Positions 1 through 46,322 of a DNA stretch of 46,322 nt are shown piece after piece. The translations under genes and the position numbers were made by a program. The stretch's first letter is position 1, and every line of letters starts with the position of its first letter. Source of the stretch: a virus; the IMG/VR virus record IMGVR_UViG_3300037961_002446, positions 47,857 to 94,178 of that record, one strand, 5' to 3'. The notes under the pieces are model-generated. The model saw only the letters and a program-made list of their open reading frames with translations, made no database searches and was not told the DNA's origin.

Positions 1-1685
1 CATTGGCTCGGTGATAATACAGGTGCATTTTGTTGTTGTTGCTGTGCAGAAGCAAATAGCCCTTGTGTAGCAAATACATCATTTGTATGGTCGCTTCCTA
101 TTTCATCTGCCGTTCCTGTAATTGCTTGTAAAGTAACTGATTCTCTTGGTTTTAGTAAAATAGCGTCCCTGTCAATCTCATTATTAGCGGGATATAATAG
201 ACTAGTCAATAATATTTCGCTTAAGTCTACGCATTTTTCATTTCCTTCTTGGCTAAAAAAGAATTCTGTTGGCCTATATCCTCCATTTACTTTATTTCTA
301 ATAAATGCGGTTGAAGGGTCAGTAGCCGACTTATCCACTATTATAACATATACCGCAAATGAAGTTATATTGTGCAAAGTTACCGTTCTTTTCGCATTAT
401 TTTCTGGTGTGTCTAAAGGAAAAAATAAAGCACCATTAGCAAAAACCTCTTCAGGCGCATAAGTATATGCCGTTAAATCAGCCGCATTTACTACAGTCGC
501 ATTGGCCTGAGTCAAGAATTCATAATTAGTCCCACTTCCTACAACTCCTCCTTGTCCTGTTGAAAGGGGATTTGTTATGCTTCCAAGATAATGAGAGTTA
601 GCGTTATTAGAAGAATCATAACCAATGTAATAATGTTCTCTAACAGGAGAAACAGCAGGATTACTAAATGGGCCGATTAGATTCATAATTTCATCAATAC
701 TAGGATATGCATGAACAGAAACATATCCGCCTTGTGCCGCATCAGCCGCTAAAAAACTACTTTTGGTTCTTTTTCCTACTGAATCTATACCTCCGAGTAT
801 GTTTGTTTGTGAAAGACTCCCACCTGCAACATCACCTTGCAGGGCTTGGATATTGCCTGTTGTAGCAACTACATTTGTATTAGCAAGTATTTGACCAGCA
901 TTTGCCGCAATATCGCCTGTGGTAGAAAGAATGCCTGTTCCCGATACAATATTTTGTGTTGTTGTTAAAACACCTGTTAAATCAAGGGTTGGTTCTCCTT
1001 CAACGGCAGTAATAGCATCGCTTCCTGTAAATTGATTTCCTACATTTTGAGGCGCAACAAGTTTTAGCCTATTGTTTGTAGCATCTCTAATAAGAAGCCT
1101 ATCAGCAGAAACATCTATTCCTGCTATATCAGATAATGAACTACCTGTTAATTCTATATTTCCTGAAGCATCAGATTTTAGAGTTAATGCTTCACTAAAA
1201 CTATTTCCGCTTTCAAAACCTACAGTTATACCATTACTTGTTTTGCTAGTAGTTAAAAATTGAAATTCCATAGTTGTTGAGTTAGCAGTATATAGAATTA
1301 AAGCGATAGGAATATCGCCATCATCATATTCAGGAACGGCATTAGTTGTAGATGTAGTTCTAACTGCTAAAGTATTGCTAGCATTAGCAACCAATAGACT
1401 GTAAGTTGTGTTTATTCCACCTGCCGTTCCTATATTTAGATTAGAACTAGTAGCAGGAATATCTGTAAGAACACCATCTCTAAGCACTTTACCTGCGGTA
1501 ACACTTATTGAAGAACTGCCTTGAGCAGTTATGTTAAATCCTGTAGAAGACTTTACCGCATAATTACCACCAAGACCCACGCTTAATGCCTTAATTATTC
1601 CTGAATGAGGAAAGTCTGCTCCATCTGTTATCTGTGCGGTTGGGGCAATACTCATTCTGCTATATTGATTTGAATTATTTACCAT
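1..1685 (-). CDS. Tail fibre / receptor-binding-type protein, 3' end outside window
   Basis: Open reading frame that runs off the left edge; about 561 codons are visible from an ATG at 1685, which has GGAGGT about 9 bases upstream. The protein is rich in Ser, Thr, Asn, Gly and Ala with few charged residues. It contains short repeated TTG-(D/N)-I-x-A segments around residues 235-275, then a QQQQ run near the visible end. This low-complexity beta-type composition and its place after the tail hub suggest a fibre or host-recognition protein on the tail tip. No catalytic motif seen. It follows the 119-residue gene with a 1-base gap. The role is inferred from position and composition; the missing C-terminus would hold the receptor-binding part. 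Confidence 0.65.
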   Translation of the reverse strand, partial: MVNNSNQYSRMSIAPTAQITDGADFPHSGIIKALSVGLGGNYAVKSSTGFNITAQGSSSISVTAGKVLRDGVLTDIPATSSNLNIGTAGGINTTYSLLVANASNTLAVRTTSTTNAVPEYDDGDIPIALILYTANSTTMEFQFLTTSKTSNGITVGFESGNSFSEALTLKSDASGNIELTGSSLSDIAGIDVSADRLLIRDATNNRLKLVAPQNVGNQFTGSDAITAVEGEPTLDLTGVLTTTQNIVSGTGILSTTGDIAANAGQILANTNVVATTGNIQALQGDVAGGSLSQTNILGGIDSVGKRTKSSFLAADAAQGGYVSVHAYPSIDEIMNLIGPFSNPAVSPVREHYYIGYDSSNNANSHYLGSITNPLSTGQGGVVGSGTNYEFLTQANATVVNAADLTAYTYAPEEVFANGALFFPLDTPENNAKRTVTLHNITSFAVYVIIVDKSATDPSTAFIRNKVNGGYRPTEFFFSQEGNEKCVDLSEILLTSLLYPANNEIDRDAILLKPRESVTLQAITGTADEIGSDHTNDVFATQGLFASAQQQQQNAPVLSPSQ

Positions 1686-1686
1686 A

Positions 1687-2046
1687 CTACTCTACCTCCA
1701 TTGTTATGAATAACTGTAATCTATCTGTTGCGTTAAATGGCCCAACCCCTTCAAAATTTATTCTTTGTAAAAGTTTAGCCGTAGAGTCATTAGCATCAGC
1801 ATGATTAAACAACCCCACTTCTCTTATGACTTGCCCTAAAATATCAGAACCTAATATTTCTAGTTTGGCCTGAACTACATTACCGCTAGACTTTTCTACT
1901 GTTTTTGCTACACTAACGGAGGTTAAAGGCACATCTAAAGACATTGAGAGAGGGCTACTTGAGTTTCCTCCCAAGCCTATCTGACCCGACAATATCATGT
2001 CTTTTACATGGGTTGCTAATAGTGATTTCATCTCATCGGTTATCAT
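1687..2046 (-). CDS. Small tail-tip / baseplate-type protein (119 aa)
   Basis: Small protein with a segment reading GQVIREVGLFN followed by LLQRINFEG and a terminal beta strand LQLFITMEVE. The arrangement 'new-strand, (R)E(V/I)GLF, then arginine-led strand' is like a short domain found in many phage tail fibre and baseplate proteins that trimerise at the tail tip. Its ATG overlaps the stop of the large hub gene (ATGA at 2043-2046), so the two are probably translationally coupled. It lies directly upstream of the fibre gene. A fibre-attachment or trimerisation role is inferred; I do not recognise a specific family. Confidence 0.55.
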   Translation of the reverse strand: MITDEMKSLLATHVKDMILSGQIGLGGNSSSPLSMSLDVPLTSVSVAKTVEKSSGNVVQAKLEILGSDILGQVIREVGLFNHADANDSTAKLLQRINFEGVGPFNATDRLQLFITMEVE

Positions 2047-5000
2047 AAGTCATCGTCCTGTAATAGTGTGTGGGTGATTGTTCCGCCAAATCCAATCACC
2101 TTAAAATTTGTATTAAATGTATTGGCGAATCCGATTGTTGCGCCCGACTGTTCCCTTTTTCTAAGAGTTAAATTGATTTCTTTTATGTTAATGTTTTCAA
2201 AGAAATCATAAAAGTTTTCATTAGTAGGCAGGTCTTTCTTTCTAAGATGTGAGTTTGTTTGAGCCGAAGTATCTCTAATATCTGCTAAAGTATCTTCTAA
2301 GTTTCTAAAGTATTTACCTAAAACTAAATTAGTTAGACCACTAATATTATATTCTGCTTCTAAAACAATATATGTGCCTCTATCTATATTTTCTTGTTTT
2401 ATTTCTACTGTAACCACATTACCCGCAGATAAAGTTCTAGCATCGTTAATGTTTACTTGTATTTGTAATCCTTGTATTTCATTATTATATATTTGTAGTA
2501 AATTAAATGCTTTCTTATCTACTTCGGCTTGAGTAGTTAAATGCTTATCAAATGATTCAAAGGTTTTTCTTCCTATTTTTCTAATACTTTGAATATTCTT
2601 TTTTACTGACTTATGGTTTGAACCGTAAACTACAACTTCGTTAAAGAAATCAAATTCATTTTTTAGCAACTCATAAGATATAATATTGTTTTCATTAAAA
2701 TAATACCTGCTACCAAAAGAACTATCATTTTGGTCTTTTAGAGTAAATGTTCCTTTTGTATTTACTAGTCTTATTTCTTTTAGATTTAGTAAGTATCTTG
2801 CTAGAGAATATAATGTAGTCCCTTGAAAGTTAGGAGAAGCAAAAACAGGATAGTTTTGATGAGTTAAATTAAAACTAATATCATTCTCTACTAATAGTTC
2901 TTCTACCAAGTCTTCTATTTCTTTTGATATATCTACTGTAGAACCAATTAACGCTCTTTTTGCAGAAGAATCTAAATTGCTATTTATGCCTACATTAATT
3001 TCAAAGGTTTCTGAACAAGAAACTACTCCCAATAATTTCTTTTTAATTTCAGAAAATTTTAATGTAGTATTGGTAGAATTGTGGCTAGAAGACATTTGCC
3101 CCAAAACTCTATTTTCCCCATCACTAAGAACCATCTCTTTGTTTAGGTTTGATAGGAAGGTTCTTTCTGCTGATGTTTTTAATACAGTATTATTGCTTCC
3201 TCCTAGATTATCTAAATCTGCAATCACATACATAGACTGAACTCCCTCTAAACTATCTCTACGATTTTTTCCTGAAGCCCCTTTAACAACATCATAATCA
3301 GGAAAATCTAACGCATACATATCATCAGAATACATTTTTTTGGTATATCTACAACTTAGTTGGTTAATATTAAACTGTGATGGGCTTTTTTCCCAAAAAC
3401 AAACTTGATTAGGCTGCATTATTTTATACCAATGATTTCCTAATTCCCTATCTAGCATAAGAATTGAAGCCTCTTCTGTGACACTACTCCCATCTATTGT
3501 TCTTTCAGTATCTAACTCATGAGAAATAACATAAATTAGATTATCTACATTTAATTCAGAACTACTCATACCAAAATGAGAACTAGTTGAACCAGAAAAG
3601 ACAGTATCATCAGGATATTTTCCTGAAATAGGAACTAAATAACAACCTGTTAAATCTACAAATTGTAAAAATTTATTTCTTCCTGAATGTTCTACTCTAT
3701 ACACATTAGTATCGTTTGCTCCTTTAGCAGCAAATTTATAGTTTGCATCAGGAGAACTAGATGATGCTATTTCTTCTATTCCTCCTGTTATATTACATAA
3801 GTGCGGTTTAAGTCCTATTACTGCTCCTTCTTGTGTATCTGAAAAATTGCTTACTGCACTATTTCTTTGTGTTCCTTTAAAATTAGCATATCTACTTCTA
3901 GAATTTATTATAGGAATACTCATAGTTTCGCTATTTCCTCTATTACCTAAATGCTGACCAAAATTATCTATGAGTTCTAAAGACATTGATGTAAGACTAG
4001 CAGTTGTTCCTTCCTTTCCGTCATTTAAAGAAACTTCTATATCATGGTGGCCTAATATGGTTGCTTTAATATTGGTTAAATCATTTTTAAGAGTAGAATC
4101 ATGGCTTACAGAATTAGGCATAAATGATTCATCTATCCACTTAAATATAGAACTGATGTGGTTTTTTCTTGCAGGTCTTTTGTTCACAAAACCAATATCG
4201 TCACCGCTAATATCTGCAATAAGAGAAGTATTTAGGTTAATTCTTCCTGTTGCGGCATCAACAGACTCAACAACTGTAACTGTTTCATTAAGGTTAGTAT
4301 CAACAGGGTAAATTCCTGAAATAAATTTACCACCTGCGGGGTCAGTCACATTAGGATTATGCCCTCCACCGCCTATACCCACATAAGCACCAACTGTTAA
4401 TTGACTAACATCTGAAGCGGTTTGAGCAGTAACAAAGTAATCTCCAGCAGTTCCATCACAGACTATTCTTGTATATTGTATTCCAAAATGCTTGTTATCA
4501 TATTGACTGTAAGGAGCAGATGCAGTGTAAAAAGCGACAGGAAAAGCCAATGTAGCCTTGTATACTGCTCCTCCTCCTACTTTTTCCATTGGTTGAGCAA
4601 ATTCGTCCCACCATGCTCCTGATTTATCAGCAGTAAATCCGCTTTGTAGACTATCAGAAAGAATCCATTTATTCATATTTATTCTTGGAGTGGTAGCGTT
4701 ATTAACATCAAAAATACTAGTAGTATCTTCCCCATGTCCTATTACCATAAACTGTCTATTTATATCAGCATCAGACCTTTTAATAGCATAGATATTAGTA
4801 TCTTCGGGCAATAATGCACCGTTTATTTTCTGCAATTCTCCTACTATTTGTATAACTGACCCTACAGCATTTACTTGACCCCATACCTTTCCATTGGGTT
4901 CTTCCTCACTTACATAAACCAATATATCTCCTGCTGTTAAATTGGCTACAGAAGTGACACTTGCTGCATTTGCGGTTTTAAGGCTAACATTAAATGTAGT

Positions 5001-8000
5001 TCCGAGATTACCGACATCAGTAATACCATCTGCTCCTATTTTTATTTGGTCGCCATTACCGTCTACTACTGAAAAAATATCTCCTACTTTGAAAAAAACT
5101 GCTTCTTGGAGGGGAGTGTGTTTAATAGGTTCTTCAGGATTAATAGGATTCCAAGCCCAATCATAAACACATTCTGTTAAACGCATAATCCCAAACCTAG
5201 TTAGGGAAGAAAGAGCCTTGTTAGATTCAACAATAGAGTCTTGTGTATAGTTCTTGTCTAAGTATTGTATAGATTTTGTTCCTCCTATTGCATTAGCATG
5301 AGATACACTATTTGTTGATAAATTAGGTTCTGTTAAAGTAAAAAGTCCTAAAGTAGATATATCTAAGTTAGCATCTAAGTGTGAATTTAATAGACTATCT
5401 CTTCTATCAGATGAATATACATTTAAATCAGAATTAGCAAACAAAAACAACCTATAAGCCCTAGTATCTTCTTGCCTTAATATTTTTTCTACACTAAAAG
5501 CATCGTTCCAAAGAGAACTATACCGAGCAGTAGGTCTGCAAAATGGTAGTATTTTATCTTCTGCTGAAAAGGTAGAATGTATTTTTCTATTTGCATAATT
5601 AGAGCCTGTAATAGGCACTATTCCTTTTTGTTCTTTTGGTAAGTGTTGAGTATGTCCTTGAGAAATACCTGTTTTATCCACAGGAATATTTTTTCCTTTG
5701 TATGTATTAGCCGAATATCTAAAATTAAAATTATCTGCGTATATTCTTTGTTTTTTAGCACTACTAATAGCAGGATTAGAATTCACATCTTTTTCAAATA
5801 CTCCAAAATTACCTTTTTCTAGGTTATTTATTTTAAATGTGGCTCTACCAAAGGCACTTGAATAAGATTTACTTGTTGCTTGATTAAATAATGAATAATC
5901 TAGAAGAGTTTGAGATGGGCCTAATAGACCTAAAATCTTACCACCGTGTAAATGACTTCCATTTATTAAAGATAAATCATGTTCTTTTTTAGATAGACCC
6001 TGTAATGTTTGTATAACTGAACCCTGCATATTCACATATCTATCTGTGTCTATTCGTTTTCCTGCGGCAAGTGAAGGAAGAACTATATCATGTGTATCTA
6101 TTACATACCCAACAAATACACCATCAAGATAAAGAGGGTCATGAGGTTTTAGGGCATCAAAATTAGAAGTGCTAGTTGATAGATAAAGAGTATTTCCGTT
6201 AAGATTTCCAGATAGAGTTCCTATCTCGGTAAAAGAAGCATCTTTAGTATTATTATAATTAATATCTACTCTTCCTAAAGTTAAGGGAACATACGGTGCT
6301 AGTTTAACTATTTTATTTGTTTTATTATCGCTAACAGAAATAACCTCAAAATCAATCAAGGTATTTATGGTATCGGTATTTAAACCATCAATAACTGCTT
6401 CAAAGGGACTATCTGTATCAATATTATTTACATTACTAAGCGAATATCCTACTGCTAATGGGTTATTTGAAGAACTAGACCCTGCTAATTGTATTCCTCC
6501 TACAGGTGTTAAAGCATTGTAATCTCCTATCAAAGTATGTCCTTCTCTAAATGAAATTCCTTTATCACTAGCCCCATCTAAACTAGTTAGTGAGGTTATT
6601 AATGCGTTATGACTTAACGCTTTATTGAAAATGTTTCTTTTGTTAGATTCATAATATAATTCTGCTTGGTAAATACCGTTAGAATTAGTTGTCGTTAATG
6701 CCTTATTATACAAATCTATATTTGTATTTGTTGAATTTGCCGATGCGACTCCTATAAACGCATAAGTGTTGTTAAGTGTTTTAGCCCAAAGTTTTGTGTT
6801 TTTAGCAATAGTGCAACTATCAGCAATTGTAATACTTGTATCAAAATTACAATCAGTTATTTTAACCGCATTATTACTAGAATCCAAAACAGGACTTAAT
6901 TTATTATATGGGCTTAAACTACTATAAATAATATCACTTGAAAATAAAGTTTCTTTATTCACAATAGGGTCTATTAATTTTGAAAACGCATTTCTTCCAC
7001 TAAAAATCACTTTAGGTATTCCATTCTCTATTTTTCTTTCTGTTGTTTCTACTTTTCCTGTAAAGGTTTCATATATCAAAATATATTTACCATCTACATA
7101 TTCTATTCCTGAGTTATTTGGCCATCTATGATTTTCCTTAAAATTCAAATACAAAAGACCGTCTTTATCTTCAGGGGGATTACCCATAGTCCCCGCAGTA
7201 GAAGGAAAAGGAAGAACATCTATTTCTATATTTTTAAAATCAAATGTCATTAGTCTAACGCTTAATTTTCCCATATTAGTTTCTTCAAACGGTATCTTAG
7301 TTAGCAAGGTATTGTCTTGAATATTTAATGCTCTCCTGTAAACCTTTTCGCCTACTTCTAGAAGATTTAAAGAAGCATTACTATGAAACTTTCCTTCTGT
7401 TTCTAATCTAGATAAATCCATTATGGTTAATTCAGTTTCAGAAGGCGTAGAATCAACAATGCATATTCTGTTACCTATTTTTACTTCATCGTTTGCATTC
7501 AGATATTTAGTAATGTCTTGTGAAAATGATGAATCAAACTCTAGAAGATAATTATGAGTAGAACCTGTAGAAATTATAGTTCCTAATTGTGCTATTTCTA
7601 TCCATTCGGTAAAAGAGGCTGAACCTATTGATTGTTTTACTTCTAGTTCTTTTCCTGTTTCTATTTTAGTTCCTAATATTTGCATATTATCTATACAGGT
7701 ATTTTTACAATATGCTGCCTTTCCTGAAAAAGACTCTTGAACAGAAGAATCTGAAACATTAGATACTTTATTACTAGAAATAGGAGAAGTGTTATAATGT
7801 AAATAACGAGTTGGGCCTGTAAAAGAATAAGCATTGTTAGTATTATCAGAATCTCTTTTGGCATTGTAGAAAGAACCATCAAAAGTAGTATAGTCAGAAG
7901 TCCAAGAAACTCCTTCATTAGCAGTATCTACATCAGGGTCATCTTTTATTCTTAAATTATCTTTGGTCTTTACGATGTAAGTATATTTACTTCTATCCAT

Positions 8001-8714
8001 TATTCTGTTTCTATAATCATCTACTGTAATAAAAGCGGTCTTATGGTTAGTAGAATTAAAATTACCTACATTTTCTCTAAGCCATGCAAAATGCTTGGTA
8101 GAATGGTCTAATTCATTTTTCTTTTTTAGGTTCTCGTTATGAAAATACCATAAAGGCCTAGAAACAATAACATCTTCATGAGTAGTAGAAAATGCGGGGT
8201 CTGCTAATAGACCTGCTGTTAAAGCAACAGGCCGATACTCTATTTGATTGCCTTCCATTACTAAAAATTTAGTTCCTTTTTTAATTGCATTACCTAATTT
8301 CGGTTCAAATTGAAATTTATCACCAAAAACATCTGAGGTTTCAATACTAGTAATTCTAGCAAAATGATGTAAATTAGGATTATCCGAATTAACTAATACA
8401 TAATGGTCGTGTGTTTCTAGATTAACAGAAGCCAAACTGATTCCTGTTTCTGTAAAAGAATTATAACACTTTATACTAAAACCATCTGTGTTTTCTAAAT
8501 TAGTAAATTCTTGATTGATAGAAGACTGTGAACCGCCTGTTATTGTGGAGAAACCACTTCCTGCGGTGCTTCCGTCTGTTCTAATGAGGCCATAGATTCT
8601 AGTATTTGTTGCAGGTGTAATTGTAGAATCTAATTTAGGGTGAGTAGGAACATCAAAGTTATTGTTAGCAGGATTGTTATACAGGCTCGGCAACCCACCG
8701 ATAGTTAGCGTCAT
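2043..8714 (-). CDS. Very large tail hub / tail-tip protein (2,223 aa)
   Basis: The largest gene in the window. About residues 1900-2120 resemble the phage tail hub (gpD / gp27-like) fold: a strand ending NEVVVYGSN, then IRKIGRKT, the helix QAEVDKKAFNLLQIYNN, then a strand with LSAGNVVTVEI and a strand ending YIVLEAEYNI. That order is typical of hub proteins that bridge the tail tube and the tip. The preceding roughly 1,850 residues are Ser/Asn/Thr/Asp-rich beta-type sequence without a recognised motif, probably multiple adhesin-like domains. It starts with ATG after GAGGAGG and overlaps the LamG gene by ATGA. The hub assignment is moderately strong from motif order and gene order; the function of the N-terminal three quarters is unknown. 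Confidence 0.7.
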   Translation of the reverse strand: MTLTIGGLPSLYNNPANNNFDVPTHPKLDSTITPATNTRIYGLIRTDGSTAGSGFSTITGGSQSSINQEFTNLENTDGFSIKCYNSFTETGISLASVNLETHDHYVLVNSDNPNLHHFARITSIETSDVFGDKFQFEPKLGNAIKKGTKFLVMEGNQIEYRPVALTAGLLADPAFSTTHEDVIVSRPLWYFHNENLKKKNELDHSTKHFAWLRENVGNFNSTNHKTAFITVDDYRNRIMDRSKYTYIVKTKDNLRIKDDPDVDTANEGVSWTSDYTTFDGSFYNAKRDSDNTNNAYSFTGPTRYLHYNTSPISSNKVSNVSDSSVQESFSGKAAYCKNTCIDNMQILGTKIETGKELEVKQSIGSASFTEWIEIAQLGTIISTGSTHNYLLEFDSSFSQDITKYLNANDEVKIGNRICIVDSTPSETELTIMDLSRLETEGKFHSNASLNLLEVGEKVYRRALNIQDNTLLTKIPFEETNMGKLSVRLMTFDFKNIEIDVLPFPSTAGTMGNPPEDKDGLLYLNFKENHRWPNNSGIEYVDGKYILIYETFTGKVETTERKIENGIPKVIFSGRNAFSKLIDPIVNKETLFSSDIIYSSLSPYNKLSPVLDSSNNAVKITDCNFDTSITIADSCTIAKNTKLWAKTLNNTYAFIGVASANSTNTNIDLYNKALTTTNSNGIYQAELYYESNKRNIFNKALSHNALITSLTSLDGASDKGISFREGHTLIGDYNALTPVGGIQLAGSSSSNNPLAVGYSLSNVNNIDTDSPFEAVIDGLNTDTINTLIDFEVISVSDNKTNKIVKLAPYVPLTLGRVDINYNNTKDASFTEIGTLSGNLNGNTLYLSTSTSNFDALKPHDPLYLDGVFVGYVIDTHDIVLPSLAAGKRIDTDRYVNMQGSVIQTLQGLSKKEHDLSLINGSHLHGGKILGLLGPSQTLLDYSLFNQATSKSYSSAFGRATFKINNLEKGNFGVFEKDVNSNPAISSAKKQRIYADNFNFRYSANTYKGKNIPVDKTGISQGHTQHLPKEQKGIVPITGSNYANRKIHSTFSAEDKILPFCRPTARYSSLWNDAFSVEKILRQEDTRAYRLFLFANSDLNVYSSDRRDSLLNSHLDANLDISTLGLFTLTEPNLSTNSVSHANAIGGTKSIQYLDKNYTQDSIVESNKALSSLTRFGIMRLTECVYDWAWNPINPEEPIKHTPLQEAVFFKVGDIFSVVDGNGDQIKIGADGITDVGNLGTTFNVSLKTANAASVTSVANLTAGDILVYVSEEEPNGKVWGQVNAVGSVIQIVGELQKINGALLPEDTNIYAIKRSDADINRQFMVIGHGEDTTSIFDVNNATTPRINMNKWILSDSLQSGFTADKSGAWWDEFAQPMEKVGGGAVYKATLAFPVAFYTASAPYSQYDNKHFGIQYTRIVCDGTAGDYFVTAQTASDVSQLTVGAYVGIGGGGHNPNVTDPAGGKFISGIYPVDTNLNETVTVVESVDAATGRINLNTSLIADISGDDIGFVNKRPARKNHISSIFKWIDESFMPNSVSHDSTLKNDLTNIKATILGHHDIEVSLNDGKEGTTASLTSMSLELIDNFGQHLGNRGNSETMSIPIINSRSRYANFKGTQRNSAVSNFSDTQEGAVIGLKPHLCNITGGIEEIASSSSPDANYKFAAKGANDTNVYRVEHSGRNKFLQFVDLTGCYLVPISGKYPDDTVFSGSTSSHFGMSSSELNVDNLIYVISHELDTERTIDGSSVTEEASILMLDRELGNHWYKIMQPNQVCFWEKSPSQFNINQLSCRYTKKMYSDDMYALDFPDYDVVKGASGKNRRDSLEGVQSMYVIADLDNLGGSNNTVLKTSAERTFLSNLNKEMVLSDGENRVLGQMSSSHNSTNTTLKFSEIKKKLLGVVSCSETFEINVGINSNLDSSAKRALIGSTVDISKEIEDLVEELLVENDISFNLTHQNYPVFASPNFQGTTLYSLARYLLNLKEIRLVNTKGTFTLKDQNDSSFGSRYYFNENNIISYELLKNEFDFFNEVVVYGSNHKSVKKNIQSIRKIGRKTFESFDKHLTTQAEVDKKAFNLLQIYNNEIQGLQIQVNINDARTLSAGNVVTVEIKQENIDRGTYIVLEAEYNISGLTNLVLGKYFRNLEDTLADIRDTSAQTNSHLRKKDLPTNENFYDFFENINIKEINLTLRKREQSGATIGFANTFNTNFKVIGFGGTITHTLLQDDDL

Positions 8715-9940
8715 AAGTCAGCCTCCTCAAATTGTAGGTATAATAGCGTATTATCAAATTTAGGCATTAAAGCGTGTAATTGATTAAAATTTTTCTTGTA
8801 AGTATTTTCTACACATAACTCATGGATTTCTCCCATAAATTGCTTATCTGTAGAGGCATCGTTATCAGCAATAGTGTTCTTGCCTATTATAAAATCACTA
8901 CGAGAAAATGAAAATTTTCCACTATCCATGCTTTGCGCCCTTGAGCCTGTTTTTACTAATGCTCCATTGTAATAGATAGAAATTCTCCTAGAAGTTTCGC
9001 TATATGCTACTGCTATATGATGTGTATTATCAATATACTTTGGCTCTTTGAAAGTTTTTACATAAAGACTAGTGCCTTGATTGAATGATACGGCATTTAC
9101 TCCATTATCAAGATTATCTAGTTCTATTCCGTAAGACCAAACACTTGGAAAATAATTTAATGTTTTGATTTTTCCTAACGAATAATAATCAAACTGTCCT
9201 TGATTTATAGTATCTAAAATATTTAATGGGCCTACTATATCTTCTGCACGAATAAATATTTCTTGCCCTATATAGAAATTAGTCGCTCCTCCCGCATGAC
9301 TAAGAACATCTATTCCTTGATTGAACTGTCCTCCTGCATAATTCTGAGTATTAGCAATCCCTATATCATCGTAGATAATTTGACCATCTTCATTAATTCC
9401 TGAAAGCCTGTTTGCTACCGAAACAAGTCCTGTATTTCTTTTATACATTCTATTAGTGGCGGCTTGTATTACAGTAGGGCTTGTGATAACACTAGTATTA
9501 TTACCATTTGATTGATAATTTACTACTTTAATGGCGTATTCTGCGGGCTGATTTTTATTTGTGGTAGTGGTATTAAGCAAACTAATAGAAAAATAATCAT
9601 TGTAAAACAACATCATTTCATGGCCGAATCTACTTGCAGTAGGTAAATAAGTTTCTGAAATATTACCTGTATTAGCGGGCATAATTCCTTTTGTAGTATT
9701 TGCTTCCGGTCTTCCTAATAGACCATCAGAAGGTTGCCCGTTTATATCGTAAGGAGTAATAATTGCTTGAAAAGTAAAAGAACCTACATTTGACCAAATG
9801 CCATAAGGAATATCATCAGTAGTATCATTAGGAGTGCCTTCTATATCAACTATGTTTTCAGCATATGGAATAACTACATGAGCATTACACATAATGGGGA
9901 AAGTTAAACTCTTATTTTTCCCTACAAAAACATCATACAT
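8711..9940 (-). CDS. Tail protein with LamG / concanavalin A-like lectin domain
   Basis: A 409-residue protein. Residues about 300-390 show the LamG-type pattern: HHIAVAYSE, then ISIYYNGALVKTG, then a strand ending FIIGKN, then FMGEIHELCVEN. This is the jelly-roll fold seen in carbohydrate-binding domains of many phage tail proteins. The first 290 residues have no recognised motif. It lies between the distal-tail candidate and the hub, with ATGA overlap to the hub. Likely role: tail-tip binding to a surface glycan or glycoprotein (inferred from the domain and position). Its ATG follows GAGTTGAT. Confidence 0.7.
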   Translation of the reverse strand: MYDVFVGKNKSLTFPIMCNAHVVIPYAENIVDIEGTPNDTTDDIPYGIWSNVGSFTFQAIITPYDINGQPSDGLLGRPEANTTKGIMPANTGNISETYLPTASRFGHEMMLFYNDYFSISLLNTTTTNKNQPAEYAIKVVNYQSNGNNTSVITSPTVIQAATNRMYKRNTGLVSVANRLSGINEDGQIIYDDIGIANTQNYAGGQFNQGIDVLSHAGGATNFYIGQEIFIRAEDIVGPLNILDTINQGQFDYYSLGKIKTLNYFPSVWSYGIELDNLDNGVNAVSFNQGTSLYVKTFKEPKYIDNTHHIAVAYSETSRRISIYYNGALVKTGSRAQSMDSGKFSFSRSDFIIGKNTIADNDASTDKQFMGEIHELCVENTYKKNFNQLHALMPKFDNTLLYLQFEEADL

Positions 9941-9949
9941 AATATCAAC

Positions 9950-10573
9950 TCAAGGGAAAACTGTGGCTTGTTTAAAACTCATATTAAAGGAAACTTCTGT
10001 AGGACTTTCTGCATCTAAGGTAAAATCAAAAGATTCTATGAATCCCGTTATTCCTTTAGAATGCATATTTTCAGGAAAAGCCGAAGGAAAAGGAACTCTC
10101 TCATTGTCTTTGCGATTAGCACTACCTCTTGCCGCAAAAGTAAGAGGGATTTGTGTAGGGTTAGTTCTCATCTGATAATTCTCATCAACATTAGAGTCTA
10201 TCAAAACTATCAATTCGTTTATGTTTTGGTATTCAGCAATACCCGAAGAATCTACACTTGAAGCAATCAATTGAGCCAACTCAACCGCAGTAAAAGTAGG
10301 ATAGTCTTCACCTGCGGCAGGAGTTGTGTGGCTTCTTTTAACTACTGCATCAACTAAAAATCCTGTAATTGTTAGGGACTTTGAGGCCATTCCCAAGTCT
10401 GCACCTATTGTTATTGATTCTCCTGTGGCCAAACTTGAGAGAGGAATAGCAAAAGAAGGGACAGTTCTTTGAATATTTACATTTACATTAGTCACTCGTA
10501 ATGGGATTGTATCAAGCGTTAAATCTGTAGAATCGTCAGCAAACGCATTTAGTTTCAAGTAAACATATGTCAT
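9950..10573 (-). CDS. Distal tail / tail-tip structural protein candidate (207 aa)
   Basis: A beta-rich 207-residue protein placed directly after the tape measure gene, the usual place for a distal tail (Dit) protein. Early residues IQRTVPSFAIPL and the C-terminal strand pair around FIESFDFTLDAESPTEVSFN are compatible with a ring-forming tail protein. There is no diagnostic motif, so this rests mainly on gene order. ATG at 10573 with GGAGTGAT just upstream. Alternative: another minor tail or baseplate component. Confidence 0.5.
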   Translation of the reverse strand: MTYVYLKLNAFADDSTDLTLDTIPLRVTNVNVNIQRTVPSFAIPLSSLATGESITIGADLGMASKSLTITGFLVDAVVKRSHTTPAAGEDYPTFTAVELAQLIASSVDSSGIAEYQNINELIVLIDSNVDENYQMRTNPTQIPLTFAARGSANRKDNERVPFPSAFPENMHSKGITGFIESFDFTLDAESPTEVSFNMSFKQATVFP

Positions 10574-10592
10574 TGTATCACTCCTACATACT

Positions 10593-12380
10593 TCATAGTA
10601 TAGACATACCTAGTTGTCTGTTAATTTTCTTATTTACCATTTCACCGACTTTATCCGCTATCCTTCTTAGTTCTGCATCAGAAGTATCTTTAGCGTTAAT
10701 TGTGATTTTGAAATTATTAGTAATAGAAGTTCCTCCGCTATTAGCAACTATCTTTTTACTGTCAGCATTACTATGGACTCTTGTTCCTTTCTTCATAGAA
10801 ACTAATTCAGGCCCTTTTTCTCCAACAACTGCTAATCCTCCTTTTGAAACACCACCCTCGCTAAAGCCGGGAATTTGCTTAATAATCCATTTACCTACTT
10901 TGTATAGAAGAATCCCAATACCAATAATCATAAGAATAGGTGCGCCCATAATTGCTGCTATAACCATTCCCAAAACAACTACAACTAACAATACTGTTTT
11001 AGCCACTTTATTACCGCTACTGTAAAACTTCTTAATCCATACCCAAAATTTATCCCATAATCCTACAACTAATTTAATTGCTAATACTCCAATAAATTGG
11101 ACTGCCGCCCAAATAAAAGCACCTGCTAATTGTAAAAGGCCTAGACCTAATGTTATCATAGAATCAATAGCACTATCTAAACTTCCATCACCAAAAAAGG
11201 CATTAAATATGCCACTAATGCCTTCCCAAATCATACCGAAGGCTTCTTGAATAAGCCCTAAAGGAACTTGAATTGCTTGCCAAGCAGTTGTAAGAGCATC
11301 TTTAATTACAGGCCCAACTGTTTTAACGATTAACAAAAGACCTAGAAGCGTTAGCATGGTGACCATAAAGAATTTACTTGCTCCCATTAAGACATTTTTT
11401 AGAACAGTTCCAATGCCGTTAAAGAGTTTGAGTGCTTTCTTTCTTAATTTACCCATTGGACTTTGCGCTTTGGCTTTTTCTAATTGCTTTGATAATCGCT
11501 TGCGTTCTTTTTTCGCTAATTCTAACTTTTTTTGGCGACCTCTAAATGTTTTAGACTGTTGGTTTCTATTCGCTACTGCTGTTTCAAACCTTTCTGTTTC
11601 AGCCCTAGTATAGTTTTTCTTTCCTTTACCTTCTTCGCTAAGTTTTCTAGCACTTTTAAGGCTGTGAGCCTCTTGGAGTCTTTCTAATTCCTTTTGAGCC
11701 TTTATTTGTTGTTCAATTTGTTTCTTTAGATTTTTTCTTGATTCCTTGTTTATTTTTTTATTTCTTTTCTTTTCGGCTTTAGCCATCGCTTTCTCATCGC
11801 CTTCAGGCCCAAAATCAAATTCAAGAGGCTTAAATCCTAATGTCTTTTTCCATATCTTACCCATAGTGGTAAGCGCATTATTCGCTCCTTCGCTTTGACC
11901 CTTGAATGCTCTCATTGTGCTTCCAAAGCCATTAAATGCAGTAGCGATTTTATTTACCATTCTAAACATACCGGGCGGTAAAAACCCATACATGAATCTA
12001 CGAGCAGAAACCGCTTCAATTCCAAATAGTCTTATTTTTTCACTTGTTCCTGTTAAGAAGTGAGCAAGGTATTCTAATCTTGTTCCGCCTTCATCAACAT
12101 AATCTCTCATAGATTTAAGACCTAATTTTAGAACATCACCATTCTTTGCTAAAGTATTATTTAGAATCTGAGTTCTTCTAAGTCCTTTTTCTTGGACTTT
12201 CTCTAAGTCTTTTTCAGCCGCAATTTGTTTTTCTTTTAATTTTAATGCTCTTTTTTCAAGCCTCTCATTGTTATCTCTAATTCTATTATATTCCATTAAT
12301 CTATTAGTTTGTGCTTCTATGGCCTCAGTCATCAATATCATTTGTTTTTTCAAAGGATTTAGATTGACTGTTCTTGCCAT
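10593..12380 (-). CDS. Tail tape measure protein
   Basis: About 595 residues. The N-terminal half is a highly charged Lys/Arg/Glu coiled coil. It is followed by hydrophobic segments at about residues 335-355, 407-440 and 460-494, and a C-terminal GGLAVVGEKGPELV segment that is a hallmark of many tape measure proteins. It lies downstream of the tail chaperone pair, as expected. I chose ATG 12380 (MARTV) because AGGTGA sits 5 bases upstream; a GTG at 12389 is possible but lacks a site. With the usual 0.15 nm per residue rule the tail would be near 90 nm (inference). The hydrophobic segments suggest it also contacts the host membrane during genome entry. Confidence 0.85.
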   Translation of the reverse strand: MARTVNLNPLKKQMILMTEAIEAQTNRLMEYNRIRDNNERLEKRALKLKEKQIAAEKDLEKVQEKGLRRTQILNNTLAKNGDVLKLGLKSMRDYVDEGGTRLEYLAHFLTGTSEKIRLFGIEAVSARRFMYGFLPPGMFRMVNKIATAFNGFGSTMRAFKGQSEGANNALTTMGKIWKKTLGFKPLEFDFGPEGDEKAMAKAEKKRNKKINKESRKNLKKQIEQQIKAQKELERLQEAHSLKSARKLSEEGKGKKNYTRAETERFETAVANRNQQSKTFRGRQKKLELAKKERKRLSKQLEKAKAQSPMGKLRKKALKLFNGIGTVLKNVLMGASKFFMVTMLTLLGLLLIVKTVGPVIKDALTTAWQAIQVPLGLIQEAFGMIWEGISGIFNAFFGDGSLDSAIDSMITLGLGLLQLAGAFIWAAVQFIGVLAIKLVVGLWDKFWVWIKKFYSSGNKVAKTVLLVVVVLGMVIAAIMGAPILMIIGIGILLYKVGKWIIKQIPGFSEGGVSKGGLAVVGEKGPELVSMKKGTRVHSNADSKKIVANSGGTSITNNFKITINAKDTSDAELRRIADKVGEMVNKKINRQLGMSIL

Positions 12381-12385
12381 GTCGC

Positions 12386-12966
12386 TCACCTTAACTTAGA
12401 AGCATTTTGCTTTTCAATTTTTTCCATTTCTTCTGCTTCCATTCTTTTTACCTCTCCGTGTATTCTTAGCATATCCTTTACCATTGATGCGGGCATAGCA
12501 TACACTTCAAGAGGGCTAATAGAAAAAGCCGTTGCTAATGTATAAACAACTAACTGAGAGGACAAGGAAACGGAACAATCACCGCCTCTTATTGCCCTCC
12601 GAACTAATCGTTTTTTTCCTCGTCCTCCTGATTATCTTCTAGAGGATTAGGGAGAATTTCCTTTAATTGGTTTCCAACATAAGGAGTTAATTTTAGAATA
12701 TCAATTGCTGAAAGTTGTGGTTCAGTTTTAACCACAAAGTTTTCTACCATATACCTAAACATAGCATTCAAATCAAGTTCAACATCTTGATTCTTAGCAT
12801 CTATTTTCATTAAAGTATTCATGGCTTTATCTACTTCAAGCCATGTAGGTTCTTTAATCCATACCTTTAGGTATTCATCTTGGTCGGGTGCTACTTTAAT
12901 ATAATGTAGCGTGGGTTCTGTTAATGCAAAAAGCACTTTCTTATCACTTACTATTTTCTTTTCCAT
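12386..12966 (-). CDS. Frameshifted tail assembly chaperone (G-T type fusion)
   Basis: Product of a -1 ribosomal frameshift at the slippery site 12610-12616. The first roughly 118 codons are those of the shorter chaperone; the ribosome then moves into the -1 frame at CGA (12610-12608) and reads 74 more codons to TGA at 12388-12386, giving about 193 residues. The extension reads like chaperone T domains: LATAFSISPLEVYAMPAS then a helix. It has no start codon of its own at the right place, yet is clearly coding. In lambda-type tails the G and GT proteins coat and load the tape measure protein, the next gene here. Frameshifting is inferred from sequence, not measured. Confidence 0.75.
12604..12966 (-). 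CDS. Tail assembly chaperone (G type, unshifted form)
   Basis: A 120-residue acidic helical protein ending in a Glu/Asp-rich tail that stops at TAG 12606-12604. Motifs such as WIKEPTWLEVDKAM are typical of tail tube chaperones (substrate-assigned small helical proteins upstream of the tape measure gene). ATG 12966 is preferred over GTG 12975 because GAAGGTGG lies 5 bases upstream. It is translated alone or, at lower rate, extended by frameshifting. Position between the major tail protein and tape measure genes matches the family. Confidence 0.75.
   Translation of the reverse strand: MEKKIVSDKKVLFALTEPTLHYIKVAPDQDEYLKVWIKEPTWLEVDKAMNTLMKIDAKNQDVELDLNAMFRYMVENFVVKTEPQLSAIDILKLTPYVGNQLKEILPNPLEDNQEDEEKND
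12610..12616 (-). promoter_or_regulatory. -1 ribosomal frameshift slippery heptamer A-AAA-AAC
   Basis: On the minus strand the zero frame reads GAA AAA AAC GAT TAG, so A-AAA-AAC lies in exactly the X-XXY-YYZ register for a -1 slip, two codons before the stop. After slippage the -1 frame stays open for 74 codons to a TGA that touches the tape measure start. This is the location of programmed frameshifts in tail chaperone genes of many tailed phages. I did not find a strong stem-loop or pseudoknot by eye. Confidence 0.75.
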
Positions 12967-13018
12967 GTTATCCACCTTCTATACCAACAAACAAACAAAC
13001 GGTGTTGGTGGAATATAA
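12967..13018 (-). other. 52-base intergenic stretch with GTTT repeats
   Basis: One of the longest gaps in the window, between the Lys-rich small gene and the chaperone gene. On the minus strand it contains TTATATT near its start, then three GTTT repeats, a short CCAAC / GTTGG inverted pair and the ribosome site of the chaperone. It could hold a weak promoter or an RNA structure that tunes chaperone translation. No firm evidence for either. Confidence 0.3.
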
Positions 13019-13144
13019 TCAAGATTCAGACTCTTTTTTAGGACTCTCTTTAGGAGTTTCCTTTTTAGCCTCCTTCTTGGGTTTTTTCTTAGGTTTATTG
13101 CTTTGAGAAACAATGCTTAGGTTCTTTTCATATGCAGATGGCAA
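13019..13144 (-). CDS. Small Lys/Pro/Glu-rich protein (41 aa)
   Basis: Short gene fitted between the major tail protein and the chaperone. It begins PSAYEKNLSIV and continues as a disordered tail of KPKKKPKKEAKK type. The preferred start is TTG at 13144 because GGGGTGAT lies 4 bases upstream; an in-frame GTG at 13153 overlaps the previous stop (GTGA) and is the alternative. The coding frame is supported by tight spacing and by the Lys bias without stops. Its role is unknown; a very short basic protein in a tail cassette might be a chaperone accessory or bind nucleic acid. Confidence 0.45.
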   Translation of the reverse strand: MPSAYEKNLSIVSQSNKPKKKPKKEAKKETPKESPKKESES

Positions 13145-13149
13145 AGTAA

Positions 13150-14952
13150 TCACCCCTGTAGAACCCAATGGGTTTTGACTGTGCAAGTGCCTAGATTTCT
13201 TGGAGTGACTGTAGCCTCAACTGCAATCGGCCCTTTATCTTCGGCAATTGGGAAATTATTAGCAGTAATGAAGTAGTCTGTAAAGGTTAGATTAATTTCT
13301 TCACCGTTAGCCTTAGCAAATTTCAACTCTATTGTTTGATGGTTGTCTTCGCTATCATTTAGTAATGCTTCGTATAGTGCATTATCTGTTACATGGCCTG
13401 TAAACTGAATCTCATATGTTCTTTGAGCAGGTATGGCCTCTTGGATATTTTTGTTTCCTACTCCCAAGAATCTTTTATCTGCTAAGTTATTATTCATGGT
13501 TAGAGTCAAAGAAGCAATCTTAAGGAAATCTTGTCCTAGAACCTTAAATGTCCCATCTGAGAAAAAGAAAGGTTCACGCATCTCATCTGAATTTGTAGAA
13601 GACTCATAATTAAAGAAAGTAGTTTCGTTAGATACACCTGCCCTTGCATCATAACTTTCATCTCTTTCTAATGAATGAACATTACGAGTATTTACTTCTA
13701 GAGTCATTTTAACTTCTTCATTTTCATTAGCAGTTATTGATAGAGTGTTCACTCTATTACCTCTTGCGATTTGAATGAAGTTTTTATCGGCTGACTGTGT
13801 AAATACTAGAGTAGTAGAAGCATTAGTCTTAGCCGCATTTCTATTCAAAGTGATTTGTGTTGCACTATCAATAGTAAGTATTCTAGTGTCTGATAGAAGT
13901 TCAGCAGAAGAAACAAACATTCCTACTTCTAAATTATCAGTAGAAGAAACAGTTGCAGTAGGAGAACCCGCAGTTGTCGCACTAGAACTTAAAGAAATAG
14001 CAGCATTACCTGTTCTAAAGGTATTTGTAGAAGTATGTAGTTTGCTAAAACTTTGTTCAAGAGCAAAAGATGGTAGCAAATCTCCATTTTGTTCTGCAAA
14101 GGTATAGGTGATTGCGTCTGTAATTGATGTTGTTCCACTTGGGCGTGTTAATGTTATCATATCCGCTAATGTGTTTAGATGAGGAGAAACAGGAGGATTA
14201 AATTTTTCAGCATTTGTTCTGTGGAAAAGTGGGCCTGTTTCACTAACTCCTGCAATATCAACTGTTGCAGGTAGTCCTGAAACTCCTGTTCCTTCAATAA
14301 AGATTTTATTGTTATCTGCACTACCACCTACTGCATAGATACTAGGAGTTCCACCACCAACTGCCGAAGCAGTAGCGTTTACATTTGTGCATTTTCCTAA
14401 GAAGTAATATAGCCATGCTCCATGATTAGCAACGATTCCTATACTACCTCCTGAAAAACTAGTAATTCCCTTATATTGGTAGGTCATGTTTCTTGTTCCG
14501 CCCAATGAAAGATTAACAGGCTTATTTTCTATTTCTGTTGTTGGGAAACTAACTGTTTCAGTAATTCCTAGCCATTCATCAGCAAGTAGTCTTTTTACAG
14601 TTGTATCTGCTAAAGGAGCAGGAACAGGTGCGCCATATGATTTAATGACGAAGTAATCCCCTGAAATAGGGGCTACGGAAGGAGTAAAAGTAATGGCATT
14701 AGAAGTATTGCTTTGTATTCTATGGGTGCTTTGTTTTGCATTATTACCATTATATCTTTCAATTAAACAACCTGTGTATAGGTTATTTACTAAAAGAAAA
14801 TTAGTAGTAAAGGCGGAATCTACATCAATAGAACTCAAACTAGTTCCATCAAATGCTCCTCCTCCTGTTTGTGTTCCACCAACATAAATATCATTTTCTG
14901 GTATAAATGTTATACTTGTTCCGCTTCCTAAAAATATATCTGTATTTGCCAT
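13150..14952 (-). CDS. Major tail (tube) protein with inserted Ig-like domain
   Basis: A 600-residue Thr/Ser/Asn/Gly-rich beta protein located between the tail terminator and the chaperone/tape measure genes, the standard place of the tube protein. The N-terminus (DIFLGSGTSITFIPEND) and the C-terminal strands after residue 500 look like a tube subunit. Residues about 319-387 form a small repeat-like beta module (TVSSTDNLEVGMFVSS...) also found in the connector protein at 15700-17013. It is longer than ordinary tube proteins (150-250 aa), consistent with decoration domains on the tail surface. The assignment rests on order plus composition. Confidence 0.7.
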   Translation of the reverse strand: MANTDIFLGSGTSITFIPENDIYVGGTQTGGGAFDGTSLSSIDVDSAFTTNFLLVNNLYTGCLIERYNGNNAKQSTHRIQSNTSNAITFTPSVAPISGDYFVIKSYGAPVPAPLADTTVKRLLADEWLGITETVSFPTTEIENKPVNLSLGGTRNMTYQYKGITSFSGGSIGIVANHGAWLYYFLGKCTNVNATASAVGGGTPSIYAVGGSADNNKIFIEGTGVSGLPATVDIAGVSETGPLFHRTNAEKFNPPVSPHLNTLADMITLTRPSGTTSITDAITYTFAEQNGDLLPSFALEQSFSKLHTSTNTFRTGNAAISLSSSATTAGSPTATVSSTDNLEVGMFVSSAELLSDTRILTIDSATQITLNRNAAKTNASTTLVFTQSADKNFIQIARGNRVNTLSITANENEEVKMTLEVNTRNVHSLERDESYDARAGVSNETTFFNYESSTNSDEMREPFFFSDGTFKVLGQDFLKIASLTLTMNNNLADKRFLGVGNKNIQEAIPAQRTYEIQFTGHVTDNALYEALLNDSEDNHQTIELKFAKANGEEINLTFTDYFITANNFPIAEDKGPIAVEATVTPRNLGTCTVKTHWVLQG

Positions 14953-14980
14953 ATTAATCTCCCCCTTCCTAACTTACTTA

Positions 14981-15514
14981 CTAGGGAATACTTACTGCGT
15001 GTCTTTTTGCTTCTAAATTTATTTTATATCCAAAGAGTCTTTTTGCTCGGTCATTACTTTCATTTCTAGAACCTAAGAAGAATTGTGTAAATCTTGTTCC
15101 ATCTGATGCAGTATAACCTCGCCTATTACTCTCAACCACTCTAGTTAGTATCAAGTATATAGCCCTTAGCCTGTCTTTGCCGTATGAAGCATCTAATCCT
15201 GAACGCTCATCATGAAGCACTCTAATATGAATAGTAAATGAATAAACCTCATTTTTAATATCGTAATGAATAGTCGGATAAGTTATATTCTGTGAATCCT
15301 CAAATATAACTATTGTAGCAGGTGAACGGCTTAAATCAACTCTAACACCTTTATTAGCAGTAGTAGTTCTAATATCAATAATATCAGGAGTAATAGCGTG
15401 TGTAGCGTTTATCTTTCCTTCATTAACTAATTCTTGAGTCGCTTGACTCCAAGTTTTACCTAGAGAAGAATCCGTATTGGTCAGCATATCTATTACTAGG
15501 CTAACTTCGTCCAT
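14981..15514 (-). CDS. Tail terminator / tail completion protein
   Basis: A 177-residue protein with alternating strands and a helix: an acidic N-terminal helix, a strand VRVDLSRSPATIVIFED, another strand YSFTIHIRVLHDE and a helix DRLRAIYLILTRVVESNRR. This alpha/beta order and its position just before the tube gene match tail terminator proteins (gpU-like / HK97 gp10-neighbour type) that cap the tail and join it to the head. It overlaps the upstream 64-residue gene by 19 bases. ATG follows GGAGGG. Moderate certainty. Confidence 0.6.
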   Translation of the reverse strand: MDEVSLVIDMLTNTDSSLGKTWSQATQELVNEGKINATHAITPDIIDIRTTTANKGVRVDLSRSPATIVIFEDSQNITYPTIHYDIKNEVYSFTIHIRVLHDERSGLDASYGKDRLRAIYLILTRVVESNRRGYTASDGTRFTQFFLGSRNESNDRAKRLFGYKINLEAKRHAVSIP

Positions 15515-15690
15515 TTTACAATGCCCTCCAATACCTTATCTTCAATATATTTCTCTACTGCTTCTTGTATAAATTTAGCCTGTTCTTCTTCGCTAAACGA
15601 AATATCTATTCCTAGATTTTCAGATAATTGTTTCATAGCCAAGTTTCTTTCTTCTTGGATTCTGATTATTTCTTCAATCGCTTCAATCAT
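15496..15690 (-). CDS. Small helical protein in neck cluster (64 aa)
   Basis: Short, strongly helical acidic protein (IEEIIRIQEERNLAMKQL then a second helix EEEQAKFIQEAVEKYIEDK). It lies between the connector and the tail terminator. No family recognised; the place fits a small head-tail joining factor. ATG 15690 follows GAGG with normal spacing, and its end overlaps the terminator start, which supports it as real. Confidence 0.5.
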   Translation of the reverse strand: MIEAIEEIIRIQEERNLAMKQLSENLGIDISFSEEEQAKFIQEAVEKYIEDKVLEGIVKWTKLA

Positions 15691-15699
15691 GACAATGCC

Positions 15700-17013
15700 T
15701 CAGATAAGATAAACAATATCGCTCTTTCCTTTTAGAATATCCATTCCCTCTTTACGAAGAATATCATATTTTTCTTTGGTAGATATATTTCCGCCTGTTT
15801 CTGTAATGAGAACGCTTTGGTCGTCATGTCTTAGAATTTCAGCACACACTAACTTAGTTGTGGCCTCATGTATAGCAGAAGGAACTCTTGAAGAACCTGC
15901 TAAGAAAGAAACGATAACCGAGTTATTGGTATGATATGGGTATTCTTGAAGGAAAAAGATTCTACCTTCTTCTCCAAGTAGCCAATAATCATTAAGCCTT
16001 CCATGTGTTTCTTTGTCAGTAAATGGAGTGACTTGACACGCACCATTAATTCCTGATGAAGAAGTAAATGTTAGAGTATTAGTTCCTGCTGATGCAGTTG
16101 CGCTTAACTCAATAGTAGTGGAGTTGGTTATAGAAGAAATAGTTGTTCCTGCTGATATACCTGTTCCTGAAACTTCCATACCAACAGATAATTTAGAAGA
16201 ATCTACTACAGTTAATGTGGTAGTATCGTTTGCGGTGCAAGACTGTTTAGTAGATACTTTGATAACACAATCAGTTCCATCATCTCCTGATAGTAGAGAA
16301 GAAATGAATATTGTAGTTCCATCTTGTGTATCTTTTTGAGCAAAAAAGAAATCCGAAACAGATAATGTGGTTGCTTGGCCATTAGAATCTACTCCAAGTA
16401 GGGCTTTTGCGTCAGTAGCGTTAGTAAATTGTGAGGTTTTTGGGTATTCTTCATTCACTAATGCAGTAATTTCATCGTTGGTAGTCTTAATGCCAAAGGT
16501 ATTACAAAACTCATCGTTGCCGATATTGGAAATATCATTTTCACTATTCATGGTAAAAGAAATTGAACTATTCGGCAACTCCAAAGTAATAGAATGTAAG
16601 TCCCTATAATTATCTAGAAGTTTTATTTTTGCTTGAGCCGAAGCAATCTCAATATAATTACTCCCATTCCAAACTTGTAGAGAAACAACTTTTCTAACTT
16701 TCATCTTAGTTAATTGAACAAATCCTACATATCCCCCATAAAGAACAAAGCCCGGTGCATTTCTGTATTCAAAACTATGAATCTCTTGTTTTGTTAGAAT
16801 AGGCCTGTAGGAACGCTTTGCTTTATCGTCTACAATTCCCTCTACTCTCTTGATAATATTACCCACTTGAGCAAGAGTAGGATATGTAGAAACAGAAAAC
16901 TGTGGAATCTGTAGCATATTAGCGACTTCTGTAGCATTAGTGTAAAATCCTCTACCTTCTGAGTAGTTAGGATTTATTTCTGTATAGTCGCTTGGTGATG
17001 CAGTAATTCCCAA
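15700..17013 (-). CDS. Head-tail connector / adaptor protein with inserted Ig-like domain
   Basis: A 437-residue protein. Its N-terminal region (PTLAQVGNIIKRVEGIVDDKAKRSYRP-type helices, broken here for length) and its C-terminal helix HEATTKLVCAEILRHDD resemble head-tail adaptor proteins of the gp6/gp15 type that sit below the portal. Residues about 252-318 hold a beta module (LSVGMEVSGTGISAGTTISS, ...) like the one in the major tail protein, inserted into the adaptor. Start is TTG 17013, with GGAGAGTGAT three bases upstream. Order head - connector - terminator - tube supports the call. Confidence 0.6.
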   Translation of the reverse strand: MGITASPSDYTEINPNYSEGRGFYTNATEVANMLQIPQFSVSTYPTLAQVGNIIKRVEGIVDDKAKRSYRPILTKQEIHSFEYRNAPGFVLYGGYVGFVQLTKMKVRKVVSLQVWNGSNYIEIASAQAKIKLLDNYRDLHSITLELPNSSISFTMNSENDISNIGNDEFCNTFGIKTTNDEITALVNEEYPKTSQFTNATDAKALLGVDSNGQATTLSVSDFFFAQKDTQDGTTIFISSLLSGDDGTDCVIKVSTKQSCTANDTTTLTVVDSSKLSVGMEVSGTGISAGTTISSITNSTTIELSATASAGTNTLTFTSSSGINGACQVTPFTDKETHGRLNDYWLLGEEGRIFFLQEYPYHTNNSVIVSFLAGSSRVPSAIHEATTKLVCAEILRHDDQSVLITETGGNISTKEKYDILRKEGMDILKGKSDIVYLI

Positions 17014-17017
17014 TTAA

Positions 17018-18679
17018 TCACTCTCCTACAGAAACTCCTTGTCTAGTTAGTTTTCTTACTCTAACCTTGAATCTATCAATGTGGGTCTTGATAGGATTAT
17101 TCATTCCTGTAGAGCCACCGCCTCTATTATATGGGCTGAAATCAAAATAACCATGCCCTGTGACAAAGTATTCACATTGTAATTTAGCCTGTCCTAGACT
17201 GTCGTTCATGAAAGCCAAAGGTAATGCTTCTGCTACATCTACAAAGTCTTCAAAGTCTTCGGGCTTTCGTATAGATACAAGGTCTAAACCTGAATCTGTT
17301 TCTCTAACTTCTTTGACTTTGTATTCTTTATTCTTATCAAGTTCTTCTGCTTCGGCTCTTGTTAGAGGCCTATATTCGCCCTTTTCTTTATCAAATACTT
17401 CAAAGAATAAATCAGGTCTATCTACTGCTTCACGCATAGGAATCTTCTCACCGTCTATTTCTGTAAACTGTGGATTACCTTCATCGTCTGTGATAATCTT
17501 TCCTTCTTTCTTAGAATCTCTTAGTGCTTTATCGGCCTTTTTCCAATAGTTGAAGAATTTGCCCTTAGAACGAGTTGTTGTTTTTACATTACATTCCACT
17601 ACTACTGTCTTTACAGTTTCTAAGTCATTCATTATTTCTTCAACAGGCTTAAACAACTTGTCTTTATTTGACTCAACCCACTTTTCTAGTAGTTGTTCAA
17701 ACTGAGCAGTAGCGTTAAATGTTCCCAAATTAGACTTACCTTCTCCGTAAATACCGAAGGAAACTATGTCATATTCTTTACCGTCATAAGAAAACTTCTT
17801 GTTAGTTTTTCTTTTATCAGCCTTTACTCCTGCTATCATGGCTGCTACTGCTGCTAATTCTTCTCCTTCAAACAAATTAGTAATGCTTGTAGGATTATCT
17901 CCCTCTCTAACCATTATACTATCAAAGGCTTTCTTTTGATATTCTTCTAATCCCTTTATCTGTATAGGGAAATCAAAGAGTTTTCTCATGACTTTTGCTT
18001 TAGAATGTCCTTTAGTAATATATCTAGCAGACCTAACTCCTTTCTCTTTAATGTATTTTGATTTTTCATCGGCTATTTTTTCAGCAGATTCAGGAGGGAT
18101 TTCAATAACGGCATTATGTTCTACATCTTTATTATTGCTTGAACTGTAAGAATAGTTCCCGCTAGGCATTTGGTCTTTTTCAGACCAAGATTCTCTAAAT
18201 ACAAATTCTCCCTCAAGACCAATATCTTTGAATTTCTTTAAGAAAGGAAATGGAGGAATCTTATCTAAATCTCTACCAAATCTCATAAAAGAAAAACCAA
18301 CAATATCATTGGTAATTTGACTGTCTTTGGCTAATTGTGCTAGAGTAATTTTCATTAATTCCTCTTTGCTCTTTTGTTTTGCTTTACCGCTAGGGTCTTT
18401 TTCTAGAAGCCTATTGAATCCTTCTCCTTCTTGTAGAAAATTATACGCATTACCTGACATTACTTCATCAAACATAGCATCTATATGTTGCATAAGCAAA
18501 TCTTCTTGGTCTTTTCTTCTAGCAGACCTTTTTGCTATTCTTAGATTTGTTAGGAATCTTTCGTTTGATTTTGTTCCTTGAGCAGGAATTAGATATTGTT
18601 CTAATTGTTGCTTAAGTTCTTCTTTATCCGCAGGTAAAGATTTAGGGATTGTTCCCCATTCAAACGATATGTCCTCCAA
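17018..18679 (-). CDS. Unidentified neck-region protein (553 aa)
   Basis: I do not recognise this family. The protein is Lys/Glu-rich with mixed helices in the first 330 residues, including the basic helix IAKRSARRKDQEDLL, and a C-terminal beta part (residues about 480-553: LQCEYFVTGHGYFDFSPYN then basic RVRKLTRQG). It starts with TTG at 18679, preceded by AGGTGAG. Position between the Gln-rich protein and the head-tail adaptor suggests a structural or head-completion role. No membrane segment, no enzyme motif. Confidence 0.45.
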   Translation of the reverse strand: MEDISFEWGTIPKSLPADKEELKQQLEQYLIPAQGTKSNERFLTNLRIAKRSARRKDQEDLLMQHIDAMFDEVMSGNAYNFLQEGEGFNRLLEKDPSGKAKQKSKEELMKITLAQLAKDSQITNDIVGFSFMRFGRDLDKIPPFPFLKKFKDIGLEGEFVFRESWSEKDQMPSGNYSYSSSNNKDVEHNAVIEIPPESAEKIADEKSKYIKEKGVRSARYITKGHSKAKVMRKLFDFPIQIKGLEEYQKKAFDSIMVREGDNPTSITNLFEGEELAAVAAMIAGVKADKRKTNKKFSYDGKEYDIVSFGIYGEGKSNLGTFNATAQFEQLLEKWVESNKDKLFKPVEEIMNDLETVKTVVVECNVKTTTRSKGKFFNYWKKADKALRDSKKEGKIITDDEGNPQFTEIDGEKIPMREAVDRPDLFFEVFDKEKGEYRPLTRAEAEELDKNKEYKVKEVRETDSGLDLVSIRKPEDFEDFVDVAEALPLAFMNDSLGQAKLQCEYFVTGHGYFDFSPYNRGGGSTGMNNPIKTHIDRFKVRVRKLTRQGVSVGE

Positions 18680-18691
18680 AACTACTCACCT

Positions 18692-19339
18692 TCACATTAG
18701 CCATTTAGCCCAAGCCGCACCTTTCTGTATGGCACTACCTAAACCTAATCCGCTTTGTGGAGGTTCGTAAGACATTTGGCCTTGAGCATCTATCCAATAT
18801 GGACGACCATAACCATCTGTTCCACTAGGAGGAATAGGATAACCACTACCATTATTCATAGCACCCTGCATTTGATTGTATTGTTGCATATTACCTGTTA
18901 GTCCTGCAATTGCCGCACCTGCGGTTGGTTGAGCCATTCCGCCACTAAATCCTTGAGATTCTAGATATTGTTGTTTAGCCATCTTTCTTTGCATTACTAC
19001 TTCTGTATTGATAGCCGCACCTAGAATCTTTTGAATATCTAAATCAATATTTTCTTGAGTAATTCTCTCAAATTCTCTCATAGCATCAGCATTAATTGAG
19101 ATAGTATTTCCTGATTGAGTAAATTGTAGTTTACCTAGCATCTGTGAAACTACTCTTTCAATAACATCTTCCATGAGTTTTTCTAGAGCATTAAGGAACA
19201 TTTCACCATGATATTGGAAGAATTCTTCTACATGGTTTTCCTGTAAAGACAATAGATTATTCATTGATTTGAATTGTTGGTCGCCTTGTGCTTGAACTGC
19301 GCCCAAAACTGTTCCATTACTTGTTCCTAATAGTCCCAT
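18692..19339 (-). CDS. Helical protein with Gln/Gly-rich C-terminus (215 aa)
   Basis: The first 125 residues are long amphipathic helices (NHVEEFFQYHGEMFLNALEK, then EKLMEDVIERVVSQML). The last 90 residues are Gly/Gln/Pro/Ser-rich and probably disordered (NMQQYNQMQGAMNNGSG), ending in a short helix AAWAKWLM. No known family recognised. It lies two bases downstream of the zinc protein and upstream of the 553-residue protein; ATG follows GAGGAG. It may be an assembly or neck protein; function not assigned. Confidence 0.45.
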   Translation of the reverse strand: MGLLGTSNGTVLGAVQAQGDQQFKSMNNLLSLQENHVEEFFQYHGEMFLNALEKLMEDVIERVVSQMLGKLQFTQSGNTISINADAMREFERITQENIDLDIQKILGAAINTEVVMQRKMAKQQYLESQGFSGGMAQPTAGAAIAGLTGNMQQYNQMQGAMNNGSGYPIPPSGTDGYGRPYWIDAQGQMSYEPPQSGLGLGSAIQKGAAWAKWLM

Positions 19340-19341
19340 AT

Positions 19342-20031
19342 TTACTCCTCCACTTCTTCTTCTTTAGTTTCTTTTACCTTTTTGTTATCGGTATTTTGAG
19401 GTTTTACGCCTTGATTAATCATAAGAAAATTTAGTCTATCTGTTAATATATTAATCTCCCCAACAATTTCTATTGCTTCGTTAGTGGCTGACCTATTATC
19501 TCCTAATGTGGGTGGCTTAATAAAATAACCTGCCGCAGTTAGAGATATAATATCTTCTTTGCTTAAATTCTTAATTGGGCCACTTTTCAATATCTTAGGT
19601 GTTTTAGGAATAAATCGCTTAAACTCTAATCCATGTTTATCTGCTAGTATCTGTTGTTGTAGCATTTCTAGTTGCATAAAATGAGCAGCGTGTTTAGGGC
19701 AGTATGTTCCCATTAAAGGTCTACCTTTTACTACTCCATCTAAAGGAATAGGTGGCCTCATGTAATCTCCTTGTTCCCATACATGATGCATTCCGCAAAC
19801 TACGCATCTATCTTTTAGATTGAATTTCTTTCCATACTTAATGAAAAGCAACTTCTTAGGTTCTGCTTTCAAAACTCTAATCAATTCTTTCTGTTGCTTC
19901 TTAGGCTTGATAGCCATAAACTTGTATTCCTGAACTATACCACTTGCTCTAGCCATTTGTAATGGTGTCATTCCATAAGCAAGAGCAGGGTTAGGTGTGC
20001 TTTGTCCTATAATATTCGGTTGCTGATACAT
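19342..20031 (-). CDS. Zinc-finger-like protein in head cluster (229 aa)
   Basis: Residues 76-114 hold a probable metal site: C76-x2-C79 (CVVCGMHH) and C111-x2-H114 (CPKH). The zinc-binding call is from spacing only. The protein also has a basic N-terminal third (KPKKQQKELIRVLKAEPKK) and a Lys/Glu-rich C-terminal tail of low complexity. It is the next gene after the GTPase, 10 bases on. Function unknown; a DNA-binding or structural role in the head-neck region is possible. Confidence 0.5.
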   Translation of the reverse strand: MYQQPNIIGQSTPNPALAYGMTPLQMARASGIVQEYKFMAIKPKKQQKELIRVLKAEPKKLLFIKYGKKFNLKDRCVVCGMHHVWEQGDYMRPPIPLDGVVKGRPLMGTYCPKHAAHFMQLEMLQQQILADKHGLEFKRFIPKTPKILKSGPIKNLSKEDIISLTAAGYFIKPPTLGDNRSATNEAIEIVGEINILTDRLNFLMINQGVKPQNTDNKKVKETKEEEVEE

Positions 20032-20041
20032 CTTTCATTCC

Positions 20042-20710
20042 TCAATAATCTTTTATCATCGTCATTACGCCTCTATATACCATTTCGGGGTCTGATTTCG
20101 CTGATACTATATACTTGAAACATGGTATTCCTTTGTCGTTTAATTGTCGCATTCCGTATGTAAAAGGTGCAAAAATCTTATGCTTCTCTATTGATTCTCC
20201 TTCTTCTAATGGATATTTTTCTCCCCATATGTCAAATTTGTTAGCCCATATTCCTACTGCCATTGGATAATCCGCTTCTTTTTTTCTTCTACCTGTTGGC
20301 CAATTATTTGCACATATTGTATCTACTAAAAATTTCCACGCTACTTGATGGTCTAGATTTGCTTCATTATCTAAATGTCTATGGTCTATCATAAAAATAA
20401 CATATTTGACTTTACGCCCTTGCATATCTTTTACCCATTCTTTCCAATAAACTGCTTCTCCTCCAATATCAGCACTCTTAATCGTATGGGAGTCGCCATC
20501 TATTTTAACATTTTTTCTTGAAGCCCTGTGTAATCCTACCGTTCTTTCTTGAATAGTAGGAACTTCTCCTCTTGTTCTTAATTGATGACTTAATGTTGTT
20601 TTACCAACCATTGTTGCACCATAGACTCCAAAATTAATAGCATGAACTTTCTTCCAAAAACCAATTATTGCTTCACCGACTAATATAGCAAAGCCTGTCA
20701 TTAAGGACAA
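20042..20710 (-). CDS. Arf/Ras-like small GTPase, viral
   Basis: A 222-residue protein with the five GTPase motifs in the right order. G1 P-loop GATMVGKT (31-38). A switch-I-like PTIQERTVG (51-59). G3 DIGGE (81-85), the Arf/SR-beta-type DxGG, with Glu where Arf has Gln. G4 NKFD (157-160). G5 SAK (203-205). A hydrophobic, probably membrane-inserting helix precedes the fold (MTGFAILVGEAIIGFW, 4-19), as in Arf-type proteins. It follows two membrane-protein genes, with the TTG start overlapping the preceding region (TGAATTG; GGGGGC upstream). Known family: switch-like GTPases that recruit proteins to membranes. A role in virus assembly or in changing host membranes is inferred. Confidence 0.85.
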   Translation of the reverse strand: MSLMTGFAILVGEAIIGFWKKVHAINFGVYGATMVGKTTLSHQLRTRGEVPTIQERTVGLHRASRKNVKIDGDSHTIKSADIGGEAVYWKEWVKDMQGRKVKYVIFMIDHRHLDNEANLDHQVAWKFLVDTICANNWPTGRRKKEADYPMAVGIWANKFDIWGEKYPLEEGESIEKHKIFAPFTYGMRQLNDKGIPCFKYIVSAKSDPEMVYRGVMTMIKDY

Positions 20711-20711
20711 T

Positions 20712-20930
20712 TCAATGCCCCCATAACCCCTTTACTGCGTCAATAATCCAACCCATTATGTTAATGTCAAAGACTCCCATAATGTTTCCAATTAGAAACA
20801 TAGCAAGTGTAGAGAATCCTCCCCAAAACCACGCTCTCATTTTCAAAAAGAAAATATCAGCAGAATGCGCTCTAGATTGATTATATGCATAATCAGAATC
20901 AGAAAACCCTAGTAGGTCGCTAACCACCAC
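20712..20930 (-). CDS. Small membrane protein (72 aa)
   Basis: One clear membrane segment at about residues 33-52 (AWFWGGFSTLAMFLIGNIMG) preceded by basic residues (LKMR), and a weaker hydrophobic segment at 57-70. The N-terminal 30 residues are polar. Start is GTG at 20930. Its stop lies two bases from the GTPase start, so it is probably made together with it. No family recognised; likely a partner of the GTPase or a membrane-anchoring protein (inference). Confidence 0.55.
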   Translation of the reverse strand: MVVSDLLGFSDSDYAYNQSRAHSADIFFLKMRAWFWGGFSTLAMFLIGNIMGVFDINIMGWIIDAVKGLWGH

Positions 20931-20942
20931 TTAACCAACCCC

Positions 20943-21326
20943 TTACTGTAGGGCGGCTAAAAACTCATTACCAACGGTATTTTCATCTTCTTGCGTTGGT
21001 GGTGCGTAAAAACTAGTATTGTATTGTCTAGCACTTTCACGCATCTTTTGGCGTTGTTGTTCATCTCTAGCCTTTCTTTCCCAAAATGCCGCTATCTTTC
21101 TATCAAGTAGCCACATTTCTATCTTATCGTTGAGTGCTAAATCAAACAATGCCTTCATAACCATAATTGCACCAATCGTTCCTAAACCAAATAGGAATGA
21201 ATGCGCCATTGGGCCATAAGGGAATCCTGTTCCGAATTGAGCATAAGCAAATACATTTGCTCCGCTTAATGCTCCTACGAACAATATAGTCATAACTAGT
21301 CTAGTATCTTGGCTTAAGACGGCCAT
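20943..21326 (-). CDS. Membrane protein with two TM helices and charged C-terminal helix (127 aa)
   Basis: ATG 21326 is preferred because GAGGT lies 7 bases upstream, and the longer TTG start at 21350 has no site. Two membrane helices at about residues 9-27 (RLVMTILFVGALSGANVFA) and 43-62 (SFLFGLGTIGAIMVMKALF), then a strongly charged helix (68-100, rich in Arg, Lys and Glu) and a polar tail. This is a typical two-pass membrane protein with a long cytoplasmic or virion-internal arm. No family assigned. It directly follows the decoration-like gene and precedes the other membrane gene and the GTPase, forming a small membrane-GTPase block. Confidence 0.6.
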   Translation of the reverse strand: MAVLSQDTRLVMTILFVGALSGANVFAYAQFGTGFPYGPMAHSFLFGLGTIGAIMVMKALFDLALNDKIEMWLLDRKIAAFWERKARDEQQRQKMRESARQYNTSFYAPPTQEDENTVGNEFLAALQ

Positions 21327-21336
21327 ATTAAAAACC

Positions 21337-21612
21337 TCAAATATATTCAACGGTAATGTCTAGGTCAGCAGGAACAACTGCTGTAAGTCCTAATTTACAT
21401 AGGACTCCATGCATATCAAATTCCATACTACTATTAGCGGGAACTGTTAGTCTAGCAACTATTTTTCCTGATGCCGAAGTATTATCATAAATAGAAGCCG
21501 TTATTGCCGCATTGGTATCATTTGCCCCGTGAACAGAAATTAGTTTTATCTGTCCTGAAACAACTACCTCAGTTGCGCCTGTTATTAGACCACTACTTCT
21601 ACAACCAACCAT
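21337..21612 (-). CDS. Small beta-sandwich protein, head decoration candidate (91 aa)
   Basis: Start chosen at ATG 21612 (MVGCRSS) since GGAGG lies 7 bases before it; the ATG two codons earlier sits only one base from the site. The sequence is short beta strands with a conserved look (EVVVSGQIKLISVHG, IVARLTVPANSSMEFD, LDITVEYI) and resembles small virion beta proteins common in tailed marine viruses. It lies just downstream of the capsid and the Lys-tailed protein, so a capsid-decorating or head-stabilising role is likely but unproven. The possible partner membrane gene overlaps its region. Confidence 0.5.
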   Translation of the reverse strand: MVGCRSSGLITGATEVVVSGQIKLISVHGANDTNAAITASIYDNTSASGKIVARLTVPANSSMEFDMHGVLCKLGLTAVVPADLDITVEYI

Positions 21613-21658
21613 AGACATTCCTCCGTCAAACCTTCAAACCTGCAACTACTTCTTAACC

Positions 21659-22006
21659 TTATTCCTCTTTTTGAGGGGTTTTAGGTTCAGACTTAGTTGT
21701 TTTTGGTTTTGCGGCCTTTGGTTTTGGCTTTGCCTTTTTCTTAGCAGGAAGCAACAATGCCTCTAATTCAGCGTGTGTGGAAATATCCTTACCCGTTGTT
21801 TTAGTGGCTAACTGTAGTTGATTAGGTGTTAATGCGTTTAATGCTTCTCTATCTGATTCCTCAAATGTAAACATTACATCAACACTATTCAATCTAGGTA
21901 AAGCCCATTGAACAGAAACCCTTTGGGAACGATTTTTTGTAATCCTTCCCGCAGGAGTTTCCGTATATTCAATGGTTGCGCTTTCTGCTACAATCACAGA
22001 AACCAT
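21659..22006 (-). CDS. Capsid-adjacent protein with Lys/Pro/Ala-rich tail (115 aa)
   Basis: The first 75 residues form beta strands and a helix (VVAES..YTETPAG, a strand VSVQWALPRLNSVDVMFTF, a helix). The last 35 residues are a low-complexity basic tail made of Lys, Pro, Ala and Thr (AKKKAKPKPKAAKPK), like histone H1 or nucleic-acid-binding tails. It follows the major capsid gene by nine bases and starts with ATG after GTGAGG. Such tails in virion proteins may bind packaged DNA. No family recognised. Confidence 0.5.
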   Translation of the reverse strand: MVSVIVAESATIEYTETPAGRITKNRSQRVSVQWALPRLNSVDVMFTFEESDREALNALTPNQLQLATKTTGKDISTHAELEALLLPAKKKAKPKPKAAKPKTTKSEPKTPQKEE

Positions 22007-22015
22007 TTGAAAGCC

Positions 22016-23437
22016 TCACTTTAGGTTAGTAATCTTACCTTGACCCTTGAAGTAAGAACAACCAACTTCCGCAATTGTTCTGTAAAGAGCCTTGTTTCCT
22101 AGAGTGCCGACACCGAATGGGTTTCCGTTGCTAATACCATCTTCAAAGTATTGAGTTGGTTTCATAACAGATAGCCACAAATGGTCTGTATCAAGGAATA
22201 GCATATCACTTAGTTTAGTGGCAGTTCCTTGTCCTGTTTGGCTCATAGCCGATACAGGAATCAAAGGAATGTCGTAGTAAGTTGAAACTCTAAATCCGAC
22301 TTCTTGACCTTTTGTTCCTCTAACACCATTAACGGTAGGGACAATTTCCTTTCTATCCATGAATCTCTCTTGAGCCTGTAGTAGGTCAGCGAGTGCTTGA
22401 ATAGTATCATATCCTGTTAGAATAACCTTTGGTGAACCACCAGATTCACGGAGTAGTCTTAGCATTTTGTTAATCTTTGCTAGAGTTAAATCCGCTTGGC
22501 TTCCGGCAGTATAATCTGCTCCAAAGTCTACTTGAGAATCTAGATAACCTGTGGTTGCTCCTCTTTCCTTACCGTAAAGAGTTTTCATAGTATCTCCTAC
22601 TGCGTCATCAACTGTTTGACCCGCAGTTCCACCTGTATACAGTTCATCAGTAGCCATAGCAGTTATTTCAGCATTTGAAGAAACAACCTTCAATAGAGAA
22701 GTATATCCTCTATCTAGATTTGCTAGAGATGTGCTTCCACCATCAACACCAATATAAAATTCTAAAGGCATAACTAGCATCTTGTTCTGAACTTCTGCAT
22801 GGTGCTTACCCATATCTTCACGCATTTGCGCTCTAATATCGCCAATTCCATCATCAATTGCCGCCATTTCCATAGCCAATTCGCTGAAATCAAATTGATG
22901 TGCAATAATTTTTGGGCTTGTAAATAGTGTGTCATATTCAGGTGCAAGAGAAACTAGACCATCAGCAACAGTATCAAGTTTAGCGTTTTCAGGAACACCA
23001 CCAATACCATCTGCTCTAGGAGTTGTTCCTCCAATTTGACCTGCTCCTGTTCCTGCCGCTAAAGCAACACCATCACCGTCTGTATTGTCAGCATTTCCTG
23101 AAACTGCTAGGAAATTACCGCTTCCACCTGTAGGGCGAGAAGTCATAATTCTCCAACCGCTAGAAGTATATGGCCTCTTTGAAATAATTGAAAGAGCATT
23201 ACACTCTCTATTTAGCATAGACCAAACTTTTTGGCCGTAAATCTTGTTGTAAAGAGCATTTACATTTGCGGCAGTAGTGCCTGTTCCCAAATCTGCTCCT
23301 GCTGATTGACCTGCATGACCCGCATGAAGTCCTGCAATTGCGCCATTAGACTTCAACAATTGATTGTTAAAACCTGTTGCACCTGTCAATCCGTAAGTTC
23401 TTGCTTCTAAATCTGCTATTGTGTTTACATAACTCAT
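22016..23437 (-). CDS. Major capsid protein, HK97 fold
   Basis: A 473-residue protein directly after the protease/scaffold, the classic place for the coat gene. N-terminal arm, then NKIYGQKVWSMLNRE and a beta segment, a helix-rich spine around 200-250 (QFDFSELAMEMAAIDDG), and a P/A-domain pattern later (PKVILTGYDTIQALADLLQ, YYDIPLIPVSAMS, DMLFLDTDHLWLSVMKPTQ, ALYRTIAEVGCSY). The order and style match HK97-like coat proteins, including the elongated spine helix. ATG with GGTGAT five bases upstream. I recall no exact family name; the fold call comes from gene order and pattern. Confidence 0.8.
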   Translation of the reverse strand: MSYVNTIADLEARTYGLTGATGFNNQLLKSNGAIAGLHAGHAGQSAGADLGTGTTAANVNALYNKIYGQKVWSMLNRECNALSIISKRPYTSSGWRIMTSRPTGGSGNFLAVSGNADNTDGDGVALAAGTGAGQIGGTTPRADGIGGVPENAKLDTVADGLVSLAPEYDTLFTSPKIIAHQFDFSELAMEMAAIDDGIGDIRAQMREDMGKHHAEVQNKMLVMPLEFYIGVDGGSTSLANLDRGYTSLLKVVSSNAEITAMATDELYTGGTAGQTVDDAVGDTMKTLYGKERGATTGYLDSQVDFGADYTAGSQADLTLAKINKMLRLLRESGGSPKVILTGYDTIQALADLLQAQERFMDRKEIVPTVNGVRGTKGQEVGFRVSTYYDIPLIPVSAMSQTGQGTATKLSDMLFLDTDHLWLSVMKPTQYFEDGISNGNPFGVGTLGNKALYRTIAEVGCSYFKGQGKITNLK

Positions 23438-23447
23438 AATATCACCT

Positions 23448-24104
23448 TCAATTAAATCCTCCGGCCATCTTATGAATATCTGACCAATCCATTTCGGCCA
23501 ATTCGTCCATAGACGGTAGAGAAATTTGTGCGTCTTCTTGAGCCTTTAGGATTGTTTCCTTTTCAGCAGTCAAAGACTTGCGTAGTGCAGTAAATTCTTC
23601 CTTTAGAGAAGCAATTTCGCTTTGTGCATCATATTGAGCCTTTGCGAGAACATTCTCTTTATGAGAAACTTCTTGTGCAAATCGGGCTTCAAATTGCTTT
23701 TGTAGGTTGTCGTATGCCAACTTTTCTAGTTGTTCTTGGCGGAAAGCCTCGTAAGCCTTCTCAATGTTTCCAACGGACAAGTCAAGAGTTTCCAATTCGT
23801 TGTTGTCAAATGCTTTAACAACAGGCAAATCAGATGCCTTTGGGTTTCCATTTTCAATGATTACTCTATCAGCAGGTTCTCCAATTTCAACACCTGCTCC
23901 GTCTAGAGTAGAAACAACTGCTTTGTTTTCCTCATCGGAGTAGCCACCCTTTTCTTCTTCGTCTTCTTTTTCGTGCATATCGCCCATTTTTTCTTCATCG
24001 GGCATATCCATATATTCGCCTTTTTCTTCTTCTTCTTTGCGAAGAGTATTGACTTCCGCCATTAGCGCATCTAACTCTTCTAGTGCTTTCTCAATTTTAC
24101 TCAT
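23448..24104 (-). CDS. Scaffold protein from internal start in protease gene
   Basis: In-frame ATG at 24104 (MSKIEKALEELD) marks the start of the helical half, with AAGTGA five bases upstream. It would make a 218-residue scaffold sharing its end with the protease. Lambda C/Nu3 and other phages use this nested arrangement. The protein is rich in Glu and Lys, with coiled-coil helices, and ends with the MDWSDIHK peptide; in several phages the scaffold C-terminus contacts the coat. Nested translation is inferred from the start site, not shown. Confidence 0.5.
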   Translation of the reverse strand: MSKIEKALEELDALMAEVNTLRKEEEEKGEYMDMPDEEKMGDMHEKEDEEEKGGYSDEENKAVVSTLDGAGVEIGEPADRVIIENGNPKASDLPVVKAFDNNELETLDLSVGNIEKAYEAFRQEQLEKLAYDNLQKQFEARFAQEVSHKENVLAKAQYDAQSEIASLKEEFTALRKSLTAEKETILKAQEDAQISLPSMDELAEMDWSDIHKMAGGFN

Positions 24105-24638
24105 ATTGCTCACTTCTTTTTTGTCTTGCTTTAAAATGTCAAACTTTGCTTCGGGATTGATTCCTTTTTCACAGATTGTAACCTCATGTAATTCTAGTTT
24201 GCTTATTTCATTGTATTGTCCTAGTTCAGGGTGGCTTTTCTTTACTTTCTGTATTGCCTGTCCTCCAATGCTAAAACTCCTCAATGAACCTTTTCTTACG
24301 CCTCTTCCTATTTCTTTGGCTTTTTCTATATCATCTCTTAATTTAATTACTACAAAGAATCCCACATCATCTACTTCGGTTTTCCATATTTTTCCATTTT
24401 TATCTCTATATGATTCTACTACTTCCCCGACTTGAACATTTGAGTGGTTTGTCATTACATTTCTAAATTTAGGGTTCTCCATGTATTTTATTACTGCTTC
24501 TTGTAGTGCTTTAAGTGTGATTAAATCATTTTGCTTATCAACAATCTCTATGCTTGCATATCCCCCAATCATCAGATTATCTTGGCTTTTCAGGATTCTG
24601 AAATCATTGGTTGTTGTTGCCATTACCGCAGAAACCAT
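23448..24638 (-). CDS. Prohead maturation protease fused to scaffold domain
   Basis: About 396 residues from ATG 24638, chosen over the GTG at 24683 because GGGAGAG/GAGGAG lies upstream. The N-terminal half is a caudovirus serine protease: GGYASIEIVDKQNDL strand, conserved His in MTNHSNV (residue 65), and GSLRSFSIGG (Ser 121 or 123), then LELHEVTICEKG. The C-terminal half is a charged coiled coil (scaffold) ending in MDWSDIHKMAGG. Known families cut the scaffold and coat during head maturation. The scaffold part also has its own internal start (see 23448-24104). It precedes the coat gene by ten bases. Confidence 0.8.
   Translation of the reverse strand: MVSAVMATTTNDFRILKSQDNLMIGGYASIEIVDKQNDLITLKALQEAVIKYMENPKFRNVMTNHSNVQVGEVVESYRDKNGKIWKTEVDDVGFFVVIKLRDDIEKAKEIGRGVRKGSLRSFSIGGQAIQKVKKSHPELGQYNEISKLELHEVTICEKGINPEAKFDILKQDKKEVSNMSKIEKALEELDALMAEVNTLRKEEEEKGEYMDMPDEEKMGDMHEKEDEEEKGGYSDEENKAVVSTLDGAGVEIGEPADRVIIENGNPKASDLPVVKAFDNNELETLDLSVGNIEKAYEAFRQEQLEKLAYDNLQKQFEARFAQEVSHKENVLAKAQYDAQSEIASLKEEFTALRKSLTAEKETILKAQEDAQISLPSMDELAEMDWSDIHKMAGGFN
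23466..23492 (-). repeat. DNA copy 1 of the DWS(D/E)IHKM coding repeat
   Basis: 27 bases encoding MDWSDIHKM at the end of the protease/scaffold gene. It matches 27751-27777 at 25 of 27 positions, more than protein similarity alone requires, so the two gene ends are related by recent duplication or conversion. Confidence 0.7.
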
Positions 24639-24667
24639 TCTCCTCAACTCTCCCTTTACAATTCCAC

Positions 24668-24675
24668 TATATAAA
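24668..24675 (-). promoter_or_regulatory. Candidate archaeal TATA box upstream of protease/capsid genes
   Basis: Minus-strand TTTATATA lies within the last codons region of the ligase/early protease, 33 bases before the ATG at 24638. In archaea this element sits near -26, which would put transcript start about seven bases before the ATG. No convincing BRE is seen upstream (GTGTTC), and TATA-like strings are common in AT-rich DNA, so this is only a candidate for a promoter serving the head genes. Confidence 0.3.
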
Positions 24676-24682
24676 GAACACA

Positions 24683-27196
24683 CTAATTAGACGGTATTTC
24701 CTTATCCTTGAACCTATCTTCATATATGTTCCATACTCCTTTATCTGATTCTTTATCAGCAGGTTCTTGCTTATATCCCGTCCAAGCCAACCACATCTTT
24801 TGGCCTTTAACAGGAACTACACGGATATGCAGTTTAGTTTCAAACTTATTTCCTTTAAGGAAGTATTCATGATAGCCATGCCTTTGAACACCTAATTCAA
24901 CTTCTCCGCTATCAATCACCTTTTCTCTTTCAAAGTTGTTTGCTACTTGAGCAGGATATTTACCTGCTTTACCAAACAAATCAAACAACTCTTCATCACT
25001 TTCAATATCAACTAACCAATTAATAGTTTCATCACCTAACTTCATGACTATGTTGATTAGGTCGTCTTTTCTAGCGTAAATCTTGAATTCGCCCTTTCTG
25101 TATTCATCAGGAGTTTTGTATTTTTTAATTTCATCTTCCTGATATATCTTATCACTATCAGCGATTAACTTATTATCATCAAACGAAATACCTTCTCTAT
25201 TTTCAGCCCACTCTTTTAGTTTAGAATATTCTGATTCCAATACATCTTCATACAATGATGGTCTTTCTTTGACTAGTAGATTATGTAGGGCTTTTGGAGT
25301 TAAACCATTTTTATCTCTTAATAGATTAAAGATAGCAACAGTTAGTTCAGATTGTTTTGTCTTCATGATTTCTTCGGCCTTAGACTTCCACATATCTAAA
25401 TCCTTGAGAGCATTCTTTGACATTAGGTTATCTTTCTCAAACCCATAGATAGTGAACCCGTCCATGTCTGACTTTATGATAATATTAGTTTCCCCATGAA
25501 TATAATCTGTGATAGATATTCCTTTTTCTAATGCTTTAACATCGTAGTTGAGTGATTTCTTTGTATCTTGTGAAAGCAACTCTAGTGTTATTTCTTTATC
25601 AGGCATATCAACTTCAGGAACTTCTATAACTTTTGCTGAATACAAAGTATATCTATCTCCTGTTCTTTTTACTTCATCAACCTTAACTCTAATAATATCG
25701 CCCACATCAACATTAATTTTAGTATTCAGTGCCTTACCCACTTCCATGAATTTTTTACCATCTACTTCTTTGATGTATTTTCCTTCTTTATCTGTTGCTC
25801 CAATATCAACACCGACAGTATAAGAAAATAAATTACTCTTGGTCTTTTTCTTATCTAAGACAACTACATCTAAATCTACAAACTTCTTCCACTTAACCCA
25901 CTTTGGATTCTTTCTAGTTCCGACATAGTAAGTAGAAGTAATATCTTTGATAACTACACCTTCAGAAGTAGGCATCTCCATTATCTTCTTAGAATATTCT
26001 TCAATGTCTTCTAGATTATCGGCTTCTCTTGTATCTTTCTTAGAGGGGAAATTGATAGCATCAGTAGAATGAGAAGAATAATTGTTAAAGAGAGTAGTGA
26101 TTCTTTTTTCTAGTGGTTCATCTAATAAGTTTTCATCATTATGTCGCATAATATCAAACACATGACACCTTAGTTTAGCATCAGGATATTTTCCTTTAAA
26201 CACATGAGCAATAGTATCTGCTCTATGTAATGGCTCATCACCATCAAACAAAATCAATTCACCGTCAAGAATACAATCTCCATATTTCTTTTCTTTTAGT
26301 TCTTCAACTTGTTCTTTACATTTGTCTGTAATGTCTTTTTCATTATAGGAAAACACTTTGATATTGTTGTCTATCTTATGTAGTTGAATTCTCATTCCAT
26401 CGTATTTTTCTTGAACAATCCAAGTCCCACTAAATCCTTTCAATTCTTTCATATCTTCTATGTCAAAGATACGATACATTGGTTTGTTAGGAATAATAAA
26501 ATCAGATTCAGCCTTTTTCTTGTCGGTCTTTTGGAAGTCGGACTTCTGTTCAATGTCTTTCAAGTCCTCAACATATTCTTCACTATGCCTTGACAAAAGC
26601 AAGAGGTCAAGCATTTCCATAGCGGCCTTGACTTTCTTCTCAACCTTCTTTGAGTCTTTTCCATCTCCATAATGCTCAATAATGTAGAGGGAAATATCGT
26701 CCGATTCTAGGTCAAGACCCTCAAGACCCTCCGTAATATCGTCTTTTTCTATGTCTTTGATTGCTAATAGTTCAGGAGAAAGTGCTTTATTATCGTTTCT
26801 TAAAGCATAATGCACGAATTTCATCATCGTTTCTGGATTAGACATTAATTCCTCTAAGACACTCCCTTTAAATCTTTTAGCGAATGGGTCTTCAACTAAA
26901 TCTGATTTATACCTTAGAGTTTTAATTCCCTCATATAATGACTTAGCCTGTGGGCTTTTAGGGTCTTTTGCTTCTTTAGAATCTACAAGGTCTTCGTCAA
27001 TGAAATTTTTCATTTCTTTACCTGCGGCATCTAATTCACCATAAGATTCTCTAATCATTTCAACTGCATTTCTCCAACGACCCCCGTATTCTTCGGGGTC
27101 TGTTCTAGCAGAAAGATAGGCTACTCTTGTTTTTTCAAATAGCCTCAAAATTTCTTCTGAGGGCATTTTGTCTTTTTCAATATTAGCCAACTTCAA
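24683..27196 (-). CDS. ATP-dependent DNA ligase with long N- and C-terminal extensions
   Basis: Residue numbers count from the GTG at 27205. The adenylation motif EKYDGMR (266-272; nucleophile K267), motif III DGELILFDG (314-322), IIIa CHVFDIM, motif IV EGVVIKD (415-421) and motif V KWVKWKK (435-441) are all present, followed by an OB-like domain to about 530. So a functional ATP-dependent DNA ligase is likely. About 250 residues precede it and 300 follow, including a C-terminal beta domain around RHGYHEYFLKG and MWLAWTGYK that I cannot firmly name. TTG 27196 preferred (AGGTGG 5 bases upstream); GTG 27205 is the alternative. It lies in the head gene cluster, not a replication module, which is odd. 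Confidence 0.85.
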   Translation of the reverse strand: MKLANIEKDKMPSEEILRLFEKTRVAYLSARTDPEEYGGRWRNAVEMIRESYGELDAAGKEMKNFIDEDLVDSKEAKDPKSPQAKSLYEGIKTLRYKSDLVEDPFAKRFKGSVLEELMSNPETMMKFVHYALRNDNKALSPELLAIKDIEKDDITEGLEGLDLESDDISLYIIEHYGDGKDSKKVEKKVKAAMEMLDLLLLSRHSEEYVEDLKDIEQKSDFQKTDKKKAESDFIIPNKPMYRIFDIEDMKELKGFSGTWIVQEKYDGMRIQLHKIDNNIKVFSYNEKDITDKCKEQVEELKEKKYGDCILDGELILFDGDEPLHRADTIAHVFKGKYPDAKLRCHVFDIMRHNDENLLDEPLEKRITTLFNNYSSHSTDAINFPSKKDTREADNLEDIEEYSKKIMEMPTSEGVVIKDITSTYYVGTRKNPKWVKWKKFVDLDVVVLDKKKTKSNLFSYTVGVDIGATDKEGKYIKEVDGKKFMEVGKALNTKINVDVGDIIRVKVDEVKRTGDRYTLYSAKVIEVPEVDMPDKEITLELLSQDTKKSLNYDVKALEKGISITDYIHGETNIIIKSDMDGFTIYGFEKDNLMSKNALKDLDMWKSKAEEIMKTKQSELTVAIFNLLRDKNGLTPKALHNLLVKERPSLYEDVLESEYSKLKEWAENREGISFDDNKLIADSDKIYQEDEIKKYKTPDEYRKGEFKIYARKDDLINIVMKLGDETINWLVDIESDEELFDLFGKAGKYPAQVANNFEREKVIDSGEVELGVQRHGYHEYFLKGNKFETKLHIRVVPVKGQKMWLAWTGYKQEPADKESDKGVWNIYEDRFKDKEIPSN

Positions 27197-27209
27197 CGAT
27201 ACCACCTAC

Positions 27210-27725
27210 TTAGCGGTATTGTTGAGTCTTTGGAAGAAGTGGAACAGGTTTGTTTTTTGCATCTTCTGTGATTTGCATATTCTTTGTTGCTTCACGGAGT
27301 CTTTCTTGCGCTCCTTGAATAAACTTAACTTCATCTAATTTACCTTGTTCGTAGTCTTGTCGCATCATATCTAATTCTTTTAATGCAGACTCCATTTCTT
27401 TCTTTGCTTTATCAGCCCTTTCTCTATTCAATACAGGGTTATCATCATAATCGGATTCTAGGATTTGTTTTAGAATAGCAACTGCTTTCTTAAATTCAGT
27501 TACTTCACCTGCTAGACCATAGCCTGAATGAGTGCCTTCATTGTTTTTGATTTTGATTTTATCGTTTTCAGCCTTTGGACGCTTTACCTTTACGGCTTCG
27601 CTTTCATCTTCCATAGGGAAAACATTACCATCATACATTGATTGGTATAGAATCTCTTTTGCCTCTCTTGCTTTTTCAATAACCATGCTAATGATTCTTT
27701 CTTCTTTCGTTACTCTTTCAGGCAT
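27210..27725 (-). CDS. Helical charged protein, unknown (171 aa)
   Basis: Not recognised. Alternating Lys/Glu helices, with the C-terminal ADKAKKEMESALKELDMM and a coiled-coil-like GAQERLREATKNM, and a short N-terminal helix. Starts at ATG 27725 after GGAGGAAAC. It lies between the mini-scaffold-like gene and the ligase. Position suggests a head assembly or packaged protein, but no domain shows it. Confidence 0.45.
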   Translation of the reverse strand: MPERVTKEERIISMVIEKAREAKEILYQSMYDGNVFPMEDESEAVKVKRPKAENDKIKIKNNEGTHSGYGLAGEVTEFKKAVAILKQILESDYDDNPVLNRERADKAKKEMESALKELDMMRQDYEQGKLDEVKFIQGAQERLREATKNMQITEDAKNKPVPLLPKTQQYR

Positions 27726-27726
27726 A

Positions 27727-27966
27727 TTAGTTTCCTCCTGCTCTTTCTACCATCTTATGAATTTCAGACCAATCCATATTAGATACATCAGTAATTCCAC
27801 CACTAGAATTATCCATTGATGGAGTTGGGCTTTCAGCCACTACCAAACCTGCTTTCATTAGTAGGCTATCTTTAGCATACATCATCTTCTCTAATGCTTC
27901 AACCTTATCGGACAAAGCCTTTACAATCTCAAGCATTTCTTCATTAATCGTTTTTTCTTCTGTCAT
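27727..27966 (-). CDS. Small coiled-coil protein sharing the scaffold C-terminal peptide (79 aa)
   Basis: ATG 27966 (MTEEKTINEE) is chosen because AAGTGAT lies four bases upstream; GTG 27975 is the alternative. First 40 residues are a coiled coil (LEIVKALSDKVEALEKMM). The end reads PSMD...NMDWSEIHKMVERAGGN, closely like the scaffold end PSMD...EMDWSDIHKMAGGFN. The shared ending suggests it binds the same partner as the scaffold, perhaps the coat or portal (inference). It may be a mini-scaffold or regulator of head assembly. Its first bases overlap the end of the upstream gene. Confidence 0.6.
   Translation of the reverse strand: MTEEKTINEEMLEIVKALSDKVEALEKMMYAKDSLLMKAGLVVAESPTPSMDNSSGGITDVSNMDWSEIHKMVERAGGN
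27751..27777 (-). repeat. DNA copy 2 of the DWS(D/E)IHKM coding repeat
   Basis: Encodes MDWSEIHKM at the end of the 79-residue gene; 25 of 27 bases match the copy at 23466-23492. The two lie about 4.3 kb apart in the same orientation. Confidence 0.7.
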
Positions 27967-27971
27967 AAATA

Positions 27972-28325
27972 TCACTTCTTTTTCTTTGGATATACTAAAT
28001 CATATAATTGACGGTAAAGTAATTCATACTCCTTACGAAGTTTCGTAGCCGTAGCGACAATATCAATGTTGCGCTCGTCCATAGACTTCATCTTTTTGTT
28101 TAGTTTCTTATCTGATTTAGTCAAGTCTAAATCTTTCATCATAGAGATAAGTTCTCCTAGTTTAGTAAAGTCTTGACCAAAAAATTCTGTGGGTTCAGAT
28201 GCTTGAAGTGTTTTCTTTAGCCGCTTTTTTTGCTTTGCATCTAAAGAATCTAGTATTTCTTTAGGGGCTTTGTCTTCTTTCTTGAAAGAAATTTCTCTTC
28301 CATCTTCATAAAAATCCCATGTCAT
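27972..28325 (-). CDS. Lys-rich helical protein (117 aa)
   Basis: Begins MTWDFYEDGREI and then becomes Lys/Glu/Asp-rich helices (DAKQKKRLKKTL, KSDKKLNKKMKSM, RKEYELLYRQLYDLVY), ending in four Lys. ATGA overlap with the preceding gene (28322-28325). Trp at position 3 recalls the tagged proteins, but the following residues (DFYED) do not fit W-x-x-I-L-K, so I do not count it. Function unknown; a nucleic-acid- or scaffold-binding role is plausible for such a basic helical protein. Confidence 0.45.
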   Translation of the reverse strand: MTWDFYEDGREISFKKEDKAPKEILDSLDAKQKKRLKKTLQASEPTEFFGQDFTKLGELISMMKDLDLTKSDKKLNKKMKSMDERNIDIVATATKLRKEYELLYRQLYDLVYPKKKK

Positions 28326-30064
28326 CTTCTTCCCTCCACTAGTCTATATTCGTCTGTTCTATCATCACGAATAATTTGTCTTCCCATTTCTCTTTCTAAA
28401 GAATTTGTAAATTGTTCAACATTTTCATAGGCAGTTTCTATTTCTGCTCCTAGCCTATCAAGAGTTCTAATATCACTATTATTGAAAGTATCTAGCCCTT
28501 CTATTAGTTCAATTCCTTCAATCGCTATTTGAGTTGTTCTAGCAGGTCTTTGTCCTGCTTCACCGCTAATCCAATCCATGAATTCTTCCGCTTCTCTTTC
28601 ATCAAGAGTATCAATAATGCTTGACATTTTCTTTGTTTTAGTATCAATGGTATTTAGATACCTAACTACTCTTTGAAAATATCTTTTGACTTGACTATCC
28701 CTTCTTTCTACTAATTCCTTAATTTGTCTTCTTTCAGCAAGAGTATTTCCTTCGGGTCTTGTAGACCTTCTAGACATTCTATAAAATAATTCAGTAAGTC
28801 TTTGTAGTTCAGGCTGATATTGAACAACTCTATCAATTTCTCCAATGACCTTTTCAAGTTTGACTCTTTCAATATCAATATCTTCCGCTAATTCTCTAGT
28901 GGCTTCTTCAATATATTTACTAGGATTATTTCTAATATCAATTAAATCTTGATTGATTGCTCTAAGTTTTTTACCTAGTTCGGAGTCTTCTTGTATATTA
29001 GAAACCTTAGTTTCGCTTAGTGTTTTAACAGCATCAACAAGTTTTTGCACCTTTCTAGCAATTATTTTTTCTTCCCCTTGTTCTTGTATGGATTCTAATT
29101 CAATAATAACTTCTCCAATGTATTCCAATTTAGGGACTAAACTATCAGTATGCTTTCTTATTCTATTGAGAGTCTTAACTGCTTTTTCTTGGTCTTCATC
29201 AGGAATAGGCATATCTCTTACTCTAGCAATAGCCCTTTGAATATCCTTTTTGTATCTTCCAATATTTTTGTATGCGGTAGGTTGCCTCTTCCATGTATTA
29301 GTATGTAAGCGAATAAAAGCCTGTTTGAGTGTCATATCTGAACCTGTCAAATTAGCATCATATGTATTTATCAACTCTTGAGTTAATTCAGAAATATTGA
29401 TTTCTCTACCTGAGCCTTCTTTGTCAGAAGTAGCATTTATCATGAAATTACCTGCGGCATTGTAGTGCTTTCTATATTTATTAGATAGATAAGTAGGTTC
29501 TTTCTCAAGAAGTTTCATTAGATTAAGATAAGAATTGGATTCCGCCTGTGAGTTAAAAGTATTAGCGTATGCGTTTTGTCCTTCAAAGGAATATCCTGAT
29601 GGTTCTTCATTATCCCTTCTTCCTTGAACATTCTCTACCATAGCCTTTGTAGCCTTTAGATACTTCTCAATCTTTTTTATTTCTCTATTGAATTTAGAAT
29701 ATTCTTTATCTTTAGAAGTTCTAGTTTTTGGTTTATCTTCTAAGTCAGCAGACAAATCTCCTGCTTGTTCAGCAGAAGTATCATCTCTTTCTCTTTCTTC
29801 TGGATTTTGTGCGGCTTGTTCCGCTTCTGACATTTGTTCTGCTCTTTCAGCATCAAGTTCTTCTTCTTCTCTAAATTCATCTTCTGCTTTAGCAATATAT
29901 TTCCTGTAAGAAACAATATTTTCAGGGCTAATGTTTTCTATAAGAGAATCTTTTATTTCAGAAATAGATGCATCTGATTTAACTAATGCCATAGTATCAT
30001 TATCTAAATCAGCCTTCAAAAGAATAGCCTTCAAGGATTTATTTTTAGATAATTCAAATAACAT
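28322..30064 (-). CDS. Large charged coiled-coil protein, unknown (580 aa)
   Basis: Almost wholly helical, rich in Glu, Arg, Lys and Gln, with Glu/Ala-rich low complexity near residues 65-100 (AEQAAQNPEERERDD). Multiple coiled coils, for example RVKLEKVIGEIDRVVQYQPELQ (shortened) and EQFTNSLEREMGRQI. Starts at ATG 30064 with GGTGAT. It does not match a family I know. In this neighbourhood, between the portal and the head proteins, a packaged internal or scaffold-like protein is possible; no enzyme motif is visible. Confidence 0.5.
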   Translation of the reverse strand: MLFELSKNKSLKAILLKADLDNDTMALVKSDASISEIKDSLIENISPENIVSYRKYIAKAEDEFREEEELDAERAEQMSEAEQAAQNPEERERDDTSAEQAGDLSADLEDKPKTRTSKDKEYSKFNREIKKIEKYLKATKAMVENVQGRRDNEEPSGYSFEGQNAYANTFNSQAESNSYLNLMKLLEKEPTYLSNKYRKHYNAAGNFMINATSDKEGSGREINISELTQELINTYDANLTGSDMTLKQAFIRLHTNTWKRQPTAYKNIGRYKKDIQRAIARVRDMPIPDEDQEKAVKTLNRIRKHTDSLVPKLEYIGEVIIELESIQEQGEEKIIARKVQKLVDAVKTLSETKVSNIQEDSELGKKLRAINQDLIDIRNNPSKYIEEATRELAEDIDIERVKLEKVIGEIDRVVQYQPELQRLTELFYRMSRRSTRPEGNTLAERRQIKELVERRDSQVKRYFQRVVRYLNTIDTKTKKMSSIIDTLDEREAEEFMDWISGEAGQRPARTTQIAIEGIELIEGLDTFNNSDIRTLDRLGAEIETAYENVEQFTNSLEREMGRQIIRDDRTDEYRLVEGRR

Positions 30065-30073
30065 TTAATCACC

Positions 30074-30298
30074 TTAAAATGGAATGTTCTCTTTCTTCTT
30101 TCTTTTCATAGGAGGAAGTAAAACTACATCAGGACTAGCAGTTGATGGAATTGCTTTATGAGAAGTATCAGGAGGTAATCCTCCCAATGACATATCCTTT
30201 GTTTTTCTTACTTTTGAATCTTTATTTGCGTTAAGTGCCTTGACTTGCGCTAATTCTTTTCTTAGTCTAATTTCTTTTTGTCTACTGTCTTCTGTCAT
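30074..30298 (-). CDS. Small charged protein after portal (74 aa)
   Basis: The ATG at 30298 immediately follows the portal stop (TAATATG), and is chosen over the earlier one at 30331 that would overlap the portal gene. N-terminal helix EDSRQKEIRLRKELAQVKAL, then a polar Pro/Ser/Ala stretch and a final basic KRKKKENIPF. Unknown function; possibly a scaffold or portal-associated protein. Confidence 0.4.
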   Translation of the reverse strand: MTEDSRQKEIRLRKELAQVKALNANKDSKVRKTKDMSLGGLPPDTSHKAIPSTASPDVVLLPPMKRKKKENIPF

Positions 30299-30299
30299 A

Positions 30300-31937
30300 T
30301 TAACCGACTCTCCTTTCTGTTCTTTTGTCATTATTTTGATTTCCTGCTTCTAGTGGTAATCCTGTTAATCTTTTATCCGGCCCTTGATTCATAGATGGTT
30401 TATTTCTTGTTGTTGCTGGATTTGCTTGTGGTTTGCTCATCATTTGTTCTTGCATTTGACCCATTTGAGATGCGTCTATATTAGTTCCTGCGTATGGGTC
30501 TAATTCAACTTTTTCCCCTTCTTGAGAAGATTCGCCTTCTTTTGGTTCTTGTGGTTCAGGTTTCTTAAAAGTAAATTGGCCATCTTCGTCCATATCAACT
30601 TCAAATCCTAAATTTTTAGTAGAAGCCGCAATATTAACTTCAATCTCTCTCTTTCTTAATACCGCTATTTCATCTTCTTCTTCGCTTGGTGGGAGTTTTA
30701 AGTTCCAATCAGTAATTCCAAATTGCTTAATTAGGAATGGGAATACATAATTATTGTAAACATTTTGTGCCATTTGAACGGCTCTATTGGTGACAAGAAT
30801 TTGCATACCTTCATTGTTTAATCCACCGCTTGTAGTATTATCAGCCATGAAGACTTTACTTACACCATAAAACGCTGAAATCCTATCTCTTAAATCATCT
30901 TTAACAGAAACATAATCCATTTCTTTTAGACTATCCATGAACTTAATCCATTCAACTGCACCCTTACCGTTCTCGGCTTCAATACCCATAACAGGAATAA
31001 AGTGCGGGTCTTGTTCCATCTTTTCTTTAACTGCTCTCCAAAAAGATTTCATGGATTCCATGTTGCGAGTTTGAACAGCCAACAATCCCTTTGGCATACG
31101 ACTCTTTGTGTATGAAGAATTGACATAATTCTCCATAGCAATTAGTGTCATTATGTTATTGTAAAGAGTAATAATTGGAGAAAGACCATACAATCTAGAA
31201 GGATTATATTTACTAAAATGTAAGACTTCTCCCTTGAGGAAGTATTGGTCTTGGCCATTTACTCTATTTACATAATGAACAGGAAATAGATTTGCCCCGC
31301 ATTCTTCGCAGTTATCATGAGGTTCTGTTGATAACATACCTCTATGATTGACACAAGTAAATCCCTTTGTTCCTCTTTGTCCTAACTCATCGGTGTAAAT
31401 AGCCATTGTCACGGGGTCGCCTCTATAGACTTCCTTGATTCTATGCATTCTAATTTTACCATTACCATCAATAAAATATTCTTTGACTAGAACAATATAG
31501 GCATCGTCCATGATATTCAAATCATCTTCAAGTTCTCTAAGAACATCAATGAATAGTTGTTCAGCCTTATTGACATAACCCTCTATAAATTTTTCAGCAT
31601 ATTCTAGTTGCTTTACATCAGGAGTTCTTAAGTCAGTAGAACCACATCTAGAACATTCCGAAACAGGCCTTTGGTGTTCCTTTCCACAATTATTACATCT
31701 TGCTTCGTATGCCTTTTCCCAAACATATCCTCTACGGAAAATTTCCTGTTTAAGTTGAGTAATACAAGTCCTAGCAATAACAGACTGATTAACTAAATGA
31801 TAGATAATCGGAGCAGTCATTAGGTTTGCTTGTTGCCTTTCCTGAATGCCTATGTTGAAGATTTTTCTATCGGCAGGTTTGGGAGTAGAACGCCTAAACA
31901 GGTTTCTTACGCTAAATCGTCTTCTTTCCTCAACCAT
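30300..31937 (-). CDS. Portal protein with two zinc-ribbon insertions
   Basis: 545 residues. Portal pattern: AYIVLVKEYFIDGNGKIRM, EVLHFSKYNPSRLYGLSPI, helix AMENYVNSSYTKSRMP, KDDLRDRISAFYGV, then a disordered Pro/Gln/Met C-terminus. Two cysteine clusters interrupt the N-terminal half: C81-x2-C84...C95-x2-C98 (CNNCGK, CSRCGS) and C195-x2-H198...C210-x2-C213 (CVNHRG, CEECGA), both zinc-ribbon-like. ATG follows GGGGTG. The portal forms the dodecamer through which DNA enters the head. Zinc ribbons in it are unusual; they may bind DNA, terminase or scaffold (inference). Family assignment is firm. Confidence 0.85.
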   Translation of the reverse strand: MVEERRRFSVRNLFRRSTPKPADRKIFNIGIQERQQANLMTAPIIYHLVNQSVIARTCITQLKQEIFRRGYVWEKAYEARCNNCGKEHQRPVSECSRCGSTDLRTPDVKQLEYAEKFIEGYVNKAEQLFIDVLRELEDDLNIMDDAYIVLVKEYFIDGNGKIRMHRIKEVYRGDPVTMAIYTDELGQRGTKGFTCVNHRGMLSTEPHDNCEECGANLFPVHYVNRVNGQDQYFLKGEVLHFSKYNPSRLYGLSPIITLYNNIMTLIAMENYVNSSYTKSRMPKGLLAVQTRNMESMKSFWRAVKEKMEQDPHFIPVMGIEAENGKGAVEWIKFMDSLKEMDYVSVKDDLRDRISAFYGVSKVFMADNTTSGGLNNEGMQILVTNRAVQMAQNVYNNYVFPFLIKQFGITDWNLKLPPSEEEDEIAVLRKREIEVNIAASTKNLGFEVDMDEDGQFTFKKPEPQEPKEGESSQEGEKVELDPYAGTNIDASQMGQMQEQMMSKPQANPATTRNKPSMNQGPDKRLTGLPLEAGNQNNDKRTERRVG

Positions 31938-31949
31938 AGACTAACACCC

Positions 31950-32834
31950 CTATTCCGCAACAGGCTTGGCTTCTGTTATGAATGCTTCGGGAACGGCAAC
32001 GCCACGCTCTAAGTTTCTAACTAACTGAGTAGCATAATCTAAACTGCTTATATCCACATTAGTTTCATATCCATTATTATCCGCCCAATGAATTAATTGA
32101 TTAGTAGAAAGATTACTGCCACTATTAGGTATGAAAGGACAACCCCCTAATCCATTAATGCTTGAATCAAATTTAGTGATTCCCCATTCAGCCGCCACTT
32201 TTACATTATCAAAAATATTTCTTCTTATCTTTGGATTCTCATGAAGATGTAAAGCAATATCAGCATTCAATCCTCTAGTTAATTCTAGAGTCTGAACCAT
32301 TTGTGTAGGGTGTGCGACTCCTATTGTATCACATAATACAACTGTTTCAGCCAAGTAGTCTGCTTTTAACATAGCATCTTTGAGAGAATGTTCTTGTGGT
32401 TTGCCTTCAAAAGGACAACCGAAAGCACAGGAAATATATGCTCTTACATTTTTTCTATCTATGTCTATTAGCATTTCATCTAATTCTTCAAACTTATCTT
32501 GTAGGCTCATGTTAAGATTTCTTTTATTGAATTCCTTAGAAACAGAAAAAAATACATTCATCTTTTTTGCTCCTACTTCTGTTGCTCTATCAAATCCTTT
32601 CTTGTTAGGAATAAGAACTCCAAAGTCGCCTAAATCTTCTGTGGCTTCAAAGACTTTTTCTGCATCAGCCATATTAGGAACTCTCTTAGGGTGAACAAAT
32701 GAAGCAATCTCCATATCTTCTAAACCTGCATAGTATAGTTCCTTAATCAAACTAATTTTATTATTTGTAGACATAGAGAATTTACTATTCTGTAGGCCAT
32801 CTCTCGGCCCAACTTCATAAATTTCTATATCCAT
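31950..32834 (-). CDS. HMG-CoA lyase family enzyme (viral auxiliary metabolic gene)
   Basis: About 294 residues, full domain length. Signature GPRDGLQN (catalytic Arg and metal Asp at about 11 and 12), SCAFGCPFEGK, LCDTIGVAHP, HLH metal pair (about 196 and 198), DSSINGLGGCPF (catalytic loop Cys) and SNLSTNQ with the metal-binding Asn. All hallmark residues of hydroxymethylglutaryl-CoA lyase are kept, so it probably cleaves HMG-CoA to acetyl-CoA and acetoacetate, or a close 3-hydroxyacyl-CoA. The HxH motif is followed by ENPK instead of the usual DTYG. ATG 32834 preferred with GTGAG upstream; GTG 32843 overlaps the previous stop. Host-metabolism role inferred. Confidence 0.8.
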   Translation of the reverse strand: MDIEIYEVGPRDGLQNSKFSMSTNNKISLIKELYYAGLEDMEIASFVHPKRVPNMADAEKVFEATEDLGDFGVLIPNKKGFDRATEVGAKKMNVFFSVSKEFNKRNLNMSLQDKFEELDEMLIDIDRKNVRAYISCAFGCPFEGKPQEHSLKDAMLKADYLAETVVLCDTIGVAHPTQMVQTLELTRGLNADIALHLHENPKIRRNIFDNVKVAAEWGITKFDSSINGLGGCPFIPNSGSNLSTNQLIHWADNNGYETNVDISSLDYATQLVRNLERGVAVPEAFITEAKPVAE

Positions 32835-32839
32835 TATAC

Positions 32840-34696
32840 TCACAACTTGCTCGCTAAGAACCTAACATGGTGGCTCATTTGATTATCGGGGTATGCTTTT
32901 AGTTCTTCAATGGTTATCCACTTGTAATCACTATGCTCAAAAGATAATGTAGGATTCCATTCTTCTTCTACATCTACTCTAAAGCAGTGATATTTCTTTG
33001 GTGGAGTCATATTCTTATCAAAGTGAACGCCTACTTTAGAAGAGGGTTTCTTGAATAATCCTAGTTCTTCACCTGCTTCAATCATACAGACTTTTTCAGC
33101 ATCAGGAGTTCCATCTTCATTAAACTCATCAAGTTCTTCTATTTTACCACCTGCAAATTCCCAAAGACCTATCATTGTATCTTCTTCAGGAGAACGCTCA
33201 ACAATTAGAATCTTATCTCCTTTGTAAACTGCTACACCTGCGGCATGGCGAACACCGTCTTTATCTAACAAGAATTTCTTGGGGTTATCTCCTTTAGCAA
33301 ACCAAGAGAGTCCTTTTCTTTCCATTTCTTCTTCTGATTTAGCAATAATCCCACCAATATTTTCTAGTTCGTCCATCACAGACATTTTACAGTTGTCTTT
33401 GTATTTTTGAATATCATCTAAATAAATTCCTTCTTTTAGCCAATCAAAACCTACATGGTCTTTATGATTCTCCCACTTCATTAGTTTGAAAATTTCATCA
33501 CAACGGCTCTTATACCAATCAGCCTTCTTGTAAGATTTTTTCATTCGTATTAATTCCAATAGTAGTTCAGCATTACCTTTCTTTAGCCTAAAATGCGGCA
33601 AGCATTTTGTTAGCAATTTTGTCACATCGTCCTGTGAATAAAAATTAAGCCTGTTAATTAGTCTAGTATCTTGTGGTGATTTTTGGTCTAAGTGCATACG
33701 ACCAAAACCAATTGACTTATGCATTTCTTCCATGAATGCTCGGCCTCTAGTTCCTGTGGCAACTAACCCCACTCTAGGATTCATATTGCGGTCAAGTGTG
33801 ATATAGCCATCTGAGTCAATAAAAGCAGCACAGTAGGCCCAAATATTCTTTTTCATCATAGATGGCATTTTGTAATATGCTCCATTAGATGAAACAATAT
33901 CTAGTTTCTTTACCATCTTAGAAATCATATTAGGAGAAGATATTTTGAAAAGAGGAGTAGGCATTTTTTCATGGATTTCTCTTGCACCTATTCCTTGATT
34001 TTCACAAACTGCCTTTAGAATAAAATCCTCTTGTCTTTGTTTCTTAGTCTTAGTAATTGATTGGTCTGTAATTTTAGCGAGGGCATCTCTAAAAGATTTC
34101 TTGGCACTTCTCATTTCTTTATGGATTTGACTGTATTCTTGGGAGTAGGCCATTCCTTGTTGTTCCAAATCTAATTCCCAATACTTACACAAAGCATCTA
34201 CTGTTTCTCTTCTTAGTTCAGCATCTTTCATTTTGTGTAGTTTATGCAGGTCTTTTTCATTAAACCTCATCTGTAAAAGAGCAGGAGTGTATGGTGAAAG
34301 CCAAGAAATAGATTTGATACATTTCTGTAGATGGTCAGCATAAGCATTAATCATAGTGTCTATTGCCTTAGACATTTTTTCTCTTTGTTCTCCTTTGAGT
34401 TCTCTCCTAGCCTTTCTCATTTTCTTAACTAGGTCGGGAATAGTTTGGTCTTGAACCATGTATTCACTAGGAAAACTGTTGAGTTGTTTTCTTGCTTCTG
34501 TAGCATTGATGTTTCTTTCTATAGATAGTTTGGTGATTTCTTCATGTTCAGACATGACATGAGTAAGCGTTCCTTTTAGTTCAGTATCTAGTTCTCTCTC
34601 TACAGACTCTTTGACTTCGGCTTCTTCTTCATCAAGTTCAGCAAGTCTTTGCATTTGTTGTGCCGCTTGCCTGTATTTGTCAGCCTGTTCTGTCAT
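32840..34696 (-). CDS. LAGLIDADG endonuclease-like domain fused to NUDIX hydrolase domain
   Basis: 618 residues. Residues 1-280 are helical with coiled coils. At 286-300 is a LAGLIDADG-type motif (AYCAAFIDSDGYI), followed by strands and helices typical of that fold, to about 400. The C-terminal 484-618 is a NUDIX fold: GVAVYKGDKILIVERS, then GLWEFAGGKIEE, then a box ending IEAGEELGL. The box has an insertion between its halves and Ile where Arg is usual, so hydrolase activity is uncertain. ATG with GGTGAT. A single fused protein with these two domains is unusual; homing or repair-type cleavage and nucleotide clean-up are only possibilities. Confidence 0.7.
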   Translation of the reverse strand: MTEQADKYRQAAQQMQRLAELDEEEAEVKESVERELDTELKGTLTHVMSEHEEITKLSIERNINATEARKQLNSFPSEYMVQDQTIPDLVKKMRKARRELKGEQREKMSKAIDTMINAYADHLQKCIKSISWLSPYTPALLQMRFNEKDLHKLHKMKDAELRRETVDALCKYWELDLEQQGMAYSQEYSQIHKEMRSAKKSFRDALAKITDQSITKTKKQRQEDFILKAVCENQGIGAREIHEKMPTPLFKISSPNMISKMVKKLDIVSSNGAYYKMPSMMKKNIWAYCAAFIDSDGYITLDRNMNPRVGLVATGTRGRAFMEEMHKSIGFGRMHLDQKSPQDTRLINRLNFYSQDDVTKLLTKCLPHFRLKKGNAELLLELIRMKKSYKKADWYKSRCDEIFKLMKWENHKDHVGFDWLKEGIYLDDIQKYKDNCKMSVMDELENIGGIIAKSEEEMERKGLSWFAKGDNPKKFLLDKDGVRHAAGVAVYKGDKILIVERSPEEDTMIGLWEFAGGKIEELDEFNEDGTPDAEKVCMIEAGEELGLFKKPSSKVGVHFDKNMTPPKKYHCFRVDVEEEWNPTLSFEHSDYKWITIEELKAYPDNQMSHHVRFLASKL

Positions 34697-34705
34697 TTTA
34701 TCACC

Positions 34706-36127
34706 TTAGAAATTTAAACCGATAGCGTTTCTTGTTTGCGGTTTATCATCACCAAACAACCCTAAATCATCTAGCAATATGAAATTGTCGTTGGATTGGT
34801 AAGTAGCCGCATTCGCCAAAGCCAAACTCATTACCATGTCATCGTGTGCGCCTACTCCTTCAAATTTACCCCGTTCAGTAATAGCAAACATAGACATTTC
34901 TTCTATTAAGGCAGAAGTCGTCCTTCTACTTTCCTCATTACCGTATGGGAAATTCATCTTATTATTTTCTAGAGTCATCTGTAGATTCAAAATAATTTCT
35001 TGCTTTTTTCTTCTAGTGGTGTTGAAGTCATGAACATTCAAGTCAGCCACTTGTCTTAATTCTTGAGTAAATGATTTAGCGAAAGTATTTGTTTCAAACA
35101 AGATAACTTCAGGCCTAAACATTTGACCAATGAGTTTTACCTTCTGTATGTTTTCTCTAAACTCTACATTCTTTGCTCGGTCAATATAGACAATAGATTT
35201 GTTTTCATTCTCGTCCATCTCTAATACAGTAATTACATTGTAGTCGCCATCTGTAGATATAGCAGGGTCTACGCCTACAAAGTATTTGTAGCCTTCACGC
35301 TTCAACGGCTTCAAAACTAAATCTTTATTCTTAGCACCTTCTAAATGCTCAGGGTTAAACAAAGAAGTTCCTGTAGAAATAGGCACACACATATATTCTC
35401 TAGTAAATTTAAGAGAACCTATTTCAGCCTTTCTCGCCATCAATGAATCATAATCCCAACGACTTGGCCATAACGGTTCATTAAGAGCATTTAGGCAAGG
35501 ATAGGTTCTAAGAGTATATGCTGCATTTTCAGACAACTGAGCATAAATATCTGTATAACTAAATGGTGTCCCAATAACTCTTAGTGAAGCAGAATGATGT
35601 AGTGTAGGAATCATATCACCGTAAAACCAATCAGTGACTTTCTGAATTCCTGACATACTAAATTCTTTCAAAGGGTCGTCAATAATAATCTCTTGAGGGT
35701 GAAGTCCACGAATCTGTGAACCAACAGAACGCTCTAAGATTTGATTGCCATTTGTTAGAGTAATGTTTCCAATAGCCCAACCTCTTGCAGGTTTGTATTT
35801 CTTTAGCATTGGGTGATTGAACATTTTGTCTATGTCCCTCATGTGAACCATAGTCTGTTTTTGGTTAGAAGAAATGTATAGCATTTGATATGGAGGAGGT
35901 TGAAAAATCAAATTCCAAACAACCCAACTATGCATGAATACAGATTTACCATGACCTCTTGAACAAATAATTACACTTCTTTGTGTAGTGTTCATTAGTT
36001 CTAGCCATTCTTCTTGGTGTTTAGCAAACTCCCAACCTAGCACTTGCTGAAAAAAATACGGAAAGGAATTTTTGGATAATTCCATATCCATTTGATGTTC
36101 AAAATTAAGTTGCTCTAAATCAGACAT
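34706..36127 (-). CDS. Terminase large subunit
   Basis: 473 residues. ATPase half: Walker A SRGHGKS (56-62), Walker B IIIDDP (147-152), and a coupling segment around VIGTPFS. Nuclease half: VGVDPAIS (D287), LFETNTF (E345), GAHDDMVMSLALAN (D429/D430). All catalytic acids are present, so it is likely an active genome-packaging motor and nuclease. Its ATG shares the TAATG with the previous gene. It is followed by NUDIX-endonuclease, lyase and portal genes. Confidence 0.95.
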   Translation of the reverse strand: MSDLEQLNFEHQMDMELSKNSFPYFFQQVLGWEFAKHQEEWLELMNTTQRSVIICSRGHGKSVFMHSWVVWNLIFQPPPYQMLYISSNQKQTMVHMRDIDKMFNHPMLKKYKPARGWAIGNITLTNGNQILERSVGSQIRGLHPQEIIIDDPLKEFSMSGIQKVTDWFYGDMIPTLHHSASLRVIGTPFSYTDIYAQLSENAAYTLRTYPCLNALNEPLWPSRWDYDSLMARKAEIGSLKFTREYMCVPISTGTSLFNPEHLEGAKNKDLVLKPLKREGYKYFVGVDPAISTDGDYNVITVLEMDENENKSIVYIDRAKNVEFRENIQKVKLIGQMFRPEVILFETNTFAKSFTQELRQVADLNVHDFNTTRRKKQEIILNLQMTLENNKMNFPYGNEESRRTTSALIEEMSMFAITERGKFEGVGAHDDMVMSLALANAATYQSNDNFILLDDLGLFGDDKPQTRNAIGLNF

Positions 36128-36675
36128 TACCTTCCACCCATATTAAACGGGTTAAACGGTTCATCTCTTCTCGGCCTAGCAGTAGGTCGTTGTTGTGAAG
36201 AATGATTAGGTTTAACCCCATTGAAATAAATATCTATCTTTTCGGCATTAGAAGGATAGTTTCTTCCACTAGATTTATCATCAGGACTAACATGAGTTAG
36301 TAGAATTACTTTGCTATATGGCTCATTTTGTTTTGTTCTCAATTCACTTACTTTAAGTTGCACTCTAGGTAGTTTTCCTTCTGTCATTACCTTTATCATT
36401 AGGAAACTTCTATCTCTAGTGCTTGAATTTAGATAACACCAATAGTCGCCAACTGAAAGTTGTTTTAACCTAGCCTCAATATCAGGACTGATAGTATTAT
36501 GGCTAAGTTTTCCCTTGTATCTTTCATTCATGCTATACAGATAATGAGGCATAAAAATAATCGCTACATCGTCATCTTCTTTTGTATTAGCGTAACCTTC
36601 GCCTCTTTTGTCTTTAGGTCTAGGGTCTTCGCCATAATCTTGACTAGGCTTTAATTTAAGAATATCCCACCACAT
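36127..36675 (-). CDS. Tagged protein MWWDILKLKPS (182 aa)
   Basis: Starts MWWDILKLKPS, a variant of the recurring N-terminal W-x-x-I-L-K peptide. The remaining protein has beta strands (EDDDVAIIFMPHYLYSM, RSFLMIKVMTEGKLPRVQL, KVILLTHVSP) and a Pro/Arg tail. No known family. TAAGATG links it to the acetyltransferase-like gene upstream, TAATG to the terminase downstream. It may be a virion cargo protein (inference from the tag). Confidence 0.55.
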   Translation of the reverse strand: MWWDILKLKPSQDYGEDPRPKDKRGEGYANTKEDDDVAIIFMPHYLYSMNERYKGKLSHNTISPDIEARLKQLSVGDYWCYLNSSTRDRSFLMIKVMTEGKLPRVQLKVSELRTKQNEPYSKVILLTHVSPDDKSSGRNYPSNAEKIDIYFNGVKPNHSSQQRPTARPRRDEPFNPFNMGGR

Positions 36676-36676
36676 C

Positions 36677-36964
36677 TTAATTGCCGTCCTCTATGTCATA
36701 TCTAGCATTACTGCTTCTAAGCATTTCTTCTAGAATACCTCTATATGCTTCCCCTCTTCTTCTTGGCCTAGAGAAACCTATCTTAAGATAATACAAAACC
36801 ATTCTTTTGTTAATGTCTGCTAGATTAGTATATCTAACATATTTTTTTCTATCTACAGGAATCTCATCATCAAGGATTTTTTCTTTTAGCGTTAGCCATT
36901 GTTCATCTGTAATTTGCCTACCTTGATTTGGTTTTGCTTTCACTACAGACCACCACTCAGGCAT
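36677..36964 (-). CDS. Possible nested tagged protein starting MPEWWSVVK (95 aa)
   Basis: Internal ATG at 36964 in the acetyltransferase-like gene, reading MPEWWSVVKAKPNQG and continuing to the shared stop. It would carry the tag at its own N-terminus, as other proteins in the cluster do. Upstream GATGATG is a poor ribosome site. Proposed, not proven. Confidence 0.25.
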   Translation of the reverse strand: MPEWWSVVKAKPNQGRQITDEQWLTLKEKILDDEIPVDRKKYVRYTNLADINKRMVLYYLKIGFSRPRRRGEAYRGILEEMLRSSNARYDIEDGN

Positions 36965-37492
36965 TACATCATCAGCATATACGCACTTAGCAAATTCATC
37001 TTTACCTCTAATACTGCGTATAGCCCAATTGCCGTTAGGGTATGCGCTATTCCATTCGCTTATAACTGATTCGGGGAGTAAAGAACTAAACTGCTCAAAC
37101 CCTTCATCTTGAGAAAATTTCCAACCGTTTCTTCTAGCATTAGCAATCCATCTAGCATTATCTCCATCTCTATGACCAAAAGCAGCAACTAGTGGTTTTG
37201 ATTGGTTTAGTTGTGGTTCTCTTGCATCTTGTAATGCTCTATTATTTCCACCAATTTCTCTTCCTTCGGCAGTAGCATACATTCCACCTACAACGGTATG
37301 TGCAGGGTGTTCTTTCCAACCAACAGTTGAAATGGCTCTATCATCATCATTGACTCTAATAATCCACTTATCTAATTCATAGATACCGGATTCTAAATCA
37401 GCCCTGCGAGTATATGGGTCTTCAGGATTATCCTCAGAAAACCTCTTTTTCATATCTTCATATGAAAATACCGCAGGGAGAACTTTTACCAT
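36677..37492 (-). CDS. Acetyltransferase-like (GNAT-type) protein with internal W-W-x-V-V-K peptide
   Basis: 271 residues. Residues about 35-125 resemble a GNAT fold (LDKWIIRVNDDD, HTVVGGMYATAEGREIGGN, KPLVAAFGHRDGDNARWIANA, including a possible acetyl-CoA loop); this is a weak match. At 176-190, VMPEWWSVVKAKPNQ repeats the tag theme in the interior, with a Met at 177. The C-terminal 80 residues are a separate helical domain. ATG TAATG-linked to the upstream gene. The protein could be a fusion of two tagged or untagged pieces. GNAT function is a guess. Confidence 0.5.
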   Translation of the reverse strand: MVKVLPAVFSYEDMKKRFSEDNPEDPYTRRADLESGIYELDKWIIRVNDDDRAISTVGWKEHPAHTVVGGMYATAEGREIGGNNRALQDAREPQLNQSKPLVAAFGHRDGDNARWIANARRNGWKFSQDEGFEQFSSLLPESVISEWNSAYPNGNWAIRSIRGKDEFAKCVYADDVMPEWWSVVKAKPNQGRQITDEQWLTLKEKILDDEIPVDRKKYVRYTNLADINKRMVLYYLKIGFSRPRRRGEAYRGILEEMLRSSNARYDIEDGN

Positions 37493-37743
37493 TACTTTTC
37501 ACCTAGAAAGTATTTTAAATTTCTATCATAGAAAGCATCAAACTCATCAGGAGTTTTAACAGAATCAAGTTGTTCAAGTTTAACTGTCGCTAAATCTTCT
37601 GACTTTCCTCTTTCAGTAGTCTTTGCTCTACCTACCATGCTCTCTAATTTACTTCTAATTTCGGGTATTTTTTGTTTCATTTCTGCTGGCCTACTAAAAT
37701 CTAATAGACTAGTTTGTGCTTTTAGTATATCTTTCCAATTCAT
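37492..37743 (-). CDS. Tagged protein MNWKDILKAQT (83 aa)
   Basis: Starts MNWKDILKAQT, the tag, followed by helices (AEMKQKIPEIRSKLESMVG; FDAFYDRNLKYF). No other domain. Its stop overlaps the acetyltransferase-like start (TAATG). A small all-helical tagged protein; likely virion-associated by analogy with its neighbours (inference). Confidence 0.5.
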   Translation of the reverse strand: MNWKDILKAQTSLLDFSRPAEMKQKIPEIRSKLESMVGRAKTTERGKSEDLATVKLEQLDSVKTPDEFDAFYDRNLKYFLGEK

Positions 37744-37747
37744 TTTA

Positions 37748-38035
37748 TCACCATAGTTTCTTACACGCTAAACATTTTGGGGTTGTAATTCTACCTTTAC
37801 ATTGGTCGCAATTATGTCTTGATTTGAAGTTAGCCCTGCGCTTTTTGTTGGTATGAGTTCCACCGCCTCTATTCTTTCCCTTGCCTTTGTAATTACCATA
37901 GCCTTTAGCACCTGCATGAATCTTTTTCCCTTCATGAGTAAGCATCATAATTTTCTTACCTGCTCTATCGGAAGGATATACACGACCTACTCGCATATCT
38001 TTCTTATCTTTCTTTAGCACTTCTTCCCAAGACAT
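37748..38035 (-). CDS. Tagged zinc-ribbon protein MSWEEVLKKDK (95 aa)
   Basis: Start placed at ATG 38035 (MSWEEVLK), because an ATG 15 codons earlier overlaps the previous gene and would hide the tag. After the tag comes a basic beta-type segment (KIMMLTHEGKKIHAGAKGYG) resembling a small domain I recall from giant-virus and cyanophage proteins, then a C-terminal zinc ribbon C76-x2-C79...C88-x2-C91. No enzyme motif. Fits a DNA-binding virion protein (inference). Confidence 0.55.
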   Translation of the reverse strand: MSWEEVLKKDKKDMRVGRVYPSDRAGKKIMMLTHEGKKIHAGAKGYGNYKGKGKNRGGGTHTNKKRRANFKSRHNCDQCKGRITTPKCLACKKLW

Positions 38036-38039
38036 AATA

Positions 38040-38609
38040 TCAGCCCCTCCATCTAGTTCCTGATGGTGTATGTGTTCCACCTGTGTTATAGGTTATATTA
38101 GAACTAGTCATTCTTGGTTTTGTTCTGAACTGCCTCATTTCTTGTTGTTGCTTATTGTATTCTTCTTTTGCTTTTTGTTGAGCGTATTTTATTCCTTGTT
38201 GTATAGTAACCCTACCGACAAAAACATCACCTTCATTCTTAAGATATTCAGTTAGAAATCTACCTGCTGATTTTAGAGCCGATTTATTTTGATTGTAAGT
38301 ATTCAAATCATTTTGGTCTGAAAATTTAATTCCATCAACAGTGAACTGCGGTGGTTTGGGTTTATTGCTAAACAAGCCTCTTATCTTCAAAACCTCTTCC
38401 CATTTCTTAACAGGTTCATGAGTATAATAATCTCCATGCTTATGCTCAAACAGTTTACCATCTTCTTTCATATCAGAAATAGTTTCCTTGAGTTTCTTTT
38501 TATCAGCAATATCTTTTAGATTCTTCATACCCAATGCTCCGCCTTCGGCTTCAACCTCATCAAGTATTTCTTCTTCAACATCTTCTTTTAGAATGCTTTT
38601 CCAACTCAT
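38040..38609 (-). CDS. Tagged protein with winged-helix-like segment and second internal tag (189 aa)
   Basis: Begins MSWKSILKEDVEEE; then residues about 20-68 look like a winged helix (KNLKDIADKKKLKETISDM, DGKLFEHKHGDYYT), and a second W-x-x-V-L-K peptide occurs at KKWEEVLKIRG. C-terminal half is helical, ending in a low-complexity Thr/Ser/Gly/Arg tail. ATG-linked (ATGA) to the upstream Cys-rich gene. Winged-helix call is tentative. Two tag copies in one protein is notable. Confidence 0.5.
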   Translation of the reverse strand: MSWKSILKEDVEEEILDEVEAEGGALGMKNLKDIADKKKLKETISDMKEDGKLFEHKHGDYYTHEPVKKWEEVLKIRGLFSNKPKPPQFTVDGIKFSDQNDLNTYNQNKSALKSAGRFLTEYLKNEGDVFVGRVTIQQGIKYAQQKAKEEYNKQQQEMRQFRTKPRMTSSNITYNTGGTHTPSGTRWRG

Positions 38610-38983
38610 GCTCCTTTCCTCCTTTTGTAAGTTTTACAGGCCGCACAGGTTGGCCTACATCTTTGCTTAGTCCCTTTAGAAGCATCTTGTCTTCCACATG
38701 GTTTTGTTCCTTTTTTATCATCTTCACAAGATTGACAAGAAACCCAACCTTTCTGTCCTCCACCGCCTCTTCTTGAAAACCAACCGTGAAGACCCTCTTT
38801 CTTTTCTCTAGCAAAATTATCTCCACCCTTCTTTACAGAATTACCCCAATTATCTGCACCAACTTTACGGCATCTAACTAAAGCACCACTAGCATAAGCG
38901 GAAGGCCACTTTTTGTAGCGGCTACGGACTTTGTGATAACAAGCGTCCTTTTTCTTCTTTAGTTCTTCAAACCACAAGTCCAT
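38606..38983 (-). CDS. Cys/Lys-rich protein of a marine-virus family (125 aa)
   Basis: Starts MDLWFEELKKKKDACYHK, a looser tag (W-x-x-x-L-K). The rest (RSRYKKWPSAYASGALVRC, RKVGADNWGNSVKK, GLHGWFSRRGG, C-rich GWVSCQSCEDD) is a pattern I recall from cyanophage and giant-virus small virion proteins of unknown function. Eight or more Cys could bind metal or form disulphides. ATGA-linked to the next gene. Likely virion associated; biochemical role unknown. Confidence 0.5.
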   Translation of the reverse strand: MDLWFEELKKKKDACYHKVRSRYKKWPSAYASGALVRCRKVGADNWGNSVKKGGDNFAREKKEGLHGWFSRRGGGGQKGWVSCQSCEDDKKGTKPCGRQDASKGTKQRCRPTCAACKTYKRRKGA

Positions 38984-38987
38984 AGTA

Positions 38988-41465
38988 TCACCTAAAGTTA
39001 GCCTTAATCAAATAAACTTGCTCAGTATTAATCCCGTATTCCTTTGAAATGTTGTTATGTGAATCATCAGACTTGACGATATTTTCTATTTCTAGATGGC
39101 TCAAATCTATTCCTTCTTCTATGTGCATTTTAGTAATAACACTATCAATAGAATCATATGTAAGATTCATGAAACCATATTCCACTTTCTTACCTAGTTG
39201 TTTTCTAATAGCATCGTGAGCCTTAAGCAACTTGTTTAGAACAATCGGCAAATCATCTTCTACCTTAGTAAACAGTTTCTTCAATCTCTTATATTGTGCT
39301 TTCATAGCAGGTTCTTTGGTTAGTAGGCTTTGGTGTCTATCAATGTAGTGTGGTAGTGCAAAGATAGGGAACGCTTCTCTATTACTGTATGACCGTTCAA
39401 AAGATTCTGCTCTTTCTTCAACAGACTTACCATTAATAGGCTCATCAGCATAGGTATTATCTCCTATCTCTTCCATAAAGTGCATCAGCAAAGCACCCAT
39501 ATAGTCGCTATTTCTTTCTTCGGTATCTTCTCCAAAGATTTCAGTTAAAGCATCAGCCGCATTATCAGCCGCTTGGATTAATTCATCAGTAATTTCAAAG
39601 TTAGGCTTATCTAGGAATTCTAAGAAATCAGCAATTCTTCTAATGTCTGAAACTTCAATAGCACTTGCACCAATTCCTGAAAGTAATTCGTATGCTCCTC
39701 CCATTACAGTTTCTAATCCTGTATCTCTTGCTAGAATTTCCAAAACCTTTGCTCCTCTTCCTGAAATAAAACTTGGAGTTTCTATTGGTAGTCTACCTGC
39801 ATACATTGGAGTAATGTAATAAGCAGTAGCGGATTCTAGAAATTTAGCAATTATTCCCTTAAACTCTTCAAGACTTTCATCAAGTTCTCCTCTAGTAAGT
39901 GGGTTAATTGGTCTTGACCTTGCTCCTCCGAGTCTTCCCATTCTTTCTCTATAAGAACCGCCACTTGTTCTAGGGGCTTCTCTAGACATTCCTGCATCAG
40001 CACCGAATACGCTTCCTAAAGTTCCTCCTCTACCTGTTGCTCTAACTCCTGAAGCAAAACCAAATTTCTTGCTTGTTAATCCCGCATGAATTTCATCTAA
40101 CATTTCAGACAACATAGATTCAATATCCATAGTAATCCCATCACGCTCAACTGCTGATGGTAGTTTTTCAGGATATTTAGCGAAGGTTCTAAACTTGGTA
40201 TCTTTCATTACTGTAATAGGCAAAAAGAATTCTCCTTTTTCACTAACAAAAGAATCTTCTATGTCATCTATCATTTGTTCAATATCTGTTTGGAAATCAA
40301 TAGTGGTATCATCTTGTCCTAATACTTCTAGAAGTTCAGTAATTATTCTATGTCCTTCGTCATTAAACGCCAAAAGTTTCTTTCCTCTCATTACCTCAAA
40401 TGCTAGGAGAGGGTCAATAAAGAGAGTTTCTTCTTCAACGGTTTTGTCTGCATATACATCATCTATAGAATCATCAGCCAACTGTTCTTCCAAAAACCCA
40501 TCATCTCTATGAGTAGTTTCCAAACCATTCCATTGACTCATGTATTGTTCTTCCCAAGCATCTTGCCCCGAAGAATCTACATCGTCTTCGTCTTCCCCTT
40601 GAATTTCTATTTTCTTCTTAGATAGACCCTTCATGATTAGTAGGTTTTCTAGAATAGCCACCATTCTTTCAGCAGGTTTGATTTGATTTAGGCCAACTGT
40701 AGGAAATCTAGCAATATATTCTAGGTTCTCATCTCCATACTTTTCATTTAGTTTGTTAAAGTAATTCTTGAATTGTTCATTCTCGCTTTTGTTAGCGGCA
40801 ACAAATAGAGCATCTAGGTCTTCTTTGAATTGAGTATATTTTTCAGAAATCTCTTCCCAATAGTCGTAAATGTCATCTCTTTGTCCTAGTTTAGAAAGAG
40901 GGGTTGCTCCCAAATATTTTCTGATATTGAACCTAACTGACTTCATTTTAGCCTTAGATTCTCCTTGACTAATCTTTCTTTTGAGAACCTGTTGGATTCT
41001 TTCTATGTTGTGTTGTAGATTGTCAAGTTGTTGTTGAGTAAATTTCTCCTTGAATTCAGGCATCTGCAAAAAAGTATCAACTGTTTGTTGGAATGCAGGT
41101 TCAAGGATTTTAGTTTGGCTAATATCTCCAATAGTAAAATTTTCTAGTTTTTCTTCAAATAGAGTTTCTTTAGTTAGATTAACTCCTTCTTCATCTTTAA
41201 TCTTAAGACGCATAATTGGGCCATAAGCAAATTCTCTAACATCTGTAGCGGCTAAACTTTTGATTTCTCTTCTTAGTTGAGTTCTAAATTTCTTAGCCTC
41301 TTTGTCTAGTTCTGACCCTTCTAGACCTTCTTGGGCTTTTTTGTTTCTAAAGTCCTCAACTAAATCTTTCATTCCTTGAATTCTCTCAGGGCTTCTATCT
41401 TCTGTATTCTGAACAAGGGCTTGTATTTCCCTCATCAAATCTTTATTTTCTTGAATATCGGCCAT
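38988..41465 (-). CDS. Large helical protein with C-terminal HTH-like segment (825 aa)
   Basis: ATG 41465 (MADIQEN) is chosen with GAGTGAT upstream rather than GTG 41474. Mostly Glu/Lys/Asp-rich helices with low-complexity acidic stretches (EDEDDVDSS) and a Gly/Arg-rich part near residues 500-545. The last 40 residues, HLEIENIVKSDDSHNNIS then KEYGINTEQVYLIKANF, look like a helix-turn-helix. No known family. Sits in the tagged cluster; may be a packaged or genome-organising protein (inference). Confidence 0.45.
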   Translation of the reverse strand: MADIQENKDLMREIQALVQNTEDRSPERIQGMKDLVEDFRNKKAQEGLEGSELDKEAKKFRTQLRREIKSLAATDVREFAYGPIMRLKIKDEEGVNLTKETLFEEKLENFTIGDISQTKILEPAFQQTVDTFLQMPEFKEKFTQQQLDNLQHNIERIQQVLKRKISQGESKAKMKSVRFNIRKYLGATPLSKLGQRDDIYDYWEEISEKYTQFKEDLDALFVAANKSENEQFKNYFNKLNEKYGDENLEYIARFPTVGLNQIKPAERMVAILENLLIMKGLSKKKIEIQGEDEDDVDSSGQDAWEEQYMSQWNGLETTHRDDGFLEEQLADDSIDDVYADKTVEEETLFIDPLLAFEVMRGKKLLAFNDEGHRIITELLEVLGQDDTTIDFQTDIEQMIDDIEDSFVSEKGEFFLPITVMKDTKFRTFAKYPEKLPSAVERDGITMDIESMLSEMLDEIHAGLTSKKFGFASGVRATGRGGTLGSVFGADAGMSREAPRTSGGSYRERMGRLGGARSRPINPLTRGELDESLEEFKGIIAKFLESATAYYITPMYAGRLPIETPSFISGRGAKVLEILARDTGLETVMGGAYELLSGIGASAIEVSDIRRIADFLEFLDKPNFEITDELIQAADNAADALTEIFGEDTEERNSDYMGALLMHFMEEIGDNTYADEPINGKSVEERAESFERSYSNREAFPIFALPHYIDRHQSLLTKEPAMKAQYKRLKKLFTKVEDDLPIVLNKLLKAHDAIRKQLGKKVEYGFMNLTYDSIDSVITKMHIEEGIDLSHLEIENIVKSDDSHNNISKEYGINTEQVYLIKANFR

Positions 41466-41470
41466 AATTA

Positions 41471-43429
41471 TCACTCAATCAGTTGTTGTTTTTTGAATTC
41501 TTTAATTGCTAAAGGAACATTACTTTGTTTATACGGGAAAAAGTCTTGGTAGTCTTTTGTGAAGTCTTCTAGTCTTAGTTTAAATCCGCTAATTAGTTCT
41601 TCTTTTGCTTCTTTTAGGAATTGTGGCATTTTATCATTTAATTCATTAGCGAGTTCCAACTGCTTACTAGTGTTATCCCTGTTCTTATCTATAGATATGA
41701 ATGTATCGGCAATTAAACCGTCTTGTCCTTCGTCCATAATACCCTGTTCGCCTAGCCTAGATAATATAATCAAACTGTTCTTTGGTGATAATTTATCCAT
41801 TACTGTTGCACTAGAAGCGTCTGATTCTGTAAGTTTAGTTAGGCCTCCTTCTTCATTATTGGAATAATCAACAATAAACTGAGCAAAATCGCTAGTATCT
41901 AACATGGTTTGTCTTAATTTACCCAAACCTATCTTAGTCCCTTTTTCTTTTTCCTTGTTTTCAATATCTTCCATTAATTCTTTAGGAGAAGTTTCATCAT
42001 CATCTAAAAATATCTTAGCATAAGCAATATCTGTTCTTTCTCCTTGAGAAATAGGCTTGTCAAACTCATCGTAGTATTCTATTTCTAAATCACCAAAAAT
42101 AAACTCGGCATCATCTGTATCGTCATAAATTTCTTGGAAAGCCTGTGCTTCTTTCACAGTAAATTTACCTTGATACTTGTCTTGGAATACATTTCTTTGA
42201 TATGCAGAAGTTTGGCGATTAAATTCTTGTCTTAGAGTAGTATCTTTATCTAAAAAATTCTTAATTTTCTTTCTATCTTGTTTTTGATTATTTGTGAGTT
42301 TAATATCTCTAAAAGGAATAAGATTTGTTCCTAAACTGCTCTTGTCAGGATTATTTGGACTGCCTAGACCTTCAATAATAGAATCAATGAACATTCTTTC
42401 AGCAAGACTCTCGCTAACAAACGCATTCATTCTAACTGCGGAGAAGAAATCATTAAACCATGAATCTCCTGTAAAACTAGCAGTAATTAACAACTTACCA
42501 TAGGGATTTAGTGCCAAAGAGTTCTTTCTACCCGATGCTCTTTCCAAAAATATAGCATCAGATGGGAACTCAAAGCCATTTTCCATAACTTTAGGCTCAA
42601 ATTTAGAAATATCTCCACCAATGGCCTCAAGTGCTAGAATATATCTCAACACATTGTTAGAAGTGAAGGGTTCTCTTACTGTAAAGGACACATTTGAGGC
42701 TAACATGGTGTCAGTTTCAGAAACAGAAGAGAGTGTTCGCTCTTGTCCCTCCAAATCGGGCTTGTATTGTCTAATTTTCTCAGAATAGAGAGATTTTGCC
42801 TCATCATTTTGCCTAATCGCATCTCTAACCGCCTTCGCACTATCCAAATTGGTCTGAATTGTGTCATTTTTGACTTCTCCTCCGATTGCATTCGCAAATT
42901 CCGAGATTGAAACCGTAAAATTTTCTTTTTCTTCGGCATTTGACGGTATGGATTTAAACTCAATGACGAAACCATCAGCAAAAGAGTCAAAAACTCGCAT
43001 TTTAGCCCTTAATTTTTTATTTCTTTGAAGACTTCTTTGTGATTTTCCTTTAGCGTCTTTGATTTTTTGAGAAAGTTCAGCAAATTTGGCTTCATTACCC
43101 TCATTTTTCGCTGAAATTGCTTCATCAAGTAGCGTTTCAAGTGCTTTTGTTTCGCTAACTTGTTCATCTTTTACTGAGTCAAGAACTTTTTTCAGATTTG
43201 CCTCTATTTTTTCCTTAGAAATATTAGGTAGAGGTAATTTTTTCATCATAGATTCAACTGTTATGTTGTTTCCTTTTATGTTTCTAAGAAGACCTTTGAA
43301 TCCTGCGCTCAATGTTTCTGAATTTTTGATTTCTTCTATCAATGAATCTGTTTTAGAATCATCAGCAAGGGCAATTAGCAAAGTAATATCTCTTTGCGGT
43401 TGCGCTTTTAGAAGAATTTGCCAACTCAT
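41471..43429 (-). CDS. Large tagged protein MSWQILLKAQP (652 aa)
   Basis: The tag MSWQILLKAQP opens a 652-residue Lys/Glu/Asp/Ser-rich protein of helices with a beta segment around 255-330 (SNVSFTVREPFTSNNVLRYI). Coiled-coil-like stretches at 95-145 and near the end. No enzyme motif recognised. ATG after GGAGAAATT. It is the largest tagged protein; virion interior or scaffold-like role inferred from tag only. Confidence 0.5.
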   Translation of the reverse strand: MSWQILLKAQPQRDITLLIALADDSKTDSLIEEIKNSETLSAGFKGLLRNIKGNNITVESMMKKLPLPNISKEKIEANLKKVLDSVKDEQVSETKALETLLDEAISAKNEGNEAKFAELSQKIKDAKGKSQRSLQRNKKLRAKMRVFDSFADGFVIEFKSIPSNAEEKENFTVSISEFANAIGGEVKNDTIQTNLDSAKAVRDAIRQNDEAKSLYSEKIRQYKPDLEGQERTLSSVSETDTMLASNVSFTVREPFTSNNVLRYILALEAIGGDISKFEPKVMENGFEFPSDAIFLERASGRKNSLALNPYGKLLITASFTGDSWFNDFFSAVRMNAFVSESLAERMFIDSIIEGLGSPNNPDKSSLGTNLIPFRDIKLTNNQKQDRKKIKNFLDKDTTLRQEFNRQTSAYQRNVFQDKYQGKFTVKEAQAFQEIYDDTDDAEFIFGDLEIEYYDEFDKPISQGERTDIAYAKIFLDDDETSPKELMEDIENKEKEKGTKIGLGKLRQTMLDTSDFAQFIVDYSNNEEGGLTKLTESDASSATVMDKLSPKNSLIILSRLGEQGIMDEGQDGLIADTFISIDKNRDNTSKQLELANELNDKMPQFLKEAKEELISGFKLRLEDFTKDYQDFFPYKQSNVPLAIKEFKKQQLIE

Positions 43430-44088
43430 TGTAATTTCTCCTGCATCTTCTGTTTAATATCTAACCAAATTTCAGGATTGTTCTGTGCTAAAACTTCCTG
43501 AACAATTTGCATCTGTGCAACAATAACAGTATCTTGTCGCTTGTGAACCAATTTACCCTTAAACTCCATGAGATATTTTAGGGACTCTCTAATTTCTCTA
43601 GCAAGTTTGGTTAGAGCGTCAATCATCTTAGGGTCTAAATCATTTCCTAAGTCATTGAATACTTGCTCCAATCTCAAATCTAACTTCTGAACATTGTTAG
43701 ACAAAACATCTACTTCATTCAATTCTTTTGTGGCTATCATCATAGCCGCACTTTCTTGCACTATTGGAGTAAGATGGTTTTTTACATGGCGTTGAATTTG
43801 TGCCTTTGTTGTGTCTAAAGCGGAAGCCAAATCAGAACTTGTAATTTCTCCATTCTGTAGTGCCAACTCGTAGTGCTTTCTCATTGGGTCTACACATAAT
43901 TTACATTGGGGATTTGAATTTGATTTGTATTCTCCCATGTGGTTTCTTTGGTGTTGTGCCGCAGTTCCACTTCTCCAATTATATTCAGCGTCTAATTCAT
44001 CACAGGTAATTTCACCTGCTTCCAACATTCTTTCAAGTTCTTCTCTATTTTCATGTTGGCAAAAACCACAACGCTTTCTAGTAACCAT
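43426..44088 (-). CDS. Candidate terminase small subunit with duplicated CCHH/HTH module
   Basis: Start at ATG 44088 (MVTRKRCGFC) with GGAGA upstream, rather than ATG 44118 inside the previous gene. Two tandem modules with the same spacing: C7-x2-C10-x35-H46-x3-H50 and C62-x2-C65-x35-H101-x3-H105. Each ends in a recognition-helix-like AQ(H/I)Q-R. This 'C..C...H...H with HTH' layout is like small terminase or other packaging initiators. The C-terminal half is a helical oligomerisation region (LAREIRESLKYLMEFKGKL). It lies ahead of the large terminase by about 7 kb. DNA binding at the packaging site is inferred. Confidence 0.55.
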   Translation of the reverse strand: MVTRKRCGFCQHENREELERMLEAGEITCDELDAEYNWRSGTAAQHQRNHMGEYKSNSNPQCKLCVDPMRKHYELALQNGEITSSDLASALDTTKAQIQRHVKNHLTPIVQESAAMMIATKELNEVDVLSNNVQKLDLRLEQVFNDLGNDLDPKMIDALTKLAREIRESLKYLMEFKGKLVHKRQDTVIVAQMQIVQEVLAQNNPEIWLDIKQKMQEKLQ

Positions 44089-44090
44089 GA

Positions 44091-45227
44091 TTATCTTCTC
44101 CATAATCTTGCTTGCCACATTTTAGAAATTACTTTTTGGTCAGGTTTCATTCTGAATCCTTTTCCTTTTGGTTCATCATAGGTTTTAGGGAACGCTTCCT
44201 TTGCAGTTTTTCTATAATCAAAGCCACGCTTTCTAGCGTTTTGCCACGCTCTATATCCGTTTGGTGCTTTGTTAGTCCCTGCTCTCTTTAATGCTCTATC
44301 AACCAATTCAATAATTGGAGTTGCAGTAGAAGTCAATTTGAAATCAATAATTTTACCCGCAGGAGTTTTCTTATCTCCTTCGGCATTAAATCTAGCAAGA
44401 CTCGCTACAAGTTCTTGGTCTTTGTTTTTTAATTTGAAAGACCTTGCTTGTAAGTCTTGTCTTACTTTCTTTACTAAGAGTTTACCACCATTACTCCAAA
44501 AAGCAGGATTCTTGATAACACTATCAAAATAATCTCCAATAGCACTAATCTCATCAAAATCTCTAGGTGGCGCACCGCCTCTTACTTCTTCTATTTCTAA
44601 ATCACTAATCTCTAAATCATCTCTAACCATTTCTTTAGCCTCTTGCATAATAGCAAGTAGTCCTTTTGGTTTAGCCCATCTATTAGAAGATTCAGCGAAT
44701 AGTGCTTCATGTGGTGGATTCTTTCCTGCAAACCATTCAGCAGGTGCGGCTTTCTTTCCTGTTTTCTTTTCATAAGCAGGACTTCTGTAGTGGCCTCTTA
44801 ATTCCACCTTTCTTCTTTTCTTACCGCCTCTTGTTTCAACAAATTCTGTAAATAGAATATCTTTAGGGTCTAAGGAAGTGTCTTTTAATTCAGCCAAAAC
44901 TTCTGCCATAGCATTGATAATCATGGCTTCTCCTTGAGTAAATACGCTACCGTCTACAATACCTTCAATGACTTGAAGTGCTTCTCTTGCACCTTGACCT
45001 TCTTTATCCGAATTAGCCGAACCGGGTCTAATGTTTCCAAATACATGAGTAAACAAAAAGTCATACAATGTAGGGACATTCTCTACATACAAATCATCAC
45101 CGCTAATACTTTGGCAGTTTTCTTTCCAAGTTCGGAAGTCCTTTACAAACTTGAAAGACTCAATGTTTTGATTGAAGGTATTGCCTCCCATCTTAACCTG
45201 TTTCTTTTTCTTAGTTTCCTTTACCAT
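44091..45227 (-). CDS. Unidentified basic protein (378 aa)
   Basis: Not recognised. Basic N-terminus (KETKKKKQVKMGG), a helical centre and a basic C-terminus (APNGYRAWQNARKRGFDYRK, and LWRR at the end). Its ATG overlaps the end of the small tagged gene by 17 bases; its end meets the small terminase candidate. DNA-binding or portal-proximal role possible; no clear motif. Confidence 0.4.
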   Translation of the reverse strand: MVKETKKKKQVKMGGNTFNQNIESFKFVKDFRTWKENCQSISGDDLYVENVPTLYDFLFTHVFGNIRPGSANSDKEGQGAREALQVIEGIVDGSVFTQGEAMIINAMAEVLAELKDTSLDPKDILFTEFVETRGGKKRRKVELRGHYRSPAYEKKTGKKAAPAEWFAGKNPPHEALFAESSNRWAKPKGLLAIMQEAKEMVRDDLEISDLEIEEVRGGAPPRDFDEISAIGDYFDSVIKNPAFWSNGGKLLVKKVRQDLQARSFKLKNKDQELVASLARFNAEGDKKTPAGKIIDFKLTSTATPIIELVDRALKRAGTNKAPNGYRAWQNARKRGFDYRKTAKEAFPKTYDEPKGKGFRMKPDQKVISKMWQARLWRR

Positions 45228-45348
45228 CTTCTTCTTCCTCCTTTTTCTTCTTTGAATATCTTATGTTGAATAAAGAAGGTGAAGATGTTGTGGTAACAGA
45301 ACCCGCCATCTTTTCTTCTTCTTTACGGACAATATCTCGCCAACTCAT
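45211..45348 (-). CDS. Tiny tagged protein MSWRDIVRKEE (45 aa)
   Basis: A short gene that begins MSWRDIVRKEEEK, a tag variant, then Ser/Thr-rich and a KKKKEEEED tail. Its ATG overlaps the upstream Cys-rich gene's stop (ATGA at 45345-45348), typical of real genes here. Its end overlaps the next gene by 17 bases. Its existence depends on the tag pattern and coupling; role unknown. Confidence 0.45.
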   Translation of the reverse strand: MSWRDIVRKEEEKMAGSVTTTSSPSLFNIRYSKKKKEEEEDGKGN

Positions 45349-45746
45349 TTTTGACCCCTCATTTGATTTTCTTTAGATGTTTTATCATCATCAATCGGGC
45401 CACCTTTAGCCCAAGTATAACAAGTTCTTGCTGAATGACATTTGAAATCGTGCATCCAACAATAACCTAAACGACCATCTTCATCGGTAGTTAATGGCAT
45501 ACAATCGTCCATTCTAGGTGAAATATCAAAAGCAATACAATTACTACAGTTAGATTCTTTTGCTACATCAGCAGTAGTGTTCCATCTCTTAGCATACTTT
45601 TCCCAATATTCTTCATCTTCTAGATTAAGTGGCCCATATCTGATATTAGGGTTTTTAACTGCGGCATCTCTATTTTTAGTATTGAGCATCAAATCTTGTG
45701 TTGCTCTAGGACAAGTAAGTTCCTTAAGAATAATTTGCCAACTCAT
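45345..45746 (-). CDS. Tagged Cys-rich protein of a marine-virus family (133 aa)
   Basis: The tag MSWQIILKEL is followed by a Cys-rich domain with C12, C67, C70, C82, C96, C103 and C109. TQDLMLNTKNRDAAV, IRYGPLNLEDEEYWEKYAKRW, CSNCIAFDISP and GYCWMHDFKCHSARTCYTW match a family I recall from cyanophages and other marine viruses (possible iron-sulfur or metal-binding, function unknown). Here it carries the N-terminal tag in front, so the tag looks like an added module. ATGA-linked to both neighbours. Confidence 0.6.
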   Translation of the reverse strand: MSWQIILKELTCPRATQDLMLNTKNRDAAVKNPNIRYGPLNLEDEEYWEKYAKRWNTTADVAKESNCSNCIAFDISPRMDDCMPLTTDEDGRLGYCWMHDFKCHSARTCYTWAKGGPIDDDKTSKENQMRGQK

Positions 45747-45850
45747 TTCTTTTCACCCGTGACAAAACATTTCTTTGACTTTGCCTCGCTATCATCAACT
45801 TCTTTTGATTTTGCGTCAAACCAACTATCTAAGTAATTACACCTTGTCAT
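45743..45850 (-). CDS. Tiny protein, possible degenerate tag (35 aa)
   Basis: Fits between two tagged genes: ATG 45850 follows GGTGAATAAT, and its stop overlaps the next ATG (ATGA). The sequence MTRCNYLDSWFDAKSKEVDD has a Trp in a similar place to the tag but not the I-L-K part. Short size makes it uncertain; tight coupling supports a real gene. Confidence 0.35.
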   Translation of the reverse strand: MTRCNYLDSWFDAKSKEVDDSEAKSKKCFVTGEKK

Positions 45851-45851
45851 A

Positions 45852-46160
45852 TTATTCACCTAAGCCATGTTGGTCTACGGCTTGAAGTAACTCTAATATC
45901 TTAATATCCATTTTAGTTAATCCTGATTTGCCTCTTAGTTTATACAATTCACCTTGTAAGTATTCGTGCATATCCGATGCGCTTACTCCTCCCAAACTGT
46001 TTCTAACTATGTTCTTTTTCATTCTCTTTTCATCATCAAATTGAGGAATAAGCGGTTGTTCTATAGAAGGTAGTCCTTGTTTTACTCTTTCTCTCGCTCT
46101 CTTAACATGGTCAGGAAGTTCCTCTTCCTCTTCATTCTTTAGAATTTTTTCCCAAGACAT
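45852..46160 (-). CDS. Tagged protein MSWEKILKNEE (102 aa)
   Basis: Begins MSWEKILKNEEEEELPDH, the clearest tag copy. The body is acidic then basic helices (RARERVKQGLPSIEQ; SASDMHEYLQGELYKL; TKMDIKILELLQAVDQ). No domain recognised. Its start lies three bases from the previous stop. Cargo role inferred. Confidence 0.5.
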   Translation of the reverse strand: MSWEKILKNEEEEELPDHVKRARERVKQGLPSIEQPLIPQFDDEKRMKKNIVRNSLGGVSASDMHEYLQGELYKLRGKSGLTKMDIKILELLQAVDQHGLGE

Positions 46161-46162
46161 AA

Positions 46163-46322
46163 TTAATCCCTATCCGTAAAAGCACTTCTGTTTTTCTTTT
46201 TCTTGTCTTTAGCGGCCTGTTTCATGGATTCCTTTTTGTTTCCATCACCGTCTAAATCTATGTAGTCGGGTTTAGCCCCTTCTGTTTTTTCAAATTGTTC
46301 TTTTTGACAAGAAGGACAATCG
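46163..46322 (-). CDS. C-terminal part of Cys-containing, EF-hand-like protein (partial)
   Basis: Runs off the right edge; 53 codons visible, ending at TAA 46165-46163. Reads CPSCQKEQ (C-x2-C, half a zinc site) and DYIDLDGDGNKKESMKQA, close to a calcium-binding EF-hand loop (DxDxDG), then a Lys-rich end. I recall similar short motifs in marine viral proteins. The start, and whether it has the tag, lies outside the window. Confidence 0.45.
   Translation of the reverse strand, partial: DCPSCQKEQFEKTEGAKPDYIDLDGDGNKKESMKQAAKDKKKKNRSAFTDRD

Follow-up and report, generated by a model that had tools for sequence, protein, structure and literature searches.

A short N-terminal peptide on unrelated late proteins of a magrovirus is a likely docking tag that probably addresses cargo to the virion

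Why would a virus begin many otherwise unrelated proteins with the same few residues? The question is raised by a stretch of 46,322 nucleotides (the window: positions 47857-94178, half of the 94,178-base virus record IMGVR_UViG_3300037961_002446), in which an earlier note, made from the letters, had listed eight proteins opening with variants of M-x-W-x-x-I-L-K and had proposed a capsid-loading or virion-sorting tag. All eight open reading frames are found on the minus strand (Table 1). The looser ninth example that the note offered, MDLWFEELK, is a degenerate copy; its orthologues carry the full motif (MSEWFEILKKKK in L006, MSKWFEILKKKK in L042 and MTDLWFEELKKKK in L036). The mechanical ORF of the 95-aa gene opens at GTG 38080, the tagged ATG being at 38035. 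Outside the window, three further tagged genes (record positions 983-1390, 1395-1556 and 1601-1864) would be contiguous with those of the window if the record were circular.

Table 1. Tagged genes and untagged landmark genes of the window (window coordinates).
Feature	Position	Tag position	Strand	Remark
Tagged ORF, 102 aa, MSWEKILK	45852..46160	46137-46160	-	acidic family, cluster 14
Tagged ORF, 133 aa, MSWQIILK	45345..45746	45723-45746	-	Cys-rich body
Tagged ORF, 45 aa, MSWRDIVR	45211..45348	45325-45348	-	
Tagged core protein, 652 aa, MSWQILLK	41471..43429	43406-43429	-	
DUF5872-like Cys/basic protein, MDLWFEELK	38606..38983	38957-38983	-	degenerate tag
Tagged ORF, 189 aa, MSWKSILK	38040..38609	38586-38609	-	
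Second copy, WEEVLK, inside the 189-aa protein	38385..38402		-	residues 70-75
Tagged ORF, 95 aa, MSWEEVLK	37748..38035	38012-38035	-	DUF5754-like body
Tagged ORF, 83 aa, MNWKDILK	37492..37743	37720-37743	-	
Tagged ORF, 182 aa, MWWDILK	36127..36675	36655-36675	-	immediately upstream of TerL
TerL, large terminase subunit	34706..36127		-	untagged; phrog_38, 6e-55
Portal protein	30300..31937		-	untagged; phrog_18178, 3e-65
Prohead protease, Peptidase_S78-like	23448..24683		-	untagged
Major capsid protein (MCP), HK97/SU10 type	22016..23437		-	untagged
Tape measure protein	10593..12389		-	untagged; tail module tag-free in 11 genomes

Magroviruses are abundant viruses of ocean archaea, and the source of the window is an archaeal tailed virus of this kind, of the order Magrovirales. 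It shows the traits given in the ICTV descriptions of this order, which comprises viruses of Poseidoniales archaea (PMC10768690; PMC12999244): a genome of ~90-110 kb, an HK97 MCP, PolB, TFB, RFC and, often, GroEL, with replication and morphogenesis genes running in opposite directions. Here the minus strand holds the structural genes, including those for TerL, portal, the S78-like protease and the SU10/HK97 MCP, and the opposite strand encodes TFB, Cpn60, an RFC-like AAA protein, a PCNA-like protein (so called from reading the sequence, with no Pfam match) and a split family-B polymerase. The best matches of the MCP among isolates are haloarchaeal viruses; no tag was found in the region read of the best of these, HCTV-1.

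The peptide follows the consensus M-(0-2)-W-x-x-[IV]-[LI]-K, mostly with one residue (S, N or T) between M and W. After the W come two polar or variable positions, then I (80%) or V, L (76%) or I, and K (98%), percentages drawn from sequences chosen by the pattern, so that a scan relaxed at one position at a time, which yields hardly anything but W, I/V/L, L/I/V and K, is the fairer measure. Conservation ends at K, where information drops from 3.2 to 0.4 bits at the following position, and a MAFFT alignment of 113 tagged proteins contains a single conserved block, MxWxxILK. Genomes have 8 to 24 tagged genes each, counts that are lower bounds because near-variants such as MSWQDILQ, MSWFEQLK and MTDLWFEELK escape the pattern.

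Chance does not produce these numbers. The motif stands at 15 of 11,630 internal Met codons, and about 0.065 occurrences would be expected in 50 window genes where eight are observed (P ~7e-15). In the record of the window and 80 relatives collected through TerL (81-96% identity), the ORFs around TerL number 2,038, of which 566 are tagged; nine genomes have 144 tagged genes on the late strand vs one on the other (Fisher 2e-42), and the 11 near-complete genomes used for gene mapping have 184 on the late strand and one tag-like ORF on the replication strand. In a second clade, whose TerL is ~58-60% identical, the same consensus opens 172 of 975 ORFs, 171 of them on the TerL strand, against a background of 2 in 6,744 internal Met. 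The N-terminal enrichment in related genomes on which the earlier note had staked its idea is therefore present in both the TerL relatives and the second clade, and the counts in all three sets rule out a chance origin. A terminase alignment search for remoter viruses mostly returned the same near relatives. Three marine viruses with the DNA pattern and no TerL match had 1-2 pattern matches each, and the two examined had 0 or 1 tagged ORF, which is chance level. Scanning host genomes turned up a single contig of 5 kb, which had probably been misbinned into a Maricaulis MAG.

Once the tag is removed, the proteins fall into ~217 body clusters, 134 of them singletons, with only the tag in common; the notion of unrelated bodies under one short N-terminus is thus borne out. 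Identified bodies include a PAP2-type phosphatase (E 1e-12), a GNAT acetyltransferase and pentapeptide repeats; further matches are a weak metallopeptidase and DUF5754-like and DUF5872-like modules, both below the Pfam curated cut-offs. The 133-aa Cys-rich body is annotated in other phages, there untagged, as a 'high potential iron-sulfur protein' (a structure model of this protein was discarded for low confidence, pLDDT 42.6), and the C-terminal part of the 45-aa protein resembles a motif found otherwise only on tagged proteins. The tagged proteins are soluble and hydrophilic: a TM-like segment occurs in 1 of 180 tagged vs 62 of 573 untagged late proteins, and median GRAVY is -0.80 in tagged vs -0.41 in untagged late proteins. 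Tagged proteins are also more basic; the charge of their bodies is diverse, so that they are not uniformly DNA-binding.

The tagged genes are unevenly placed. Across the 11 mapped genomes, they make up 150 of 368 genes between the 5' end and TerL, 20 of 59 between TerL and portal, 5 of 90 between portal and MCP, and 9 of 143 (7/106 + 2/37) from MCP to the 600-aa protein, and none of the 117 genes of the tail module (tape measure, tail, fibre) is tagged (pre-portal vs tail, P 1e-22). No tag was found on the MCP, portal, protease, TerL or tail proteins of these genomes, which shows that late genes do not carry it as a general leader.

It is the peptide itself that is under selection, since its I, L and K codons are unconstrained and track background usage; the Ser codon is mostly AGT (84% vs 23% background). 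Conservation of the tag's four core positions exceeds that of the body in every one of the 17 families tested; the 652-aa family, at 25% mean column identity, has few near-invariant positions, and W3, K8 and P11 belong to them. AlphaFold models the 652-aa protein with confidence (mean pLDDT 80.9, and below 50 only at residues 1-8 and 229-234) and places a short helix at 3-7; a fold search with this model matched two viral models and no solved structure. In this model the tag is undocked from its own body, yet it is the most conserved part of the family, and thus resembles a docking peptide for another molecule. The tag is N-terminal in the counted genes; a few copies are internal, behind an N-terminal module, suggesting that a free N-terminus is not strictly required, unless these are decaying fusions. 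A portable peptide that is kept at the N-terminus of such different bodies, selected as a peptide and undocked, argues for a docking tag, with a probability that we put at about 0.9; here the sorting or docking part of the original proposal, as opposed to coincidence or paralogy, holds.

Pointers to its destination come from homologues of the tagged bodies. The Cys-rich 133-aa body, the DUF5754-like body and the DUF5872-like module all occur untagged in other phages, and in the Actinomycetia phage DSL-LC01 the gene for the Cys-rich body adjoins capsid maturation proteases. One protein of genome G016 reads MSWKDILKA-KRIPRKKGQPANSKKHSDLYTDENPKGTIHGLGF, with a body ~80% identical to cyanophage proteins and homology that begins at residue 11, past the tag; in cyanophage P-TIM68 the KRIPRKKGQPANSKKHSDLYTDENPKGTIHGLGF body is instead preceded by MKSFIDFSEN, in a gene pair after the MCP gene. 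T4 internal proteins begin alike (MKTYQEFIAEA, given for IPII/IPIII, and MKTFKEFTS), cyanophage MKSF/MKTF starts being called similar to the T4 capsid-targeting sequence (CTS) by resemblance only. T4-like genomes have 0-6 matches each to the pattern MK[ST][YF]xxF; all three T4 ip genes show it, as do the P-TIM68 gene, Bellamy gp122 and S-RIM8 gp99, the last two adjoining module proteins. With ~3 matches in the 246 genes of P-TIM68, a chance match at any one gene would be ~1%. The 11 magrovirus genomes have only 2 matches to it, which is chance level, so that the tag is not the T4 CTS by sequence, a difference that the earlier note had seen correctly. Several modules that are separate tagged proteins in magroviruses are fused in one cyanophage protein beside gp17 (T4-GC 119). 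Its positional equivalent in S-CREM2, gp137, has a C-terminal module homologous to 16 tagged magrovirus proteins (E 3e-9) and was found in purified virions through 4 peptides (PMC10665884 Table 3), none of them known to lie in that module. The adjoining gp136, which begins MQTFSMFFSEDA, was found there too (PMC10665884 Table 3).

Could the peptide be something other than a docking tag? It might be coded incidentally by a nucleic-acid element, such as a translation enhancer or a recombination site, as its place at the start codon and the AGT preference suggest; however, variation in the DNA leaves frame and amino acids intact, the MCP gene lacks the tag and the peptide persists in some internal copies. 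A DNA-level element is ruled out for the I, L and K codons, the AGT preference not being accounted for, and we find this explanation hardly credible. The peptide might also be what is still recognisable of one ancestral gene copied repeatedly. Tandem arrays do exist, as in G021 (record 84-90 kb), where genes have a common NIQISSQRTSSKDYV after the tag, so that duplication contributes; as the whole explanation it is very unlikely, because length, composition and family vary among most of the bodies, untagged homologues of several occur in other phages, and the stronger conservation of the tag core relative to the body requires selection.

Other readings accept a binding function and place it elsewhere. 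As a membrane anchor, which would set viral proteins at the host membrane, the tag has W, I and L on one helical face and a hydrophobic moment of 0.57 (MSWKDILK), but it is limited to some two turns and three large hydrophobics, W+2 is mostly D, E or N and the bodies are unusually hydrophilic, making an anchor extremely improbable. Just as little probability falls to a signal that brings clients to the viral GroEL-like protein: Cpn60 is encoded in the genome and a short amphipathic peptide is a conceivable ligand, but Cpn60 is unmatched in six tagged genomes (G016, G021, G027, G028, G030 and G038, with 6-20 DNA-pattern matches each), which is why we reject chaperonin docking, and the likely clients, MCP and tail proteins, are untagged. 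Docking to a complex that stays in the cell, such as the packaging motor, a late transcription complex or a replication or assembly focus, deserves more weight, since a portable, N-terminal, conserved and undocked tag fits any common docking site and the tagged genes cluster around the terminase gene. We nevertheless hold it unlikely: the replication arm is tag-free except for one chance-like ORF, the P-TIM68 homologue has a T4-CTS-like start and the homologue of another tagged body lies within a protein found in cyanophage virions. Of the earlier proposal, then, docking stands firmly and the capsid destination is the best-supported one on circumstantial grounds (location in the head module, a tail without tags and the cyanophage homologues); judged from these sequence comparisons, the prohead or virion is the probable destination of the tag.

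If the docking tag does lead to the prohead, the first 7-8 residues of each tagged protein would form a portable peptide of two helical turns that presents W, I and L on a single face, and a conserved late viral protein would bind this face during prohead assembly, perhaps the protease or scaffold, the MCP or the portal. All tagged proteins would thereby be gathered into the prohead and may then accompany the DNA, with a probable role soon after entry into the next host cell; such injection and early action are plausible by analogy. The bodies would be exchangeable, the lineage gaining, duplicating and dropping cargo genes beside the terminase with the same address on each. A prohead protease gene is present and might allow removal of the tag; no conserved cleavage site or motif was found after the aligned tags.

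There are precedents for such an arrangement. The best reading, by analogy, is that the tag works like the T4 CTS with another sequence and far wider use: the T4 internal proteins are likewise a diverse set with only the CTS in common (PMC3012670), and the CTS of IPI, IPII and IPIII is, like the tag, a short N-terminal peptide on otherwise unrelated late proteins with rapidly diversifying cargo, in which an aromatic residue is followed by a hydrophobic one at +3 (MKTYQEFI in T4, MSWKDILK here). In contrast, the magrovirus tag uses W, I, L and K with no (I/L)-x-E-type site after it, belongs to an archaeal virus with an S78-like protease and marks 8-24 genes per genome vs three annotated internal proteins and one further CTS-like start found in T4. 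Encapsulin cargo-loading peptides are usually C-terminal, whereas this tag is N-terminal; encapsulins, moreover, are host compartments without DNA, and their peptides have another sequence. Like the tag in its proposed role, these peptides are short and dock unrelated cargo proteins within a shell of the HK97 fold (PMC8346489). In phage P1 an N-terminal signal of DarB similarly loads protein, and even a reporter, into the head (PMC9024508), but it sits on one protein with no consensus among the Dar proteins (PMC9024508), 9 residues are insufficient there and its sequence is unrelated. The module-rich proteins of T4-like cyanophages (T4-GC 119, phrog_727) also lie beside TerL and have several small modules in common with the tagged proteins, joined in one long protein where magroviruses have mostly separate small ones. 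The tag's peptide strings were not found in the literature searched, key magrovirus papers lying outside its scope.

Practically, the tag is useful for correcting gene starts. We give about even odds to the broadest proposal, that one 8-residue address is a universal loading code by which any gene gaining the tag would become virion cargo, with 8-24 exchangeable delivered proteins from >200 families, some of them common to cyanophages that would address homologous cargo with a T4-type signal. If this is true, about a quarter of the late genes would be tied to one fate by a single short peptide, and predicted virion cargo could simply be listed from metagenomes. To our knowledge, no archaeal virus has so far been credited with a cargo-addressing code, and among tailed viruses this one would be unusually extensive.

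A second element lies at the C-terminus of eight proteins, AGxVSFGGHGxNPELFNIxYG followed by a basic tail, and all eight also carry the N-terminal M-x-W-x-x-I-L-K tag. The tag itself can also lie internally: on several different bodies, an internal copy comes after a ~40-residue module (MPITKKKDGYYWGS...AAYASGYVKK). In the tandem array of G021, a related virus genome, which includes one 806-aa protein, the genes share about 20 further residues past the tag (NIQISSQRTSSKDYV) and diverge thereafter. Proteins of cluster 26, a conserved family, begin with MTWDYYGEGEDFILKEEK, in which extra residues lie between W and ILK; three relatives have the regular tag in its place.

Features and their coordinates (L-numbers, loci of related viruses)
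Feature	Coordinates	Position
Tandem array of tagged genes	G021 record 83817-89600	
Cluster 26	L019 16442-16807; relatives	3' of TerL
Tagged family with ATT at the start position	L006 6627-6974; L015 13054-13404; L065 6847-7194; relatives	
C-terminal element carriers	window 45211-45348; L048 214-624; L052 1033-1428; L062 2132-2503; L105 13836-13976	
~40-residue module and internal tag copy	L012 12163; L042 6987; L054 14603; others	
840-aa protein, ATP-dependent DNA ligase domain	window 24683-27205	
618-aa protein, HNH/LAGLIDADG-like and NUDIX	window 32840-34696	downstream of TerL

In one tagged family, 9 of the 10 distinct sequences have ATT where the start methionine is expected, and GGTGG lies upstream of it. 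Judging from these sequences, AUU is a candidate start codon; alternatively, translation could start at a GTG a few codons upstream of the ATT, likewise a candidate.

The 184,733-base contig IMGVR_UViG_3300021958_000021 holds two different TerL genes (loci L043 and L083) and is probably two magrovirus genomes fused by assembly; a 5.3-kb magrovirus-like fragment (NZMJ01000061.1, locus L364) within a Maricaulis MAG bin is probably contamination.

In each of the 11 mapped genomes the gene for the ligase-domain protein directly precedes the prohead protease gene, and homologues of the 618-aa protein, which combines an HNH/LAGLIDADG-like stretch (FIDSDGYI) with a NUDIX domain, adjoin TerL in every one.
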